Part shown: positions 1-64,000 of the stretch, one piece after another
How positions within the stretch are numbered: the first letter of the stretch is position 1
Layout of the letters: each line of letters begins with the position of its first letter
Assembly: GCF_036250695.1 (NCBI RefSeq)
Contig: NZ_CP109428.1
Coordinates: forward strand, 124,001 to 188,000
Length of the DNA: 64,000 bases
Reading direction: 5' to 3'
From: Streptomyces sp. NBC_01497
GTDB lineage: Bacteria; Actinomycetota; Actinomycetes; Streptomycetales; Streptomycetaceae
The notes under the pieces: model-generated
Told to the model about the DNA's origin: nothing
Seen by the model: the letters and a program-made list of their open reading frames with translations, nothing else
The model's database searches: none
Position numbers and translations under genes: made by a program

Positions 1-334
1 CTCCGGCTTTCACAGAAAGCTGAACCGAGTCGCTGACCGTCTCCTGTCCGGCCGGCACGGTGACCGCAGAGGAGCCATCGAAACGTACCCCGGCGTCTGT
101 ACCAAGATCGACCCTGTCACCCGAGATCCGGAGGGCCACTCGCGCAGCGCCTATCTCCAGGGGCTTCTTACCGAATCGATTATCGATTCGGAGCCGCAGG
201 CTCTGCCCACCGCCGTCGAGGTGGGCGATCTGCCGAAGCGTCTGGGATGAGAAGGAACGGGAAGGGATTAGAACCAGCGTTTCGAACGGGCTGTTCAATG
301 CACAACGCCAGCCTGCTATCCATTGTGTATTCAC
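1..334 (-). CDS. GDSL/SGNH-family hydrolase, N-terminal part (runs off left edge)
   Basis: An open minus-strand frame starts at a GTG and continues past the window edge. The 111 visible residues include an early Trp segment (QWIAGW), then SQTLRQIAHLDGGG and LRLRIDNRFGKKPLEIG. This is the usual N-terminal pattern of actinomycete secreted GDSL/SGNH esterases ('TLRQ.vH.S.GG..lR.RlsN.fG..PLeIg'). The catalytic GDS block would lie beyond the edge, so activity cannot be judged. No clear signal peptide or ribosome site precedes the chosen GTG, so the true start may be further upstream or lost. The family match is by motif memory. Confidence 0.6.
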   Translation of the reverse strand, partial: MNTQWIAGWRCALNSPFETLVLIPSRSFSSQTLRQIAHLDGGGQSLRLRIDNRFGKKPLEIGAARVALRISGDRVDLGTDAGVRFDGSSAVTVPAGQETVSDSVQLSVKAG

Positions 335-2213
335 ACCACGGACGCTAGCAGGGCATGTGCTGCTCGGGTGACGTCATTGTACCGATTCACAGGTACGCGC
401 CACGCCTGACCTGATGTTGAGCCAGCTTGTACGAGAGTCTACCCTTCGCCTCGCGAAGTCCAGTGTTGAATAATCGGCAGCCCCGAGCCGAAACCACTGT
501 CGACGGCCTTCCACGACGTCGCAATCCTGAATATGACCGAGGATGGTCCGGGTCGCACTCATCACAGCAAGCCGCTCAATTCCGCAAAGCGCTATCCACC
601 AAATTCACCGGCCGCGAATCTTTAGAGACAAGAGGCCACGCAACGCAAAGTGGACTCAGGGCACTGAAATCCATTCGGAGCACCGGACACTTCAGTCTCG
701 ACACCACGCAGATGAGGACCGAGCCAAACATAGCCTCCCTGTGCTCGGCCCGCCCCCACGCTTGTCGGGTCGATCCGATCGATTCACGGCAGACGCGTCG
801 GGATCTCCTCACCCAGTCGGAACGCACGGCCGCGCTCGACGGCGCAGTCATGCCTCTGCCTGACCAGATCCAGGACCTAGTTACTGCGACACCATGCTGG
901 GACGTGACCTACGCCCGAGCAAGTGCCAACTTAAAGCACTAACTGAGACCTCGTCGAAATCAGCTGGAGCGTCACGGCCCGCATGCCAGCCGCCAGTCGT
1001 CACACTCACAGTGAAGCCGCCCGCTGAGGCGCCGCCTCCACTACTCCAACGCCAAAAACGAGCAGCGTGGCAGTGGCTGGCTCCTAGGTCGGTTGTCGCG
1101 GATTGCACAGCAGTACAGCTGCTTCACACCCCTAGCTTTGCAGCCCCTCCGCATCAGTCAACGCGGCCCCTGTCTACTGGACGTCTACTGGCGATAAGTT
1201 AGTGTCCCCTGTGCGACTGTCGTGTCGCACGTGACGTCTGGGCTTGGATCCTCTTGAGGCGCACGGTGTTGAGGCGCGGGCCCGCACTCTGGCTGGTCGA
1301 AGACCGCGTCACCCCCTGGATCAGAAGGCGGCTGCATCGGGTGCCCCACTAGATTCCGACTTAAGACATGGCCGTTAGCATCCCCAGGTTCGACAACTTG
1401 GACGCTCAGTTGGTGGGGGCCCCGTCCGCGCCACACCAAAACAGTGACCGTGCAAGGCAGGCCGACCATGCGAGCCGTCGTTCACTCCCCTCTGAGGTGA
1501 GCCCGACCAGGCCCCTTGAGGCAAGGCCACCCCAGTTAAGCCGCGGGCGGCGACTAAGACGCCGTACACCGCAGCACGCTACTGTTCCGCCCCTCTCCAC
1601 TCCGGATCCACAACCACCCTGAGGAGCGCGTCACTGAAAGCAAGACCCGGCGAGACACATACTCATTGTCTCAAACACGCCCTCGTCTCTACACGTCAGA
1701 CGATGACGATCCAAGCGAGGCACCGGCCACTCGGCAATCGACGCATGCCTCAGGACCTGCAAGGACCACAGCACCACCGCTGCGCCCGGCCGGTCCCGCT
1801 CGGGCTCTGAGTTCGGAGCCCGCCCAGATGACGTTCCCACTCCCTCACGTAAGGCGTGGCTGGATCTCGACGCTGACAACGAGGCTGCGATGTAGCACGC
1901 TTCCGCATTTTCGGCTTCTGGCCAACGGACGAGGCGCTGAAGGCACGGCTAGAGCCCGGCAAGCGCCGTGGACATCACGTACTGCCCCTCAGGTTGGATG
2001 TTCGCGCGCGACGCGGTGGATGGTGCCTTCCGGAAGCATCAAATTTCACAACTCCAACAGCCACGGAACTTACCTACTTCGCACGTAGGACGTACCAACC
2101 GAGCTTGAACCCCAAGCGCCAAAGTCCAGCACGAGCAGTGGCAAACTTCACCGCGCAACGCACTATTTACTCGGTGAAGACTCGAAGATCTCCCGACTAA
2201 TGAATATGCAAAT
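335..2213. other. Long stretch without a supportable gene
   Basis: About 1.9 kb with several short overlapping open frames on both strands. None shows a recognisable domain, a good ribosome site or consistent actinomycete codon bias. It is probably decayed sequence or a non-coding spacer. The last part should contain the promoter of the SDR gene that follows. Confidence 0.5.
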
Positions 2214-2229
2214 AAGGAGCGGGACAGCT

Positions 2230-2970
2230 ATGGAATTCAATGGCAGGGTCGCTCTCGTTACGGGAGCGACCAGCGGCATCGGCCGAATGGTGGCAGTCAA
2301 ACTTGCCCACGAGGGCGCCCACGTTCTCGTCTCCGGCCGGAGTGTAGCCCGAGGTCAACGAGTGGTCGAATTCATCCGCACCAATAGAGGAAGGGCCGAC
2401 CTTCTTACCGCCAAACTCGGAACGGAAGAATTCGCTCGGTCTCTGGCACATAGAGCCGAAGCAGTCAGTAATGGCGGCGTCGATATTTTGATAAACTGCG
2501 CAGGGGTGGGCGTCGTGGCCTCCACGGCTGAAACGACGACTGAAATGTTCGACAGTATATTTGACATCAACGTTCGGACGACCTTCTTTCTTGTCGCCGA
2601 ACTCGCACCTAGGATGGCAGCCCGCGGCCGCGGGGCGGTTGTTAATGTTTCAACCATGAGCGCAGGCCTCGGAATACCGGATAGCGCCGCGTATGGAGCA
2701 AGTAAGGCGGCGGTTGGCCTTCTAACAAAAGCATGGGCCTCAGAATTCGGACCACGTGGCGTACGGGTAAACGCCGTTGCACCGGGCCACACAGCCACGA
2801 GGGGGACCGAGCGAATGAAGGGCCTCGACGGACTCGCATCAAAGACGCCAGTGGGCCGCCCCGCGACCCCAGACGAGGTCGCAGATGCCATCGTTTATCT
2901 TGCAGGCGACCGCGCCAGCTACGTTCAAGGAGCGATCCTCCCCGTCGATGGCGGACGCAGCGCGCTCTAG
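2230..2970 (+). CDS. Short-chain dehydrogenase/reductase (SDR)
   Basis: A classical SDR of 246 residues, probably an NADP(H)- or NAD(H)-dependent oxidoreductase of the FabG type. It has the Rossmann motif TGATSGIG near residue 11, a NCAG motif (variant of NNAG), the catalytic Ser in VSTMSAG and YGASK as the Tyr/Lys pair. The C-terminus is the typical PVDGG ending. I start at the ATG at 2230 because AAGGAG lies 10 bases upstream; an in-frame ATG at 2200 has no ribosome site and would add an atypical N-terminus. It stands alone between non-coding sequence and IS debris, so its substrate cannot be inferred. Codon use is less GC-rich than a typical Streptomyces core gene. Confidence 0.9.
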   Translation: MEFNGRVALVTGATSGIGRMVAVKLAHEGAHVLVSGRSVARGQRVVEFIRTNRGRADLLTAKLGTEEFARSLAHRAEAVSNGGVDILINCAGVGVVASTAETTTEMFDSIFDINVRTTFFLVAELAPRMAARGRGAVVNVSTMSAGLGIPDSAAYGASKAAVGLLTKAWASEFGPRGVRVNAVAPGHTATRGTERMKGLDGLASKTPVGRPATPDEVADAIVYLAGDRASYVQGAILPVDGGRSAL

Positions 2971-3411
2971 CGGCGCGGAGCAAGCCGCCGCCACGCTGGG
3001 GTCCGTCGCACTGACCAGCCGGCGCCCATAGCCAGGTTGATCACCATTGCTGCGAGGAAGACCATGTCCATCGGTCAGGTCGCGGAAGCATCTGCGGGAG
3101 CAGAGGATGGTTCCCAGGCGCAGGGAGGTCAGATCGTTGCCCGCCGCCGCTCGTAGCGACGGTGGAGTCGACGGCAGCCGGTGCAAGAGGCAGTGCGTTT
3201 CGATGCCCTAATCGTGCGCTGGACTCGATGCCTCCGCAGGCAGCGTGGACATGTCGATGTGTTTACCCCAAGGCCATCACCGCATATGCGGGCGCTTCAT
3301 AGTCCTTGCCGGCGTAAAGGCAAACGAGCCCGGAATCCAGAACGTGAACCTCTTGACCCTTGCAAAAATAGCCCGTTGGGGTCCGTAGGCTGGGAACTTG
3401 AAGTTGGATTA
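2971..3411. other. Intergenic, with a possible 3' gene fragment on the minus strand
   Basis: Nothing is clearly coding. On the minus strand, about 3410 down to 3263 encodes a plausible protein C-terminus containing TGYFCKGQEVHVLDSG and YAVMALG before a stop. It would be cut at its upstream end exactly where the IS110 end begins (about 3412). I cannot name the family. Confidence 0.25.
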
Positions 3412-3511
3412 CTCCGGACGAGGCCGTTACCCCCGTCACGTTTTCCGCGTCCTGCAAGGGGACCGCTGACCTCCGAGCCCGGCACCACTACTCCCCCTGT
3501 CGGGGAGATGA

Positions 3512-4866
3512 CAATGCCGTTGCTTGAGCGGCCACGCCACTGGTTGCTCAAGGCCACCACAACCGGTGGACGGCGACGGCCGGCGGGTGCGTCTGGGGTT
3601 TCACTGGTGTAGTCGGCGATGCGCGACCGGGTCTTTCGCGGGCAGCCACCGGATCTTCGGCGCGGCACCAGGCTGCGGCCGATCTCGACGAATCCGAGGC
3701 ACCGGTGCCGGCTGATCAGCGAGGCGGAAAAGACCGCTCGGCGAGATCGCTGAGCGGCGGACGAAGTGCAGGGCCCCCGTGAACAAGGTCCGCTCGGCGG
3801 TACTGCGCTGCAGGCGGGCGGCCTTCAACAGATCCCAGGTGGCGTGGTGCACGATCAAGTGCGCCGCGCAGATTTCCTGCCGCACGCCGTCCGGCGTCTG
3901 CGATCTGAAGACTGGTCGACCGCCTCGGTGGGCCTTGACGTCGTCGAAGAGGAGCTTGATCTCCCAGCGCCGGGCATAGACGAAGGCAAGTTCTTCGGCG
4001 GGGTACTTCTCGTGATCGAGCAGGATGGTGATGAGCCGGACGGCATCGGGCTGTCCGTCGACGCGGTACTCGATCACCCGGACCAGCACCGGCGGGGCCT
4101 TGACCGCCCGGCTGCCTCGCTGTGCTTGTTCGCCTCGATTCGGGCGAGGTAGCCGCCGGCGGGCAGGACATCCTGGACCCGGCGGGCCTTGCGCCGCTCG
4201 ATCCGCCAGAGCAGATGCGCGCCCTGCTCCCGAAGCCGGTGCCAGCGGACCAAACCCCACAGACCCCGGTCGGCCGGCAGCAGCGGTCCCGTCCCCGTAT
4301 GCGTCGGAGACGATGCGCTCGGAGTCCTGGAACCCGCCAATCGCGGCGTGGGAGGAGCACTCGGCATACGGGTATCCCATAGAACCGCGATGAGAGCCGG
4401 ACTTGCCGAAGGCGTCGTTGTTGCCCCCAGAGTCGGGCACGGCCAGCAGCATCCTGTCCATGGCTGGCACCCGCAGTCCCTGAAACAGCTCACCGACCGT
4501 GCCGAGTGGTCGGGCCACGGACTGGAACAGCTCCCGCATCACCGGCCAGCCGAGCCGCCCCCGGGCCCTGGCCAATGACGACTTGTTCACCCTGGACCAG
4601 GTCCGCGGCCCCTTGTCGCCGGTCTTCACCAGCCGCAAGACCTCCAGTAGTCCGCTGCGGAAACAAGCACACCGCTAGCACGAAGTACACCGTGACCGGG
4701 CGGAGAACAGGCGACGGCGCTTCTCCGAGCGCCCCGCCCCACCCACCACCCAGTCCACCAACTCGGGCGGACACGCCGAGTCAGGACCCCCAACCCCAGC
4801 CGCTCCAGACGTGACATCAGCACACCGCTACAACCACCCGACCCTCCGCAAGGGCAACGGCATTAC
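3512..4866 (-). mobile_element. Degenerate IS4-family element inserted in the IS110 end
   Basis: The left end at 3512 is identical for 16 bases (CAATGCCGTTGCTTGA) to the inverted repeat of the intact IS4 element at 6700. The right end near 4850-4865 carries the partly matching GGCAACGGCATT. A minus-strand IS4 transposase lies between them in several frames. No convincing target duplication remains. Confidence 0.7.
3601..4823 (-). pseudogene. IS4-family transposase, frameshifted remnant
   Basis: Parts of an IS4 transposase appear in shifting frames. They are an N-terminal piece around 4823-4640 (RLERLGLGVLT), a middle piece with RVPAMDRMLLAVPDS, then LVRVIEYRVDGQPDAVRL and YARRWEIKLLFDDVKAHRGG, which resembles the YREK block of IS4 enzymes. 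At least two frame changes near 4100-4300 break the gene. Confidence 0.75.
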
Positions 4867-5061
4867 AACGGATGGCTCGGGGGGTGCCACCGAGCCCGAG
4901 AGGCGCCATTGGAGACGCTGATGAGAGGTCCGACCACCGCCCGGCCCGGCGCAATACTCGGCATTCCGCAGGCGCCAGGCCCGCATAACGTGGACGCGCG
5001 CATACGACGCCTACGGTAACGCCCTGGCCAGCACCGCACGAACCCAGTTCGGGAGGATGGG

Positions 5062-5520
5062 TTGGACGACATCGACGACGTAGGCGACTTCCTCGGCCTG
5101 GACGCCGGCAAGAGCGCCCGCCACAGGCGTGGGCTGATTCCGGTCGGCGAGGAAGTCTTCGACAAGCAGCTCCCCAATAGCGAGGCGAAGCTTCGGGCCG
5201 TCTTCGACAGGCTGTCCGCGAAGTTCGGCACCGTGCTGGTGATCATGGACCAGCCTGCCCCCATCGGAGCACTCCCACTCACGGTCGCCCGGGAGGGAGT
5301 CTGCAAGGTCGCCTACCTGCCCGGCATGTCCATGCGGCGGCTCGCCGATCTCTACCCGGGCGAGGCGAAGATCGACGCGAAGGACGCCGCAGTGATCGCG
5401 GATGCCGCCCGGAACCTGCCGCACACACTGCGTTCTTTGGAACTGGCCGACGCGATCAGCGCCGAGCTCACCGTGCTGGTGGGCTTCGACCAGGACCTGG
5501 CCCTCGCTGGCAGGAGTGCT
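5062..5520 (+). pseudogene. IS110 transposase, N-terminal half
   Basis: This is the DEDD-domain half of an IS110 transposase, starting from a TTG or GTG-type start near MDDIDDVGDFLGLD. It is close to the copies at 10478 and 32291. Unlike the 10478 copy it keeps the first catalytic Asp (LGLDAGK). The reading frame leaves the family after LVGFDQDLAL. Confidence 0.7.
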
Positions 5521-5620
5521 CCCGCGCCCACCTCCTGCGCCGCACCGCGGAGGGCAAGACAAAGCGCGAGGTCATCCGTTGCCTGAAGAGGTGCGTCGCC
5601 CGCGAGACCCCGAGGCCTAA
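5515..5620 (+). pseudogene. C-terminal scrap of a second IS110-type transposase
   Basis: The short frame RTAEGKTKREVIRCLKRCV resembles the final helix region of IS110/IS116 transposases ('GKTKREAIRCLKR..ARE'). It sits directly after the truncated group A transposase, so two different IS110 relatives have been joined by deletion. Confidence 0.5.
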
Positions 5621-5639
5621 CGCTCCGTCCATCTCGACA

Positions 5640-5995
5640 GCCTCGCGACTTGACATCCATAGGGGCATCGGCTTGAAGGATTTCCCGGACGCCGTTGAGG
5701 CTGCCTGGCCCCGAACCATCGTCGAAACCTGCATCGTTCACGTTCTGTGCAACAGCTTCCGCTACGCCGCCCGGCAGGACTGGGACAAGAACGCGAAGGC
5801 ACGCAAGACCGTCTACACCGCGCCGAACGAAAGCACGGCGATCGAACGCTCCGGAGAGTTCCAGGACGCCGGCGCGAGGGCGCAGCAGTCATAAAGCTGC
5901 GGGAAGCGGCCTCGGCCGAGTTCGTGCCCCTCCTCTCCTTCAACGTCGAGATCCGCAAGGCCATCTGGCCGACGAAGCAATCGAGAGCTTGAACA
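5640..5995 (+). pseudogene. IS256-family (mutator) transposase fragment
   Basis: The frame KDFPDAVEAAWPRTIVETC, then NSFRYAARQDWDKNAKA, then FVPLLSFNVEIRKAIW matches the central part of IS256/mutator transposases. A frameshift lies near 5880-5890. Both ends of the gene are missing. Confidence 0.7.
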
Positions 5996-6699
5996 CCTGC
6001 ATACGTAAGCCAAGCCCGCTTCCCGCACCAAGCCGCCGCGTTGCGCGGTGATCCGATGTCGCCGCTGCACTGGACGACGAAGTCGCTGCGGCACCTGGCC
6101 GCCGAGCTGTCCCGCCGGGGACACCGGGTGAATGCGCCGACGGTGGGCCGGCTGTTGAAGGAGCACGGATTCAGCGTGCGGGGCACCGCCGAGGCCCTGG
6201 AAGGTGATCAGCACCCTGACCGGGACGCGCAGTTCCGCTATACCAACGAACAAGTCAAGGACCGCCAGGCTGCCGGCGAACCGGTGGTCAGCGTGGACGC
6301 GAAGAAGAAGGAGCGGCTGGGGCAGCCGCCGCCGGCCGGGCGTGAGTGGCGACCTGCAGGGCAATCCGTCGAGGTCGAGGACCACAGTTTCTTCGCCGGC
6401 CCGAGCGTCGATAGGGTGATCCCGTACGGGATCTACGACATGACTACGACACGACCGCGAACACCGGCTGGGTGAATGTCGGGGTCGACCACGACATGGC
6501 CGCGTTCGCGGTCGCCTCGATCCGCCGCTGGTGGCAGGCCTGCGGCCGAGACGGCTACCCGCAGGCGTCTCGGCTGCTGACCACCGCGGACGCCGGCGGG
6601 TCCAACAGCTACCGCTACCGGCTCTGGAAGGCAGAACTTGCCGCGTTCGCAGCCGCGTCCGGGCTGGCGATCACGCTCTGCCACTTCCCGCCGGGCACC

Positions 6700-8143
6700 C
6701 AATGCCGTTGCTTGAGTGTGGCAAGCGGTTCGTGGTGACGTTGGAGGAGCGCGGTCGTTGGACCCGGCATGCATCCGTGGGTGGGGTTATCTGATCATGT
6801 GCGGCTGGGGGTGGTGACCCGATGGGTGACCCCGGAGCTCGTCGCTGAGGTGCTGGAGAAATGCGGGGTTCGCGACAAGAAGTCCGGTGCCCTGCCGGCC
6901 GGGCTCATGGTCTACTTCACGCTCGCCCTGGCCCTGTTCCAGCAGGACTCCTACGACGACGTGGCGGAGCAACTGGTCGGCGGTATTGCAGAGTTGAGCG
7001 GAAGCATTCCCAACAAGTCTTCGTTTACGCGGGCGCGCAGACGCCTGGGGCCGCTGGTCCTGGAAACTATGTTCCGCGAGCTGGCCGGCCCGTTGGCTCC
7101 TGTCGGTTTGGAGAGCGCCTTCTATCGCGGGATGCGTCTGGCTGCGGTGGACGGGTTCGTGCTGGATGCGCCGGATACGACGGCCAACCGGGCCGCGTTC
7201 GGCGGGCCAGTCAAGAACGGGCAGCCCGCGGGGTTCCCGCAGGTGCGGGTGGTGACGCTGACCGAGTGCGGCACGCACGCGCAGATCGATGCGGCGGTGG
7301 GCGGGTTCAACGGCGGCGAGCCGGAGTTGGCGATCAAAATGGCCGGCTCGGCCGCCGGGATGCTGGTGATCATGGATCGGGGATTTCCCGGGGTGGCGCT
7401 GTGGAAGGCGTATACCGGGGCCGGGGCGCATCTGCTGATCCGGGCCCGTTCGAGTGTCGCGGCTCGTCCGGTCCAGCATCTGCCCGACGGCACCTATCTG
7501 GCGAGGATGAACCTGGCCGGGCAGAAAGGCGCGCATCCCGGCGGTGTGCTGGTCCGGGTGATCGAGTACCGCGTCGATGGCGGCGAGGTGGTCAGGCTGT
7601 TGACTGATCTGTTGGACCCGGTTGCTTATCCGGCGGCGGAGTTGGCAGGGCTTTACCATGCGAGGTGGGAGGCGGAATCGGCGTTCCGGCAGATCAAGAC
7701 GTTCCAGCGTGGCCCGGTCGAGGTCCTGCGCTCGGGCGACCCGGATCTGGTGCGTCAGGAGGTCTGGGCGCACCTGGCCGTGCACCACTGCCTCACGCAG
7801 GTCATCGTAGGTCTGGCTGACGACAACGGCATCGATCCGGACCGGGTCTCGTTCGTCAAGGTCCTCAAGCACGCACGGCGCAGCGTCGTCCGCCAGTCCT
7901 CGGACACGCCTACAAAAATCAAAGAGTTCCTGGCCGTGCTGGCGGCGAAGGTGCACCGGAAGCTCGACAACGGCGCCAGGCGCCTGCGCGAGGCGGACCG
8001 GCACCTGAAGCGTCCGGACTCGAAGTACTCCTCGAAGCTCTCCTACCGGATCAACACCCGGGACCGGCGGCCGACGCGACAGATCACAGCCAAGGTCATC
8101 ACGCTGCAGCCCGCAATGGTTCAGTAGTCAAGCAACGGCATTG
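6700..8143 (+). mobile_element. Complete IS4-family element with inverted repeats and 10-bp target duplication
   Basis: The element is bounded by perfect 16-bp inverted repeats: CAATGCCGTTGCTTGA at 6700-6715 and its complement at 8128-8143. The 10-base sequence GCCGGGCACC flanks it directly at 6690-6699 and 8144-8153, a target duplication in the 9-12 bp range of IS4-type elements. This is the youngest-looking insertion in the left third of the window. Confidence 0.92.
6769..8127 (+). CDS. IS4-family transposase (intact)
   Basis: A full-length DDE transposase of 452 residues. It has an N-terminal IS4 domain (VTPELVAEVLEKCG), the first catalytic Asp in LAAVDGFVLDAP, the second in VIMDRGFPG, and YHARWEAESAFRQIK, an exact Y(2)R(3)E(6)K signature with the catalytic Glu. 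The ATG at 6769 follows a GGAGGAGCG stretch at about 6745; slightly earlier starts are possible. Frame and motifs are undamaged, so the element may still be active and could act in trans on the related relic at 3512-4866, whose left inverted repeat is identical. Confidence 0.9.
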   Translation: MHPWVGLSDHVRLGVVTRWVTPELVAEVLEKCGVRDKKSGALPAGLMVYFTLALALFQQDSYDDVAEQLVGGIAELSGSIPNKSSFTRARRRLGPLVLETMFRELAGPLAPVGLESAFYRGMRLAAVDGFVLDAPDTTANRAAFGGPVKNGQPAGFPQVRVVTLTECGTHAQIDAAVGGFNGGEPELAIKMAGSAAGMLVIMDRGFPGVALWKAYTGAGAHLLIRARSSVAARPVQHLPDGTYLARMNLAGQKGAHPGGVLVRVIEYRVDGGEVVRLLTDLLDPVAYPAAELAGLYHARWEAESAFRQIKTFQRGPVEVLRSGDPDLVRQEVWAHLAVHHCLTQVIVGLADDNGIDPDRVSFVKVLKHARRSVVRQSSDTPTKIKEFLAVLAAKVHRKLDNGARRLREADRHLKRPDSKYSSKLSYRINTRDRRPTRQITAKVITLQPAMVQ

Positions 8144-8871
8144 GCCGGGCACCTCGAAGTGGAACAAGATCGAGCACCGGCTCTTCTCGCACATCACCAT
8201 GAACTGGCGCGGACAACCCCTGACCAGCCACGAAGTCGTCCTCAACACCATCGCCACGAACACCACTCGCACCGGACTGCGCGTCGAGGCCGCTCTCGAT
8301 CGCGGCTCCTACCCGACAGAAATCGCTGTGAGCCGCGAACAGCTGCAATCCCTGCCGATCACCACACACGCCGACCACGGCAAGTGGAACTACAGCATCG
8401 CCCCCGACGGCGGCACGGCCCTCACCCCCGAGCCGATGAACGGACCGCCGCCCGCCAGCGCACCCTGCGGATACTCGCTGGCCCCCGCCTGACCGGCGTG
8501 ACCACCACCGAACCGGATCAATTACGGGCAAAATTGGCACCGGTCCAGGAAGCCCAGGCCGAAACAGCGCCGCTACGTACTGCGCGGAGAGCGACGCGTC
8601 GCCACGACCGGCCGCAGCCGAGCACTGCTGTCGGACGCCGACGAGGTACTTCTCACCTGCGGCAGGTCTGCCCGCAGAAGGTGCTCTGCGACCTGCTCGG
8701 GATCAACCCTGTCACCATCGGCCAGGCCATCAAGGCGCCCCGGAAGCCGCTAGACGAACACAAGATTGACATCACGCCGACCGCCGTGCGCTACTTCACC
8801 CGCGCCGAAGACCTCCGCGACTGGGCCACCAACACCGAACCCGGCCGAGCCCCCGAGGCTGCTATGTGGTG

Positions 8872-9953
8872 TCAAGCAGCTTGTGCAAGCTCCTCGACGC
8901 TTCCGATCTTGGTTCGGTGAATCCGTTCGAGAATCTTGAAGATCTGGCGGCAGATGGTGCGCTTGAGACATCGCTGAGCGTCGCGGGAGGTCTTCCCCTC
9001 AGGGATTCTCCGGGCGACGTACACCGTCGTTGTGGGGTCAAGCCGCATGCGGATCAGGGTGATCGTGTGCATAGCCCGGTTAAGCTGCCGGTCTCCGCTG
9101 CGGTTGAGCCGGTGCCGGTTGGTGAGCCCGGAGGAGGCAGGGATCGGTGAGACGCCGGCGAAGGACGCGAAGGCAGCTTCCGAACGGAAACGGCCCTGGT
9201 GGGACCAGCTGACCAGGATCTGAGCCGCGGTGATCGGCCCGACCCCGAGCAGGCCGAGGAGCGCGGGAGCGACTCCCTTGACCAGGTTGAGGATGTCCTT
9301 CTCAAGGTCTTTGGCCTCGGCCTGCAGGGCCTGGATGCGTGGTGCGGTGGAGCGAAGGGCCCGTGTTGTCATCCGGTGCTCAAGGTCCTGGACGGGGCGG
9401 CCCCGGAGCTGGGCGCAATAGGTGACCTGGGCCGGGCATTTGAGTTTCCGCAGCTCGGCGCGAAGGTCGTCGGGCGCGGAGACGATCAGGGCCTTGAGCT
9501 GGTTGATCGCGGCCGTGGAAGCGAGGACCGCCCCTTGGCGGGTGGCGAGAAGGACACGCGGCGCCTCGCGCTCCCCGCGGAGTCGGGGCTGGATCAGGTG
9601 CTCAGTGGACAGGGCATCCTTCGCGGCGCGGATGGCATCGACCATGTCGGTTTTCGTCCGCCCCGGTTGGCGGCCCGCTTGGGCCGGCAGACCTCGACGA
9701 CATGCTCGCCAGCCTGGTCAAGGAAGGCGGCGAGTCCGGCGCCGTAGCTGCCGATGCCCTCCAGAGCCCAGCAGCAGCGTCCCTGGACGTGCTCGCCGGC
9801 GAAGTCCAGCAGGCGCCGGTAACCGCGGGCGTTGGCCGGTGAGTCGGTGCTGGCCAGGACGGCGCCGATGGGACTGACCGCCGCCGCTGCGAGGGTGTCC
9901 CGGTGGGTATCGACGCCGATGACGCCGTCGACCTGTTCTGCGAGGATGGCCAC
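8872..9953 (-). pseudogene. IS110-family transposase (group B), single frameshift
   Basis: The N-terminal part (9953 to about 9655) has the DEDD-domain motifs VIGVDTHRDTLAAAAV and WALEGIGSYGAGL. The C-terminal part (about 9645 to 8872) has MVDAIRAAKDALSTEH, LLGLLGVGPITAAQIL and FASFAGVSPIPASSG. The two parts are in different frames, joined at NRGGRK(T)DMVDA near 9660 by loss of one base in a short A-run. Otherwise the 350-odd residues are complete. It is unlikely to make full-length protein unless the A-run allows slippage. Confidence 0.8.
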
Positions 9954-9959
9954 TCGGTT

Positions 9960-10230
9960 GTTCTCCTTGATAGGCGGACGGCTGCAGTCGGCGGCGGCCT
10001 GGATGGAGTCACCGCGTGGCGGAACTGTGATGAGTCACGCCGCAAGGCGGACAAGCTGCTGATCAAGCCAACGGGTGGGCCAGTCCGACGCCGATGTCCG
10101 GCAGACGTCTCGGGGGAACGACAGCCCCTGACGGGTCGCCAGTTATGTTTCGAGTCATGCCGGATCACCAGCGCCGAGCCTGGCAGCAACCCATCCCGGG
10201 CCGCAGAAGAACTCTCACAGTTATGTTTTT
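9960..10230 (-). ncRNA. Candidate IS110 bridge-RNA region, group B copy
   Basis: This is the non-coding segment upstream of the minus-strand IS110 transposase. About 210 bases of it (10017-10230) are clearly conserved with the segment at 41100-41320 beside another group B relic, including stretches such as TTGATCAGCAGCTTGTCCG. IS110 elements encode their bridge RNA in such a non-coding end. Conservation without an open frame supports an RNA role. The exact ends cannot be set by eye. Confidence 0.45.
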
Positions 10231-10477
10231 CGCGGTCCTGCAACGGGACCGCCGGCCTCCGGGCCCGGCATGACTGTTGCCTCCTGTCGAAGTCATGACC
10301 TGGGGGTGGTGTCACCAGGCCCGGGAGGTGCCGTCGGAGACGCTGATGAGAGGTCCGGCCACCATCCGGTCCGGCGCAATGCCGGACAGCCCTTGGGCGG
10401 CAGGTCTGCATAACGTGGATGCGCGCGTACGACACGCTCGCCGAGGCCAGCACGTTTAACTCGACTGGAAGGGACCG
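10231..10477 (+). ncRNA. Candidate IS110 bridge-RNA region, group A copy
   Basis: This is the non-coding segment upstream of the plus-strand IS110 transposase. It contains self-complementary stretches, for example GGTCCTGCAACGGGACC near 10235. Related sequence is found upstream of the other two group A copies, at 33520-33724 (reverse strand) and 3412-3511 plus 4867-5061. The position is where the bridge RNA of an IS110 element is expected. The call rests on position and conservation only. Confidence 0.45.
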
Positions 10478-11689
10478 ATGTTCGATACCGAAGACGTGGG
10501 CGCGTTCCTCGGCCTGGGCGTCGGCAACAGTGCTCATCACGGCCATGGGCTCACCCCGGCCGGTAAGAAGGTCTTCGACAAGCCGCTCCCGAACAGCGAG
10601 CCCAAGCTCCGGGCAGTCTTCGACAAACTGGATGCGAGGTTCGGGACCGTGCTGGTGATCGTCGGCCAGCCCGCCTCCATCGGAGCACTCCCTCTGACCG
10701 TCGCTCGCGATGCGGGCTGCAAAGTCGCCTACCTGCCCGGCCTAGCCATGCGCCGCATAGCCGACCTCTACCCGGGCGAGGACAAGAGCGACGCCAAGGA
10801 CGCCGCGGTGATCGCCGACGCCGGCCGCACCATGCCGCACACCCTGCGCTCCCTGGAACTGACCGACGAGATCACAGCAGAACTGACCGTCCTCACCCCC
10901 TTCGACCAGGACCTCGCAGCCGAAGCCACCCGCACCTCCAACCGCATACGCGGCCTGCTCACGCAGTTCCACCCCAGCCTCGAACGCGTACTCGGGCCAC
11001 GCCCCGACCACCAGGCCGTCACCTGGCTGCTGGAACGCCACGGCTCCCCCGCAGCTCTGCGGAAAGCCGGCCGCCGACGCCTCATCGAGCGCATCCGCCC
11101 CAAGGCCCCACGCATGGCCACCCGGCTGATCCACGACGTCTTCGACGCCCTGGACCAGCAGACCGTCGTCGCGCCCGGGACCGGCACACTCGACACCGTC
11201 ATCCCCTCCCTGGCCCGCTCCCTCTCAGCCGTCCATGAACAGCGCCGGGCCATGGAAACCCAGATCAACACCCTGCTGGAGGCTCACTCTCTTTCCCAGG
11301 TCCCGACCTCGATGCCGGGCGTCGGCGTCAGGACCGCCGCCGTGCTGCTCGTGACAGTCGGCGACGGCAGCGACTTCCCCAGCGCCGCCCACCTCGCCTC
11401 CTACGCCGGCCTCGCCCCTGCCACGAAGTTGTCGGGCACTTCCATCCACGGCGAACACGCACCCCGAGGAGGAAACCGGCAGCTTCAAACGCGCCACGTT
11501 CCTCTCCGCCTTTGCCTGCATGAACGCCGACCCAGCCTCCCTCACCTACGACGACCGGCACCGCGCCCGCGGCAAAACCACACCCAGGCGCCCCTGCGCC
11601 TCGCCCGCCAACGCATCAGCGTCCTGTCCGCCATGCTCCGCGACGAAACCTTCTACGAATCACGAGCCCCCGAAGCAGTCGTCGCATGA
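10478..11689 (+). CDS. IS110-family transposase (group A), full length but damaged
   Basis: A 403-residue open frame with the IS110 two-domain layout: a DEDD/RuvC-like N-terminus (DAKDAAVIADAGRTMPHTLR) and a C-terminal Transposase_20-type region (SMPGVGVRTAAVLL, SYAGLAPATKLSG). Two features suggest it is inactive. The first catalytic Asp is replaced: LGLGVGN here, LGLDVGK in the copy at 32.3-33.5 kb. Between about 11484 and 11578 the protein reads in a wrong frame: the alternative frame gives the expected RATFLSAFACMNADPASL. A one-base gain and a one-base loss therefore compensate each other and keep the ORF open. Confidence 0.75.
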   Translation: MFDTEDVGAFLGLGVGNSAHHGHGLTPAGKKVFDKPLPNSEPKLRAVFDKLDARFGTVLVIVGQPASIGALPLTVARDAGCKVAYLPGLAMRRIADLYPGEDKSDAKDAAVIADAGRTMPHTLRSLELTDEITAELTVLTPFDQDLAAEATRTSNRIRGLLTQFHPSLERVLGPRPDHQAVTWLLERHGSPAALRKAGRRRLIERIRPKAPRMATRLIHDVFDALDQQTVVAPGTGTLDTVIPSLARSLSAVHEQRRAMETQINTLLEAHSLSQVPTSMPGVGVRTAAVLLVTVGDGSDFPSAAHLASYAGLAPATKLSGTSIHGEHAPRGGNRQLQTRHVPLRLCLHERRPSLPHLRRPAPRPRQNHTQAPLRLARQRISVLSAMLRDETFYESRAPEAVVA

Positions 11690-11748
11690 CCAGCCCATCA
11701 GCAGTCCGGGCCGCCAGCACAACATTGCAGCAGCCGTCACGGCCGTCG

Positions 11749-12297
11749 TCAGCGTGCTGCGCCGCCCGCCCACACCAAGATCTCCGCAGCCGCGTGACGG
11801 ACAGCCACCTCACCGTCCCCCGCGAGCTGCACGCAGACCGCCGCAACATCAGGCAGGCTGTCCGCTCCGGCGAGGGCGTCATCCACCCCGGTCTGTATCC
11901 AGGTGGTGTGGCTGTCGTCGGCCGCGGCGAGCGCCAGAGCGATGAGTCGCACCGCTGCCAGCGTCCCCACCCGTGCCAGCGCCTCTGCCGTCTGTCGAGT
12001 CACTGCCGTGTCCTCGCGGTCCAGCAGCAGTGCCAACAACACTTCCGCTGCCACGGAGACAGCAGCAAGCGGAGCAAGGTCACGCCCGGCTCGAACACGC
12101 CGCGACGACAAAGGGGACAAAGTCCCAACCAAGGCCGTATGCAGCCCGATCATCGACTCCGACACACCAGACGCTCTCCACGCCGCACCGAGAACATCGA
12201 ACCAAGACCGCAGCCCGCTATGCACATAACGAAGTACATAGAGGCCCCCGGCGACAACCATCCACCACAGCCTGACCGACCCGACGCTGACCGGCAT
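11749..12297 (-). CDS. Possible HEAT-repeat-like hypothetical protein
   Basis: The minus-strand frame contains helical, Ala/Leu-rich repeats from about 12063 down to its end: EVLLALLLDREDTAVTRQTA, EALARVGTLAAVRLIALAL, and DVAAVCVQLAGDGEVAVRHA. This resembles actinomycete HEAT-repeat hypothetical proteins. The first 70-80 residues look unlike this and may not be translated. A plus-strand frame through the same bases has no recognisable family until about 12250. A remnant of a larger gene cut by IS activity is possible. Confidence 0.4.
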   Translation of the reverse strand: MPVSVGSVRLWWMVVAGGLYVLRYVHSGLRSWFDVLGAAWRASGVSESMIGLHTALVGTLSPLSSRRVRAGRDLAPLAAVSVAAEVLLALLLDREDTAVTRQTAEALARVGTLAAVRLIALALAAADDSHTTWIQTGVDDALAGADSLPDVAAVCVQLAGDGEVAVRHAAAEILVWAGGAAR

Positions 12298-12680
12298 GCG
12301 CCGCGAGGCACTGCACGCCCTGCTCGAAGAGCTGATCGTGCCTTACGCCTCGATCATCGAACAGCGACGTCACCGCCAGCGCGGTGGCAACCGCCGCCTG
12401 GGCACTCCTGCGGCGTCTTCCAGCAGAAGATCACCGACGGTGACCGGATCCTCTCGACCATCCTCTACCGACGCCGCGTCTGCACCCTCAACGTCCTCGC
12501 CGAACTGTTCGGCATCAGCCGCAGCACCCTCTGGAACGCGATCAACGACGTCCAGCCGATCCTCGACGCCCGCCGCGTCACCATCACCCCAGCCGAGCAC
12601 CAGCACTCCACCGCAGCTGGCCTCCTCGCCTGGATCGACGAGACGCATCCTGAAGACCACCGAGATGGGGACTGATAACC
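12250..12680 (+). pseudogene. Transposase-associated HTH fragment (ISAzo13-type downstream domain)
   Basis: Encoded pieces are SLTDPTLTGMRREALHALLE, then after a frame change RILSTILYRRRVCTLNVLAE and LFGISRSTLWNAINDV. The same pattern occurs near 8.7 kb and 63.6-64.0 kb. It looks like the helix-turn-helix segment associated with ISAzo13-like transposases or with HTH_Tnp_4-type IS5 proteins. Broken and partial. Confidence 0.45.
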
Positions 12681-12689
12681 AACGTGTTG

Positions 12690-13456
12690 TTTTGTGACGG
12701 CTTCAACTACGGCGGAACCCTCTCCTCTACGCCGGCCGTCAAGTCGGGGACGAGATGACGAAGGGGCTCAAGCCTCACAGGCGTTTCGGGGCAGGTGACG
12801 CCTGTACACCGATCGCGCGGCATCGGAAACGTTGGACCTCAGCCTGTGGTGAGACGTTCCGGCGCGGCTGGAACCGTCGCCGAAGGCATCCTTTGGCCGT
12901 CGTAGGAGAGCCGCTGGTCCCTGACGCGAAGGGTAGTACCAGTACGACCTTGCAGTACTATACACGCAGTGAGTAGTCCACTGCCCCTCTGCCGCACCCA
13001 ACTGGACCCCTCCGGTCACGTACGCAATACGGACCGTCCACCCCCGATCCGCGGCAGCATGCCGATCACCCTCCGCCGCCCCGAACGCTGCCCAGCCCTC
13101 CTCAATCACCGCCCCCGAAGCACGCCTGAGGCCGGCCGTCTCCGGCGATCGTCTAGACAAACTTGCCCCATAGCTACCTGCGCAGTACGAACTACCGTTC
13201 GCCGAGGCCTAACGATCACGTACTCCGGAGCGAGTTGAGCCCCCTTCACGGACAGTGGCCGGCGCGCCCTCGACCCGCTCATGCAGCTGCACGACACTAA
13301 CGCGACCTAGAAACTGAACTTGACAGTCCTCTTTCGGAAACTCGATAGTGGTGCGGCAGGGGCACCTCACGGCTGGGGAAACTCCGTCAACAGGCTCCGA
13401 GCTGGGTGTTTTGATCACTTAAGGGTGGCGGCACATCATAGGCGACCATCGCCGTT
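12690..13456. other. Intergenic region upstream of the SARP gene
   Basis: About 770 bases with no supported gene. It should contain the promoter of the SARP regulator. I could not pick out convincing -35/-10 boxes or SARP heptameric repeats by eye. Confidence 0.4.
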
Positions 13457-15457
13457 GTGGCCGTTAAGGTCCGTTCTAAAGGACGGTGCAGGGCGTTGGC
13501 CGTAGACCTTGAATTTTCACTACTGGGCCCGCTCCGAGCGTGGCGCAACGGGACGGAAGTAAGCCCAACCCAACCTCTTCAATGCGCAGTTCTGGCCTCA
13601 CTACTCCTGCGCGGTGGGGCACCGGTAAGCCTGCCCACCCTTGTAGACGACGTCTGGGGCCAGGAGGTGCCACCCTCCGCGATCGGGTCCCTTCGCACCT
13701 ACATCTACCGCCTCAGGCAGGGCCTCGGCGGCGAGGATGGAGCCGCGATCAAGTTGACAAGCGCCGGCTACTCCCTTGAGGTCGAGCCTGGCAGCCTAGA
13801 CTTGGACCGGTTCAAGACGCTGACGACGGCGGGTCGGGCGGCCCGCACAGCGGGAAACCACACGGAGGCCGGCGAGCGGTATGCAGCTGCCCTCGCTCTG
13901 TGGAAAGGCGCAGCCCTGGCGGGTGTCCCTGGACCGTACGCGCGGGCGCAGCGCACGAAACTGAGCGAACTGCGACTCGCCTCGCTCGAAGAAAAGCTGG
14001 CTGGCGACGTCGAACGAGGCCAGCATGTCGAGGCAGCCGCAGAGCTCTCAGCCCTCGTGGAGGAGTACCCCCTGAGGGAACGATTCTGCGAGCTGTTCAT
14101 GACTGCCCTGTACCTCGCGGGACGCCAGGCAGAGGCCCTCACCGCGTTCCACGTCGTCAGTCACACACTGCGTGAGGAGCTGGGCGTCAGCCCCTCTCCC
14201 AGTCTTCGACGTGTGCACGAACTGATCTTGACAGAAAGACTCGGCCAGGAGCGCCCGAACCAGAACGATACCGCGACGCAGTCACCGATCTCTACATTCG
14301 TCACACCAACGCAGCTCCCAGCCGCATTGCCTCACTTCGTAGGCCGCCAGGCCCAGCTCGATCGGGTGGAGAGTCTACTGAGTGCCGAACGGACAACGCC
14401 TGGCCCATTGACTATGTGCGTCATCGGCGGCCTCGCTGGCGTAGGGAAGACAGCATTCGCCGTCCAATTGGCCCACCGTCTAGCGTCCCGCTTTCCTCAT
14501 GGCGTGCTCTTCTCAGACTTGGGCAGCTTCGGTCCGACGGTAGAATCACAAGCCTCCGACGGCCCCGGACGAGCAGCATCCGACGTACTTGAAGAATTCC
14601 TCACAGCACTGGGCACCGCCCCAAGAAACATCCCCCCAAGTCGAAGAGCCAGATCGGCCCTCTTCCGCGGGCTCACCTCTGAGCGGAAGATGCTCATAGT
14701 TCTGGACAACGTGCACGGGTCCCACCAGGTCCGAGAGCTATTGCCGGGCGCGGGCGGATGCGCGGTAATCGTGACAAGCCGCAATCGACTGCCCGGGTTG
14801 CTTGCAACGCATCAAGCAGTGCCTTTGACCCTCGGCCCCTTCACCCGGGATGAAGGCCGAGAGTTGCTTACACACCAACTCGGCTATGCCCGGACCACGG
14901 ACGATCCGGCAGCCACCAATGCCATCGTCCGCTTGTGCGGCGGTCTCCCGCTCGCCCTTTCCATTGTCGCAGCCCGGGCGGTTTACCATCCAGCTCACGC
15001 CCTGTCGGGAATTGCTCAATCAATCGGAACACACCCTAGCCGTCTCGACGCCTTGAAAAACGAAGATGAGCCTGGGCTCGACACCAGAGAGGCCCTCTTC
15101 CAGTCCTACTCCATACTGGACTCTGCCTCTGCTCGTCTGTTCCGGCTGCTTGGCCTGCACGCTGGCCTTCGTTTTACAGATGACTGCGCAGCCCGACTCT
15201 CCGGAATCCCACTCTCACGTGCGCGATCCCTCTTGGGACGCCTCTCCCATGGCTCCCTGATCGAAGAGAACGACGATGGCCTGTACAGCTGCCACAAGCT
15301 GGTACTGGCCTACGCGGCAGAACTCGCGAAGGAGCACGAGACGATGGAACCGCAGCACATTCATTGCCTCTGCGTCGAGCGTCGCATCCGGACTACCCAG
15401 TCCAAACCACCCTGTCTACCCAAACCCACGTCGTCGCATCTTTGCACAAAAAGCTGA
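13457..15457 (+). CDS. SARP-family transcriptional regulator with NB-ARC domain
   Basis: An AfsR/SARP-type activator, a class that usually controls secondary-metabolite clusters. Residues about 17-100 form the OmpR-like winged-helix domain (EFSLLGPLRAW, DDVWGQEVPPSAIGSLRTYI). About 105-250 is the bacterial transcriptional activation domain (LRERFCELFMTALYLAGRQA). An NB-ARC ATPase follows with P-loop GGLAGVGKTA, Walker B LIVLDNV and GLPLAL. At 666 residues it ends soon after the ATPase and lacks the C-terminal TPR region of full AfsR; the last 40 residues look unrelated, so a late frameshift is possible. A TTG at 13496 is closer to the conserved start and has AAAGGA upstream, so the first 13 residues may not be made. 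No biosynthetic genes adjoin it. Confidence 0.88.
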   Translation: MAVKVRSKGRCRALAVDLEFSLLGPLRAWRNGTEVSPTQPLQCAVLASLLLRGGAPVSLPTLVDDVWGQEVPPSAIGSLRTYIYRLRQGLGGEDGAAIKLTSAGYSLEVEPGSLDLDRFKTLTTAGRAARTAGNHTEAGERYAAALALWKGAALAGVPGPYARAQRTKLSELRLASLEEKLAGDVERGQHVEAAAELSALVEEYPLRERFCELFMTALYLAGRQAEALTAFHVVSHTLREELGVSPSPSLRRVHELILTERLGQERPNQNDTATQSPISTFVTPTQLPAALPHFVGRQAQLDRVESLLSAERTTPGPLTMCVIGGLAGVGKTAFAVQLAHRLASRFPHGVLFSDLGSFGPTVESQASDGPGRAASDVLEEFLTALGTAPRNIPPSRRARSALFRGLTSERKMLIVLDNVHGSHQVRELLPGAGGCAVIVTSRNRLPGLLATHQAVPLTLGPFTRDEGRELLTHQLGYARTTDDPAATNAIVRLCGGLPLALSIVAARAVYHPAHALSGIAQSIGTHPSRLDALKNEDEPGLDTREALFQSYSILDSASARLFRLLGLHAGLRFTDDCAARLSGIPLSRARSLLGRLSHGSLIEENDDGLYSCHKLVLAYAAELAKEHETMEPQHIHCLCVERRIRTTQSKPPCLPKPTSSHLCTKS

Positions 15458-15772
15458 AGAGCCAAGCGAGTGCATTCAAATTTTGGCCCCCTCCTCCAGA
15501 ATGTCTGCAACTGACAGAGGATGCAGGGAGCCAAACGGGTGAAAGAGAACTGTCGGCGACGCATCCAGTGGTATGGTGCTCGCTCGATCGAGCGCAGCAG
15601 AGATACTTGAATCGACCACGGACTCATACTCCCCCGAGCCTGCCGACGAAGTAAACCACGACGACGTAAGCCCGGTATGCCAGGACTGCTCTGCACCCCG
15701 AGCCCGGCGGCCAAACAAAGTCTGCGGCCTTGAGTCCAAGGCAAAGCGATGCATCGAAGCTGAGCCTGAAGC

Positions 15773-16594
15773 GTGGCGGCCGGAGCGGAGGCGAAACTAT
15801 TGGCCAAGCGGGATTACCTGGCAGAATTTCTCGGCACAGCCGTCTTGTTCGGGCTCGGGCTGTGCTGTTTTGCGCTCGGCTTCTCTCACGGCTCACCTCT
15901 ACTCCGTGCCGTACCGAATAGTTACCTACGCAGCTTGATTACTGGAACAGCCTTCATCAGCATCAACACTGCCTTGATCTACTCACCACTCGGGAAGGTG
16001 AGCGGTGGGCACTTCAATCCGATGCTCACTGCGGCGTTCTATCGGCTCAGTAAGCTGACTGGGCCAGCCGCTGCAGCCTACGTTGCCGCTCAAGTAAGCG
16101 GCTCGCTGCTGGGATCCTGGGCAGCAGCGGCTGCCTTACATGGCCGCGTCGACGAGCTGGATCTCGGAGCGACGATACCCCGTCACGGACAAGCCGTCTG
16201 GGTTTTCTGTATCGAATTCACAGCGACCCTTCTACTGACGACGATCATCGTGAGGTTCGTTGATAGTCCGCGACTGATCCCGTTCACTGGCCTGGCCGCC
16301 GCCGGGCTAGGTATCCTCGTAATGGCCGTCGAGGCACCCATCTCGCGGACAAGCCTCAACCCTTTGCGCACACTCGGACCGGCAGTAATGAGTGACAGCT
16401 GGTCATATGCCTGGCTCTACCCTGCCGCCGCGCTCTCGGGAGCGTTTCTCGCCGCCGAAGGTTATAAGCACCTGCGCGGAGAAGTGGCATGCGGAAAGCT
16501 CATTCACGACAACAGGTACACATGCCACTTCGTGAACTGCCGTTATACACCGCAGAATCTAAACCCAAAGAGCGTTAATACCACGCGTGACTGA
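15773..16594 (+). CDS. MIP-family (aquaporin/glycerol facilitator-like) channel, atypical
   Basis: A membrane protein of 273 residues with about six hydrophobic segments and the two half-helix loops of the MIP family. The loops are altered: GGHFNPMLT for the first NPA box and SLNPLRTLGPAV for the second, where NPARDLGP is usual. The Asn-Pro pairs and the selectivity-filter-type Arg are kept. The Ala-to-Met and Ala-to-Leu changes would narrow or alter the pore, so water or glycerol transport should not be assumed. The C-terminal tail contains CGKLIHDNRYTCHFVNC, a Cys/His cluster that could bind metal. The GTG start has only a weak ribosome site. Nothing suggests co-transcription with its neighbours. 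Confidence 0.82.
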   Translation: MAAGAEAKLLAKRDYLAEFLGTAVLFGLGLCCFALGFSHGSPLLRAVPNSYLRSLITGTAFISINTALIYSPLGKVSGGHFNPMLTAAFYRLSKLTGPAAAAYVAAQVSGSLLGSWAAAAALHGRVDELDLGATIPRHGQAVWVFCIEFTATLLLTTIIVRFVDSPRLIPFTGLAAAGLGILVMAVEAPISRTSLNPLRTLGPAVMSDSWSYAWLYPAAALSGAFLAAEGYKHLRGEVACGKLIHDNRYTCHFVNCRYTPQNLNPKSVNTTRD

Positions 16595-16817
16595 CGATTT
16601 ATGAAGATGCGCCTCGGCCGGTGCAGCGTTGAATATCTGCGACGTAAGATCAGCCTCAATCATTCCTGATCGGCCGGCGGCGCCAAGCGAGAGTAGCGAG
16701 ACAGTCCCGCTTCAAACCAACTCGCAGGGCGCCGTCGAGGCGAATCAGCCCTGGACTCATGGGCGACTTAGCTAAAGCGTCCCGGCTCCCCCCGTAGAGA
16801 CGCTTCACTCCTTACCG
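16595..16817. other. Intergenic space between convergent genes
   Basis: About 220 bases between the convergent channel and DUF4331 genes. A bidirectional terminator would be expected, but no clear stem-loop with a T-run was identified. Confidence 0.3.
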
Positions 16818-17849
16818 TCAGTCCGTCGCAGGGTGAGCGTTAGGCGATCCGTAGTACGGGAACTCATTGATGATCCCATCACGATCGACAGCCACACCGT
16901 TATCGATCGGCGTATTCGTCTGCAGCGACAACATAACATTCATCACGTTGTCAGTCAGAGTCCGGCCATTGAACCCCGCGAAACCGAAGGAGGCCTCGGA
17001 ACCGAGCACGTAGGGGAGGGTGCTCGGGAAGAGGCGTGCCACGACCCGTTCAGCGTAAGCGACAGAGTTTTCCGTCGAGGCCGCCAGGTCGCACACCTTC
17101 CGCACGTTCTCGGTGACGATCTGCGAGAACCGCGGGGTCTCCATCGACGGAACAGTCTCGTTGTAGGCGTCTTTCTCCTCGGGGCCAGTGATGAAAATGT
17201 GCGTCATCAGGGGCAGGCCCCACCGGGCAACCTGGACCTCCGGCGCGTGGCCGTGAAGGGAGACCGTTGCCCAGGCGCGAACCGGATCTCCAGCATTGCC
17301 GATCAAGTCCGATGGGACTTCAAGCACGATCGCAGTAACGTTCCGGTTGCCGAAGTAGTTCTCACCGTTCCTGAAGGACTCCGGGGCAAAACGGCCCTGC
17401 ACGTAGGCGTCATGGAAGGCGTGGAGCCCAGACCGATTGGCTGCGAACAGCTCCGGCGCGATTCCCGCGAATACCTTCACATCGGAGGCTGCAGAGATGA
17501 CATCGCCGGTGGTGCCGCGCGCGATCACCTCACCGCCGGCTCCTTCGCTGGCGTCTGCCCCGACGGCTCGTAGGACTTCGACATCCTGAACGTGCTGGTC
17601 ACTACTAGAGTGATCGACTTTCCCGAACCGAATTTTGAAGGTGACTTCTTCGCGGGCATCACCATTGACATCGAACCGAAACGCGTACAGTCCTTCCTCG
17701 TGGAACGTGTCAGGGGCCTTAACGCCCGCATTCGGGTTCACTGCCAATGCCATGACGGTCTTCCCGGGTCCTCCGCGGAAGAGGTAGAAGTCCGTGATGT
17801 TCAGACGCGGGTCTTCCCTAGCGATGGTGGTGTCAAAGTGATGAGACAT
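16818..17849 (-). CDS. DUF4331 domain-containing protein
   Basis: 343 residues matching the DUF4331 family from the first residues: SHHFDTTIAREDPRLNITDF, then YLFRGGPGKTVMALAVNPNA, later FYGSPNAHP-type ending (YYGSPNAHPATD). The family function is unknown; members often carry secretion signals, but this one begins without an obvious signal peptide. GAAAGGCCAGAG precedes the ATG. The gene converges with the channel gene and has its own upstream region (17850-18110). Confidence 0.85.
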   Translation of the reverse strand: MSHHFDTTIAREDPRLNITDFYLFRGGPGKTVMALAVNPNAGVKAPDTFHEEGLYAFRFDVNGDAREEVTFKIRFGKVDHSSSDQHVQDVEVLRAVGADASEGAGGEVIARGTTGDVISAASDVKVFAGIAPELFAANRSGLHAFHDAYVQGRFAPESFRNGENYFGNRNVTAIVLEVPSDLIGNAGDPVRAWATVSLHGHAPEVQVARWGLPLMTHIFITGPEEKDAYNETVPSMETPRFSQIVTENVRKVCDLAASTENSVAYAERVVARLFPSTLPYVLGSEASFGFAGFNGRTLTDNVMNVMLSLQTNTPIDNGVAVDRDGIINEFPYYGSPNAHPATD

Positions 17850-18194
17850 GACTCTGGCCTTTCTTTCGGGTTACGGCAGTGACGCATTGACGAGGGTCTT
17901 GATTGCACCGCACACCCTCGTGAGCTTCTTGCACATTAGGGGTCGGCTGTGATCTGTCATGAAGAGGCCGCCTGAAGACAGCTCGCGGTCGCTTCGTTCT
18001 GACAACCAGAGACTGTACCCACTCGACGCGAGCAGGCAGGGTCGGCACGCTCGGCTCCGCCATCAACAACGTTAAAGTAATATCCCAGCGACCTGTCTAC
18101 GGAACATCCTTAGAGGGTCGGTCGGGCTACGTGAGAAACACGTCCCCAAGGCAATAGCACCCCGCTCAACGCCGCACCTCGACGTCTTGCTTTG

Positions 18195-18330
18195 GCCTGA
18201 TCGTTCGTTGGACTGAGCACGGAGACCCTTGCTGAGCGGTTGGTACCGAATGAGTTGTGGGAACTGTTTTGGCCGGTAGTGCCACCGACGGAGGACATAC
18301 GCCTGCAGCGCGGCGGGCGCAGGCGAGTCG
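18195..18330 (+). pseudogene. IS5-family N-terminal fragment
   Basis: A short frame encodes LSTETLAERLVPNELWELFW and PVVPPTEDIRLQRGGRRR, the first 45-odd residues of an IS5 transposase (DUF4096-like). It is cut abruptly where the IS1380 relic begins. Confidence 0.6.
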
Positions 18331-19361
18331 GGTTCGGCGAGCTGACCCCCTTTGGTATTGGTGGCGAAGCGGGTCAGCCGCAGTCCGTCGAGGTCGGTGA
18401 ACCGCAGTTGGGCAGCGCGGGTGCGGGCGTTCCTTGCGGACGATCAGGCGCATGCCCTTCGCCCATGAAGAGAGGTCGGGCATGTCGGTGATCTCTGCGA
18501 CCCAGGCGCCGGGCCGCTCGGTGCTGTCGGCGTCGTATGCCGGTGTCCATGCCTTCCTCAGGATCTTCAGGACGGCCTGGTGGATGAAGTCGGTGATGGT
18601 CACTCCGACGGAATAGGACAGACACCGGCCCGTCTCGGAGAGCCAGTCGAGGAAGGCATGGGTGCCGCCAGCGGAATCGGTGCGGATCAGAGTCTTCCAG
18701 CCTCGCCGCAGGCGCTTGGGGAGTTGGGCCAGGGCGAGTCGGGCGGTTTCGACGTGATCGCTCGCGGTGTTTGCGTTGCCGGACCGCAGCAACGCGGCGG
18801 CCGGCTTACCGGAACCGGCCTGGCCGTGGTCGACGAACGCGACGAGCGGACGATGGCCGAACGTCTTCTTCCAGGTCCCAGTGGCATCCTGCTTCTCGGA
18901 GTGAGCCAAGGACGAGCACGCCGTCGATGTCCACAGTCACCGAGCCCCCGGCGGCCGGACTTCTCGCCCCTGCCAGTTCCCGGACCCACGAGCGTACTTC
19001 GGCCCGATCCGACCGGATCGCGGTCAGCGCCTTCGGTCCGGCTGTGGCAAGGACGTCGATGAGCCCGGAGACCGTCGAGTCGGGTGCCACCGGGCCGAAC
19101 ACGTCCGGCTCGGCCTGCAGCACGCGACATCGGCGAGGCACTCCCCGCCCAGAGCCGCCGCGAGCGCGACATCCAGCAGGACCTTGCCCGGATCGTGCAC
19201 CGCAGACGGCTTGCGCCACGGCGCCAGTACCGCCGCCACGCGGTGTCGAGACCACACCTGCGGATCGGCTCGACCAGCAGCACCGCTCCGGCCTGCGAAA
19301 CCGTCCCGCTGCCCCCGCCCTCGACGTGGACACGCGGGTACAACCCGATACGCTTACCCAC
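18331..19361 (-). pseudogene. IS1380-family transposase, frameshifted
   Basis: This is a decayed relative of the IS1380 gene at 61.6-62.95 kb. It starts MGKRIGLYPRVHVEGGGSG, shifts frame after about 60 residues, and later pieces read TVDIDGVLVLGSLREAGCHW and KTLIRTDSAGGTHAFLDWLS. Multiple frame changes rule out function. Confidence 0.8.
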
Positions 19362-19772
19362 TTGGAGAGTGGTTCTTTCCTGCAGCTGACTGGACCCTAG
19401 AAAAGTCCCATCGTTTCAGGTCAGGGGCACTCTGCGCCCATTTGATCAAGGCATGGGCGAGCCCGCTCGTGAAAGCGTGATCCTAATATTGTAAGCAACA
19501 ATCGAGTGAGTTCGATGTGGCTGCTGCCATGCTGACCCCACTGTCGTACTCACGGTGGGGCCAGCACATGTCAACCGCACTAAATTCCGCCATACCCGCT
19601 CGACTCGGCCTCACCGCGGGGCTCGAGCACCGCGAACGGCTATAGGCCGCAGGCCCCCAAGATCCGGTCCTGTCGGGCAACGGGATGGGCAACCACGACC
19701 TCTCAGCCTTGACATCCAAGACTGCTTCCGGCGACGACCGGCCTTACGAGTTGGTGACGTCTGTCTTCATGA
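19362..19772. other. Intergenic, nothing recognised
   Basis: About 410 bases between the IS1380 relic and the 3' end of the transketolase gene. No open frame with support. Confidence 0.4.
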
Positions 19773-21689
19773 CTAGGTGTTCTGAGCTACCAACGCCCGC
19801 GCTGCGACTTCAATGTGATCCGCGTCGATGCCTGCCGACGCAAGGAGTTCCCCGGGAGTACCCGATTGGGGGAGATCACGTACGCACAGGTGAATGACCT
19901 TGTAAGGCCCCGACCCCTCTTCGTCGACCAAGGCATCCTTGACTGCCGAGCCGATACCGCCCTCTGCATGATGATCCTCTGCCACCACTAGCCTGCCACC
20001 CGTCGCATGTACCGCGCTCTTCAGCAGTGCCTTGTCAACCGGCTTGACTGAATAGAGATCGACCACTCGAGCGTGGATGCCGGCCTGCGCCAGTCGATCG
20101 GCTGCCTCCAGACACTCATGAAGTGTGACACCCGCCCCGATCAGGGCAACTGTGTCCTCTTCGTGTGAACGAAGGACCTTCGCTCCGCCAATGGGGAATG
20201 TCTCGTCACCCGAGTAGAGGACCGGGTACGCCCCCCGAGTGGTCCGCAGATAGCTGATGCCGGACGTGTCCGCCATGGATCGCACAAGCGCGGCAGCGCT
20301 TGTCGCATCGCTCGGGTAAAGAACTGTCGCCCCCTGTACAGCACGCATCATCGCCAGATCCTCAAGGGCCATCTGTGAGGGCCCGTCAGCGCCGATCTCA
20401 ACGCCCGCATGGGAACCAACAAGCCGGAGGTCGACCTGGGAGATAGCAGCCATCCGAATGAAATCGTGTGCCCGCGTGAGGAAAGCAGCAAAAGTGGAGG
20501 CGAAGGGGCTGTATCCACAAACGCTGAGGCCGACCGCCGCGGCCACCATTTGCTGCTCGGCGATGAACATCTCGAAGTAACGATCAGGATAGGCTTTAGC
20601 GAACTGATCAGCGTGAGTCGAGTTGCTGACCTCGCCGTCCAGGGCAACCACCCTTGAGTCCAGCGCTCCCAGGGCTTCAAGGGCGTCACCGTATGCTTTC
20701 CGCGTGGCGACACGCGTCCCCAACTCGTAGCGCAGGGGTTGAGTTGCGCCGACTGCCGTGGTCGCCGACGCTGGCATGTCAGACTCACGAGGCTGAGGGA
20801 GCGGCCCACGGACAGTCAGGGAACTTTCCCCCCCGAGCTCCGCGATGGCTCTCTCAGCCATATCTTCAGGAAGAGCCTTCCCGTGCCACCCCTCACGGTC
20901 TTCGATTTCAGCGAAACCGCGTCCCTTAATGGTACGGGCGAGGATTACAGTTGGGCGATCGCCGTCAGTCGGCGGGAGCGAGGCAAACGCATTATCGATT
21001 TCCTCGATACTATGGCCGTCAAGGACAACCACATTTGCGCCGAACGCCCTCGCCCTGGCCGCGTAGGTCTCAGTGTCCCAGCCGAGCTCCGTCGGTCCCC
21101 GCTGGCCAAGCCGGTTTACATCAACGATGACGATCAAGTTTGCCAGTTGGTAGTGAGAAGCCTTGTCAAGGGCCTCCCACACTGACCCCTCCGCCATCTC
21201 ACTGTCCCCGCACAGAACCCATACGCGATAGGGCAGCTTGTCAAGATACCGCCCGGCAAGGGCTACACCGACACCATCCGGGAGCCCTTGGCCCAGCGAA
21301 CCAGTCGCCACGTCCACCCAGGGCAGCTCGGGCGTGGGGTGGCCTTGCAACCGGCTCCCAAACCTTCGGTACCCAGTCATGAGCTCTTCGTCAGAGACGA
21401 CACCAACGGCCTTGTACACAGAGTACAGAAGCGGCGAGGCGTGTCCCTTGGAGAAGATGAGGTGATCATTTCCGAGCTCATCCGGTTTATCCCAGTCGTA
21501 TCGCAGGTGGGACGAAACCAGCGTCGCGAGGATGTCTGCAGCGGACATGCTCGACGTCGGATGCCCCGATCCCGCACTCGTGCTGCACCGAATCGAGTCA
21601 ACACGCAGCTGGCGCGCCAGGGCGGCGACGTCCGCATGCTGTACGGAAGGGTGTGATGGACCTTGCGACTCAAAGGTACTCACGCTCAT
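19773..21689 (-). CDS. tkt: Transketolase
   Basis: A single-chain transketolase of 638 residues, transferring two-carbon ketol units with thiamine diphosphate in the pentose-phosphate pathway. The TPP-binding region reads GDSEMAEGSVWEALDKASHY with NRLGQ following, as in the shorter animal and actinobacterial type. The pyrimidine domain (EQQMVAAAVGLSVCGYSPFA, SHAGVEIGADGPSQMALEDL) and C-terminal domain (VVDLYSVKPVD, VVAEDHHAEGGIGSAV) are complete. I start at the ATG at 21689, which has AAAGGA just upstream, giving MSVSTFES. An upstream in-frame ATG lacks a ribosome site. As an accessory copy it may supply sugar phosphates under stress or for a secondary pathway. Confidence 0.93.
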   Translation of the reverse strand: MSVSTFESQGPSHPSVQHADVAALARQLRVDSIRCSTSAGSGHPTSSMSAADILATLVSSHLRYDWDKPDELGNDHLIFSKGHASPLLYSVYKAVGVVSDEELMTGYRRFGSRLQGHPTPELPWVDVATGSLGQGLPDGVGVALAGRYLDKLPYRVWVLCGDSEMAEGSVWEALDKASHYQLANLIVIVDVNRLGQRGPTELGWDTETYAARARAFGANVVVLDGHSIEEIDNAFASLPPTDGDRPTVILARTIKGRGFAEIEDREGWHGKALPEDMAERAIAELGGESSLTVRGPLPQPRESDMPASATTAVGATQPLRYELGTRVATRKAYGDALEALGALDSRVVALDGEVSNSTHADQFAKAYPDRYFEMFIAEQQMVAAAVGLSVCGYSPFASTFAAFLTRAHDFIRMAAISQVDLRLVGSHAGVEIGADGPSQMALEDLAMMRAVQGATVLYPSDATSAAALVRSMADTSGISYLRTTRGAYPVLYSGDETFPIGGAKVLRSHEEDTVALIGAGVTLHECLEAADRLAQAGIHARVVDLYSVKPVDKALLKSAVHATGGRLVVAEDHHAEGGIGSAVKDALVDEEGSGPYKVIHLCVRDLPQSGTPGELLASAGIDADHIEVAARALVAQNT

Positions 21690-21923
21690 TTTCCTTTCAG
21701 TGTCTCGAGTCATGCCGTAACCCGGACTGACTCGGATCAAGAGACCACGCAGTGGGATAGAGAACCTCGAGCAACGCTGCCATTACGGACGATCTATGAG
21801 ACCAGTTATAGCCGGATCGAGATGAGTGGCGAGCAAAGCTCTCGTACGCACAGAATCGTCGCCTCATCTGATGACGTGCACGTACAGCAGGGAGGGGACC
21901 GTTTCACGCTTCCTGACATTTCG

Positions 21924-23288
21924 TCAGAGGCTTCCGGCCACCTTCGGTAGGAAATTGATGGGATGACTGTCGGTGGCCCAAAGGTACTGAGTTGCGTAGG
22001 CACGCCACGGGCGCCACGCCCGGCTTCGTTCGACGAGAGCCGCCGGGGCCGCGGGCAGCGCCAAGAGCTTGGCTGCCTTCTTGACACCGAGATCGGTAGA
22101 CGGGAACGCGTCTGGGTCACCAAGGGCACGCATCGCGATAACCTCCAGCGTCCAAGGGCCGATCCCCGGCAGTGCGGCCAAACCAGCACGAGCAGCCTTA
22201 TGGTCGCCCTTTGGGTCGAGGTCCAGGTCGCATCGCGCCAGAGCATCTACAAGGGTCGTGAGCGTTGTCCTGCGGCTCTTCGGCAGAGCCAAGGACTTCG
22301 GATCGAGCGTCGCTAGCGCTGAAGACGTGGGAAAGAGATGGGTCAGCTCTCCCTCAGGGTCGGGCACGGACACACCATGCGCTTCCACCAGCCTTGCCGC
22401 GTGTGTCCGTGCTGCTGCAGTGGAGACCTGCTGTCCGAGCACGGCGCGCACAGCGAACTCTGCCGAATCCACGGCGCCCGGTACGCGCCTCCCCGGCGCC
22501 TTGTGGACCAGGGGGGCCAGCACCGGGTCCTCACGCAATCGCGCGTCCACCGCAATCGGATTCACGTCCAGATCCAGCAGACGCCGGCAGCTGCCGATGG
22601 CCGCATCCAGGTCACGGAGATCCGTCAAGAACAGACGGCAGGCGACGTGTTGCGGCCAAGGGGCGAGAGACACCACCGCATGTCCGTGCGGCAACCGGAG
22701 GGTGCGGCGGTAGGCGCCATCACGCCACTCCTCTACGCCGCGCACGCTCGTGGCAGCCAGGTGCCCAAACAGATTGTCTGGGTTGAGTGGGGCCGTAAAC
22801 GGCAGTTGCAGGCAGATGGCATCAGCAGGCGGGCGCATGAAGGCCTGACGGCATTCGCGACTCCGAAGACGCATTTCCCTCGGGGAAAAACCGAACTCCT
22901 GCCGCATGCTGTGCTCGAATGCGCGGAGGGATGAATATCCTGCTGTGAGAGCAGCTTCAGTCATGAATAGGGACGATGCCTCGACAAGCAGTCGGGCCGT
23001 ACGGACCCGTTGGGCATGAGCCAGCGAGAGCGGACCAGCACCGAACTCGTCCTTGAGTAGGCGTCGAATCGCGTCAGCGGAGTATCCGAGGCGCGCCGCC
23101 AACCCAGTGACCCCTTCCCGGTCGACGGCACCGTCTTGGATGAGCCTCAACGCACGTGCCGCAGTGTGCGTCCGCGCTTTTGGAGCGGGCTCTTCGAAGG
23201 GCATCACGCCCATGCATCTCGCCGCCGGGCACCAACAATCAAAGCGGATGACCGAACTACCATGCCCCAACCTCGCCGACGTCGACAT
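21924..23288 (-). CDS. alkA: AraC-HTH / AlkA-type DNA-3-methyladenine glycosylase
   Basis: A base-excision repair enzyme for alkylated purines fused to an AraC-type DNA-binding domain. The HTH region reads REGVTGLAARLGYSADAIRR and FMTEAALTAGYSSLRAFEHS. The AlkA N-terminal domain follows (LPFTAPLNPDNLFGHL), then helix-hairpin-helix LAALPGIGPWTLEVIAMRAL with the catalytic Asp in FPSTDLG. The Cys-rich Ada zinc domain usual in actinomycete Ada-AlkA proteins is absent or reduced to FDCWCPAARC, so methyl-phosphotriester sensing is probably lost. The start is uncertain: the ATG at 23288 has GGAG very close. It lies about 50 bp downstream of ridA on the same strand. Confidence 0.85.
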   Translation of the reverse strand: MSTSARLGHGSSVIRFDCWCPAARCMGVMPFEEPAPKARTHTAARALRLIQDGAVDREGVTGLAARLGYSADAIRRLLKDEFGAGPLSLAHAQRVRTARLLVEASSLFMTEAALTAGYSSLRAFEHSMRQEFGFSPREMRLRSRECRQAFMRPPADAICLQLPFTAPLNPDNLFGHLAATSVRGVEEWRDGAYRRTLRLPHGHAVVSLAPWPQHVACRLFLTDLRDLDAAIGSCRRLLDLDVNPIAVDARLREDPVLAPLVHKAPGRRVPGAVDSAEFAVRAVLGQQVSTAAARTHAARLVEAHGVSVPDPEGELTHLFPTSSALATLDPKSLALPKSRRTTLTTLVDALARCDLDLDPKGDHKAARAGLAALPGIGPWTLEVIAMRALGDPDAFPSTDLGVKKAAKLLALPAAPAALVERSRAWRPWRAYATQYLWATDSHPINFLPKVAGSL

Positions 23289-23337
23289 GCTCCAGCTGAC
23301 GCACCGCTCACAAGCTTCCTCTGCGGCGAGGGTGGCA

Positions 23338-23742
23338 TCAGCCCTTAGATTCTTCTGCAAGGACCGCAGCCACGACTTCAATCTCAACACGAATCTGCGG
23401 CCAGACCAGCGCAGGGATAACGGCAAGCATGGATGCTGGCTCATGTTTGATGAACTGTGTACGAATCGGCACATAGGCAGCGATATCGTCCGGGCTGATA
23501 AACCACTGCCGGATACTGATGATGTCAGACAGTCCGGCTCCCGCCTGAGAGAGAATCGCCTCGACGTTGCGCCACGCCTGAGTGGCTTCGTCAGCGAAGC
23601 TTTCGGGCAGCGTCCCATCCGCGGTCAAACCAGGTGTCCCCGACAAAACGATCGTGTCGTATCCTGCCGGCACGCGAACCGCATCCGCGTAACGACCAAT
23701 CTGATGCGAGATTCCTGCGTTGATCGACTCCGGGCTTTTCAT
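23338..23742 (-). CDS. ridA: RidA family (YjgF/YER057c/UK114) protein
   Basis: 134 residues of the RidA fold, whose classical members hydrolyse reactive enamine/imine intermediates released by PLP enzymes. Visible features are GYDTIVLSGTPGLTADGTL, QAWRNVEAILSQAGAGLSDI and the C-terminal VWPQIRVEIEVVAAV, where the conserved Arg of deaminase-active RidA lies (P-x-I-R-V-E-I-E). The ATG at 23742 has AAAGG about 10 bases upstream; a TTG one codon earlier is also possible. It is probably co-transcribed with the downstream glycosylase gene. Confidence 0.88.
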   Translation of the reverse strand: MKSPESINAGISHQIGRYADAVRVPAGYDTIVLSGTPGLTADGTLPESFADEATQAWRNVEAILSQAGAGLSDIISIRQWFISPDDIAAYVPIRTQFIKHEPASMLAVIPALVWPQIRVEIEVVAAVLAEESKG

Positions 23743-24246
23743 CAATGTTCAACCTTTCAATCATCAACCCCGAATAGGGCTTTGAGGTGTGCCAGGATGA
23801 GGCTGACGCCACAAGCCAGTATGCAGGGGTGAACACTCACCTGTCACCTGCAGCATAAATCGGGCTCACGTCCACGCCGTACAGTGAATAGGTGACGCCG
23901 CGGGATTCACGGGGCATCAACAGGGGTGCCGGCCAACTCACCCCGCAGGTGTCGAGGTACGGCCAAGCGCGCCACGCTTCGCCACTATGCACTACAGGGG
24001 ACAACCTGATGAGCACGAGAGGCCGCAATGCTCCGCACACTGCCGATGAGCCCACGAACGCGCGCCGCCAAGGTGATCCCGTTCACGTGGCCGACTTGGC
24101 ACCCCCTTCACTCTTGCTCGGTGGAGTGGCCCATCAAGTAGCGTCTGACGTGTCCATCAACGGACTTCTCTAAACCAACCAACTGCGGACAAGAGAATCA
24201 CCCCACCCGTCGCCGAGCTTACCGAACGCACAGAAAGAGAGCCACG
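23743..24246. other. Divergent intergenic region
   Basis: About 500 bases between the divergent ridA and the plus-strand hypothetical gene. Promoters in both directions are expected. One 93-codon open frame (23892-24173) has no recognisable domain and poor support. Confidence 0.4.
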
Positions 24247-24969
24247 ATGCAGCGGGAGACCGACTACAGCCAGATTCTTAATGACCCCGGAGATCCAGAG
24301 CAGGCCCCCCGCCGCCCCCGTCGCAATCGGGTTACCCCTATGGGCGATATTGAGGCAATCCCGCTACGCGGCGCTTGGACAGGAAATCGAGGAATTCTCC
24401 ACTCGGGAAAAAACATTGTTCGATTCCACGTCAGCAACCTCTGGATTACTTGCGCTCTTGAGTTCCAAGGGCGTTATCATGAGGACCAGTGGCTTCCTCA
24501 CCACTACACGTTCCTCTACTTTCACGATGAAGCAGTCGCCTTCGCCGCCGGCCACCGCCCGTGCGGTGAGTGCCGGTATCGTGACTACCAGATGTACCGC
24601 TACTCGTGGTCAGCTGCATTGGGCGTGGATCTGCCTTCTGCGCGCACCATGAATCGGCAATTGCACAGTGAACGAATCGTACGAGGCACGCACCGTAGGC
24701 GCCTCCACACCATGCCGTGGGGCGAGCTCCCCGATGGCACTTTCGTTCGCGTCGGCGCCACAATCGCTGTAGTGGTCGGACCAGAGTTGATCGAGTGGAC
24801 CCGGCAGGGCTACGGGCTGAGGCACTCCAGGCCCTGGACCGGTGACGCCACAGTGATCACACCCCCGTCCTCCGTTGCCGTGCTCCAGGCAGGCTACCCA
24901 GTGCAGCTCGATGACTCAGCACAGGCAATAGCGCCAGGCATCACAGCCCCCAAGACGCACGAGCTGTGA
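24247..24969 (+). CDS. Hypothetical protein with a GHRPCGEC motif
   Basis: A complete ORF of 240 residues with a purine-rich site (AGAAAGAGAG) before the ATG. It contains HSGKNIVRFHVSNLWITCAL, TFLYFHDEAVAFAAGHRPCG and ECRYRDYQMYRY. The PCxxC pair next to a GHR motif recalls the Ada-type Cys motif (GHRPCxxC) seen in several actinomycete hypotheticals, and may bind zinc or be redox active. The protein is probably soluble, with no signal or membrane segment. It faces the thioredoxin gene tail to tail, 39 bp away. No function can be assigned. Confidence 0.7.
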   Translation: MQRETDYSQILNDPGDPEQAPRRPRRNRVTPMGDIEAIPLRGAWTGNRGILHSGKNIVRFHVSNLWITCALEFQGRYHEDQWLPHHYTFLYFHDEAVAFAAGHRPCGECRYRDYQMYRYSWSAALGVDLPSARTMNRQLHSERIVRGTHRRRLHTMPWGELPDGTFVRVGATIAVVVGPELIEWTRQGYGLRHSRPWTGDATVITPPSSVAVLQAGYPVQLDDSAQAIAPGITAPKTHEL

Positions 24970-25008
24970 CGCAAAAGGAGACTCGCGCACGATGCGCCGA
25001 ACAACGCC

Positions 25009-25338
25009 TCAGAGGTGCTTGAGCACGACCTCCTCAACGGCCGGACGAGGCTGCGCGCCGAGAATTTCCTCGACCACGACCCCTCCCTTGAAGAGCAGAA
25101 GCAGCGGGATCCCCTGGACACGGTACTTCTCTGCAGTAACGGCATTCGCGTCAACATCGATCTTGGCGACCTTGAGCCTGCCCACGTAATCGTCCGCGAT
25201 CGCGTCGACGACAGGGGCCAACGCCTTACACGGCCCGCACCATGCGGCCCAAAAGTCGACCAGAACAGGAGACTCTGAGCTAAGCACCTCCGACTCGAAG
25301 TCGCCGTCCGTTACATTTGTGACGTGGACACTCGCCAT
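25009..25338 (-). CDS. trxA: Thioredoxin
   Basis: 109 residues with the full thioredoxin fold and active site WCGPCK in VDFWAAWCGPCKALAPVVDA, a conserved cis-Pro in RVQGIPLLLLF, and the Gly-rich end of strand 5. The start at 25338 (MASVHVTNV) is set by AAAGGAG; the ORF extends 17 codons further without a site. It acts as a cytoplasmic disulfide reductase, normally recharged by thioredoxin reductase, which is not in the window. Its company (RidA, AlkA, PoxB) suggests a stress-response context. Confidence 0.93.
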   Translation of the reverse strand: MASVHVTNVTDGDFESEVLSSESPVLVDFWAAWCGPCKALAPVVDAIADDYVGRLKVAKIDVDANAVTAEKYRVQGIPLLLLFKGGVVVEEILGAQPRPAVEEVVLKHL

Positions 25339-25883
25339 AGCCAACTCTCCTTTGAAATCCATACAGCACAGCGGCGGAGCGTATTTCAACCTGCCCGCCG
25401 ATCTTCTGATACGCCCTGTTCAAAACCTCTCGGCAAGGATGGAATTTTCCTCACCGAGAGGTTTGGAGATCCTCCCGGCGCCCAGGCCTGCACAGGTCAC
25501 TCACCATCAATGCAATGGTTTTTGCAGGGACACCGCCGAAAAACATCAACTCACGAGGATCAATCAGCACGTGCGACCTCGTAATGAATTCGACTACTGT
25601 CCAAGCAGCGGAACTCGGAAGTTCACTTCCCATGGCGGCAAGCCGAGCAGTACCTCGCCACTCGGCATGCCGCCTTTTCACTTCAGCGGGGGCTCGAACT
25701 GTTGCCGACCGGAAACAACGTCCGGCTCAGGGGGCGGGCAGCCTCTATAGAGATCGGCATCTCCCCTAAGGTTCCGGCGCCGCCCTCGGCTGTTGCGTAG
25801 CTGCCACGCGTCTGCGCATCCAGGACGCCACTTCGCAGATTCCCCAAGTGAACCGGAGTTTGTGTGCTGGCCAACCCCGGCAG
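25339..25883. other. Intergenic, no supported gene
   Basis: About 540 bases between the thioredoxin start and the 3' end of the SDR gene, both on the minus strand. It must contain the thioredoxin promoter. A 76-codon minus-strand frame (25451-25681) has no recognised motif. Confidence 0.4.
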
Positions 25884-26660
25884 TTAGTTGCGACCCGCCA
25901 TGACCCCACCATCGACGTTGAGGATCGCGCCCGTGGTCCACCCGGACTCCGGCGACAGCAGGAAGGTGATCGCGGCTGCGACCTCGCCCGCCGTGCCGAT
26001 CCGCCCGAGCGGGTGGAGGCCGCCGAGGCCGTCCAGGGCGTTCTTGAGCTGATCGGCAGGAAAGACCTTCTCGAACAGCGGCGTGCCGGTAACAGCCGGA
26101 GCAACTGCATTGACCCGGATTCCCTCGCCGGCCAGCTCGATGGCCAGGTTGTGCGTCAGGGCGTGGATGCCGGCCTTCGCCATCGAATAGGCAGAAGAGG
26201 GGGTCACCGCCAAGGCCTGCTGGGCCCACATGCTCCCGACGTTGACGATGGCTCCCCCATTACCGGCGGCAATCATCCCCCGCACGATGGTCTGAGTGAG
26301 GAAGTAGAGCCCTCTGTTGATGTCGAGGTAGGCGTCGTAGTCGTCCCCCTCGACATCGAGGAATGCCTTAGGGATGTAGAAGCCCGCGGCGTTCACCAGG
26401 AGTGTCGCGTCCGGGTGGTCTTCGGCGAGCTCCTTCTGCGCCTCCATGACTTCGTCCCGGTTGGTGAGGTCTGCACAGACCGACCAGGCGGTGCCTGCCT
26501 TGGACAGGTCTGCTACCGCATTGTCAAGCTTGACACCCTTTCGTCCTACAATCACGGCGCTGCCCCCGCCCGCGAGGACCGAGGCCGCTGCCTCCTTGCC
26601 CATGCCACTCGCGCCGCCGATCACTACAACCTTCTGACCCGTGAAGTCGTACGTCACCAT
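25884..26660 (-). CDS. Short-chain dehydrogenase/reductase (SDR)
   Basis: 258 residues of classical SDR. It has the cofactor motif [10 protein letters not shown] (variant of TGxxxGxG), NAAG, catalytic Ser in [16 protein letters not shown] as the Tyr/Lys pair, and the C-terminal DGGVMAGRN. The start at 26660 has AAAAGGAG 9 bases upstream. It is the last gene of a four-gene minus-strand run behind the antiporter (86-bp gap). The substrate is unknown; an alcohol or ketone dehydrogenase role is generic inference. Confidence 0.9.
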
Positions 26661-26746
26661 AGTTCGCTCCTTTTGCTCGTAAAGAGACGAGGCGGGCTTG
26701 GCCCGACAGGTCAGGACGGGGGTTGGAATCCTCGGAGCAGCGCGTC

Positions 26747-28048
26747 TTACATACCCGGAGGGAATTCCCCCTCTGTCTCGCCCACGCCTCCTGCGGCGGG
26801 CACTCCGACGCCGGGTATAGACCCATTTGACGCGACTTCCCGGCTCGTCGCATCTTCGCCCTCGGCTCCCGGATCCTGTCGCGCTCTGAGGAGCCTCACT
26901 CCTGCGGCGGGGAACAGCAGCACAGAGAGGACGCCGGCGCAAGTGAGAGCCCCGGCGTTCAGCGGCGTGATCAGCCCGACTTGCACCCCGATCTGCGTGG
27001 CGCTCACGATCACCGGCAGAGAGGTTGCCTGAAGGAGGGCAATGGCCGTCGTTCCCCTCCGGCCGAAGGTGGGCCAGTACAAAAGCGCCGGGAGCCCGCG
27101 GACGACCAGGAGGGCTGCAAGGAAGAGGACAACACGGAGGAGTGCTGCCGGGCTCGTGACGAGATCCCGCAGGTCCAGGCGTAGCCCACTGCTGATGAAG
27201 AAGACGGGAATCAGGAAACCGTTCCCAATCGCGTCGAGCTTCGTTCGGAACTGTGGGTGGTTGCTTCCGTCGCGGTCCACTACCCCGATGAGCGCTCCCG
27301 CGAGGAACGCACCGAGGATGTCTTCTAGTCCGAACTTCTCCGCCAGAGCGGCAAACCCCACCAGCAGCAGCATGGCCCCGCGTACCCGCACCTCGGCCGC
27401 GGTGTCCTGTAGTCGGGTGAGCACATTGCCGAGTTCGCGTGACCGGGAGGCCAGCCAAACTACGACACCGGTAACGGCAACCAAGAGGCCAAACGCCGCC
27501 AGCAGGACCGCACGTCCCGATGCAGAGCCTCCTGCGGTAGGGAAGGCCAGGGACAGCAGCAGAACGGCCCCGAAGTCAGCCACGGCGACTGCGGCGATGA
27601 TCGTCTGCCCGATGTCGTCACCTGTATGGCCGCTGTCGGAGAGAAGCGACACCACGAGTCCCGACGATGTCGCTGCGAGAGCTACGCCCACGAGCAGGGG
27701 GCTGTGTACCCATCCGACCAGATTGAAACCGTAGCCCGCTGCCAGGCCAATTACGAAACTGATGGCGTAACCGAGAACCGCGAGCTGCAGTGTCCGCCCA
27801 CGCAACCGGTGGAGGTCGATCTCCAATCCCGCAAGGAACAGCAAGAAAGCGAACCCGAGGAGCGACAACACCTGCACTGGCAGGTCAATTTTGACCCACC
27901 CAAAACCGGTAGGGCCCAAAACTATGCCGACCACGATCTCGACCACGACTGCGGGAACCCTGATTTTCGGCATCAGACCGAGGGCCAGCGGCGCTATCAG
28001 GGAAATCGCAGAGATCACCAGCAAGTTGATGAACGCGATGTCCTTCAT
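26747..28048 (-). CDS. CPA2-family cation/proton antiporter
   Basis: A membrane protein of 433 residues with about 12 hydrophobic helices of the KefB/NapA-like monovalent cation:proton antiporter-2 family. Recognisable parts are [13 protein letters not shown] in helix 2, [33 protein letters not shown] and [16 protein letters not shown]. The soluble C-terminus is short, so there is no RCK/TrkA-N regulatory domain. The expected role is Na+ or K+ export in exchange for protons. It sits 31 bp behind poxB, so co-transcription is likely and fits pH or osmotic adjustment during pyruvate or acetate metabolism. Confidence 0.88.
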
Positions 28049-28079
28049 TCGAGCTCTCTACCTACCTGAGGAAATATCT

Positions 28080-29816
28080 TCATATCTCCTCACCTGGGCT
28101 CTGCAGGAGCTCCTTGACCTTCGCGATCGCATACCCCCACCCTTGCTGAACGGTCGCCCGGGCCGGCACGGAGATCTCATCCGGATTGGTCAGAACGTCG
28201 AGAAGTACGGGCCCTTCGGTGGCGAAGGCGCGCTTCACGGCGTCGCGCACGTCCGCTGGCGCTGTCACACGAATACCAGGTATACCGAGGGCCTCGGCGA
28301 CTGCAGCGAAGTCAGGGTTGTGCAGCTCGGTCCCGAACTCGGGTATCCCCGCCTGCTCCTGCTCGAGTTTCACCATGCCGAGCCTCTTGTTGTCGAACAC
28401 GACCAACTTCACGGGGAGCCTATGTGTGCTGATGGTGATCAGGTCTCCAAGAAGCATACTCAGCCCCCCATCTCCACAGAAGGCAACGACTTGCCGGTCC
28501 GGGTAGGTGAACTGTGCACCGATCGCTTGAGGCATAGCGTTCGCCATCGATCCAAGGTTGAAGGAACCGACCAGGCGTCGACTGCTGTGCATACGCACAA
28601 ACCGAGCCAGCCAGACCGTGGACATACCTGTGTCCGACGTGAAGACAGCATCGTCCGCTGCTACCTCGTCCACTGCGGCGGCAAGTGCCTCCGGCCTAAT
28701 GAGATGGTGCCGGTTGTCCAGCGCTGATCGAACTTCCCCTACCGCGTGGTGCTCATAGTCCGCAGCAGCGAGCCTCTTCTGACCGCTCCGCCAGCTGTCG
28801 TACCGATTCCTGGCGTGACTCAAGTGGCGGCTGTCCTCCTTATGCGACAGATGCTTCAGCAACGCCCGCACCGTCGGCCCCACATCTCCAACCAGTCCAA
28901 GATCGACGGCCACCCGTCGACCTATATGCTCCGCGACCGTGTCCACCTGGATGACGGTCTTACCCTTGGGATACCAATCCCGATAAGGAAAGTCGGTTCC
29001 CAGCATCAGCAACGTGTCGGCCTGCTCCATCGCGAGCGCCGCAGCCGGGTTTCCAAGCAACCCCGTCTGCCCGACCTCGTAGGGATTGTCACCATCGAAC
29101 CCCTCCTTGGCCTTCAGGGTCAGCACCATCGGTGCCCTGAGCTTCTCAGCCAGCAGAAGCACGTCATCTCGCGAAGTGCGCGCACCACGGCCGACAAGCA
29201 GGGTGGTGCGGTGCGACGCGTTCAGAAGCTCTACCGCCTGGTCAACGTCAGGATCGTCAGGCCGCGCGTTCGGACGGGTCAGGGAAAATCGCGTAGGCCG
29301 GTCTCCAGGCACCGTCTGGTCCCCGAGGTCACCGGGGATGCTGAGGACAGACACTCCGCTACGGCCCACAGCGCTGCGGACGGCCAACTCCAAAACTCCG
29401 GGCATCTGCTCTGGCGACGTGACGGTGGCGCAGAACTCCGCGACGTCATTGAACAGAAGGTCGTTGTTCACCTCCTGAAAGTAGTCAGAGCCGACGTCCA
29501 CCAACGGCACCTGGCCAACGATGGCTAGCACCGGTGTCCGGCTCTTGGCTGCGTCGTACAGCCCGTTCAGCAGATGGACAGCGCCAGGCCCGACAGTCCC
29601 CATACACACAGACAGCTCTCCAGTGAGCTGAGACTGTGCACTGGCGGCAAAAGCTGCTGCCTCTTCGTGTCGACAACTCACCCAGGTGATCGACGTACTG
29701 CGGCGAATGGCGTCTGTCAACGGGTTGAGCGCATCACCAACTACGCCGAAAACCTGCCGTACGCCAAGTTGTTCAAGCGCATCAATGAATACCTTAGCCA
29801 CTGTGCGGGCCATCAT
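28080..29816 (-). CDS. poxB: Thiamine-diphosphate-dependent pyruvate oxidase / pyruvate dehydrogenase (quinone)-like
   Basis: 578 residues with the three-domain TPP enzyme layout: N-terminal PYR domain with the catalytic Glu in SCRHEEAAAFAA, central domain, and C-terminal PP domain with the TPP/Mg motif FCGDGGLSMLLGDLITISTH. VFDNKRLGMVKLEQEQAG and the late GWGYAIAKVKELL end resemble PoxB, which oxidatively decarboxylates pyruvate to acetate and CO2 at the membrane. A different 2-oxo acid substrate cannot be excluded. AGGAGAG lies right before two tandem ATGs (29816 and 29813); the second has better spacing. It is 23 bp behind the FMN glutamate-synthase-like gene. Confidence 0.9.
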   Translation of the reverse strand: MMARTVAKVFIDALEQLGVRQVFGVVGDALNPLTDAIRRSTSITWVSCRHEEAAAFAASAQSQLTGELSVCMGTVGPGAVHLLNGLYDAAKSRTPVLAIVGQVPLVDVGSDYFQEVNNDLLFNDVAEFCATVTSPEQMPGVLELAVRSAVGRSGVSVLSIPGDLGDQTVPGDRPTRFSLTRPNARPDDPDVDQAVELLNASHRTTLLVGRGARTSRDDVLLLAEKLRAPMVLTLKAKEGFDGDNPYEVGQTGLLGNPAAALAMEQADTLLMLGTDFPYRDWYPKGKTVIQVDTVAEHIGRRVAVDLGLVGDVGPTVRALLKHLSHKEDSRHLSHARNRYDSWRSGQKRLAAADYEHHAVGEVRSALDNRHHLIRPEALAAAVDEVAADDAVFTSDTGMSTVWLARFVRMHSSRRLVGSFNLGSMANAMPQAIGAQFTYPDRQVVAFCGDGGLSMLLGDLITISTHRLPVKLVVFDNKRLGMVKLEQEQAGIPEFGTELHNPDFAAVAEALGIPGIRVTAPADVRDAVKRAFATEGPVLLDVLTNPDEISVPARATVQQGWGYAIAKVKELLQSPGEEI

Positions 29817-29839
29817 CTCTCCTAAAGTTAATGAGAACG

Positions 29840-31423
29840 TCAGACGTGGAAGCTGTCAGGTTCAGCGGACTTCCAATCAGCAGCCCAACCCGCCGGGGCC
29901 TCGGCCAGCAACTGCCCGGGCTCCAGCCAATCGTAGAGCTCCTGATAAGAGCGGATAACGGATGGTCCGAGGCGACGCATCAACATGTGGGGGCGCAGCT
30001 CCGCCGGATTGATGACCCCCATGGACGCCATGATCTGCTGTGCGCTGGAAACGGTACTGCGCTGGAAACGCTCGACCCTCAGTGACTTATCCGGGACATC
30101 AAGCGCTCTCGCGCGGCGCGAGTCTTGCGTAGCGACTCCAGCCGGGCAGGTATTCGTGTGGCATCGCTGCGACTGAATACAGCCAACAGCGAACATCATT
30201 GCGCGCGCCGCATTGGTGTAGTCAGCACCTTGAATGATCCGTTTAACAATGTCAGCCCCGGTCGCAATCTTTCCGCTCGCACCGATCCTGACACGGTCAC
30301 GCAGACCGACCCCGACCAACGCATTATGGACCGTTATCAGCCCCTCAGTCAGGGGCATCCCGAGGTGATCGGCAAACTCCAGGGGGGCAGCTCCGGTGCC
30401 ACCCTCTGCACCATCGACGATGATGAAGTCGGGAGTACTGCCTTCTTCGAGCATCGCCTTGCAGACGGAAAGAAACTGCCTGCGTGAGCCGACACACAGC
30501 TTGAAGCCGACAGGCTTGCCCTGCGCCAGCTCTCTCATTCGCCTGATGAACTGTACGAGTTCGCGGGGGGTTTGGAATACCTGATGGTAGGGGGGAGATA
30601 TAACAGTCTTGCCTTGGACGACACCCCGGATCCGCGCTATCTCCGCATTAACCTTCTCACCGGGAAGGACTCCGCCAATGCCAGGTTTCGCTCCCTGCGA
30701 AAGCTTCAGTGAAACACACCTGACCTGTTCAGTTGCCGCCTTCTCCGCGAACAGGTCTGGTGAGAACGCGCCTTCTGGGGTACGGCAACCAAAGTAACCT
30801 GTCCCAACTTCCCAGATCAGATCGCCGCCTGGCAGGAGATGGTGATCGGAGAGTCCGCCTTCTCCTGTGTCGTGCGCAAACCCGCCTAGCCTCGCCCCTG
30901 TATTCAGTGCAAGAATCGCTTGAGGGGACAGCGCACCAAAACTCATAGCTGAAACGTTGAGCAGCGCCATGTCATAGGGCTTTTGGCAGTCGGGACCTCC
31001 AATATGCACGCGCGGGGGGGCAGCGGCAGTCTGGCGGGGGTGGAGCGACGGGGTAAGGAATTCGTAACCGCTGGCATACACATCGCGCTCGGTCCCGAAA
31101 GGCTCTTCAGCGTCGGTCCCCTTGGCCCGCTGGTAAACGATGCTACGGACACTTCTGTCATAGGGACGGCCGTCGAAGTTGCGCTCAACAAAATACTGCT
31201 GCAGCTCAGGTCTGATGTACTCCATCAAAAAACGGATGTGGCCTACCACGGGATAGTTCCGCAGCACAGAGTGCCGTTTCTGCATTAGATCGTATGCACC
31301 GACCACCGCCAGTACGGCACACAGGGAGGCGATGATCCACCACCAGGGGGAGACCGCCACCGCGGCTTCTACCGTAACTGCGGACACGAGGCCCGCAAGA
31401 ACCACCAAACCAGTTCTGATCAC
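29840..31423 (-). CDS. FMN-binding glutamate synthase family protein, membrane-anchored
   Basis: 527 residues. The first 45 contain two hydrophobic helices, so the protein is likely membrane-attached. The rest is the FMN-barrel of glutamate synthase without the amidotransferase domain: NVSAMSFGALSPQAILALN, HDTGEGGLSDHH, SLKLSQGAKPGIGGVLPGEK, FIIVDGAEGGTGAAPLEFAD and IGASGKIATGADIVK. CIQSQRCHTNTCPAGVATQ keeps the three Cys that hold the 3Fe-4S cluster in GltB. Such stand-alone proteins are common, but their substrates are mostly unknown; glutamate synthesis would need a separate glutaminase source. It is the first gene of the run and has a palindromic operator upstream. Confidence 0.88.
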   Translation of the reverse strand: MIRTGLVVLAGLVSAVTVEAAVAVSPWWWIIASLCAVLAVVGAYDLMQKRHSVLRNYPVVGHIRFLMEYIRPELQQYFVERNFDGRPYDRSVRSIVYQRAKGTDAEEPFGTERDVYASGYEFLTPSLHPRQTAAAPPRVHIGGPDCQKPYDMALLNVSAMSFGALSPQAILALNTGARLGGFAHDTGEGGLSDHHLLPGGDLIWEVGTGYFGCRTPEGAFSPDLFAEKAATEQVRCVSLKLSQGAKPGIGGVLPGEKVNAEIARIRGVVQGKTVISPPYHQVFQTPRELVQFIRRMRELAQGKPVGFKLCVGSRRQFLSVCKAMLEEGSTPDFIIVDGAEGGTGAAPLEFADHLGMPLTEGLITVHNALVGVGLRDRVRIGASGKIATGADIVKRIIQGADYTNAARAMMFAVGCIQSQRCHTNTCPAGVATQDSRRARALDVPDKSLRVERFQRSTVSSAQQIMASMGVINPAELRPHMLMRRLGPSVIRSYQELYDWLEPGQLLAEAPAGWAADWKSAEPDSFHV

Positions 31424-31440
31424 TCGACGAGGTTATAAGC

Positions 31441-31467
31441 AGCTGATAGACGCGTCGTCTATCAGCT
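31441..31467. promoter_or_regulatory. Perfect palindromic operator candidate
   Basis: AGCTGATAGACG and its exact inverted copy CGTCTATCAGCT flank a 3-base centre (CGT). The site ends 18 bases from the start codon of the minus-strand FMN gene. Size and symmetry fit a dimeric repressor such as TetR or GntR type. No matching regulator gene lies next to it in the window. Confidence 0.6.
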
Positions 31468-31888
31468 ATGAATCAGCCAACCACGCCCTTGGCGTGGGTA
31501 TCGACGGGACCCGGCAGGCCGAGCCCCGGCAGGGAAGCGGCACAACCCGGGGATGGGAGAGTCCAAGCCGAATCGCACAGTCGGTCCCGCTTAACACCTA
31601 GCGACCATGATCGCACTCCGCCTGCACTGATCGATCGAGGCCGAGGCGAGTACGAATCCATGAGGGGCCGCCCGAAACTACGTGGCCGTGGCGTGACACA
31701 TAACATTCAAGCTGCCGTGCGTCAAGAAACTGCCTGGAGACGACCCAGTCAATCGCCGCCTCACCTACTAGCCCAAGTACTACATAATGCGATTATTCAT
31801 ATAAAATGTAGCAAGTTGACCGTGTCAGTCTTTCACATGTATCTCATGGTTTTGGCCGTCCAACGACACCGATCTTCTCCAACCTAAA
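31468..31888. other. Intergenic, no supported gene
   Basis: About 420 bases between the operator and the IS5/IS110 composite, becoming AT-rich toward 31780-31850. It probably holds the promoter of the minus-strand operon at its left end. Nothing else was recognised. Confidence 0.4.
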
Positions 31889-31926
31889 ACCGCGTCCGAT
31901 GTGGTCTCTGGCCCGTTGATCTGAAC

Positions 31927-32270
31927 ATGGGTAGAGGTACCTGGAGTTGGATCGTTCTGGACGGTTTCTGGGAGATCGCGGAGCCATTGATCCCGCCGTC
32001 CAAGGTGCGTCCGCAGGACGGCGGGACACAAGACACGTCTGATGGGACGGTGTTCGCCGCGATCATCTACGTCCTGGTCAGCGGCTGTGCCTGGCGGGCC
32101 CTGCCGCCCTGTTTCGGTATATCGAAGTCCACCGCGCAGCGCTGCCTCCTGATCTGGTCACGGGCCGGCGTCTGGGGTCGACTCCAGACGCCGTGCTGGA
32201 TCGGATCGACGAGTACGGACTACTGGATCTCACGCGCACGGTCCTCGACTCGGCGCACGTGCGGGCTAAA
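31927..32270 (+). pseudogene. IS5 transposase, 5' part (orfA-like)
   Basis: Encodes the DUF4096-like N-terminus: MGRGTWSWIVLDGFWEIAEP, AAIIYVLVSGCAWRALPPCF and GISKSTAQRCLLIW. Compared with the copy at 39.8 kb it has a small frame change near 32180. It is disrupted by the IS110 insertion. Confidence 0.75.
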
Positions 32271-33724
32271 AAGTGCCCCTATCGTTTTCGTCAAGCAGTG
32301 GCAGTGGATGGAGCCGCGTAGAAGGTGCCGTCGCGGAGCATCGCGAAGAGCACGTCAATTCGGCGTCGGGCGAGGCAGACGATCGCTGCGACGTGGTGCT
32401 TGCCCTCGTGTCGTTTCTTGTCGTAGTAGGCGCGTGAACCGGGCTGGGACAGTGAGGCGAACGCGGCGAGGTAGAAGGCTCGCTTGAGCTGTTTGTTGCC
32501 TCGCCAGGCCGGGTGCCCGCTGCGGATCGAAGAGCCGGAGCGGCGGGTGGCGGGCGCGAGCCCGGCGCAGGCGGCCAGGTGGCCTGCGGTGGCGAAACTG
32601 CTGCCGTCACCCACGTCGATGAGAATCCGGGCCGCGGTCCTGACCCCGATGCCGGGCATCGAGGTCAGGACCCGTGAAAGAGGGTGTGTCTCCAACAGTT
32701 CCTCGACCCTTGTTGCGAGGCGACGGCGTTGGTCGAGCACGGCCGTGAGTGAAGTGGCCAGGCTGGGGACGATCAGCGCTGCAGCATCGGTGCCGGGGAC
32801 GACGACGCTTTGTTCGTCGAGTGCCTCGAAGACGTCTGCGCCTAGTCGTTCAGTCATGCGCGGTGCTTTGGGTAGCAGCCGGGAAACCAGCCGCCGTCTG
32901 CCGGCCTTCCTCAACTCGGGTGGGGATCCGTAGCGTTCAAGAAGGAACAGGACGGCCGAGTGGTCCAGCCGGGGACCCAGGACCCGCTCAAGTGACGGGT
33001 GGATCTGGGTCAGCAACCGACGCAGACGATTCTTGGTGACCTCGCCGGCCAAATCGTCGTCGAAGCCCACCAGCATGTTCAGCTCGGCAACGGTCTCGTC
33101 GTCCGGCGCCAGGTCCCGCAGCGTGTGTGGCATGGTTCGGGCGGCGTCCGCGATGATCGCCGCGTCGCGGGCGTCGGTCTTCGACTCACCGTGGTAGAGG
33201 TCGGCGATCCGTCGCATCGTCAGCCCCGGAAGATAGGCGACACGGCAGCCAACATCCCGCGCCACAGCCAGCGGCAGCGCCCCGATCGAGGCCGGCTGGT
33301 CCACCACAACGAGTATGATGCCGTGCCTGGCCTGCAGTTTAGTGAACAGCTCACGCAGCCGCGGTTCACTGTTGGGCAGCGGCTTGTCGAACACTTTCTT
33401 GCCCGCCGGAGTCAGCGCGGTGCCGTGATGCTCCCCCTTGCCGACATCCAGACCGAGGTAGATGTCGATCTCGCTCTCGTCGCTGATAGGCCCCTCCGAA
33501 GCAGATTCTTCCCAGCCTCACCTGCGGCATCCACGTGCCGGCATCCACGTTACGAAGGCCTGCCCACCCAATGAGTACGGATGAAGAGGTCGTGCCCCCG
33601 ATCAGCGGTCTGCCGATGCTTCCGGTCCGGTGACACCACTTTTTCGACCATGATCGACAAGGGGCAACAGTCATGCCGGACCCGGAGGCCGGGAGCCCCA
33701 TTGCGGGACCACGAAAACGGTAAC
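32271..33724 (-). mobile_element. IS110-family element (group A) inserted in the IS5 copy
   Basis: The limits are defined by the IS5 sequence on both sides: GCTAAAAAG to the left and GGGGGCGAAC to the right, which are contiguous in the complete IS5 copy at 40.1 kb. The 33520-33724 part is non-coding and matches the end of the copy at 10.2 kb. Confidence 0.8.
32291..33517 (-). CDS. IS110-family transposase (group A), open but without a canonical start
   Basis: The frame is open from about 33517 to the stop and contains all conserved parts: LGLDVGKGEHHG with the first catalytic Asp, VVVDQPASIGALPLAVARD, DARDAAIIADAARTMPHTLR, TSMPGIGVRTAARILIDVGD, and CAGLAPATRRSGSSIRSGHP. The C-terminal RGNKQLKRAFYLAAFASLSQ is intact, unlike the copy at 10.5 kb. 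The problem is initiation. Between the upstream stop (near 33518) and the catalytic Asp I find no ATG, GTG or TTG in frame; the first usable GTG is at 33394, after the motif. It may be crippled at the start or use an unusual start codon. Confidence 0.75.
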   Translation of the reverse strand, partial: GWEESASEGPISDESEIDIYLGLDVGKGEHHGTALTPAGKKVFDKPLPNSEPRLRELFTKLQARHGIILVVVDQPASIGALPLAVARDVGCRVAYLPGLTMRRIADLYHGESKTDARDAAIIADAARTMPHTLRDLAPDDETVAELNMLVGFDDDLAGEVTKNRLRRLLTQIHPSLERVLGPRLDHSAVLFLLERYGSPPELRKAGRRRLVSRLLPKAPRMTERLGADVFEALDEQSVVVPGTDAAALIVPSLATSLTAVLDQRRRLATRVEELLETHPLSRVLTSMPGIGVRTAARILIDVGDGSSFATAGHLAACAGLAPATRRSGSSIRSGHPAWRGNKQLKRAFYLAAFASLSQPGSRAYYDKKRHEGKHHVAAIVCLARRRIDVLFAMLRDGTFYAAPSTATA

Positions 33725-33727
33725 GGG

Positions 33728-34197
33728 GGCGAACTTGCAGGTCCGAGCCCCGTGGGCCGAGGTAAGCCGGGCTCCACGATGCACGTCCTGTCGGACGCGA
33801 ACGGGCTGCCCCTCGTCGTCGGCCCCTCCGCAGCCAACGTCCACGACAGCCAAGGTCTGAAGGCGGTGGTCGCCGGTCTCCAAACGAGACACGTCCGAGA
33901 AAACGGTTGGCACTACAAGCCGCGCAAACTCCACGCCGACAAGGCGTACGATCAACCTGACCTGCGACGATGGCTCGGCGGCAAACGCATCGGCGTCCGC
34001 ATCGCCCGCAAGAGCATCGAGTCCAGCGAACGATGAGGCCGCCGAAGGTGAGTGATCGAGCGGACCATGTCGTGGCTGACCGGCTACCGCAGACTCAACC
34101 ACCGCTACGAACGACACCCCCGCAACTACCTGGCCTTCCTCGGCCTCGCCGCCGCCCTCTGCTGCTACAAACGACTCGTGCACCTCACCACACAGGA
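33728..34197 (+). pseudogene. IS5 transposase, 3' part (orfB-like)
   Basis: Continues the interrupted IS5: MHVLSDANGLPLVVGPSAAN, QGLKAVVAGLQTRHVRENGW, KAYDQPDLRRWLGGK, then after a stop near 34035 ERTMSWLTGYRRLNHRYERH. It contains the second half of the DDE core but is broken. Confidence 0.75.
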
Positions 34198-34251
34198 CAC
34201 AGTCTGACTAAGCGGTTCTATTTCTCAAACAGGCATAGAAAGGGGAATGTG

Positions 34252-34578
34252 ATGATACAGAAAGTCCAGGCGCTCCTTATCGACGACCTCGACGGAAGCG
34301 AAGCTGATGAGACCGTAAAATTCGCGCTGGACGGTAAGGCCTGCGAGATCGACCTGTCGAAGGAGAATGCTGACAAACTGCGGCAGCTCCTGGCGCCGTA
34401 CATCGAGAAGGCCCGGCGTGCCGGTGGCTGGCCGAAGCCCGGCCACGCACCAGCCAGGACGACGGGGGTAGACAGCGCCGAAATTCGGGCATGGGCAACT
34501 GACAACGGGTATACGCCTCACACTCGCGGGCGGGTTCCGATCGAGATCAGAATGGCCTACGAGAAGGCCAACAGCTGA
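34252..34578 (+). CDS. lsr2: Lsr2 family nucleoid-associated protein
   Basis: 108 residues of the Lsr2 family, the actinobacterial H-NS-like xenogeneic silencer that binds AT-rich foreign DNA. The N-terminal oligomerisation half has VQALLIDDLDGSEADETVKF and YEIDLS-like CEIDLSKENA. The C-terminal DNA-binding half has IRAWATDNGYTPHTRGRVP; the AT-hook-like RGR loop is kept. The ATG at 34252 has AAGGGGAA 6 bases upstream. It lies right behind an IS5 end and is probably a paralogue of the chromosomal gene carried by the mobile region. Confidence 0.93.
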   Translation: MIQKVQALLIDDLDGSEADETVKFALDGKACEIDLSKENADKLRQLLAPYIEKARRAGGWPKPGHAPARTTGVDSAEIRAWATDNGYTPHTRGRVPIEIRMAYEKANS

Positions 34579-35010
34579 CCGTTCAGTGCCTCGATGCGAC
34601 AGGGACTTCCATGGTCTTGAGGAAGCCAGGACAGCAGGTCCGAGCCTCGCTTCTGCGTCTGCTGCTGTTCCATCGCAGTCCGAGCGCCTTGGGGCTTCTT
34701 CGGCAGCGTTGAGCTGAACGGCGGCAACTGTCCGGCGTAGCCGGGCCGTCCAGGTCGGCCCCAACAGGAGTTCTATGCATCTCACTGTAGCGCCCGGAGC
34801 CCGCCTGCGGCCGCTCGGCTCGCGCGCCCAAGCGGCCGACGATCACGGCTGCGGCGTGGATGTCACCGACCGTGAGGGGCGACAGGCACACGCGAGTCAG
34901 GATGCGCGTCAGCGGGTGGCGGGCACGACCCGCGCCGGGACCGTCTTCGCTTGACGGCAACAGTCGACCGACACGGGCGCAGGGGAGCTGTGGGTGGCTA
35001 TGGTCAGGCT
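34579..35010. other. Intergenic, no supported gene
   Basis: About 430 bases. Open frames on both strands are unremarkable for this GC content and show no family. The downstream hydrolase promoter should be here. Confidence 0.35.
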
Positions 35011-35898
35011 GTGACTCAGCACCGTGACACCAGAGAACTTATCCATGGGATGGCCGACATCGAGCCCGGCCTCCGCCTTCACTACGTCACGGCGGGGCAG
35101 GGTGATCGCACCATCCTTCTACTGCACGGTTTTCCGCAGACCTGGTGGGAGTGGCGCCGCGTCATCACGCCGCTCGTCGAGGCCGGCTTCCGGGTGGTTG
35201 CCCCCGACTACCGAGGGGCCGGGCACTCGTGGAAACCCGTTGGAGGGTACGACAAGCGCACACTTGCGCGGGACACTCACACCTTGCTGCGTGAGCATCT
35301 CGGAATCAAGGGCCGGGTTGTCGTAGCGGGCCACGACATCGGGTTGATGGTGGCCTACGCCTTCGCGCAGGCCTACCGGGAGGAGGTCTCGCACCTGGTG
35401 CTGATGGACGCCCCGCTGCCGGGCACCGAAGTCTTCGACCGACTGCGCAGCGACCCTCGGGTGTGGCATTTCGCGTTCCATGGCGCGCGGGATGTTGCGG
35501 AGATGCTGGTCGCAGGACGTGAGCGGCAGTACCTGCACACATTCTTCAACGTTCGGAACTCCGATCCGTCGGCGATCAGCGCTGAGGACTTTGACATCTA
35601 CGTTGCGGCGTACTCGGCACCGGGTGCTATGCGTGCCGGGTTCGAGCTCTACCGCACGTTCGACCAGGACGCGGCGCACAACCGGACGGCGCAGAAGAAA
35701 AACGGCCGCCTGAGCATGCCGGTGCTCGCCATTGGTGGCGCCATCAGTACGACGGGCGCACTCATGGGCGAGATGATTCGCGAGGTGGCCGAGAACGTTG
35801 TCACGCGGATCATTCCAGGGACCGCCCACTGGATCGCGGAAGAGGACCCCGAGGCGCTTGTCCACTGTCTGCTGGAGTTCCTCGAGAGCGGCTTCTAA
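35011..35898 (+). CDS. Alpha/beta hydrolase, epoxide hydrolase-like
   Basis: 295 residues of the alpha/beta-hydrolase fold. The oxyanion region is LLLHGFPQTWWEW. The nucleophile elbow GHDIGLMVAY carries Asp, not Ser, which marks the epoxide hydrolase / haloalkane dehalogenase branch. The late His is in GTAHWIAEEDPEAL. A cap with YLHTFFNVRNSDPSAIS is present. The likely reaction is hydrolysis of an epoxide or a halo-acid; the substrate is unknown. The GTG at 35011 is the best family start, but its ribosome site is poor. The TAA stop coincides with the first three bases of a MITE, so transcription ends or folds there. Confidence 0.85.
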   Translation: MTQHRDTRELIHGMADIEPGLRLHYVTAGQGDRTILLLHGFPQTWWEWRRVITPLVEAGFRVVAPDYRGAGHSWKPVGGYDKRTLARDTHTLLREHLGIKGRVVVAGHDIGLMVAYAFAQAYREEVSHLVLMDAPLPGTEVFDRLRSDPRVWHFAFHGARDVAEMLVAGRERQYLHTFFNVRNSDPSAISAEDFDIYVAAYSAPGAMRAGFELYRTFDQDAAHNRTAQKKNGRLSMPVLAIGGAISTTGALMGEMIREVAENVVTRIIPGTAHWIAEEDPEALVHCLLEFLESGF

Positions 35899-36053
35899 GG
35901 GCTGTCCCGTAACCCTGGGCAGCGCTTGCCGATGCCCGGTTCGGCCTACTTGGTTAGGATCCAGTTTAGGCCGCGACTCGGGGCGCAACCGGACAATCAG
36001 ATCTGCTTGTGGTGACCTACCGACCTCCGCCCCGGGTTACGGGACAACGCTTA
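35896..36053. repeat. 158-bp MITE, copy A
   Basis: The ends are inverted: TAAGGGCTGTCCCGTAAC and GTTACGGGACAACGCTTA. The interior closely matches copies at 50305 and 54155 (for example GACAATCAGATCTGCTTG). There is no coding capacity. The outer TA/TTA bases look like a target preference. It directly overlaps the stop codon of the hydrolase gene. Confidence 0.8.
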
Positions 36054-36139
36054 GCTTGAACTTTAACCTCGGGGTCCGAACGGCTCGTCGTACTTGATCA
36101 CTCGGACTGGTAACTGCGGTACATACCACGGTCCACGGG

Positions 36140-36547
36140 GCTCGGACCTGTGAGTTCGCCCCTTTTTTAGCCCTCACGTGCGCGGAGTCGAGCACCGCCC
36201 GGGACAGGTCGAGCAGGCCGGCGTTGTCCAGGCGATGCAGGATCTCCTCGTGGAGCCGGCCCCAGACATCGGCCCCCGACCAGATCAAGAACCTGCGGTA
36301 GGCCGTCGACTTCGATATCCCGAAGCAGAGCGGCAATGCCCGCCAGGAACAGCCGCTGACCAGGACGTAGATGATCGCCGCGAACAGCGTCTCATCAGGC
36401 GTGTCCTGCCTCCCGCCGCCCTGCGGTCGTACCCTCGACGGCGGGAGCAGCGGCTCCGCGATCTCCCACAGGTCCTCCGGAACAACCCAACCCCACGTAC
36501 CCCGCCCCCTGCGCAGACCAACGAGCCAATCCCACTAGGACACGGTC
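36140..36547 (-). pseudogene. IS5-family transposase, truncated
   Basis: The minus-strand 5' part of an IS5 transposase with the usual end (CACTAGGACACGGTC). Pieces include FGISKSTAYRRFLIWSGADV, RLDNAGLLDLSRAVLDSAHV and RAKKGANSQVRAPW, in two frames. It stops near 36140 and is followed by unrelated sequence. Confidence 0.7.
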
Positions 36548-36609
36548 TTATTGAACTTATTCCACTTCAGTGACGTGAGGAAGGGAAACGAGAGCGGAAT
36601 GAAGGACTC

Positions 36610-37797
36610 ATGATGGGAAATAGTGTGATGGCTTCGGGTGTGACCGGTGACGCGGATTTGCTTGATGGCGCTGGGAAGCTGACTGAGCAGTTGCGTGCGC
36701 GCGCGTCGGAAGCGTCTTCTTCTGGAACGCTGCCTGACGATGTCGTCCTGGCGCTTGAGTCGGCAGGCATGTTCCGTCTGGGATTGCCGAAGGGGCTCGG
36801 TGGGTTCGAGGCGGACCCGATGACGCTGGTGGTCACTGCGGAGAAGCTCGCTTATGCGGACGGGTCCGCAGCATGGGCCACCATGACTGGCAACAGTTCG
36901 ATGTTTTTCGCCTGGCTTGACCAGGATGTTGCAAGCAGCTTGCTGGACGGTCGCCCCGGTCAACCGGTCGCCTCGTCGTTCGCTCCGTCAGGGCGCGGTG
37001 TCGAGGATGGTGGGGGTTTTCGCATCTCAGGCCGTTGGTCCTATGTGAGTGGTTCATCGCACGCGGCGATGATTCTCCTGGCTTTTATGGTGGCTGGTCC
37101 TGATGGTTCTCCCCGCATGGTGGACGGCAGACCGTTGATGCGGTGGGCAGTGCTACCGTCGGCCGATGTCGCTGTTCAGCAGACCTGGGCGGATGCGGCT
37201 GGCCTGCGTGGCTCGGGTAGTCACGACGTGATTGTCGAGGACGTTTTCGTTCCTGCGGAACGGACGCTGATGCCGTTTTTCGAACCGCCGAGGGCTGAAG
37301 GCGCACTTTATCGGATGCCTTTCTTCACGGGTGTCCGCTCGCTGTTGGTGGGAATTCCCCTGGGTCTGGCTCGTCGCGCGCTGGACGAGCTGACTATTCT
37401 CATTCAGCACAAAACACGTGAGATGGCACCGCTTGTGCAGGATCAAGACGTGCAGGTCAGACTTGCTGAAGCGGAAGCGTCCTTGCGAGCCGGCCGTCAT
37501 TTTGTTCTTGATGCGACGGATCGGACATGGGCGAGCGTTCGTTCGTCCGACACGGTGTCTTTGCCGTTGCGTACCGAATACACGCTGGCTGCCCAGTTCG
37601 CGATGCGTAGCGCCGTTCAGGCTGTCAATCTCGCTTTCGAGATCGCGGGAGTGTCCTCCGCACTTGTGAACGACGCGATTGGCCAATGCTGGCGGGATGT
37701 GAACGTCGCCAGCCAGCACATCGCGTTCTCTCGAAATCGTTGGCGAGGTGCTGGACAGGCCCTGCTCGGAGTGGATGTCGACCCGTTCTATCTGTAG
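36610..37797 (+). CDS. Acyl-CoA dehydrogenase-fold flavoprotein (possible two-component monooxygenase)
   Basis: 395 residues with the acyl-CoA dehydrogenase three-domain fold. The N-terminal helical part has LALESAGMFRLGLPKGLGGF. The middle beta-domain reads FAPSGRGVEDGGGFRISGRW and DAAGLRGSGSHDVIVEDVFV. The C-terminal helices end FEIAGVSSALVNDAIGQCWR, DVNVASQHIAF. The C-terminal pattern with a late His-bearing helix is nearer to class D flavin monooxygenases (HsaA/HpaB-like) and N-oxygenases than to CoA dehydrogenases; a reductase partner is not seen. AAGGA precedes tandem ATGs (36610, 36613). Third-position AT is higher than in neighbours, suggesting transfer from another lineage. Confidence 0.82.
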   Translation: MMGNSVMASGVTGDADLLDGAGKLTEQLRARASEASSSGTLPDDVVLALESAGMFRLGLPKGLGGFEADPMTLVVTAEKLAYADGSAAWATMTGNSSMFFAWLDQDVASSLLDGRPGQPVASSFAPSGRGVEDGGGFRISGRWSYVSGSSHAAMILLAFMVAGPDGSPRMVDGRPLMRWAVLPSADVAVQQTWADAAGLRGSGSHDVIVEDVFVPAERTLMPFFEPPRAEGALYRMPFFTGVRSLLVGIPLGLARRALDELTILIQHKTREMAPLVQDQDVQVRLAEAEASLRAGRHFVLDATDRTWASVRSSDTVSLPLRTEYTLAAQFAMRSAVQAVNLAFEIAGVSSALVNDAIGQCWRDVNVASQHIAFSRNRWRGAGQALLGVDVDPFYL

Positions 37798-37998
37798 GAG
37801 GCGAGGCCGTCATGAAAGCCTGCGGGGTATCAGCGGATCCGGGCGCGGGTGCGCTCGACGACCCACGAACCGCACCTGGGTCACGGGGTTGGTGATGGTC
37901 AGCCGTGTTGTGGCGCCTGACATGAGGATGATGTCCTGCCATCAACGACCTCATGAAGCGGCCCGTCGGAGGCCGTTTCTCTGAGCCAGTGACATCCT

Positions 37999-38018
37999 CT
38001 CCGCCCTAAAGGACGGAG
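37999..38018. other. Terminal hairpin of the IS605-type element
   Basis: CTCCG...CGGAG arms with an inner CC/GG enclose CTAAA. It contains the TAG stop codon of TnpB (minus strand, 38008-38006). Such subterminal hairpins are bound by Y1 transposases, and the TnpB-side end is also where the guide (omega/re) RNA is encoded. Confidence 0.6.
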
Positions 38019-39241
38019 ATTCCCGTCTGCCTGCTGGTGGTCGCCGGCTGGGGCTTCGGGTGGGTTCCTGTTTCTTCGCGCTGTGCCGGGACGAGTCCCG
38101 GTCTTACCCGCGCTCCGCAGGCTGATACGGCCAGTCCGGCCGCCTTGGCGACGTTGACCGCCGCGTTGATGTCCCGGTCCAGGTGGGCGCCGCAGGCCCT
38201 GCATGTCCACGTACGGACGTGCAGGGGCTTGGGGCCGTCCTTGACGCCGCACTGCGAGCACACCTGAGACGTCGGCTCGAAGCGTGCGATGCGGATGAAA
38301 GTGCGGCCGTACTTCACCGCCTTGTACTCCAGCATCGTGGTGAACGCCGACCATCCGGCGTCGTGCACGGATGTGGCGACGCGGGTGCGGGCGAACCCTT
38401 TGACCGCCAGGTCTTCCACTGCAACCGCTTGGTTTTCGCGGATCAGCTTGGTGGAGAGCTGGTGGTGGAACTCACGCCGCGCATCGGCCGTCCGTGCGTG
38501 GGCACACGCAACCTTGACCCGGGCCTTCGCCCGGTTCTTCGACCCCTTGGCCTTGCGGCTGAGATCCTGCTGCGCCTTCTTCAGCTTCTTCTCGGCCCGG
38601 CGTAGGAAGCGGGGGCTGTCGATCTTCGTGCCGTCCGAGAGGATCGCGAAGTGCGTCAGTCCCAGGTCGACGCCGACCACGCTGTCCGTGGCGGGCAGCG
38701 TCCCGGGCTCGGTTGCGACCACGAACGAAGCGAAGTACCGTCCCGCGCTGTCCTTGAGCACGGTCACCGTGGACGGGGTGGACGGCAGGGAGCGCGACCA
38801 CCTGAGCGGAACGTCACCGACCTTCGGCAGCCGGAGCTTCCCGCCGGTCGTGATCTTCCATCCGGCGTTGGCGGTGAACCGGACCGACTGCCGGGTGTCC
38901 TTGCGGGACTTGAACCGGGGCGGCCCCATCTTCGGCCGCTTGCCCTTGAGGCCGTCGAAGTAGTTCTTGTAGGCGGTGTCCAGGTCCGTCAGAGACTGCT
39001 GCAACACGACCGAGGACACCTCGGCGAGCCAGGCCCGCTCGGGGGTCTTCTTCGAGGCGGTGAGCTGCTTGGACAGCTCACCTGGCCCGATGAACGGCAG
39101 CCCGGCGGCACGGGCGGTCTCACGGGCCTGGAGGGCGTCGTTGAAGGCAACCCGAGCACACCCGAACGCCCGTGCCAACGCGATGCGCTGACCGGCACTC
39201 GGGTACACGCGGAAGCTGTACCGAAGCTGCATGTCGATCAC
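38006..39241 (-). CDS. tnpB: TnpB, RNA-guided endonuclease of IS200/IS605 family
   Basis: 411 residues. The N-terminal OrfB helical part has RYSFRVYPSAGQRIALARAF. The RuvC-like nuclease has its Asp in VVGVDLGLTHFAILSDG, the Glu in AVAVEDLAVKGFART, and the final Asp in GAHLDRDINAAVN. A zinc ribbon reads CSQCGVKDGP and WTCRACGAH. All catalytic residues seem present, so it may be an active RNA-guided nuclease that protects the element at its donor site. It is divergently oriented to tnpA, with 15 bp between the starts. The 3' end of the gene and the sequence beyond (38100 down to 37985) should encode the guide RNA. Confidence 0.9.
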   Translation of the reverse strand: MIDMQLRYSFRVYPSAGQRIALARAFGCARVAFNDALQARETARAAGLPFIGPGELSKQLTASKKTPERAWLAEVSSVVLQQSLTDLDTAYKNYFDGLKGKRPKMGPPRFKSRKDTRQSVRFTANAGWKITTGGKLRLPKVGDVPLRWSRSLPSTPSTVTVLKDSAGRYFASFVVATEPGTLPATDSVVGVDLGLTHFAILSDGTKIDSPRFLRRAEKKLKKAQQDLSRKAKGSKNRAKARVKVACAHARTADARREFHHQLSTKLIRENQAVAVEDLAVKGFARTRVATSVHDAGWSAFTTMLEYKAVKYGRTFIRIARFEPTSQVCSQCGVKDGPKPLHVRTWTCRACGAHLDRDINAAVNVAKAAGLAVSACGARVRPGLVPAQREETGTHPKPQPATTSRQTGISVL

Positions 39242-39256
39242 ACAACCCTTTGGTTC

Positions 39257-39685
39257 ATGTCACCACGATGGAACCATAATCCCGATGTACGCACCGGACG
39301 TCACGTTGTCTACAACCTGCACGTCCACTTGGTTTTCGTCACCAGGTACCGGCGCGAGGCCATGACCGACGCCATGCTGACGCGGTGCGAGGAGATCATG
39401 CGGGAGGTCTGCGCGGACTTCGAGGCCGAGCTGAAGCAGTTCAACGGCGAGGACGACCACGTGCACCTCCTGGTGCACTACCCGCCCAAGGTCCAGCTCT
39501 CGAAGCTGGTCAACTCCCTCAAAGGAGTGTCGGCCCGGATGCTGCGCAAGGAGTACGACGCACACGTGCGCCAGTACCTGTGGGGCGGACACTTCTGGTC
39601 CGGCTCCTACTTCGCCGGGTCCTGCGGCGGCGCACCGCTGACTGTGGTCAAGCAGTACATCGAGAACCAGAAGCGGCCCGTCTGA
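39257..39685 (+). CDS. tnpA: TnpA, Y1 (HUH) transposase of IS200 family
   Basis: 142 residues. The HUH pair is DDHVHLLVHYPP, and the catalytic Tyr lies in VVKQYIENQK. It also shows the family pattern HVVYNLHVHLVFVTRYRREA and LVNSLKGVSARMLRKEY. The protein nicks and joins single-stranded element ends at hairpins. The ATG at 39257 (MSPRWNHN) is the only sensible start. With TnpB it forms a complete IS605-like pair, but one element end is interrupted by an IS5. Confidence 0.9.
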   Translation: MSPRWNHNPDVRTGRHVVYNLHVHLVFVTRYRREAMTDAMLTRCEEIMREVCADFEAELKQFNGEDDHVHLLVHYPPKVQLSKLVNSLKGVSARMLRKEYDAHVRQYLWGGHFWSGSYFAGSCGGAPLTVVKQYIENQKRPV

Positions 39686-39772
39686 CCGTCACAGCGGAGG
39701 CGCAGCGAACTCCGGCGCTTCGCGCCTCCGCCCCAAGAATGGCCTTCACCCCCTGCCCTAAGACAGTGTCCT

Positions 39773-40282
39773 ATGTGGGAGCGTCTCGTTGAGCTGAACA
39801 TGGGGCGAGGTACGTGGAGTTGGATTGTTCCGGATGGTTTGTGGGAGATCGCGGAGCCATTGATCCCGCCGTCGAGGGTGCGGCCGCAGGGCGGCGGGAC
39901 GCAGGACACGCCTGATGAGACGCTGTTCGCGGCGATCATCTACGTCCTGGTCAGTGGCTGTGCCTGGCGGGCCCTGCCACCCTGTTTCGGCATTTCGAAG
40001 TCCACCGCGCATCGCCGGTTCCTGATCTGGTCGAGAGCCGGGGTGTGGGGCCGGCTCCACGAGGCCGTGCTGGATCGGATCGACGAGTGCGGACTGCTCG
40101 ACCTCACACGCACTGTCCTCGACTCCGCCCACGTACGGGCTAAAAAGGGGGCGAACTCACAGGTCCGAGCCCCGTGGACCGAGGCAAGCCGGGCTCCAAG
40201 ATGCACGTCTTGTCGGACGCGAACGGGCTGCCCCTCGTCGTCGGCGTCTCCGCAGGCAACACCCCTGACAGCCAGGGCCTGA
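39773..40282 (+). CDS. IS5-family transposase, orfA (frame 0 part)
   Basis: N-terminal DUF4096-like half: MGRGTWSWIVPDGLWEIAEP, IYVLVSGCAWRALPPCFGIS, KSTAHRRFLIWSRAGVWGRL and FDSAHV-like LDSAHVRAKKGAN with the first catalytic Asp region. The likely start is the ATG at 39800, because the upstream part lies in the inverted repeat. A TAAAAAGGGGGCG stretch at about 40140 is a likely -1 slip site for production of a fused OrfAB transposase. The tail after it is out of frame with the conserved protein. Confidence 0.75.
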   Translation: MWERLVELNMGRGTWSWIVPDGLWEIAEPLIPPSRVRPQGGGTQDTPDETLFAAIIYVLVSGCAWRALPPCFGISKSTAHRRFLIWSRAGVWGRLHEAVLDRIDECGLLDLTRTVLDSAHVRAKKGANSQVRAPWTEASRAPRCTSCRTRTGCPSSSASPQATPLTARA

Positions 40283-40617
40283 AGGCGATGGTCGCCGGTC
40301 TCCAAACGAGACACGACCCCGAAAACGGCTGGCACTACAAACCCCGCAAGCTCCACGCCGACAAGGCGTACGACCAGCGCGACCTGCGACGATGGCTCCG
40401 CGGCAAACGCATCGGCGTCCGCATCGCCCGCAAAGGAATCGAGTCCAGCGAACGATTAGGCCGACGACGATGGGTCATCGAGCGGACCATGTCCTGGCTG
40501 ACCGGCTACCGCAGACTCAACCACCGCTACGAACGTCATCCCCGCAACTACTTGGCCTTCCTCGGCCTCGCCGCCGCCCTCTGCTGCTACAAACGACTCA
40601 TTCGGCTCACCACATAG
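40174..40617 (+). CDS. IS5-family transposase, orfB (-1 frame part)
   Basis: C-terminal half with KMHVLSDANGLPLVVGVSAG, HADKAYDQRDLRRWLRGKRI and RWVIERTMSWLTGYRRLNHR, which carries the catalytic Asp and Glu of the DDE core. It overlaps orfA by about 110 bases in the -1 frame, as in IS427-type IS5 elements expressed by ribosomal frameshifting. Confidence 0.78.
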   Translation: MDRGKPGSKMHVLSDANGLPLVVGVSAGNTPDSQGLKAMVAGLQTRHDPENGWHYKPRKLHADKAYDQRDLRRWLRGKRIGVRIARKGIESSERLGRRRWVIERTMSWLTGYRRLNHRYERHPRNYLAFLGLAAALCCYKRLIRLTT

Positions 40618-40640
40618 GACACTGTCTAAAGGACGGAGCA

Positions 40641-41032
40641 CTGGCGAAGATCAGAGGTAGACGCCCGGCGCGACGTCGGGGCGGATCAGCTCCCCCTTGG
40701 TCGTCAGTGTTCCCGCGTCCGGCTTCTTGGCCGGTGGAGTCGAGCAGCAGGAACGCGGCGCTGGCAAGTACACCGCCGGCGGTGCCTTTCGTGATGACCC
40801 CCAAACTGCCCGCGTCCGAGGACGGTGCCTCGGCGGGCGCGGCCATCGAAGAGGGAGCCGGACCGGAGGGCTGGGCGCTCGTGGCCGGCATCCAAGTGAG
40901 GGTGCCGGCCACGACGACAGGCCGGACGGGACGTGCGGGCACGAGGAAGAGGACTCTTTGGAGAGGGGGCAGGGAAGGTCGGCTGGACCGGTCGGAGGGC
41001 GGAGCGGGGGCGGCAGCACACAACGATCTGTG
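40641..41032 (-). other. Possible broken secreted-protein gene
   Basis: Minus-strand frames encode a Pro/Ala-rich segment with VVVAGTLTWMPATSAQPSGP (signal-like) and, in another frame, DAGTLTTKGELIRPDVAPGV before a stop. If real, it is a small exported protein with a frameshift near 40740. No family was recognised. Confidence 0.25.
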
Positions 41033-42060
41033 GGACACCACTTTTTCGACCCTGCTCAACGAGGGATTCCCGGAGATCGGGAACCTCATTGCGGGGCTGC
41101 AAAGAAGGTAGCTGTGAGACTTCTTCTGTGGCCCGGGATGGGTTGTTGCCAAGCTCGAAGCTCGTGATCCGGTATGACCCGCAAGATAACTGGCGCCCCT
41201 TCAGGGGCTGCCGGTTCCCCGGAGATGTCTGTCGGATGCGGGCATCGGCCTGGCCCACCCGTTGGCTTGATCAGCAGCTTGTCCGCCTTGCGGCGTGACT
41301 CATCACAGCCGCCACGCGGGGTAACTCCATCCAGGCCAAGCCCGTTAACGGCCGTCCCCTGGGGGGATCAGCGGCGTGATCATGCTCGCGGAACAAGCTG
41401 CCGGACGTCATCGGCGTCGACACTCACCGCGCCACCTCGCCGCGGCTACCGGCGCCTGCTGGAATTCGCTCGTCAGCACATCCGGGTCGTCGCTGCCGGG
41501 CCCCGGAGGGCATCGGCAGCTACGGCGCTGGCCTTCCCGGACCACGCAGGTGAGCAGGTCGTCGAGGTCCGTCGCCCGAAACGAGCCCCCAACCGCGGAG
41601 GCCGCAAGACCGACGTGCTCGACGCCATCAGCGCAGCCAAAGAAGCTCTGTCCACCGAGCATCCGATCCAGCCCGGCCTCCGGGGCGAACGCGAGGCACT
41701 ACAGGTGCTTCTTGCCACTCGGCACGGCGCGGCCATCGCCTCCACCGCCGCGATCAACTACCTCAAGGCCCCGACCGTCTCCGGACCGGACGAGCTCTGC
41801 ACCGAGCTGCGCAGGATCAAGTGTCCCGATCAAATCGCCTACTGTGCTCAGCTCTGCGACCGTCCGGCCCAGGACCTCGAGCACCGGATGACGGCGCGGG
41901 CCGTGCGGTCAACTCCCAGCGCATCCAGGCCCTGCAGACCGGCGCCAAGGAATTCGAGAACGAGCTCCTCGCCCTGGTGCGACAGCAGGCTCCCACACTC
42001 CCCGATTTGCTCGGTGTCGGACCGATCGCGGCTGCCCAGACGCTTCGAGACGAGACGAAA
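41033..42060 (+). pseudogene. IS110-family element (group B) remnant with its non-coding end
   Basis: 41100-41320 matches the non-coding end of the group B copy at 10.0-10.2 kb. The transposase follows from about 41376 with frame changes: EFARQHI..., APNRGGRKTDVLDAISAAKE, STAAINYLKAPTVSGPDELC, and LPDLLGVGPIAAAQ, where it is cut. The first catalytic block is disrupted and about 100 C-terminal residues are missing. Confidence 0.7.
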
Positions 42061-42064
42061 CCCT

Positions 42065-42356
42065 GTCGACCGGGGCAGGACAGGCAGTAAGCACCATCTG
42101 ATCACCGACGCCACGGGCATCCCGCTCGCCGTTACCTTGACCGGCGGCGACGGCAACGACGTCACTCAGGTGACCCTGCCCTTCAGGCCGTGCCTCCGGT
42201 GTGAGGCAAGCGCGGGCGGCCCCGACGCCGCCCGAACGTGACGCTCTCCGATTGCAACTATGAGCATGACAAGTACCACCATCTGGTCTGGGACCTTGAC
42301 GTGAAGCCACTGATCGCTCACCGGGGCATCGAGCACGGCTCCGGGCTCGGCGCCTA
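42065..42356 (+). pseudogene. IS5-family transposase fragment
   Basis: Reads GSKHHLITDATGIPLAVTLT, GGDGNDVTQ, then NYEHDKYHHLVWDLDVKPLI and HRGIEHGSGLG: a shortened middle-to-late piece of a second IS5 group (related to the copy at 52-53 kb). It is joined directly to the truncated IS110. Confidence 0.65.
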
Positions 42357-42539
42357 ACGCTGGATTGCCACCGCTCCAGTGTGCTGGGCCGGGAGCCGGA
42401 TCATGCTGTTGGGTAGGGGTGATACGGCGCGCAGTCGTTTGCCGTAGCCGGACTGCTGGGCACGTAGGGGAACGGGCTGCGGAAATCAGGGCCAACGCGA
42501 CGCAGCCAGTGCCGCTCGAAGGTGTAGCCGAGCAGCGCC
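42357..42539. other. Short spacer between IS relics
   Basis: No recognisable content. Confidence 0.3.
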
Positions 42540-43490
42540 GACACTACGGCGATCCCTTGGACTCATTGGGCCTTGTGGTGCAGGATCATCCTGGTCTGTG
42601 CAACGGGGGCTTCCAACAGGGATGTTACGGCCGAGTTGAGATCGACACCTCATGCCGTGGGCCGCTGGCGGGCCCGGTTCGTCGAGCACACGATCTCCGG
42701 CCTGGGCCGCACTCCCCGTTCGGGCGGCCCACGCACGGTGAGCGACGAGCAGGTCGCGGACCTTGTCGCGAGAACCCTGGAACGTACCCCGAAGGACGCC
42801 ACGCATTGGTCGACGTGGTCGCTGGCCAAGGAGACGGGCCTGTCACAATCGACGGCGTTCCGGATTTGGAGGGCTTTCGGTTTGCGGCCACACCGCTCAG
42901 AGACGTTCAAGCTGTCGACCGACCCGTACTTCGTCGACAAGGTCCACGACGTCGTCGGCCTCTACCTGGACCCGCCGGAGCGGCCCCTCGTCTTCTGTGT
43001 GGACGAGAAATCCCAGATCCAGGCCCTGGACCGCTCCCAACCGGTCCTGCCCATGATGCCCGGTGTGCCCGAACGCCACACCGCCGACTACGTCCGCCAC
43101 GGCACCACCACCCGCTTCGCCGCCCTCGAGGACGCCACGGGCAAGGTCATTGGCTCCCTGCACCGCCGGCATCGGGCCAACGAGTTCAAGAAGTTCCTGA
43201 ACAAGCTCGACAAGGGCCTCCCCGAAGGCCTGGACGTGCACCTGGCCCTGAACAACTACGCCACCTGCAAGACCACGGCCATCAAGACATGGCTGCTGGC
43301 GCACCCCCGCTTCCAGCTGCACTTCACACCGACCAGCTCCTCCTGACTCAACCTCGTCGAGCGGTGGTTCGCCGAACTGACCAATAAGCAGATGCGGCGA
43401 GGCGTCCACAAATCCCTCCAGGCCCTGGAGACCGACGTACCCCAGTGGATCGCCATCTGGAACACCGACCCCAGGTCTACACCTGGATCA
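42540..43490 (+). pseudogene. IS630-family transposase with nonsense and catalytic mutations
   Basis: A nearly full-length gene: HTH part CRIILVCATGASNRDVTAEL, first Asp in LVFCVDEKSQIQALDRSQPV, HGTTTRFAALEDATGKVIGS, and HRRHRANEFKKFLNKLDK. The second catalytic Asp should be in DNYGTHKT but reads LNNYATCKT, a D-to-N change. A TGA at 43345 replaces the Trp codon of SSWINQVERWF, after which LNLVERWFAELTNKQMRRGV continues in frame to about 43480. Both changes inactivate it. Confidence 0.8.
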
Positions 43491-44296
43491 AGACCGACGG
43501 AGGACTGGATGGAGCAGGGCGCCACGACGAAGCGGTCCCCCAGGCGTTCGAGGAGCACCCACAACCGCGACATCCCGTGGTCACCACCGACCGTGTCGGC
43601 GTCGTTCCGCCTCGACAAGTTTACCGACGTGACTAGCCAGCAGGACGACTTGGTCCGCGCGGTGGACGTCCTCCTCGCCATGGCCCCGGGCGACGCACTG
43701 CTCGAATACCAATCGCAGAACATCTGGCTGCTGCACCGGTCGACTTGTCGATCGCCAGCCCGGCGGGCCTTGCTCACAACCCACTTTCTGCTCAAACTAG
43801 TCACCCATCCAATCTCAGCCCTGTTGGCGACAGACCAAACAGGCCGGAGAACGTCGCGGCAGCGACCGTCTACATGGACCTGGGCGTGCCGAGTCGTCCT
43901 GCGACGACCTATCCACGGGCCCCGCCCGTTTCGCTGGCTGGACCGTCAGCGGGACGGGCGGGCAAAGCTCTGCCCCGGGCAGCGCGAACGCCTCACGGAC
44001 CTCGACATCGAGGCGCCCGCGGGGCAGCAGGCAGGCCACAGAAAGGCCAGCGCCCCGGACGAGCCGACACGTCCCCGCGTGAGAACGGGCGTGGCCTGTG
44101 CCGAACACTCGGCACCCGTGCGCCACCGGACCGTGTAAATGCCGGAACGCCGGTCGCCCCACGAGCGCCCGTCGCCTGCGCCGGGCTAGTCAGAGGCGGC
44201 GCAGGCCGGGTCACGGGGGGCGCTAGGCTAACCGAGCCCGCACGGGCGATCCGCGAGCGACATCGTGCATGTCCGGAACGAGGGAGAACCGCTGCG
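43491..44296. other. Intergenic region before the kinase gene
   Basis: About 800 bases of high GC. The kinase frame is open through much of it, but with no kinase homology or ribosome site before 44297. It may contain the tail of an unrecognised remnant near 43500-43760 (FTDVTSQQDDLVRAVDVLLA in one frame). The promoter for the kinase pair should lie near 44200. Confidence 0.4.
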
Positions 44297-46162
44297 ATGC
44301 ACCATCAGGACTCAGAATTCCCGGCAGTGGGATCTGAGCGGCTGATCGCTGATCGCTACCGTCTGCTCGGCGCCCTCGGCGAGGGTGGCATGGGCACGGT
44401 GTGGCGCGCTCACGACGAGACCCTGCAGCGCGAGGTCGCGGTCAAGGAAGTCCGCGCGCCGACAGGACTGTCCGGCGCCAAGGTTGAGCTCATGTACACG
44501 CGTCTCCAGCGGGAGGCATGGGCCGCAGCCCGCATAAACGCATCCAACGTCATCACCGTGCACGACGTGGTCACCGACGACGGACGTCCCTGGATCGTCA
44601 TGGAACTCGTCCAGGGTGGATCGCTCGCCGATCTGCTGCGGACGCGGGGGGCACTGCCAGCACGAGAAGCGGCACGCATCGGCGCCAATGTCGTAGACGC
44701 ACTGCGTGCGGCGCACACCGCCGGTGTCTTGCACCGTGACGTGAAACCCGCGAATGTCCTGCTCTCCGAGGACGGCAGGGTGGTACTCAGCGACTTCGGC
44801 ATCGCCATGGTCGAAGGTGACACGTCGCTGACCATGACCGGCGAGCTCGTCGGTTCTCCCGAATACCTCGCACCGGAACGGGCCCTGGGCCGCGCCCCGG
44901 GCCCCGAGTCGGATCTGTGGTCAGTCGGCGTCCTGCTCTACGCCGCCGTTCAGGGGCGTGCGCCCTTCCGTAAGGACACGGCCCTGAGCACGCTGCGTGC
45001 CGTCGTCGACGACGACCCGGCGTTCCCCGACAAAGCAGGCCCCTTGGCCGCCGTTCTGGAAGGTCTTCTGCGCAAGGACCCGGCCGAGCGGGCCTCCGCC
45101 GGGCAGGTGGCGCGTGACCTCCGGCTGATAGCCGATGGCGCCCTGCCCGACACCGTCACCACGCCGCGCGCACCGCTCGGCGAGAGCCCTCCACCGATAC
45201 CTTCCTTGGCGACGGAGAACACCGCCACGGATACGGTCACGGCCGCGCGACCCGATGGTCCCAGCGAACGGCAGTCCGCTGTTCCGTCCATGGATACGGA
45301 CACGCTCACGAGCGCGGGCGCGATCGCCGTCACTGGCGCTGGCACTGGCACTGCACCAGTGGCAACGGACGACACCTCCACGGCCGTGCGTAGGGCGACT
45401 TTCCAGCGCCACAACGTGGTACCCCCCTCCAGAATTTCGGTCACGCCAGAGCACCAGGCGGCCCCGTCAGCGCCCCTGGCCGATCCCCTGCCGCCCATCC
45501 CACCGACGGCCACCACGCCGCACCCCCTCCCCTCGGCCACGCCCTCGCCGGCCGCCGCCGGATCAGCCGCATCCGGGCCCAGGTCACGTGACAGGCGCAG
45601 GACGTACGTACGGGCGTCGACGGCCGCGGCGGCCGTCCTGCTCCTAGCTGGCGTGGGGTACGCCCTCACGAGCGGCGAAGGCCAATCAGGAGAGGGGGCC
45701 GGCGTCACGGCGGCGACACCGGCGGCGGGGACGGGGAGGACCCCGGGCAGCGCCTCCCACACTGCGGCGGACAGCGGTTCGAGCGCCTCCGCCCGTCAAC
45801 CGGTTACGGTGAACGTCACGGGCGCAAACACGGCGTTCACGGGCGCCTGCCCACCGTCGGCGGGCCAGGCCCCCACGTTCACCGCAACCTTCAACGTGGT
45901 TCAGCTGCCTATGCAGTTCTCCTACCGGTGGGTGTCATCGAGCGGAGCCGTGGTCGACCCGGACTGGCGGACGCTGTCGTTCCCGGAAGGCGGCCCCCAC
46001 AGCCACCAGGAGACCGTGAGCCTGACGACGTACGCGGGGAGTGTCCAGCTGCGCAGCGCCATGGCCGTGGAGATCAAGTCGCCGCTCCACGCGGTGTCCA
46101 ATACCGTCCCCTTCTCGCTCTCGTGCGCGGACCCTGCGGACGAAACATCCCTCAAGCACTGA
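44297..46162 (+). CDS. Membrane Ser/Thr protein kinase (PknB-like) with extracellular sensor domain
   Basis: 621 residues. The Hanks-type kinase domain spans about 21-280: G-loop LGEGGMGTVWRA, ATP-binding Lys50 in REVAVKEV, catalytic loop LHRDVKPANVLL, DFG in LSDFGIAMVEGD, and SPEYLAPERALG. A Pro/Ala-rich juxtamembrane linker of about 160 residues follows, then one membrane helix (about 440-460, AAAAVLLLAGVGYALTSG). The 160-residue outer domain contains two Cys and an Ig-like pattern (FSYRWVSSSGAVVDPDWRTL). The ATG at 44297 is preceded by GGGAGA. The next gene encodes an FHA-domain enzyme, a natural reader of phosphothreonine made by such kinases, so the pair probably works together. Confidence 0.93.
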   Translation: MHHQDSEFPAVGSERLIADRYRLLGALGEGGMGTVWRAHDETLQREVAVKEVRAPTGLSGAKVELMYTRLQREAWAAARINASNVITVHDVVTDDGRPWIVMELVQGGSLADLLRTRGALPAREAARIGANVVDALRAAHTAGVLHRDVKPANVLLSEDGRVVLSDFGIAMVEGDTSLTMTGELVGSPEYLAPERALGRAPGPESDLWSVGVLLYAAVQGRAPFRKDTALSTLRAVVDDDPAFPDKAGPLAAVLEGLLRKDPAERASAGQVARDLRLIADGALPDTVTTPRAPLGESPPPIPSLATENTATDTVTAARPDGPSERQSAVPSMDTDTLTSAGAIAVTGAGTGTAPVATDDTSTAVRRATFQRHNVVPPSRISVTPEHQAAPSAPLADPLPPIPPTATTPHPLPSATPSPAAAGSAASGPRSRDRRRTYVRASTAAAAVLLLAGVGYALTSGEGQSGEGAGVTAATPAAGTGRTPGSASHTAADSGSSASARQPVTVNVTGANTAFTGACPPSAGQAPTFTATFNVVQLPMQFSYRWVSSSGAVVDPDWRTLSFPEGGPHSHQETVSLTTYAGSVQLRSAMAVEIKSPLHAVSNTVPFSLSCADPADETSLKH

Positions 46163-46334
46163 CGTTGAGGCGGTGCGGACACACCGACACCCTCGCCGCT
46201 GCCCCTGGAACCCGGGGCTGACATTCTCCGACAGCGTTGGATTCCGCTTTTATGACAAGCCAGTTCGCCCTGGTTCCGGCTGACCGCGTGGTGTGGTCGC
46301 GTACGGCAGCCGGGCATGTTCGCAAGGAGTACGA

Positions 46335-48275
46335 GTGTCGTCGGTCATCGTGGGACGCACAGGTCCCTTCACAGGACAGAGCGTTGTACTGGGCGCCGCA
46401 CCCCTGCGGTTCGGACGCAAGGGCGACAACGATGTGGTCATCGTCAGTGCCAGCGCCTCCCGCCTGCACGCCGAGGTAACCCCTGAGGACGGTGCGTTCG
46501 TCCTCCACGACCACAACAGCAGGAACGGGACGTACGTCAACGGACAGCCTGTCACGCGGCACGTACTCCAGGCCGGTGACGTCATCCAGATCGGCGACGA
46601 AACCTTCCTGTTCGAGACTCAAGAAGCGCTGGAGACGGTCATGGACCTCTCCCATCTCGACCGGCCCGGCGCGGGCGGCCCGCCGAAGCCCGGCGAACTG
46701 CTCGTCACCGTCGCCGGCGGCGGCCCGGTCGGACTGGCCTTCGCCCTGATGCTCGACGACGCGCTGGCGGGACGTGTGTCCATCGCCGTCCACGACGGAC
46801 GGTGGATCAAGAACGGGCCCACCATCACCTGGAAGGACGAGACCCAGGGCAACTCCCGACGCCAGCAAGTCGTGACCATCCAGAGCCGCCAGTACCTCGC
46901 TCTCACCGAAGAGATGCGCTCGGCCCTGTTCGACGCGGGTGAGTACTCCGAGATGTGGCCCGTCGGGCCGGACTCCGTAGACGGCATGCCGCCCCGCAAC
47001 ATCCGGATCGCCTACATCGAGGACCGGTTGCTGGAACTGGCCAATCGCAAGAAGTCGATCCGCCTCGTGCCCCGGCGCTTCGACCCTTCCGAGAACGAGG
47101 ACCAGCTCGCGCAGGACCACGTCCTCGCCATCTGCGACGGCGGTCGGTCCCACACCCGCGAGCACCACGCCGACCGCTTCGGCGCGGCCGACGCCTCCAT
47201 CTACTCGCTCGACGGCGAGCACCTCCAGGACGTGGTGCTCGGACTGCGGGTGAAGTCGTCGCTCCCGGACCCGATGAGCGTCCTGCTCACCGTGTCGCAG
47301 AACAGGTTCCTACTCAACTCGCTGCGCGGCGAGGGCTTTTTGAACATGCGACTCACCCGCGACGAGATCAAGAACGTCATCGGCATCGACCCCGTCCGCC
47401 AGGTCTTCGAGGAGTGCATCGCCTCCCGGCCCTGCGTGATGAGCCGTGACGAGGAGAACGAGTTCGTCTGCCCCACCCATGGGACCCTCTTCCTGCCGGC
47501 CCTCCTTCGCAGCTCGCCGCTGTGGAAGCAGATCCAAGAAGGCCTACGGCTGTTCGGGGTTGCCGAGGAGGATCTCAGCGCGATCACCTCGTTCCGGCTG
47601 GACATGGTGCAGCGTCCCCGCTTCACGGCGCAGCTCAGGCGCACCACCGCGACAAGTCCCGGCACCTACGGCTTCCTGCTGGGCGACGCGGCGAACGCCA
47701 TCCACTTCTGGCCCGGCCGCGGCCTCAACAGCGGGCTCGCCTCCGCTACTTCGCTCGCCCGCTCGCTGGCCCGCGCGTGGCGGGGAAGGCCCTTGCGGGA
47801 CGCCGACTTCATCCGGCACGAAGCCGCGATGTCGATGTTGCAGTACCGGCACAAGAGCCGGGCGTGGAACGCCATGGTCACCACCGATGAGCGCGGCGCC
47901 ACTCACGCCATCAGGGACCTCATCGCCCGCAGTATCGACCAGGGCCCCGCGGCCGGCCGGGAGCCGGAGCAGGGAGACCTGGACACACTGCTCGATCGCA
48001 TGCGCGCGGTGCGTGAGCGTCTCGCGCCGCGGCTTCCCGGAATGCCCACCGACGAGGAGCTGCGTGACCACCTCGCAGCGCTCGCACCCTCGACCCTCCG
48101 GACGCTCCAGCACAGCGGCGCGTGGGACACGCTGATCGTCGGCGGCGAGGAAGCGGATATCGACCTCTTCTATCAGTCGGAAGTCCCCGTCTTCGTTCCC
48201 CGCCCCGCAGACCCGCGATCGACCATAGAACCCGACGCGGACCCGCAGCCGCCCGCGGCCCTCACTCCGGCCTGA
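46335..48275 (+). CDS. FHA-domain / FAD-dependent monooxygenase fusion
   Basis: 646 residues. Residues about 5-95 form a forkhead-associated domain: LRFGRKGDNDVVIVSASASR, LHAEV and NSRNGTYVNGQPV keep the phosphothreonine-binding Arg, Ser and Asn. From about residue 115 comes an FAD hydroxylase fold with dinucleotide motif LVTVAGGGPVGLAFALML, a central region, and the second FAD motif GDAANAIHFWPGRGLNSGLA. The C-terminal 170 residues are helical and acidic. The GTG at 46335 has AAGGAG at 46324, giving MSSVIVGRTGPF. It lies 172 bp behind the kinase. The substrate is unknown; regulation by kinase-dependent phosphopeptide binding is inferred. Confidence 0.88.
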   Translation: MSSVIVGRTGPFTGQSVVLGAAPLRFGRKGDNDVVIVSASASRLHAEVTPEDGAFVLHDHNSRNGTYVNGQPVTRHVLQAGDVIQIGDETFLFETQEALETVMDLSHLDRPGAGGPPKPGELLVTVAGGGPVGLAFALMLDDALAGRVSIAVHDGRWIKNGPTITWKDETQGNSRRQQVVTIQSRQYLALTEEMRSALFDAGEYSEMWPVGPDSVDGMPPRNIRIAYIEDRLLELANRKKSIRLVPRRFDPSENEDQLAQDHVLAICDGGRSHTREHHADRFGAADASIYSLDGEHLQDVVLGLRVKSSLPDPMSVLLTVSQNRFLLNSLRGEGFLNMRLTRDEIKNVIGIDPVRQVFEECIASRPCVMSRDEENEFVCPTHGTLFLPALLRSSPLWKQIQEGLRLFGVAEEDLSAITSFRLDMVQRPRFTAQLRRTTATSPGTYGFLLGDAANAIHFWPGRGLNSGLASATSLARSLARAWRGRPLRDADFIRHEAAMSMLQYRHKSRAWNAMVTTDERGATHAIRDLIARSIDQGPAAGREPEQGDLDTLLDRMRAVRERLAPRLPGMPTDEELRDHLAALAPSTLRTLQHSGAWDTLIVGGEEADIDLFYQSEVPVFVPRPADPRSTIEPDADPQPPAALTPA

Positions 48276-49409
48276 CGCGCCCGCGTCCGGTCGCCGCCGG
48301 ACCGACCGGCCGGCTGTGGCCCCGGCCGGCCCGGCGACGGGCAGCGCCACTGCCGCCGATGCAGGCCGCCGGACGCATATCCTTGGCGGTGCATGGGGTT
48401 TTTGTCCGCCGTCAAGCCCAGCGCGGCGCGAGCGGATGCAACCTCTCGGCGCCCGCCAGCCGGAGGGCTGACGGGTTTCCTGGAAGCAAGGCTCTACGGG
48501 GCCGGCGTGAAGGTCACTCTGGTGCCATCACAACCTGAGGCCACACTGTCGAGGACGGCGACCTCGGAGGCGTCGGCCGCCAGGCCCCAGCGCAGCCTCG
48601 CCGATCGCCACCCGTTGCGTGCTCGCCGACACTTCACCATGGGTCGACCGGCCGTACGGGCACGTGCGCGCGACCTAACGCCACTGGCCGCCGCCTAGCA
48701 GAAGGCCACCGAAGCGCGCGGTAGCCGATGCTGCCGAGCGAGGGGCCGCCGCGCTCGGTGCGGTCCTCGACTCCGATCAGCAGCCCGCCCGTCTGAAGGT
48801 AGCTGCCGCGGCCGCGCGCCTGGACACAGCCGCGGGTAAACTCGCCGCCGCTGACGACCACAACCGGCGGGCGAAAGGGGTCTACGGCGAGATCGGCGGC
48901 CTGTACGAGATCAACCGCAGCGAGATCGCGACCGAATCCGCGATCGGCGCCCGGGCCGCGCTCAAGCGGTCCGCCCTGCTGAGCACCACGGCGGCCTGCT
49001 GCGTGACGCCGACGCCCTACGCGAACGGATCAGCGTGCGCATCGGGCAGATCGTGGCCCTTCGCTGGGACTCCGCTGCAGTCCCCGACCAGGCGCGTGTG
49101 CAGCGCGAGCAGACATAGGGGCCTGATCGCGTAGGGACGTGACTACACCTCCCGCAAGCCCTTGACCGCCCAGCCCTCCGAGCAACGAGCCGCGCCGCGC
49201 GCTTCGACGGCGACGACCGCCGTCAGCACCGGGCGTCCCTGCAAGAAGCTACCCGCGCCCGCAAGGAGACGGCCACGCGGGCGCGGCGGGCGAGCGGCCT
49301 ACGGGACGAGGCCGCGCCGCGTGCCGGCCCGACGCCTCAGCAGACCATGCAGGAAACGAGAAGGGCATAGACAGCATCTGGCGGCCGGACCACAGCGGAC
49401 CATGACTCG
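48276..49409 (+). other. Region with a broken coding-like segment
   Basis: No intact gene. On the plus strand, about 48721-48990 encodes an Ala-rich helical segment (YGEIGGLYEINRSEIATESA, IGARAALKRSALLS). After a one-base shift it continues as GLLRDADALRERISVRIGQI to VQREQT and a stop at 49119. This looks like the tail of a coiled-coil protein of unknown family that has been frameshifted. The remaining sequence is uninformative. Confidence 0.35.
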
Positions 49410-50277
49410 GACCGTGTCCTATGTGGTGCGGTGGCTGAGTCGTTTCTGGCAGCAGCGGGTGGCTGCCAGTCCGAGGAGGGCCAGGTAGCTGCCCGGATGC
49501 CGCTCGGATCGATGGTTGAGCCAGCGGTAGCCGGTCAGCCAGGACATCGTCCGTTCGATGACCCATCGTCGTCGGCCTAACCGTTCGCTGGACTCGATTC
49601 CATTGCGGACTATGCGAACATCGATGTGTTTGCCGCGGGGCCATCGTTGCAGGTCGCGCTGGTCATAGGCTTTGTCGGCGTGGAGTTCGCGGGGTTTGTA
49701 GTGCCAGCCGTTTCCGGGGTCGTGTCTCGTTTGAAGGCCGGCGACCATCGCCTTCAGGCCCTGACTGTCGGGGGTATTGCCTGCATGGGACGCCGACGAC
49801 GAGGGGCAGCCCGTTCGCGTCCGACAGGACGTGCATTGTGGAGCCCGGCTTGCCGCGGTCCACGGGGCTCGGACCTTGTGAGTTCGCCCCCTTTTTAGCG
49901 CGGACGTGAGCGGAGTCGAAGACAGTGCATGTGAGGTCGAGCAGTCCGCACTCGTCGATCCGATCCAGCACGGCCTCGTGGAGCCGGCCCCACACCCCGG
50001 CTCTCGACCAGATCAGGAACCGGCGATGCGCGGTGGACTTCGAAATGCCAAAGCACGGTGGCAAGGACCGCCAGGCACAGCCGCTGACCAGGACATAGAT
50101 GATCGCCGCGAACAACGTCTCATCAGGCGCGTCCTGCGTCCCGCCGCCCTGCAGCCGCACCATGAACGGCGGGAGCAGCGGCTCCGCGATCTCCCACAAA
50201 CCCTCCGGAACAACCCAACCCCACGTACCTCGCCCCATGTTCAACTCAACGAGCCACAACCCACATAGGACACAGTC
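49410..50277 (-). mobile_element. IS5-family element, decayed copy
   Basis: The ends GACCGTGTCCTATGTGG (left) and CACATAGGACACAGTC (right) match the complete copy at 39.8 kb with a few changes. The transposase is on the minus strand. The orfA and orfB parts are fused in one frame by an extra A near 49875, but a later frame change near 49780 splits the protein. Confidence 0.8.
49419..50259 (-). pseudogene. IS5 transposase, frameshifted
   Basis: The first frame reads MGRGTWGWVVPEGLWEIAEP to KPGSTMHVLSDANGLPLVVG. The second reads MVAGLQTRHDPGNGWHYKPR to YLALLGLAATRCCQKRLSHR. The break between them, near 49780, falls in the DDE core. Confidence 0.8.
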
Positions 50278-50304
50278 TTAGTAGGCAGCTCGGAAGACCC
50301 TCAC

Positions 50305-50462
50305 TAAGGGCTGTCCCGTAACCCTGGGCGCCGCTTGACGATGTCCGGTTCGACCTACTTGGTTAGGATCCCTCTTAGGCCGCGATTCGCGGCGTAATCG
50401 GACAATCAGATCTGCTTGCGGTGACCTACCGACCTCTGCTCTGAGTTACGGGACAACGCTTA
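50305..50462. repeat. 158-bp MITE, copy B
   Basis: Same length and ends as copy A (TAAGGGCTGTCCCGTAAC / GTTACGGGACAACGCTTA), with about a dozen internal differences. It lies 28 bp from the IS5 end and abuts an IS3 remnant. Confidence 0.8.
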
Positions 50463-50850
50463 GCTCACACGCCCGTTTGACGCTGTGACCCTCGCGTTTC
50501 TCCGCCTCGATGAGCAGGTGCACGCCCACCAGGACCCCTTCGCGAAGAAAGCCACGGCCGCTTGAGAATGTCGACATCCTCGCGCAGCCTGCGGTTCCCC
50601 CGCCGCAACACGGCCAACTCCTCGCGTTCGCCACGAGTCAAGCCCTGGCATTCGCCAGCGTCGACCTCGACCTGCCTCACCCAGACACACACCGCGGTCT
50701 CCGTCAGATCGAAGTCCTTGGCGATCCAACCGACCGAGCGGTCACCGCGCCGGCACAGGTCAACGATCTACGGCGTGAACGAGCGGCAAGGGCGAGACTT
50801 CTTCTTCCCCATGCTCTCCCTGATGGACACCCCCCGGGGGGGCAGAATCC
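50463..50850 (-). pseudogene. IS3-family orfA/orfB remnant
   Basis: Minus-strand pieces read SVGWIAKDFDLTETAVCVWV and REELAVLRRGNRRLREDVDI (orfA leucine-zipper end). In another frame, FAKGVLVGVHLLIEAEKREG and HSVKRACEL form the start of orfB. It is truncated at the MITE. Confidence 0.65.
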
Positions 50851-50899
50851 CATGATCTCGAATGTCCGCCAAAGCGGATCAAGCCCAGAGCCCTGCAGG

Positions 50900-51010
50900 A
50901 AGACCCACGTCCAGGCTCTTCCCCACCTCGCCCGCCACCGCATCAGCGTGCCATTCGCCTTGCCCTGCAGGGACACCTTCTACCACCCAGGAACCACACG
51001 CCCCGCTTGA
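50900..51010 (+). pseudogene. IS110 transposase C-terminal scrap
   Basis: LPHLARHRISVPFALPCRDT and FYHPG resemble the end of group A IS110 transposases (LARRRIDVLFAMLRDGTFY). Confidence 0.55.
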
Positions 51011-51079
51011 CGAAAGGCATCGAGGCACCCTCCGAGACTTTGCAGACACAGTCCACAACTCCGTGGAGACAGACGCGGC

Positions 51080-51373
51080 CTACATGTCCGGTAGGCGCAT
51101 AGTCAGCGTCACGGTGCCCCGAAGATCGATCCTCGCAGTCTCTGGCGTACGGACCAGCTTCAAGACCACCCCCCCACACTCTTGGCACCGTGCGACGTAA
51201 CCAGGCGCATCTGCATAGACCACCAGGCACGCAACTGGTCCGATACAACCACACTGGGCACACTCTGTAGTCGCAACAGTAATATCGGTCGTGAACAGCT
51301 CCGCGAAGGCTCCGGCTAGAGCGTTCCCATCCACGTGGTTGTCAGATGCACTCTGTCCTCTTGCGGCCTCCAT
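51080..51373 (-). CDS. DUF6510 family zinc-ribbon-like protein
   Basis: 97 residues with two Cys pairs: TTECAQCGCIGPVACLVVYA and VARCQECGGVVLKLVRTP, ending LDLRGTVTL-like DLRGTVTLTMRL. The N-terminal VDGNALAGAFAELFTTDITV is typical of DUF6510. The four Cys probably bind zinc. I start at the ATG at 51373, because AAGGAGG lies between it and an earlier ATG at 51388. The function is unknown; relatives often accompany oxidoreductases, but here the gene is isolated among IS scraps. Confidence 0.8.
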   Translation of the reverse strand: MEAARGQSASDNHVDGNALAGAFAELFTTDITVATTECAQCGCIGPVACLVVYADAPGYVARCQECGGVVLKLVRTPETARIDLRGTVTLTMRLPDM

Positions 51374-51389
51374 GCCAGCCTCCTTCATC

Positions 51390-52052
51390 GTCGGTTCTCA
51401 CCGTGCAACTAAATCTGAGACCCCGCTCGCGGCCGAGAGAGGTCTGACCTCAAGAGGCTAGCGGGCGAGTCTTTTCACAGCGAACATATCGCAGACGCAC
51501 AGAGCCTCATAGCCCTATCGTTACGCGGCTTCAAAGCCATCCCACCCGAAGAGTGACCGACCTGACGTGACCTAGCCAGACCAAAGCGCGGGCCTCTCCG
51601 CATAGTCGCACGCCAAGCCAAGGGTAGGAGCAACATCACGACCCACAGATGAATCCGGCTCTGCCCGACCCGCCGAAGGGTCTACGGTATCGAATTGGAA
51701 CATGTAAGCACCGTTGGTCTAAGCGAAGAGTCAAGGAGCCCAGACCAACTATGGAGGCGACCCTGGCGACCGCCGGATCCACAGGCCCGCGACCTCCCAC
51801 AGCCCGCCAAGAAATTCATCCCTACCCTCCCGGCGACATTATCGAGGCAACGACCGAGTTCCGCATAAGAAGCGGGCAGAGGAACCATCTCATTTGACGG
51901 GCCCTGCAGTCAGAGTGAGCACGCAAGCTACACTCATCGGGGCGAATGTACGCTCGGCTTCTCGCGAAACGGCGGTAGAATGAGTCCCGGTCCGCTAACC
52001 TGCCCGCAGTGCGTTCAACGCCCTGCCGGTGGCGACCCAGTCGCTCTGAGGA
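51390..52052. other. Intergenic, nothing recognised
   Basis: About 660 bases upstream of the DUF6510 gene. An 82-codon plus-strand frame (51649-51897) has no recognisable motif. Confidence 0.4.
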
Positions 52053-52949
52053 CTTAAGAGGTTTTAAGAAAGCCGCTGGACGTGGCGGTGGGTGATGAGG
52101 CAGGCGGCGAGGCCGAGGAAAAGGCTTCGTGGATGTCGTCACGTCGTTCCCAGCGGATACGCAGATGTCGGAAGCCGTGGAACGAGGCGATCGTGCGCTC
52201 GACGACCGAGCGCTGAGCACCGAGGCCGGAGCCGTGTGGAATGCCGCGGCGGGCGATGACCGGTTTGATGCCCTGAGCCCAGACGAGGCGGCGGTACTTG
52301 TCGTGGTCGTAGCCGCGGTCGCCGAGCGGGACGTCATGGCGGCGACGGGGACGTCCCGCGAGGCCCTGGATAGGTGGGATCTTGGCGAGCAGGGGCGTGA
52401 GGTGGGTGACGTCGCCCACGGTTTCCGCCGGTCAGGGACACCGCGAGCGGTGTGTCCTGGCCGTCGATGAGGAGGTGGTGCTTGCTGCCGGGCCGTGCGC
52501 GGTCGACCGGGCTGGGACCGCTTTTGGGCCCCGTCGGGCGGCCCGGGCATGGGAGGAATCGCTTCCCCGCCCGAGACCAGTCGAGCTGCTTCGCCGCCCG
52601 GGGCTTGGCCAGCAGCACGAGGTGGAGCCTGTCCCAGACGTTGGCCTCGTTCCACGCTGCCAGCCGCCGCCAGCACGTCATGCCCGAGCCGAAGCCCAGC
52701 TCCCGCGGTAGGTACTCCCACTGGATCCCGGTATGCAGCACGAACAGGATCCCGCACAGCGCCTGACGGTCAGGAACTCTCGGCCGGCCAGGCACCAGCT
52801 TCGGCGCCGGGAAGGCAACAACGCCTCGACCAACGACCACAGTTCATCCGAGACGATCCACGGACGCGACCCTCTCTTCCCCACGGACAGCCCAACGAGC
52901 ATCCAAGTCGACAGTCACATCGTCTGAGGCTTCTGTTAGGGCCCCTAAG
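52053..52949 (-). mobile_element. IS5-family element (second group), frameshifted
   Basis: The transposase on the minus strand reads in three frames. N-terminus: SRPWIVSDELWSLVEALLPS; then GILFVLHTGIQWEYLPRELG and SGMTCWRRLAAWNEANVWDR; then RPGSKHHLLIDGQDTPLAVS; then LGDRGYDHDKYRRLVWAQGI and VVERTIASFHGFRHLRIRWE. Imperfect inverted ends (CTTAAGAGGTTTTAAGAAAGCC and complement of GGCTTCTGTTAGGGCCCCTAAG) mark the limits. Confidence 0.75.
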
Positions 52950-53091
52950 TTAGGGCGAAGCGGGCGACGTCGAGTGCCCTTGCGAGTTGCAGGACAGTCC
53001 CTTGATCTTTAACGTTCAGCGTCGAATGGTGCGTCGAACTTGATCATTCGGTCCGGGAACTACCGTACGTGGATGCGGCCTTCGTCTGAAT

Positions 53092-53760
53092 ATGCGCTCC
53101 GGCCAAGGAACACGCACGTTCAGAACGAAGGCCGTGAGGACGAGTCTGCTGCATCACCATGCCCGGGCGGACACATTGGCGCAACTGTCATGCGTCCGGG
53201 ACGAGTTCCACTCGTGCCTGGCCGCTCGCTCGGACGCGTTGTTCGATCTTGCTGATGCCGTTCTGTGCGGCGACGGCCCGGCAGGGTCGCTGGCGGAGCT
53301 GTCGCTGGTGGGTGAACACCGCCGGGGCCATGTAGGTCTCTACGCCGCCCTCGTCCGTGGAAGCATCGATGCTGGCCGGCTGCGGCGGGTCCTGGCCGAA
53401 GTCCCGCTGCCACGGGCTGCCGACGGCCGGCTGGTCCGGGCCATCGAGGTCCCCTGCTGGCTGCGGCCCGACGCTCACACCTCACCGCAGCGGATTCCGT
53501 GCCACACCTACGGCCGGGGAAGGGACCAGCACATCTCCGTTCCCGGTTGACCTTATTCGATCGTCTGCGCACTGAAGCCGGGCCGCAGTTCGTGGACCGC
53601 GCCTCTGGATGCGCTGCGCCTGGTGCCTCGGGAGGACACCGCCCGGCAGCTGCGCGATCTACTTCGGCAACTGATCACAGCCGGGCAGTGGCACAAGGGC
53701 GACCCGGACATCCTCATCGTCGCGGGTGCCGGATACGACGCTCCCCACCCCGGCTGCCGC
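53092..53760 (+). pseudogene. NF041680-type transposase, internally deleted
   Basis: The first frame reads FHSCLAARSDALFDLADAVL, AELSLVGEHRRGHVGLYAAL, VEVPCWLRPDAHTSPQRIPC-like and YGRGRDQHISVPG. In another frame follow LRLVPREDTARQLRDLLRQL and GDPDILIVAGAGYDAPHPG. This is the N-terminal half of a Streptomyces transposase family I know as NF041680, with a deletion and frameshift near 53550. Confidence 0.65.
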
Positions 53761-53784
53761 ACACCCAGGGCCGACCGCCCAGGC

Positions 53785-54154
53785 GCGGAGTCGAGCACCG
53801 CCCGGGACAGGTCGAGCAGGCCGGCGTTGTCCAGGCGATGCAGGATCTCCTCATGGAGCCGACCCCAGACACCGGCTCTCGACCAGATCAAGAACCTGCG
53901 GTAGGCCGTCGACTTCGATATCCCGAAGCAGGGCGGCAAGGCCCGCCATGCACAGCCGCTGACCAGGACGTAGATGATCGCCGCGAACAGCGTCTCATCA
54001 GGCGTGCCCTGCGTCCCACCGCCCTGCAGCCGCACCATGAACGGAGGGAGCAGCGGCTCCGCGATCTCCCACAAACCCTCCGGAACAACCCAACCCCACG
54101 TACCCCGCCCTCTGCGCAGACCAACCAGCCAACCCCACATAGGACACGGTCCTT
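53785..54154 (-). pseudogene. IS5-family transposase, truncated
   Basis: The 5' part on the minus strand: RGRGTWGWVVPEGLWEIAEP, ALPPCFGISKSTAYRRFLIW and RLDNAGLLDLSRAVLDSA. It ends where the NF041680 fragment begins. Its outer end (CACATAGGACACGGTC) touches MITE copy C. Confidence 0.75.
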
Positions 54155-54285
54155 TAAGCGTTGTCCCGTAACTCAGGGCAGAGGTCGGTAGGTCACCACA
54201 AGCAGATCTGATTGCCCGGTTGCGCCCCGAATCACGGCCTAAACCGGATCCTAACCAAGTAGTTCGAACCGGACATCGGCAAGCT
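54155..54285. repeat. 158-bp MITE, copy C (truncated, reverse)
   Basis: TAAGCGTTGTCCCGTAAC starts the element in the opposite orientation. The interior follows copies A and B to CGGCAAGC, after which about 27 bases of the far end are missing. It lies 125 bp beyond the exporter permease stop. Confidence 0.75.
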
Positions 54286-54409
54286 TCATTTCTGACCGCT
54301 GCCCGACGCGGTGCAGTCAGGCTCGGTCCGGCGGTCAATGCGGTCCCCGGGTCTGATTACGAAACAGCACGATCACTTGAGGGGCCCTTGCCTTACGCCA
54401 AAGGGTCTG

Positions 54410-55177
54410 TCAGAGATTCTGCCGAGAAAATGTACGAACTGCCCACAAGAAGGCCACCGATGTCATGACTGCCAAAGCGGCCATTCCGGGAAACAGCGCG
54501 TGAACTGAGAAATCGCCACGGAAGCTTGCCCTGCTGGCATCCATGACGTAGGCGACTGGGTTTAGTCTGGAAAGTTCCCATAGCCAAACCGGTGCAAGCT
54601 TAGCGGTGATTGGCAAGAGTGTTCCCGAGAGCAGAAACAGGGGTAGCAGGAGTGCGTTCAGTACTGCGGGGAACCTCTCCTCGCTCTTCAACCGCAAGGC
54701 CAAAGCATAGGAACTTGATGCGATGGCGATGGATAGGAAAGCGACGATAGACATACACAAAATCACGCCCAGGACTGGAGGCTCGACACCGAACACCACG
54801 ACACATAGAAGCGTGATCGCACCAGCCTGAGTCAGCACGTTGAGGGCAACTGCAAGCAGCTTTCCTGTTAGCAGAGCAGTCGGCCTCATAGGGCTAACAC
54901 TGAACCGATCAAATACGCCAGAACGGTACTCTGCAAGCAGGCTTCCGCCCACGAATGAGCTGCCGATAATGACCATTTGAACCATGAGGGCCGGTGCGAA
55001 CACCGTCCAAATCCCGCCGGGCGGGAAACCAGGTGTATATGTTACAAACTTGCCGACCAATGGGCCGAAGAAGAACATGTATAGGACAGGTTGAGCGAGA
55101 CCCATCACGAGCCAGGCTGGCTGACGGTATTGGTGGACCATCTCTCGACGGAAGACCAACCATATATCAAGCGACAA
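54410..55177 (-). CDS. ABC transporter permease, DrrB/ABC-2 type
   Basis: About 255 residues with six hydrophobic helices of the ABC-2 exporter family: QPAWLVMGLAQPVLYMFFFG, GSSFVGGSLLAEYRSGVFDR, FSVSPMRPTALLTGKLLAVA, ALLLPLFLLSGTLLPI and LSRLNPVAYVMDASRASF. These are standard DrrB landmarks. The frame is open up to 55276, which would overlap the ATPase gene by 110 bases. The TTG at 55177, just inside the ATPase stop, with AAGAGG upstream, gives the usual DrrB start and tight coupling. It is the last gene of the minus-strand peptide cluster and probably exports the product. Confidence 0.87.
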   Translation of the reverse strand: MSLDIWLVFRREMVHQYRQPAWLVMGLAQPVLYMFFFGPLVGKFVTYTPGFPPGGIWTVFAPALMVQMVIIGSSFVGGSLLAEYRSGVFDRFSVSPMRPTALLTGKLLAVALNVLTQAGAITLLCVVVFGVEPPVLGVILCMSIVAFLSIAIASSSYALALRLKSEERFPAVLNALLLPLFLLSGTLLPITAKLAPVWLWELSRLNPVAYVMDASRASFRGDFSVHALFPGMAALAVMTSVAFLWAVRTFSRQNL

Positions 55178-56186
55178 CGTAGGAGTCAGCCTCTTCCGGT
55201 TGAGTTTCCTTCGATCGAAGGATACCTTTTTCTGCGGAGCGGAGGCTACGGCCGGTGAGGTTAAAGAAAACATCATCCAAGGTCGGCCGACTTACCGCGA
55301 GCGCGAGTGTTGGGATGGCGGCACTATCCAGTGTACGCAGCAGCTCTGGCATCACGGAGTGAGCACGCTGGACGCGGAACTGTACCTGCACTCGGGAGGA
55401 AATGACATCTTGGGTGCCGACAATCTGCTTGACGAGGTCAAGGACAGCTTGCACGTGGTCGGGCGCTACCTCTACAACTATGTTGTCTCCCGAGATCTTC
55501 GCTTTGAGCGAGTCCGGACTTCCTTCACCTACGATTCGTCCGTTATCCATCACCAGTATCCGATCACATAGGGCGTCAGCCTCCTCCAGGTAGTGGGTGG
55601 TGAGGAAAACCGTTGTGCCTTCCTCGCGATGCAGGTAACGGATGTGGTCCCACAGGTTGGCGCGGCTTTGTGGATCGAGTCCGGTGGTCGGCTCATCGAG
55701 GAAGATAAGTTCTGGCCTGTGGATCAAGCCCATGGCAATGTCTAGGCGTCGGCGCTGCCCTCCTGAAAGCTTCGCGGCCAGGCGCCCCTCTAGGCCCACC
55801 AGCTCGAACCTTTGCGCTAGCTCGGCGACGCGCTGCCTGGCGACCCGCTTGGTGAGGCCGTATAGCCGGGCTTGCATCTCGAGTTCCTCCGCAACAGTAC
55901 TTTGCGGCGAGCTGCCGAATCCTTGGGCCACGTACCCGATTTTTCTACGTACCCCGCGCGGGTCCTTCAGCAAATCACAGCCGCCCACGGTTGCCTCTCC
56001 CGTAGTGGGCCGCAGCAATGTCGTCAACATACGCAAGGTTGTGGTCTTCCCCGCGCCATTCGGCCCAAGGAAGCCCACGAGCTCACCGGGTGCAACAGAG
56101 ATATCGATGCCGTCAACGACATTGATCGGGCGGTCCTTTCGGCTCCCCCCCGGGAACTGTCGCGTAAGCCCTCTCGCTGTGATCAT
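55167..56186 (-). CDS. ABC transporter ATP-binding protein, DrrA type
   Basis: 339 residues. Walker A GFLGPNGAGKTTTLRML, Q-loop YVAQGFGSSPQST, signature LSGGQRRRLDIAMGLIHRPE, Walker B LIFLDEPTTGLDP and H-loop FLTTHYLEEADALCD are all present. The C-terminal DrrA extension ends with PTLDDVFFNLTGRSL. It overlaps the permease start and forms a two-gene export unit 88 bp behind the P450. DrrA/DrrB pairs commonly export or give self-resistance to the product of the cluster they sit in. Confidence 0.93.
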   Translation of the reverse strand: MITARGLTRQFPGGSRKDRPINVVDGIDISVAPGELVGFLGPNGAGKTTTLRMLTTLLRPTTGEATVGGCDLLKDPRGVRRKIGYVAQGFGSSPQSTVAEELEMQARLYGLTKRVARQRVAELAQRFELVGLEGRLAAKLSGGQRRRLDIAMGLIHRPELIFLDEPTTGLDPQSRANLWDHIRYLHREEGTTVFLTTHYLEEADALCDRILVMDNGRIVGEGSPDSLKAKISGDNIVVEVAPDHVQAVLDLVKQIVGTQDVISSRVQVQFRVQRAHSVMPELLRTLDSAAIPTLALAVSRPTLDDVFFNLTGRSLRSAEKGILRSKETQPEEADSYVVA

Positions 56187-56274
56187 GCTGCTCTTGGTTT
56201 TCCTTCCCAGGCTGCCGGCTTGTCGGCTGTGGATGCGATGCGCGGATGCAGGACCTGGCAGCGCAGGGTATTAT

Positions 56275-57492
56275 CTACCAGGAAACGGGTAGGCTGCCGA
56301 CCCCGTAGATCGCCGATGAACGTCGAAAAGGAACCTTCTCAAGAGGTACATCGAGACGGAGTCCCGGAAATCGCCTGAGGAGTGCAGGGAAGGCGATCTG
56401 CATTTCCATTCGGGCGAGTGGTGCCCCTATGCAGTAGTGGATTCCATAGCCAAAGGCGAGATGTGTCCTGATCCCGCGCGCAGGGTCGAAGCGGTCACCA
56501 TTTGGGCTGAGCGCTTCGTCGTGGTTTGCTGAAGGAAGAGAGCACAACAGCCGCTCCCCCCGCCTAATGCTTTGGCCGGCGAGGACTGTGTCGGTCCGGG
56601 CCACACGCGGAACGCCAGTCTGCACCACGGACAGGTAACGCAGCATCTCCTCGATGATGTCACCGGTTCCCTCATCGGCCCGCATTGCAGCTGCGTGTTC
56701 GGGATTTAGAAGAAGCAGTAGTGTACCGAGCGACAGCATGTTGACGGTTGTCTCGAATCCGCCGAGCAACAGCAGGTCACCGACACCAGCAAGCTCCCGA
56801 TCATCGATCTCACTGCCGTGCTCACGCACAAGCATACCGAGAACGCCTTCGTCAGGGTCGACGCGTAGGCGGGGCACGAGCCGGGTCATGTAGGCCAGCG
56901 AAGCACGAGCTGCTGCCATGCGAGTTGCTCGGTCGCGTGTCCCATCAAAGCGGACGACATTGTGCTCATTGAACTCGGCCCTGTCCTCGTAAGACACGCC
57001 AAGCAACTCGCAGGTCACCATTGCCGGTACAGGTAGAGCGAACGCCTTGACGAAATCCGCTGGCGATCCGGCATGTTCCATTGTTTTGAGGATTCGCTCG
57101 ACGGTCTCCTCAACTTGAGGCCGCAGTGACTCGACACGCCTAGTAGAGAAGGCTGGGGCGATCATGCGACGCAGCCGCCCATGTTCCGGTGGGTCATAGG
57201 TTGTGAGGTCGCCGTGGCGGGCTGGAGCTCCAGTAGCCATAACGTCTACTCGACCCGACGGGTCGGGTAGGGTGCCATCGCTGCCGAACCTCTCTGGGTC
57301 CGAGAGCACCTCGCGGACGTACTCGTACCGGGTGACGATCCAAGCCAGCGCCCCCGTGGGTAGCATCAGCCGCTTCACAGGCTGCTCCGCGCGGAGGGTG
57401 GCGAGCTCGCTCGATAGACCAAAGGCATTTCGTCTAATGTGTGGCGGAACTTCAATGTCTTCTTCGACCGGCACGGACTCTTTGTCAACCAT
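56275..57492 (-). CDS. Cytochrome P450
   Basis: 405 residues of a soluble bacterial class I P450. The I-helix is LLLLGGFETTVNML; ExxR is in EEMLRYLSVVQTGVPR; the meander reads FDPARGIRTHLAFGYGIHYC, with the heme Cys at about residue 354 followed by IGAPLARMEMQIA. The usual HNRDE is SANHDEAL here. The ATG at 57492 is the closest methionine; a TTG nine codons earlier is possible, and neither has a strong ribosome site. It needs ferredoxin and reductase partners from elsewhere. Placed between the prenyltransferase/DUF2332 pair and the exporter, it is a likely tailoring oxidase for the same product. Confidence 0.93.
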   Translation of the reverse strand: MVDKESVPVEEDIEVPPHIRRNAFGLSSELATLRAEQPVKRLMLPTGALAWIVTRYEYVREVLSDPERFGSDGTLPDPSGRVDVMATGAPARHGDLTTYDPPEHGRLRRMIAPAFSTRRVESLRPQVEETVERILKTMEHAGSPADFVKAFALPVPAMVTCELLGVSYEDRAEFNEHNVVRFDGTRDRATRMAAARASLAYMTRLVPRLRVDPDEGVLGMLVREHGSEIDDRELAGVGDLLLLGGFETTVNMLSLGTLLLLLNPEHAAAMRADEGTGDIIEEMLRYLSVVQTGVPRVARTDTVLAGQSIRRGERLLCSLPSANHDEALSPNGDRFDPARGIRTHLAFGYGIHYCIGAPLARMEMQIAFPALLRRFPGLRLDVPLEKVPFRRSSAIYGVGSLPVSW

Positions 57493-57559
57493 TCGCTGAT
57501 GTCGTTTCTCGTTGACCAATCGCCAGGCCAGCCGGGCCGCGGTGCCTAAGTCGCCTCCC

Positions 57560-58385
57560 AGCTCTCTGGGTTCACAGCACCGGGCACGTAGACCGTTTCA
57601 TACATGGCGAGTTGGTCGTCGTCGTGGGCATTGGGAGTGGATGGTGGCGGTGGACCGTTGCAGACGGACTATGCGCGATTACCCGACCGTTGTTGCCACA
57701 GGCGCATGTGCCTTCAGGGCAGTGGAGTGAGGAACATTGATGATGATGCGGTCTTCGAGGCGGTCATCTATGCGTCAGTCAATGGCTGCGCCTGCCGTGT
57801 GTTGCAGCCGCGTTTCGGTGCGTGGTGGTCGACGATGCAATCGTCTGTTCGTCATCAGGTCTCAGGCAGGACTCTGAGGCTGGCTGGACCAGTAGATCCT
57901 CCGGCTCCTGGACGAACGGGGACTGGTCAACCTGTCCTGCGTGGTCCCGGACTTACGGGTTCGAGCCTATGAGGTGAGCATGTCCTGTCCGATGCAGACG
58001 GATTACTCTCACGCGTTGCTTTCTCCGTAGCTAAGCTGATGCTGTCCCATTTCCCCATTTGACACGACGACCACGCGACCGGTTCCAAGCCCAAACGTCC
58101 GCATGCCGACAAGGCGTAGGGTGTCCGCCATCTGCGGCGGCGGGTATGGGGTCGACACATCAGCGTCCGCCATGGCTCGCAAGGGCATCGAGTCCAGTGA
58201 GTGATGAGGACGGGACGTCGACGGCGGGTCATCGAGCGCACCGTACTGTGGCTGACCGGCTCCCGCCGACTCCACAACGGTTGCGGACACCACTCTGGCA
58301 ACTGCCTGGCTTTTCTTGAGCTGGCAACCGCCCTTTGCCGCTACAAACGCTTTCGCAACCCGACCAAGTAGGACACGGTCCAAGT
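57560..58385 (+). pseudogene. Heavily decayed IS5 relic inside the cluster
   Basis: Weak but consistent IS5 traces run from DDDAVFEAVIYASVNGCACR and VLQPRFGAW to VIERTVLWLTGSRRLHNG-like sequence near 58230. The end AGTAGGACACGGTCC is at 58367. Many frame changes. It separates the P450 from the DUF2332 gene and is much older than the other IS5 copies. Confidence 0.65.
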
Positions 58386-58391
58386 CCAGCA

Positions 58392-59348
58392 TTACGAAAA
58401 AACCGTGACCTGTAGCCGCGGCGCTGCTGCCCAGGCGTTTGGTTCGTAACAAATACGGGCCAGCCGCATGTTTCGTGCAGCTGAAGCGAGGATCTCCTCG
58501 ATTGCGGCCTGATCCCCAGTACTTAGGTACCACCAGAAGAGGCTATGCCACACCACTGTGTAAGTTCCGGGTGGGACAGGGAGGGAGAGTTGTTCCTTGA
58601 GCCACTCCACAGCGTTCGCCTTATCAATCTGCACGCCAGAATGGACGGCGAGCGCTATAGCGTCGTCCAGTTCGAGTTGTTCCACATAGCTCTCTTCTGC
58701 AATGAAGGAACGCAAGATCATCGCGTCCTGAAGATTGGAGGCGTCGCGCGGGGAGATGTCACATCCCGCCCGGTGGACAATCTGGATCTCGCCAGGTCGT
58801 GGCCCCATAGCAGTCAAACGTACGGAGGATGAGGTGTCACCCCATTGCCAGCCGCTTCCGAACCACCGGTAGTGGTCGAAGATGAGGTTCAGGCCGGCAC
58901 ATGCACCGATCTCCAACAGTCGCACTTTGGGTGCGGCTAGCATTCCTAGGCCGCGTAGAAGGTAGCCAGCGCGACGAGGTTGGTGCTGTTGAACGGGACG
59001 GTCCATGGCTTCGCGTATTGCATCAGGATGGTCGAGCAGGGTTCGCCGAAAAAGGTGGCGAGTGCGCTCTGAATAAACAGGGTCACCGAGGCGTGCCGTC
59101 AGACTTTTAAGATGTACAGCCAGTTCAGGTGCACGACCGGTAATGGTCAAGAGCCTAACGCCTGCTAGCGCACGTAGATAGTATAGTGGCGTGGCGGAGT
59201 CTGCATGGTTGGCAAGAATTTGAGCGACGGGTCCGAAGGCCTCCAATTCATCGGTGAGCATGGTGAGCATGTCCGCCGACATCGGCGCGGACTGCACCAT
59301 CGATGCAGCCATGGACCTCAGTTCCCGGATACTCTGTTCAGGGATCAC
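58392..59348 (-). CDS. DUF2332 family protein (methyltransferase-like fold suspected)
   Basis: 318 residues. Conserved DUF2332 landmarks are PLYYLRALAGVRLLTITGRA, FRRTLLDHPDAIREAMDRPV, LLEIGACAGLNLIFDHYRWF (144-163), GCDISPRDASNLQDAMILRS and VWHSLFWWYLSTGDQAAIEE. The EIGACAGLNL stretch resembles motif I of SAM-dependent methyltransferases, but the family has no established reaction. The GTG start overlaps the prenyltransferase stop by four bases (GTGA), so the two are translationally coupled. In this context it could modify the prenylated peptide, perhaps by carboxyl methylation; that is conjecture. Confidence 0.85.
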   Translation of the reverse strand: MIPEQSIRELRSMAASMVQSAPMSADMLTMLTDELEAFGPVAQILANHADSATPLYYLRALAGVRLLTITGRAPELAVHLKSLTARLGDPVYSERTRHLFRRTLLDHPDAIREAMDRPVQQHQPRRAGYLLRGLGMLAAPKVRLLEIGACAGLNLIFDHYRWFGSGWQWGDTSSSVRLTAMGPRPGEIQIVHRAGCDISPRDASNLQDAMILRSFIAEESYVEQLELDDAIALAVHSGVQIDKANAVEWLKEQLSLPVPPGTYTVVWHSLFWWYLSTGDQAAIEEILASAARNMRLARICYEPNAWAAAPRLQVTVFS

Positions 59349-60349
59349 ACAGCACCTCTTTCAGCCGTGAGGCGTGCATCCTCTGCGGAAGCGTCAATCA
59401 TCCACTGGATGAGGTCTCGGTGCTCTGAAGGCTTGGCCAGCGCCCCGAGCAGGCCTGATAGTTTCCTACGAATGACATAGATTCGGTCGTTATACGCAAT
59501 GGCCGCGCTTGTTCGAGACAGATGTTCACGAATCTCTCTTCGAGCTACGGTATCCAGCCTCGCTCGGTCGCGCAGCGCCGCGAGAGCATCCGCCTCAGTG
59601 GGGTTAGCCATCTCTACTGCCAGAGCCATCAGCAAGGTCCAGGTGCCATTTTCCAGGTCCCTATCTTCACCAAGGCCATGCGAGGCACGATCATTGGCCA
59701 TCTGACGCAGGATGCCGAAAAGCTTACCGAAGACCCGCCAACCTTCGATCGCTTGGTTGCCGACGCGAGCAAGCATGGCTGTCATCGCAGCGTCTCTGCC
59801 GTACGGAGCGCCGGACTTGCCAGCATAGATCCGCATAGTAGTAGACCAGGTAATCGCGTTCGGACTTGCAGAAACATCGTCGAGTTGACCCTCGGCCGAA
59901 CGGAGCGAACTTGTTACAAACTCACGCGCCCACGCGGCTCGCAGCTTTGCTGGAACGTCTAGATGTTCGATTAGCAATTGAGGAACCAAAGTGAGGCATG
60001 CTGCGCTCGAGATGCTTGCCTGGGCTGATGACAGCCCCACTTGCTCTGGGTCAAAGTCGCCATCGGTAAGATCGTCAAAGCTCTCCGCGCCAGTCCACCA
60101 CAGCCTGGACAGCATTGCCACTGGCAGTGCTGACTGGGGGTCTGCAGTGATCGCTCCAAGCACAGGGAAAGGCAGCAGGCGAAAAGGGCTTTCTGTGCTG
60201 CCGTCGCTGTCGAGTAGCTGCAATATTGCTGCAGACAAAGACGGTCGGTCTCGGGCAAGTAGGGCAAGCTCCGAAGAAAGAGCAGCGGTTACCATCCGGC
60301 GACGCTCCAGCAAGGTCCGGTAATGCTCAGTCACGTCTTTATCGGACAT
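59345..60349 (-). CDS. Polyprenyl-synthetase-fold protein, ComQ-like peptide prenyltransferase candidate
   Basis: 334 residues of the all-helical isoprenoid synthase fold. The first Asp-rich motif is DDLTDGD at 92-98 (WTGAESFDDLTDGD). A KSGAPY segment at 178-183 matches the usual KTG helix of polyprenyl synthases. The second motif is degenerate: FGKLFGILRQMANDRASHG in place of DDxxD, followed by DLENGTWTLLMALAVE, which matches the usual DL..GK.TLP..AL block. Loss of the second DDxxD with ND in its place is reminiscent of ComQ, which prenylates a Trp of the ComX pheromone. The ATG at 60349 is fixed by GAGGAGG 5-11 bases upstream; the longer frame to 60448 adds an unlikely N-terminus. A short peptide gene precedes it. 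Confidence 0.78.
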   Translation of the reverse strand: MSDKDVTEHYRTLLERRRMVTAALSSELALLARDRPSLSAAILQLLDSDGSTESPFRLLPFPVLGAITADPQSALPVAMLSRLWWTGAESFDDLTDGDFDPEQVGLSSAQASISSAACLTLVPQLLIEHLDVPAKLRAAWAREFVTSSLRSAEGQLDDVSASPNAITWSTTMRIYAGKSGAPYGRDAAMTAMLARVGNQAIEGWRVFGKLFGILRQMANDRASHGLGEDRDLENGTWTLLMALAVEMANPTEADALAALRDRARLDTVARREIREHLSRTSAAIAYNDRIYVIRRKLSGLLGALAKPSEHRDLIQWMIDASAEDARLTAERGAV

Positions 60350-60454
60350 ACACGCCTCCTCGGCAACCCCACAACGAGAAATCACAAGCGCAGCGGCGAG
60401 TAGCCTATGAAGGCGAGGAGTTAGACGGAACTCAATTACCTTTGCCACGCTCCC

Positions 60455-60496
60455 ACCTCATCCGATCCCCCTCGAATTGGGAGGATCGGATGAGGT
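60455..60496 (-). terminator. 14-bp-stem hairpin between peptide gene and prenyltransferase
   Basis: ACCTCATCCGATCC (60455-60468) and its exact complement GGATCGGATGAGGT (60483-60496) enclose 14 bases, with a further CCC/GGG pairing. No T-run follows on the minus strand. It lies 35 bp after the peptide stop. Such a structure commonly lets a precursor gene be expressed above its modifying enzymes by partial termination or mRNA protection. Confidence 0.65.
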
Positions 60497-60530
60497 GCTA
60501 CACATGCTCAGCGAAACCGAGCGTGGTCGG

Positions 60531-60668
60531 TCAGCACCAGGTGTTGGACCCGCCGCCATGCTCGTTCGTTACCACGTAGGTGGATTCTTCCTCGGCGCCG
60601 ACAGAACCGGCCTCCCAGCTTCCATCGCCGTCAAGCAGCAGTACAACTTCCTCAATTTCAGCGTTCAT
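60531..60668 (-). CDS. Candidate RiPP precursor peptide (45 aa, C-terminal ...SNTWC)
   Basis: A 45-codon ORF starts at an ATG with AGGAG 5 bases upstream. The peptide starts MNAEIEEVVLLLDGDGSW, is acidic through its middle (a leader-like section rich in Glu and Asp), and ends NEHGGGSNTWC. The Gly-rich stretch and the single Trp-Cys at the very end look like a short core behind a leader. The neighbouring ComQ-like enzyme suggests prenylation of the Trp or of the C-terminal Cys. There is no CaaX box. No signal peptide or lipobox is visible. The small size keeps some doubt, but the ribosome site, the hairpin after it and the adjacent enzymes all support it. Confidence 0.75.
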   Translation of the reverse strand: MNAEIEEVVLLLDGDGSWEAGSVGAEEESTYVVTNEHGGGSNTWC

Positions 60669-60984
60669 GAGTCTCCTAAGTTAAAAGGACCAAATAAATA
60701 CTCACTGAATGAGTTCAGGAGCATCTCGCATCGGCAACTTAGCATCCATTCTTCTTTGTGATCAAGCAACCCAGCATCGTCGCCTGCAAAAAATGATCGC
60801 CTGTTCATAGAAAATAGATATTGAGCCTTTGCCAACTTGCTTGCGGCTGTGAGTCAGTTGGTTCGACACATGAGTGAAGCCCTGGGTGGACGGATTCACG
60901 ACCAAGATCACCTGTACCCACCAGAGGCTTCACGTGCTCGTCCACCCGCGCGGACTGGACGTGTTTAGTCGGTCCCTGCCGTTC
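60669..60984. promoter_or_regulatory. AT-richer region upstream of the peptide gene
   Basis: About 315 bases, locally AT-rich at 60680-60830 (for example AAATAAATACTCACTGAATG), in contrast with the surrounding high GC. It is the expected promoter region of the minus-strand peptide cluster. No regulator gene adjoins it. Precise boxes were not assigned. Confidence 0.45.
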
Positions 60985-61247
60985 CTCGCCTCTCGTCCGC
61001 GCGAACACCGTCGCCGAATCGGAAGCCGCTGGCGTCGATTCCCGGCTGGCCTCAAGCCCTGTTGGTGCTGGCCCATCTGCGCAACTGGGCCGCGTATACC
61101 CAGCTCGCAGACGGTCTCGAGATCGGGACCAGCACGCTCTACCGCCATGTCAGCGAGGCCGTCGACGTCCCGGCCGCTGAAGCGATCGCCGATGCGGCGA
61201 CCGCCCTTACAACCCAACATAGGGTCGGACAGGCCGTCATCACGTGA
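60985..61247 (+). pseudogene. HTH_Tnp_4-type transposase N-terminal fragment
   Basis: LVLAHLRNWAAYTQLADGLE and IGTSTLYRHVSEAVDVPAAE match the helix-turn-helix N-terminus of IS5-type (DDE_Tnp_4) transposases. Only about 80 residues remain. It borders the peptide cluster on its right side. Confidence 0.6.
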
Positions 61248-61332
61248 GCCTCGCGTGTTCGCTAACCTCGATCTTTCGTCACGGTCCGCTGGGCTCTCTC
61301 TCACGGATCGTTTCGGTTGTCCGGGCTGAGCC

Positions 61333-61490
61333 TAAGGGTTGTCCCGTAACTGGTTCGACGTCTTGCGCGCGTCCGGTTCGACCCGATTCGCGGCGATGTC
61401 GTCGAGCCTCGAAACTCAGGCCAGAAGCGGACAACCCGTCCGAGTGACGATGACCGTCCGCCCCTCCAGTGACTTACGGGACAGCCCTTA
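61333..61490. repeat. 158-bp MITE, copy D (diverged)
   Basis: TAAGGGTTGTCCCGTAA and TTACGGGACAGCCCTTA form the best-preserved inverted ends of the family. The length is again 158 bp, but the interior is only distantly related to copies A-C, so it is an older or separate subfamily. Confidence 0.75.
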
Positions 61491-61594
61491 GGCAGTTCGG
61501 AGGCCCGACTGTCGCGTCGGGTGGGCGCCCGGTTCCACTGGCCCGGTGGGGATGGTGCGGCTCGAAGGGGCGGGTTGCTGCTGGTCAGCCGGGG

Positions 61595-62951
61595 TTTAGT
61601 AGGGCTTGGAGCCGTTGCAGGGCCTCGGTGATCACGTCGGTCCAGGGCCAGTGGCCGGCGAGACGGAGGATGCGACGGCGTCCGGTGGTGACGACCTGGC
61701 CGGCGGCGGAGAACAGGCGCAGTCGCAGGCGGCGGGGCTCCTACCGGCGAGCCGCGCCGCTCAGTGCGAGCGTGGGCATCCAGGCGAGCAGGTCAAGGGC
61801 GATCTGGACGATCTCCAGCCAGATCTGGTTCTGCGCCGCGTCGTGCAGGGGGAGGTTGCGCAAGCCGATAGCGCGGGCGTTTCGGATCCGGTCTTCGGCA
61901 AGGGCTCGCTGGCGGTGGCGTAGGCGATCGGCGTTTTGGTGGTGTTGGTGGCGAAGCAGGTCAGGCGCAGTCCGCCGGCGCCTGTGAGGCGCAACTGAGC
62001 TCCAGGGTGCGGCCGTTCCTTGCGCACGATCATCCTCAGACCCTCGGGCCAGCCGTCGAGGACGTCGCCGTCGAGTCCGGCAACCCAGGCGCCGTCGCGG
62101 ATCTCGCCATCGGGTTCGACGGCCGGTGTCCAGGCCGCGGCCGGCATCTTGAGGACGGCCTGGTGGAGGGTGTCGGTGATGGTCATGCGCACCGAGTAGG
62201 ACAGCCACCGGCCGCGCTGGGCGAGCCAGTCGACGAACGCATGAGTGCCGCCGTCGGAGTCGGTGCGGATCAGCGTGTGCCGTCTGCGCCGGTACTTCTT
62301 GGGGAGCTGCGCCAGGGCGAGTTGGGCGGTGGTGATGTGGTCGGCGACGGTGTTGGAGCCTGCGTTGCCGGGCCTGAGCAGACCGGCGGCGGGTTCTCCG
62401 AACCCGCCGCGGCCGTGGTCGACGAACGCCACCAGCGGGTGGTGGCCGTAGGTTTTCTTCCAGGTGGCGGCGGCGTCCTGCCTCTCGGAGTGGGCCAGGA
62501 CGAGGACGCCGTCGATGCCCACGGTCACCTGCCCGCCGGCATCAGGCGCCTCCCGGCCGGTCAACTTCCATCCTCGATTGCGGACTTCGAAGCGGGCCTG
62601 CCGAAGCGCGGTCAGGGACCGCTGCCCGCCCGAGGCGAGGGTGTCGATGAGGCGGGAGACTGTCGGGTCGGAGGCCACCGGACCGAACGCTGCGGGCTCG
62701 GCGCGCAGCATGCCCACATCGGCCAGGCAGTCCCAGCCGAGGGCGACCGCGAGCGCCACGTCCGGCAGGATCTTGCCCGGGTCGTGCACCGCCCGCGGCT
62801 TGCGCCACGGCGCGAGCGCCACCGATATCGCCGTGTCCAGGCCCGACTTACGGACTGTCTCCAACAGCAGCACCGCCCCGGCCTGGGCGACCACACCACG
62901 ACCGCTGCCCTCGACGCTGACATGCGGGTAACACCCGATACGCTTCTTCAC
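61595..62951 (-). pseudogene. IS1380-family transposase, nearly complete, frameshifted near the 3' end
   Basis: From MKKRIGCYPHVSVEGSGRG the frame runs through VGIDGVLVLAHSERQDAAAT, TWKKTYGHHPLVAFVDHGRG and TLIRTDSDGGTHAFVDWLAQ, typical IS1380 DDE-type blocks. Near 61930 an extra base shifts the frame; the proper continuation (DRIRNARAIGLRNLPLHDAA, QNQIWLEIVQIALDLLAW) is in another frame and hits a TAG at 61741. The final part, LRLRLFSAAGQVVTTGRRRI, lies beyond that stop. Confidence 0.8.
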
Positions 62952-63303
62952 CTGGGAAGTGCCTCCGACGGTGGCGGGAGCAAGGGCCTCAACAACCCTT
63001 ACTCTCGCTGGTCAGAGGCACTTTCTGCCGCCCTGATCACCTGCCGGACAGCGCGCTTCATGAAAGCGCGAGGCTAACGAGATCATGACCTATCGCGGCC
63101 CTTGCCATACCCGTCCGTCAGGTCGGTTCGTGACGGGGCGCGGCCCGGCGGCTGGTCGCCTGCTCTGAAGAGCCTCATGAGTCACCCAGCGCCGCTGGCT
63201 ATCGACGTGGACCTTCGGGCTGCCATGCAGGAGCGCGATCTAGTGCCGCATCAGGCAACGTTCGCCTCGTTGTGGGAAAACAGTTGGTAGCTGTCGGCGC
63301 TGC

Positions 63304-63570
63304 GTGGATACCGTCGCGGTGTTCTCCGACGCTGACGCCGCCGCGCCATACGACCTGCTGAACCCGTGGGACCCCCTGCGGTGGCCCAGCGACGGTTTCT
63401 ATGACGAGTTGGTCATGGCTGCGGGCTCGGTCCTGGACGTTGGCTGCGGTACCGGCTCCATGCTGCACCGGGCACGTGAAAACGGTCATACCGGCCCTCT
63501 CGTCGGCCTCGATCCGGACCGTGCCGCACTTGCCCGGGCCCGGCGCCGCACCGATATCGAGTGGGTCTAA
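63304..63570 (+). pseudogene. Class I SAM methyltransferase, truncated
   Basis: 88 residues containing the SAM motif I SVLDVGCGTGSMLHRARENG and the acidic end of strand 2, VGLDPDRAALARARRR. The frame ends where an IS fragment begins (about 63570), so two thirds of the methyltransferase is gone. Confidence 0.75.
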
Positions 63571-63584
63571 GGGCTTGCAGATCA

Positions 63585-64000
63585 TTAACACGTTGTCTTG
63601 ATCATGCTGGGGTCGTTGGTCAGGTATCGAACCCGCGACTGGAGGGCTGTGAGGGCGGAGGGCGGCGTGGCCGCCGGGGAGATGACGATACTGCGCGCCT
63701 TGAGCAGTGTCCTGATCTTCCGCAAGGTGCGGTGCATGGCGGCCCGGCTGCTGTCGAACAGCACCGCAAGGGGTTCTGCGGCCAAGGCGAGCCGCAGGTG
63801 AAGAACGGCCGCCAGGACCTGATCGGGGAAGGAGAGCCGGGGCGGCCGGCCGCGCTTGAGGTCGCCATCGACGGCCAAAGTGTCGATGAGATCGCTCAGT
63901 TGCTGCCGAGACATGCCGGTCAGTACGGGGTCGGACAGCAGAGCACGGTCCCACTCCGGGGCTGGCTTGTGCGGAGCGCGGGGCGCTGGGACGGCAGGGC
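63585..64000 (-). pseudogene. Transposase-associated HTH fragment (runs off right edge)
   Basis: The minus-strand frame enters from the right edge: PAPEWDRALLSDPVLTGMSR, PPRLSFPDQVLAAVLHLRLA and LAVLFDSSRAAMHRTLRKIR. It is the same family as the segments near 8.7 and 12.5 kb. It ends with unrelated residues at 63585, next to the truncated methyltransferase. Confidence 0.5.

Follow-up and report, generated by a model that had tools for sequence, protein, structure and literature searches.

The locus lies within a 64,000-nucleotide stretch of the Streptomyces sp. NBC_01497 genome (hereafter the window) and contains a short peptide gene, a prenyltransferase (PT) candidate, a DUF2332 protein, a P450 and a two-gene exporter (Table 1). 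As an initial annotation had proposed, all six reading frames are open on a single strand and the peptide start is preceded by a strong ribosome site (AGGAG). The PT start at 60349 also follows what appears by eye to be a strong ribosome site, and close homologues begin alike. The 4-nt overlap of the PT stop and the DUF2332 start bears out the suggestion that the two genes are coupled, and points to coupling at the level of translation. Pfam matches agree with the identities assigned earlier to the P450 (E 2.5e-30) and to the DrrAB-type ABC-2 exporter, in which the ATPase carries ABC_tran and DrrA1-3_C and the permease ABC2_membrane; the ATPase scores 307.8 bits against TIGR01188, for which the cut-off is 312.45. 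The DUF2332 protein is matched at E 9.2e-54. Polyprenyl_synt fits the PT weakly, at 24.9 bits (E 1.4e-5) where the cut-off is 27, and no Pfam family matches the 45-aa peptide.

Table 1. Features of the candidate cluster (positions are those of the window).
Feature	Position	Strand	Remarks
Precursor peptide, 45 aa	60531..60668	minus	N-terminal leader EIEEVVLLLDGD; C-terminal ...GGGSNTWC
Hairpin between precursor and PT	60454..60497	minus	18-nt arms, 8-nt loop
PT, trans-IDS-like candidate peptide prenyltransferase	59345..60349	minus	FARM DDLTD; pseudo-SARM QMAND
DUF2332 protein, putative SAM-dependent (carboxyl) methyltransferase	58392..59348	minus	GTGA overlap with PT stop
IS5-family transposase remnant, outside the pathway	about 57589..58386		between DUF2332 and P450
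Cytochrome P450, probable oxidative tailoring	56275..57519	minus	Pfam match
DrrA-type ABC ATPase, probably serving export or self-protection	55167..56186	minus	Pfam, TIGR01188
DrrB-type ABC-2 permease	54410..55276	minus	Pfam

The 181-nt spacer separating the peptide and PT genes is strongly structured (MFE -80.1, z -3.57; none of 200 dinucleotide shuffles was as good), and at seven of the eight loci examined this spacer contains local stems with energies between -31 and -43 kcal/mol. The hairpin within it is probably an attenuator or an mRNA-stability element. The GC content of the island (0.54-0.63) contrasts modestly with that of its flanks (0.58-0.72). An IS5-type remnant, absent from the initial annotation, lies between DUF2332 and the genes for the P450 and the exporter; IS5 family transposases match it at 66-73% identity over 57589-58386 (positions 3290-4087 of the query 54300-60800). 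The window copy could in principle be a decaying island that lacks a present function, as the remnant interrupts it, repeats and transposase-like debris lie on both sides, and a Streptosporangium copy retains only a remnant of the P450; with all six reading frames intact and the PT-DUF2332 coupling kept, we regard this as very improbable.

Conservation of the peptide beside PT homologues, which had been proposed as a check on the cluster, was found in 10 of 12 loci of the PT clade (the window and nine others), as compared to 0 of 33 loci (32 distinct) from other PT branches. Judged from these sequences, the association of peptide and PT exceeds chance, since PTs belonging to one clade repeatedly have the peptide as a neighbour, and the loci show one feature of RiPP pathways, a gene-encoded precursor conserved next to modifying enzymes. 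Streptomyces clavuligerus carries six related copies, with tails such as ...RPQNNC and ...NPTNHC; the window peptide is the only match to the peptide profile in its own genome. Using a leader-only profile, in which the last 12 residues were hidden and the tested locus was left out of the build, the peptide ranked first in 8 of 10 loci with weak E-values; the window peptide ranked second of the 120 small ORFs at its locus (E 15, insignificant). The shared neighbour families that were examined include none that could be named as a leader protease.

The last residue of the peptides is nearly constant, as 21 of 22 distinct sequences end in a cysteine with nothing after it. Eukaryotic CaaX-type prenylation of this cysteine was considered and rejected on the absence of following residues in these 21 peptides and on the fold of the PT, which is that of isoprenoid synthases and not of FTase/GGTase. 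Tryptophan, the acceptor in systems of the ComQ kind, is penultimate in the window peptide but is present in only 6 of the 22 (within the last 15 residues in five), which rules out Trp prenylation in the manner of ComX as the chemistry common to the family. Of the ComQ/ComX-like prenylation suggested earlier, the enzyme motif pattern stands, whereas the conserved candidate residue is the C-terminal cysteine and not tryptophan.

The PT is predicted to adopt the isoprenoid-synthase fold, and both an intact first Asp-rich motif (DDxxD) and a ComQ-type ND second motif, in which the first Asp of the SARM is replaced by Asn, are present in 33 of 33 clade rows (the 34-row clade minus the truncated L052), in agreement with its initial description as a polyprenyl-synthetase-fold enzyme with ComQ-like motifs. 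In ComQ enzymes a pseudo-SARM of the form NDxxx or GDxxx replaces DDxxD (PMC5331326), although this feature is unspecific, as it also occurs in 38 of 40 distant PTs. A tree of the clade rows, other Streptomyces PT homologues and one canonical synthase, built with ComQ left out, places the PT in its own clade of 34 rows (SH-aLRT 100) separate from the others; within this comparison to a single canonical synthase, the enzyme does not group with ordinary synthases, as the earlier reading had required. The GGKxRP-type stretch and the RR stretch after the FARM, both signatures of the IPP site, are found in none of the 33 rows, and together with the invariant Asn and the alignment to 1wy0 this led us to reject assignment of the PT as a canonical trans-prenyl diphosphate synthase. 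The same losses, as well as the tracking of the PT clade by the peptide, make it rather improbable that the PT serves a small molecule, as prenyl diphosphate synthase or terpenoid enzyme, with the peptide a regulator or unrelated.

An alternative acceptor is the penultimate aromatic residue: the PT might place the prenyl group on Trp or Tyr, with ComQ and PalQ as precedents for Trp, leaving the cysteine for other purposes (e.g. to have its thiol methylated by DUF2332 or to be cross-linked by the P450). W, Y or F is penultimate in 13 of the 22 distinct peptides, a P450 lies near the PT at loci whose peptides end aromatic-Cys (the window, L005, L006, L008 and L071), although L042 (...YNYC) has an FAD oxidoreductase instead, and the peptide of L004 (...GYT), whose PT is intact, ends Tyr-Thr, retaining the tyrosine and not the cysteine, which speaks against Cys as the sole acceptor. 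A 2026 review (PMC13290415) states that every characterised trans-IDS-like prenyltransferase acts on tryptophan, and also mentions an archaeal cysteine that bears an archaeol group. However, nine peptides (the six S. clavuligerus copies, L062, L009 and P0033) have no W, Y or F at this position while their PTs, where known, belong to the same clade, and with tryptophan as scarce as it is in the family we consider an aromatic acceptor unlikely.

The DUF2332 protein contains a SAM-type motif and has a methyltransferase-like predicted fold, namely the Rossmann fold with glycine-rich motif I of class I SAM methyltransferases, and is best read as a methyltransferase. The first Foldseek match, a weak one, is LCMT-1/PPM1, the C-terminal (leucine) carboxyl methyltransferase, with which DUF2332 would share a C-terminal carboxylate target, but there is no Pfam match and no significant profile-profile similarity to the LCM family (PF04072); DUF2332 is regarded as a putative carboxyl methyltransferase. 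No mention of DUF2332 or PF10094 was found in the open-licence literature searched. Nine of the 12 clade loci have a P450, or a remnant of one, within the stretch that was fetched. Of the genes behind the initially proposed sequence of precursor, prenylation, two tailoring steps and export, the P450 and exporter occur at only part of the loci.

We propose, with a probability of about one half, that these genes encode a RiPP family in which the C-terminal cysteine is S-prenylated and then, probably, carboxyl-methylated by DUF2332. Translation of the precursor would already place the functional cysteine at the very end. The PT is related to trans-isoprenyl diphosphate synthases but lacks their signatures of the IPP (chain-elongation) site, and would use a prenyl diphosphate as donor to prenylate the cysteine thiol, with a chain of C10-C20 expected. 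DUF2332 and SAM would then methylate the free alpha-carboxylate of the prenylcysteine, and the P450, where present, may oxidise either the penultimate aromatic residue or the prenyl tail. The leader would be cut by a protease whose gene lies elsewhere, and DrrAB would export the lipopeptide. This reading is based on the genes present, on the conserved peptide with its terminal cysteine, on the PT/DUF2332 overlap, on the absence of IPP-site signatures and on predicted folds, from which we infer all of the chemistry and the order of its steps, the chain length, the roles of P450, protease and export, and a biological role as signal or antibiotic.

Peptides can also act as scaffolds, a principle known from PEARL/TglA, and here the terminal cysteine might be modified on a carrier and released as a small prenylcysteine-like molecule. 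The constant end residue, variable remaining tail and multiple S. clavuligerus copies fit such a role, but the tails vary between copies as in product peptides, and no peptidase or Cys-processing enzyme appears among the nameable shared neighbour families (part of the neighbours was scanned); it is accordingly an improbable explanation.

If correct, Cys prenylation and methylation would mean that bacteria have converged on the kind of lipid ending that fungal pheromones and Ras-like proteins carry, give DUF2332 its first function, and supply small enzymes that may install a prenyl methyl ester on Cys-ending peptides. No report of C-terminal Cys prenylation with methyl capping of bacterial peptides was found in the literature searched. 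Because few proteins are involved, the reading is directly testable, including in S. clavuligerus.

Yeast a-factor is a prenylated pheromone exported by Ste6, and fungal pheromones of this type, including tremerogen A-10, share with the predicted products a short Cys-ending peptide, S-prenyl and carboxyl methyl groups, optional oxidation and ABC export. In contrast to the fungal systems, the cysteine here is encoded last, leaving no CaaX box to cut and no need for a CaaX protease, the fold of the PT bears no relation to that of FTase/GGTase, and the methyltransferase candidate is a soluble Rossmann-type protein, whereas the fungal one is an ICMT-type membrane enzyme. Tentatively, actinomycetes may have independently evolved a-factor/tremerogen-like lipopeptides, with a ComQ-type enzyme acting on Cys and DUF2332 forming a new family of soluble prenylcysteine carboxyl methyltransferases. 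Tremerogen A-10 itself carries a hydroxyfarnesyl Cys methyl ester (PMC5331326). As described in three sources (PMC5331326, PMC13290415, PMC10853753), ComQ/ComX of Bacillus and PalQ/PalX of Paenibacillus have in common with the present loci the trans-IDS fold, DDxxD, the Asn-Asp pseudo-SARM and an adjoining small precursor gene, and PalQ, like the proposed PT, acts at the extreme C-terminus. The present loci differ in that the conserved acceptor candidate is Cys and not Trp, and in their DUF2332 partner, often with a P450 or ABC exporter; none of the neighbours scanned was noted as a histidine kinase. Ord1, a farnesyltransferase of free tryptophan (PDB 9v4g-9v4j), is among the best PDB sequence-profile matches of the PT (E 1.2e-6) and shares its DxxNG stretch; unlike the PT, it has retained both a SARM of the DD type and, behind the FARM, the RR stretch, and its substrate is a free amino acid (PMC13290415), whereas that of the PT would be a peptide.

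The 45-aa open reading frame and the five enzyme and transport genes reported by the initial annotation were all found in the window as described. Among the window proteins, the P450, the DrrA-type ATPase and the DrrB-type permease are backed by both Pfam and NCBIfam and DUF2332 by Pfam only, while the polyprenyl synthetase match of the putative peptide prenyltransferase (PT) is weak and the 45-aa peptide matches neither collection. A 528,823-base contig carries the window; the genome, 9.08 Mb in two contigs, contains one PT of the window's family, one DUF2332 and one precursor match. The GC content of the island is 0.54-0.63, as compared to 0.58-0.72 in its surroundings; a transposase remnant lies inside it, and transposase-like sequence and shared repeats, located partly by eye, flank it (Table).

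A protein search yielded 22 PT relatives (43-65% identity), and all 11 with a named organism are from Streptomyces. Loci with context were drawn from genome contigs, plasmids, and genomes of the window's genus, family and class. In a tree of 75 rows, the window PT falls within a clade of 34 rows with an SH-aLRT of 100 and a long branch, which an enlarged tree of 82 rows recovers. Further PT homologues of Streptomyces, sharing about 27-39% identity in tblastn, branch outside this clade, as does the one canonical synthase included, so the tree does not refute the initial annotation's reading. A second, larger Streptomyces PT group (loci L043-L051, L072-L083 and others) carries the same ND motif as the window's clade in 38 of 40 rows, and no peptides of the window's family were found beside it. 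Distant PT domains also occur inside 921-940-aa open frames that are perhaps fusions (G036:C1:1189494, G048:C78:1723, G265:C49:74152). Context is available for 12 clade members.

Table. The 12 PT-clade loci with context and features located in them (L, locus; G, sampled genome)
Locus	Source	Feature	Position
Window	Streptomyces sp. NBC_01497	PT	59345-60349 (-)
Window		IS5-type transposase remnant	57589-58386
Window		Flanking transposase-like sequence and shared repeats	about 60870-61490; about 53500-54150
L004	Streptosporangium subroseum	P450 remnant	5244-5393
L004		Precursor ending Tyr-Thr, not Cys	2957-3088
L005	S. hygroscopicus	LuxR-type (GerE) regulator	15885-16676
L006
L007	Lentzea	Canonical polyprenyl synthase	8064-9233 (-)
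L007		LuxR-type (GerE) regulator	9808-10692
L008
L009	Lentzea
L042	G275	LuxR-type (GerE) regulator	14404-15315
L052	G364	Truncated PT
L062	Plasmid of Streptomyces sp. NBC_00271
L063	S. clavuligerus plasmid	Six 40-54-aa ORFs	8407-9360
L071	G892

ORFs similar to the window peptide lie upstream in L004, L005, L006, L008, L009 and L062, and further peptides occur as a second copy in L005, about 5 kb away in L042 and upstream in L071. In S. clavuligerus, six neighbouring ORFs adjoin the PT-DUF2332 pair on the opposite strand and combine a common leader with differing tails (NNC, NGC, NHC, HQC, GSC and PGC); these Cys-ending genes are annotated merely as hypothetical proteins. Searched against 4949 small ORFs at E < 0.1, a 16-peptide profile matched 10 of the 12 clade loci and none of the 33 PT loci (32 distinct) outside the clade, which bears out the proposed conservation of the peptide beside its PT homologues. 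Across 31 whole genomes, it matched all six with an intact clade PT, each through peptides already contained in the profile, and neither the one genome with a truncated PT nor any of seven whose sole PT is a distant one; among the remaining 17 there was a single match, at E 0.09 and spanning 21 positions. Because those six positives were the profile's own peptides, the search was redone with the tested locus excluded and the last 12 residues cut off. In 8 of 10 loci, a peptide then ranked first among the small ORFs; as the E-values of these top peptides span 0.0007 to 16, rank counts for more than E-value. The second copy ranks top in L005 and the first copy fourth, the window peptide ranks second (E 15), and the best L063 peptide ranks fourth. 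L007 and L052 yielded no peptide.

A C-terminal Cys is present in 21 of the 22 distinct peptides, the exception being L004 (...GYT). The penultimate residue is W, Y or F in 13 of the 22, and Trp occurs in six, in five of them within the last 15 residues. Same-strand small ORFs with a ribosome site located ≤700 nt upstream of a PT end in Cys in 9 of 49 cases, three of the nine being on duplicate contigs, against a background of 66/2288 small ORFs with a ribosome site. In the window, a strong hairpin (z -3.57) occupies the spacer that separates peptide and PT, and so it does in 7 of the 8 loci examined (stems of -31 to -43 kcal/mol locally, mononucleotide shuffles only), the L071 stem being weaker (-27 kcal/mol); this arrangement would fit excess production of the precursor over its enzymes.

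DUF2332 is present in 9 of the 12 clade loci (none in L009, L052 or L071), in L062 about 6 kb off on the opposite strand; within the window's genus, 56 of the 392 genomes sampled have it. In eight contiguous pairs, read by eye, the stop of the PT gene overlaps the start of DUF2332, by 4 nt in seven pairs and by more in L008, which suggests joint action of the two proteins. In a tree for which the program warned of long branches, the nine PT-linked copies group as one clade (SH-aLRT 99) that excludes the 28 other DUF2332 proteins of Streptomyces, and eight share the motif LLE(I/L)G(A/S)CxGLNL (GLGL in L063). In a predicted model built with seven sequences (pLDDT 82.3), residues 114-318 align with class I SAM methyltransferases at Z up to 9.3, only slightly above the 7-8 that the tool describes as typical when there is no clear match. 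The first-ranked Foldseek hit is PPM1, a C-terminal carboxylate methyltransferase, at a TM of about 0.3 and with none of the hits reaching E <= 0.001; a PPM1-type subgroup is not borne out by profile comparison. The PT-linked proteins are thus likely methyltransferases, and, aided by the peptides' terminal Cys, we infer that they act on a carboxyl group. A SAM-type motif I pattern also fits 20 of the 28 other proteins, and the family at large may comprise methyltransferases with other substrates.

A P450 or its remnant is found in 9 of the 12 clade stretches (none in L007, L009 or L042), about 5 kb away in L052 and L062. A DrrA-like ATPase occurs in five loci (window, L004, L005, L042 and L062), and an FAD oxidoreductase lies close to the L042 cluster. 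The canonical polyprenyl synthase gene adjoining the L007 PT-DUF2332 pair possibly encodes a donor synthase. The three LuxR-type proteins are related, that of L042 being divergent from the precursor, and are possible regulators or receptors.

From genomic layout, conservation and predicted folds, we propose a mechanism in which the precursor's leader would guide binding and the PT would S-prenylate the thiol of the terminal Cys. Because Cys is encoded last, its carboxylate would be free without CaaX proteolysis, and the DUF2332 protein would methylate it at the lipidated C-terminus. The P450 may optionally oxidize the prenyl tail, for which the hydroxyfarnesyl of tremerogen A-10 is a comparison (PMC5331326), or an adjacent aromatic residue. 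The leader would then be removed and the product exported by DrrAB.

The open-licence literature searched yielded no account of Cys prenylation in a bacterial RiPP, nor any paper that mentions DUF2332 or PF10094 by name. Relative to the ComQ kind, the expected Trp acceptor is found in a minority of the window-family members. The cluster would work like the fungal prenylated pheromone pathway, but with a ComQ-kind enzyme in place of a PT of the eukaryotic type.
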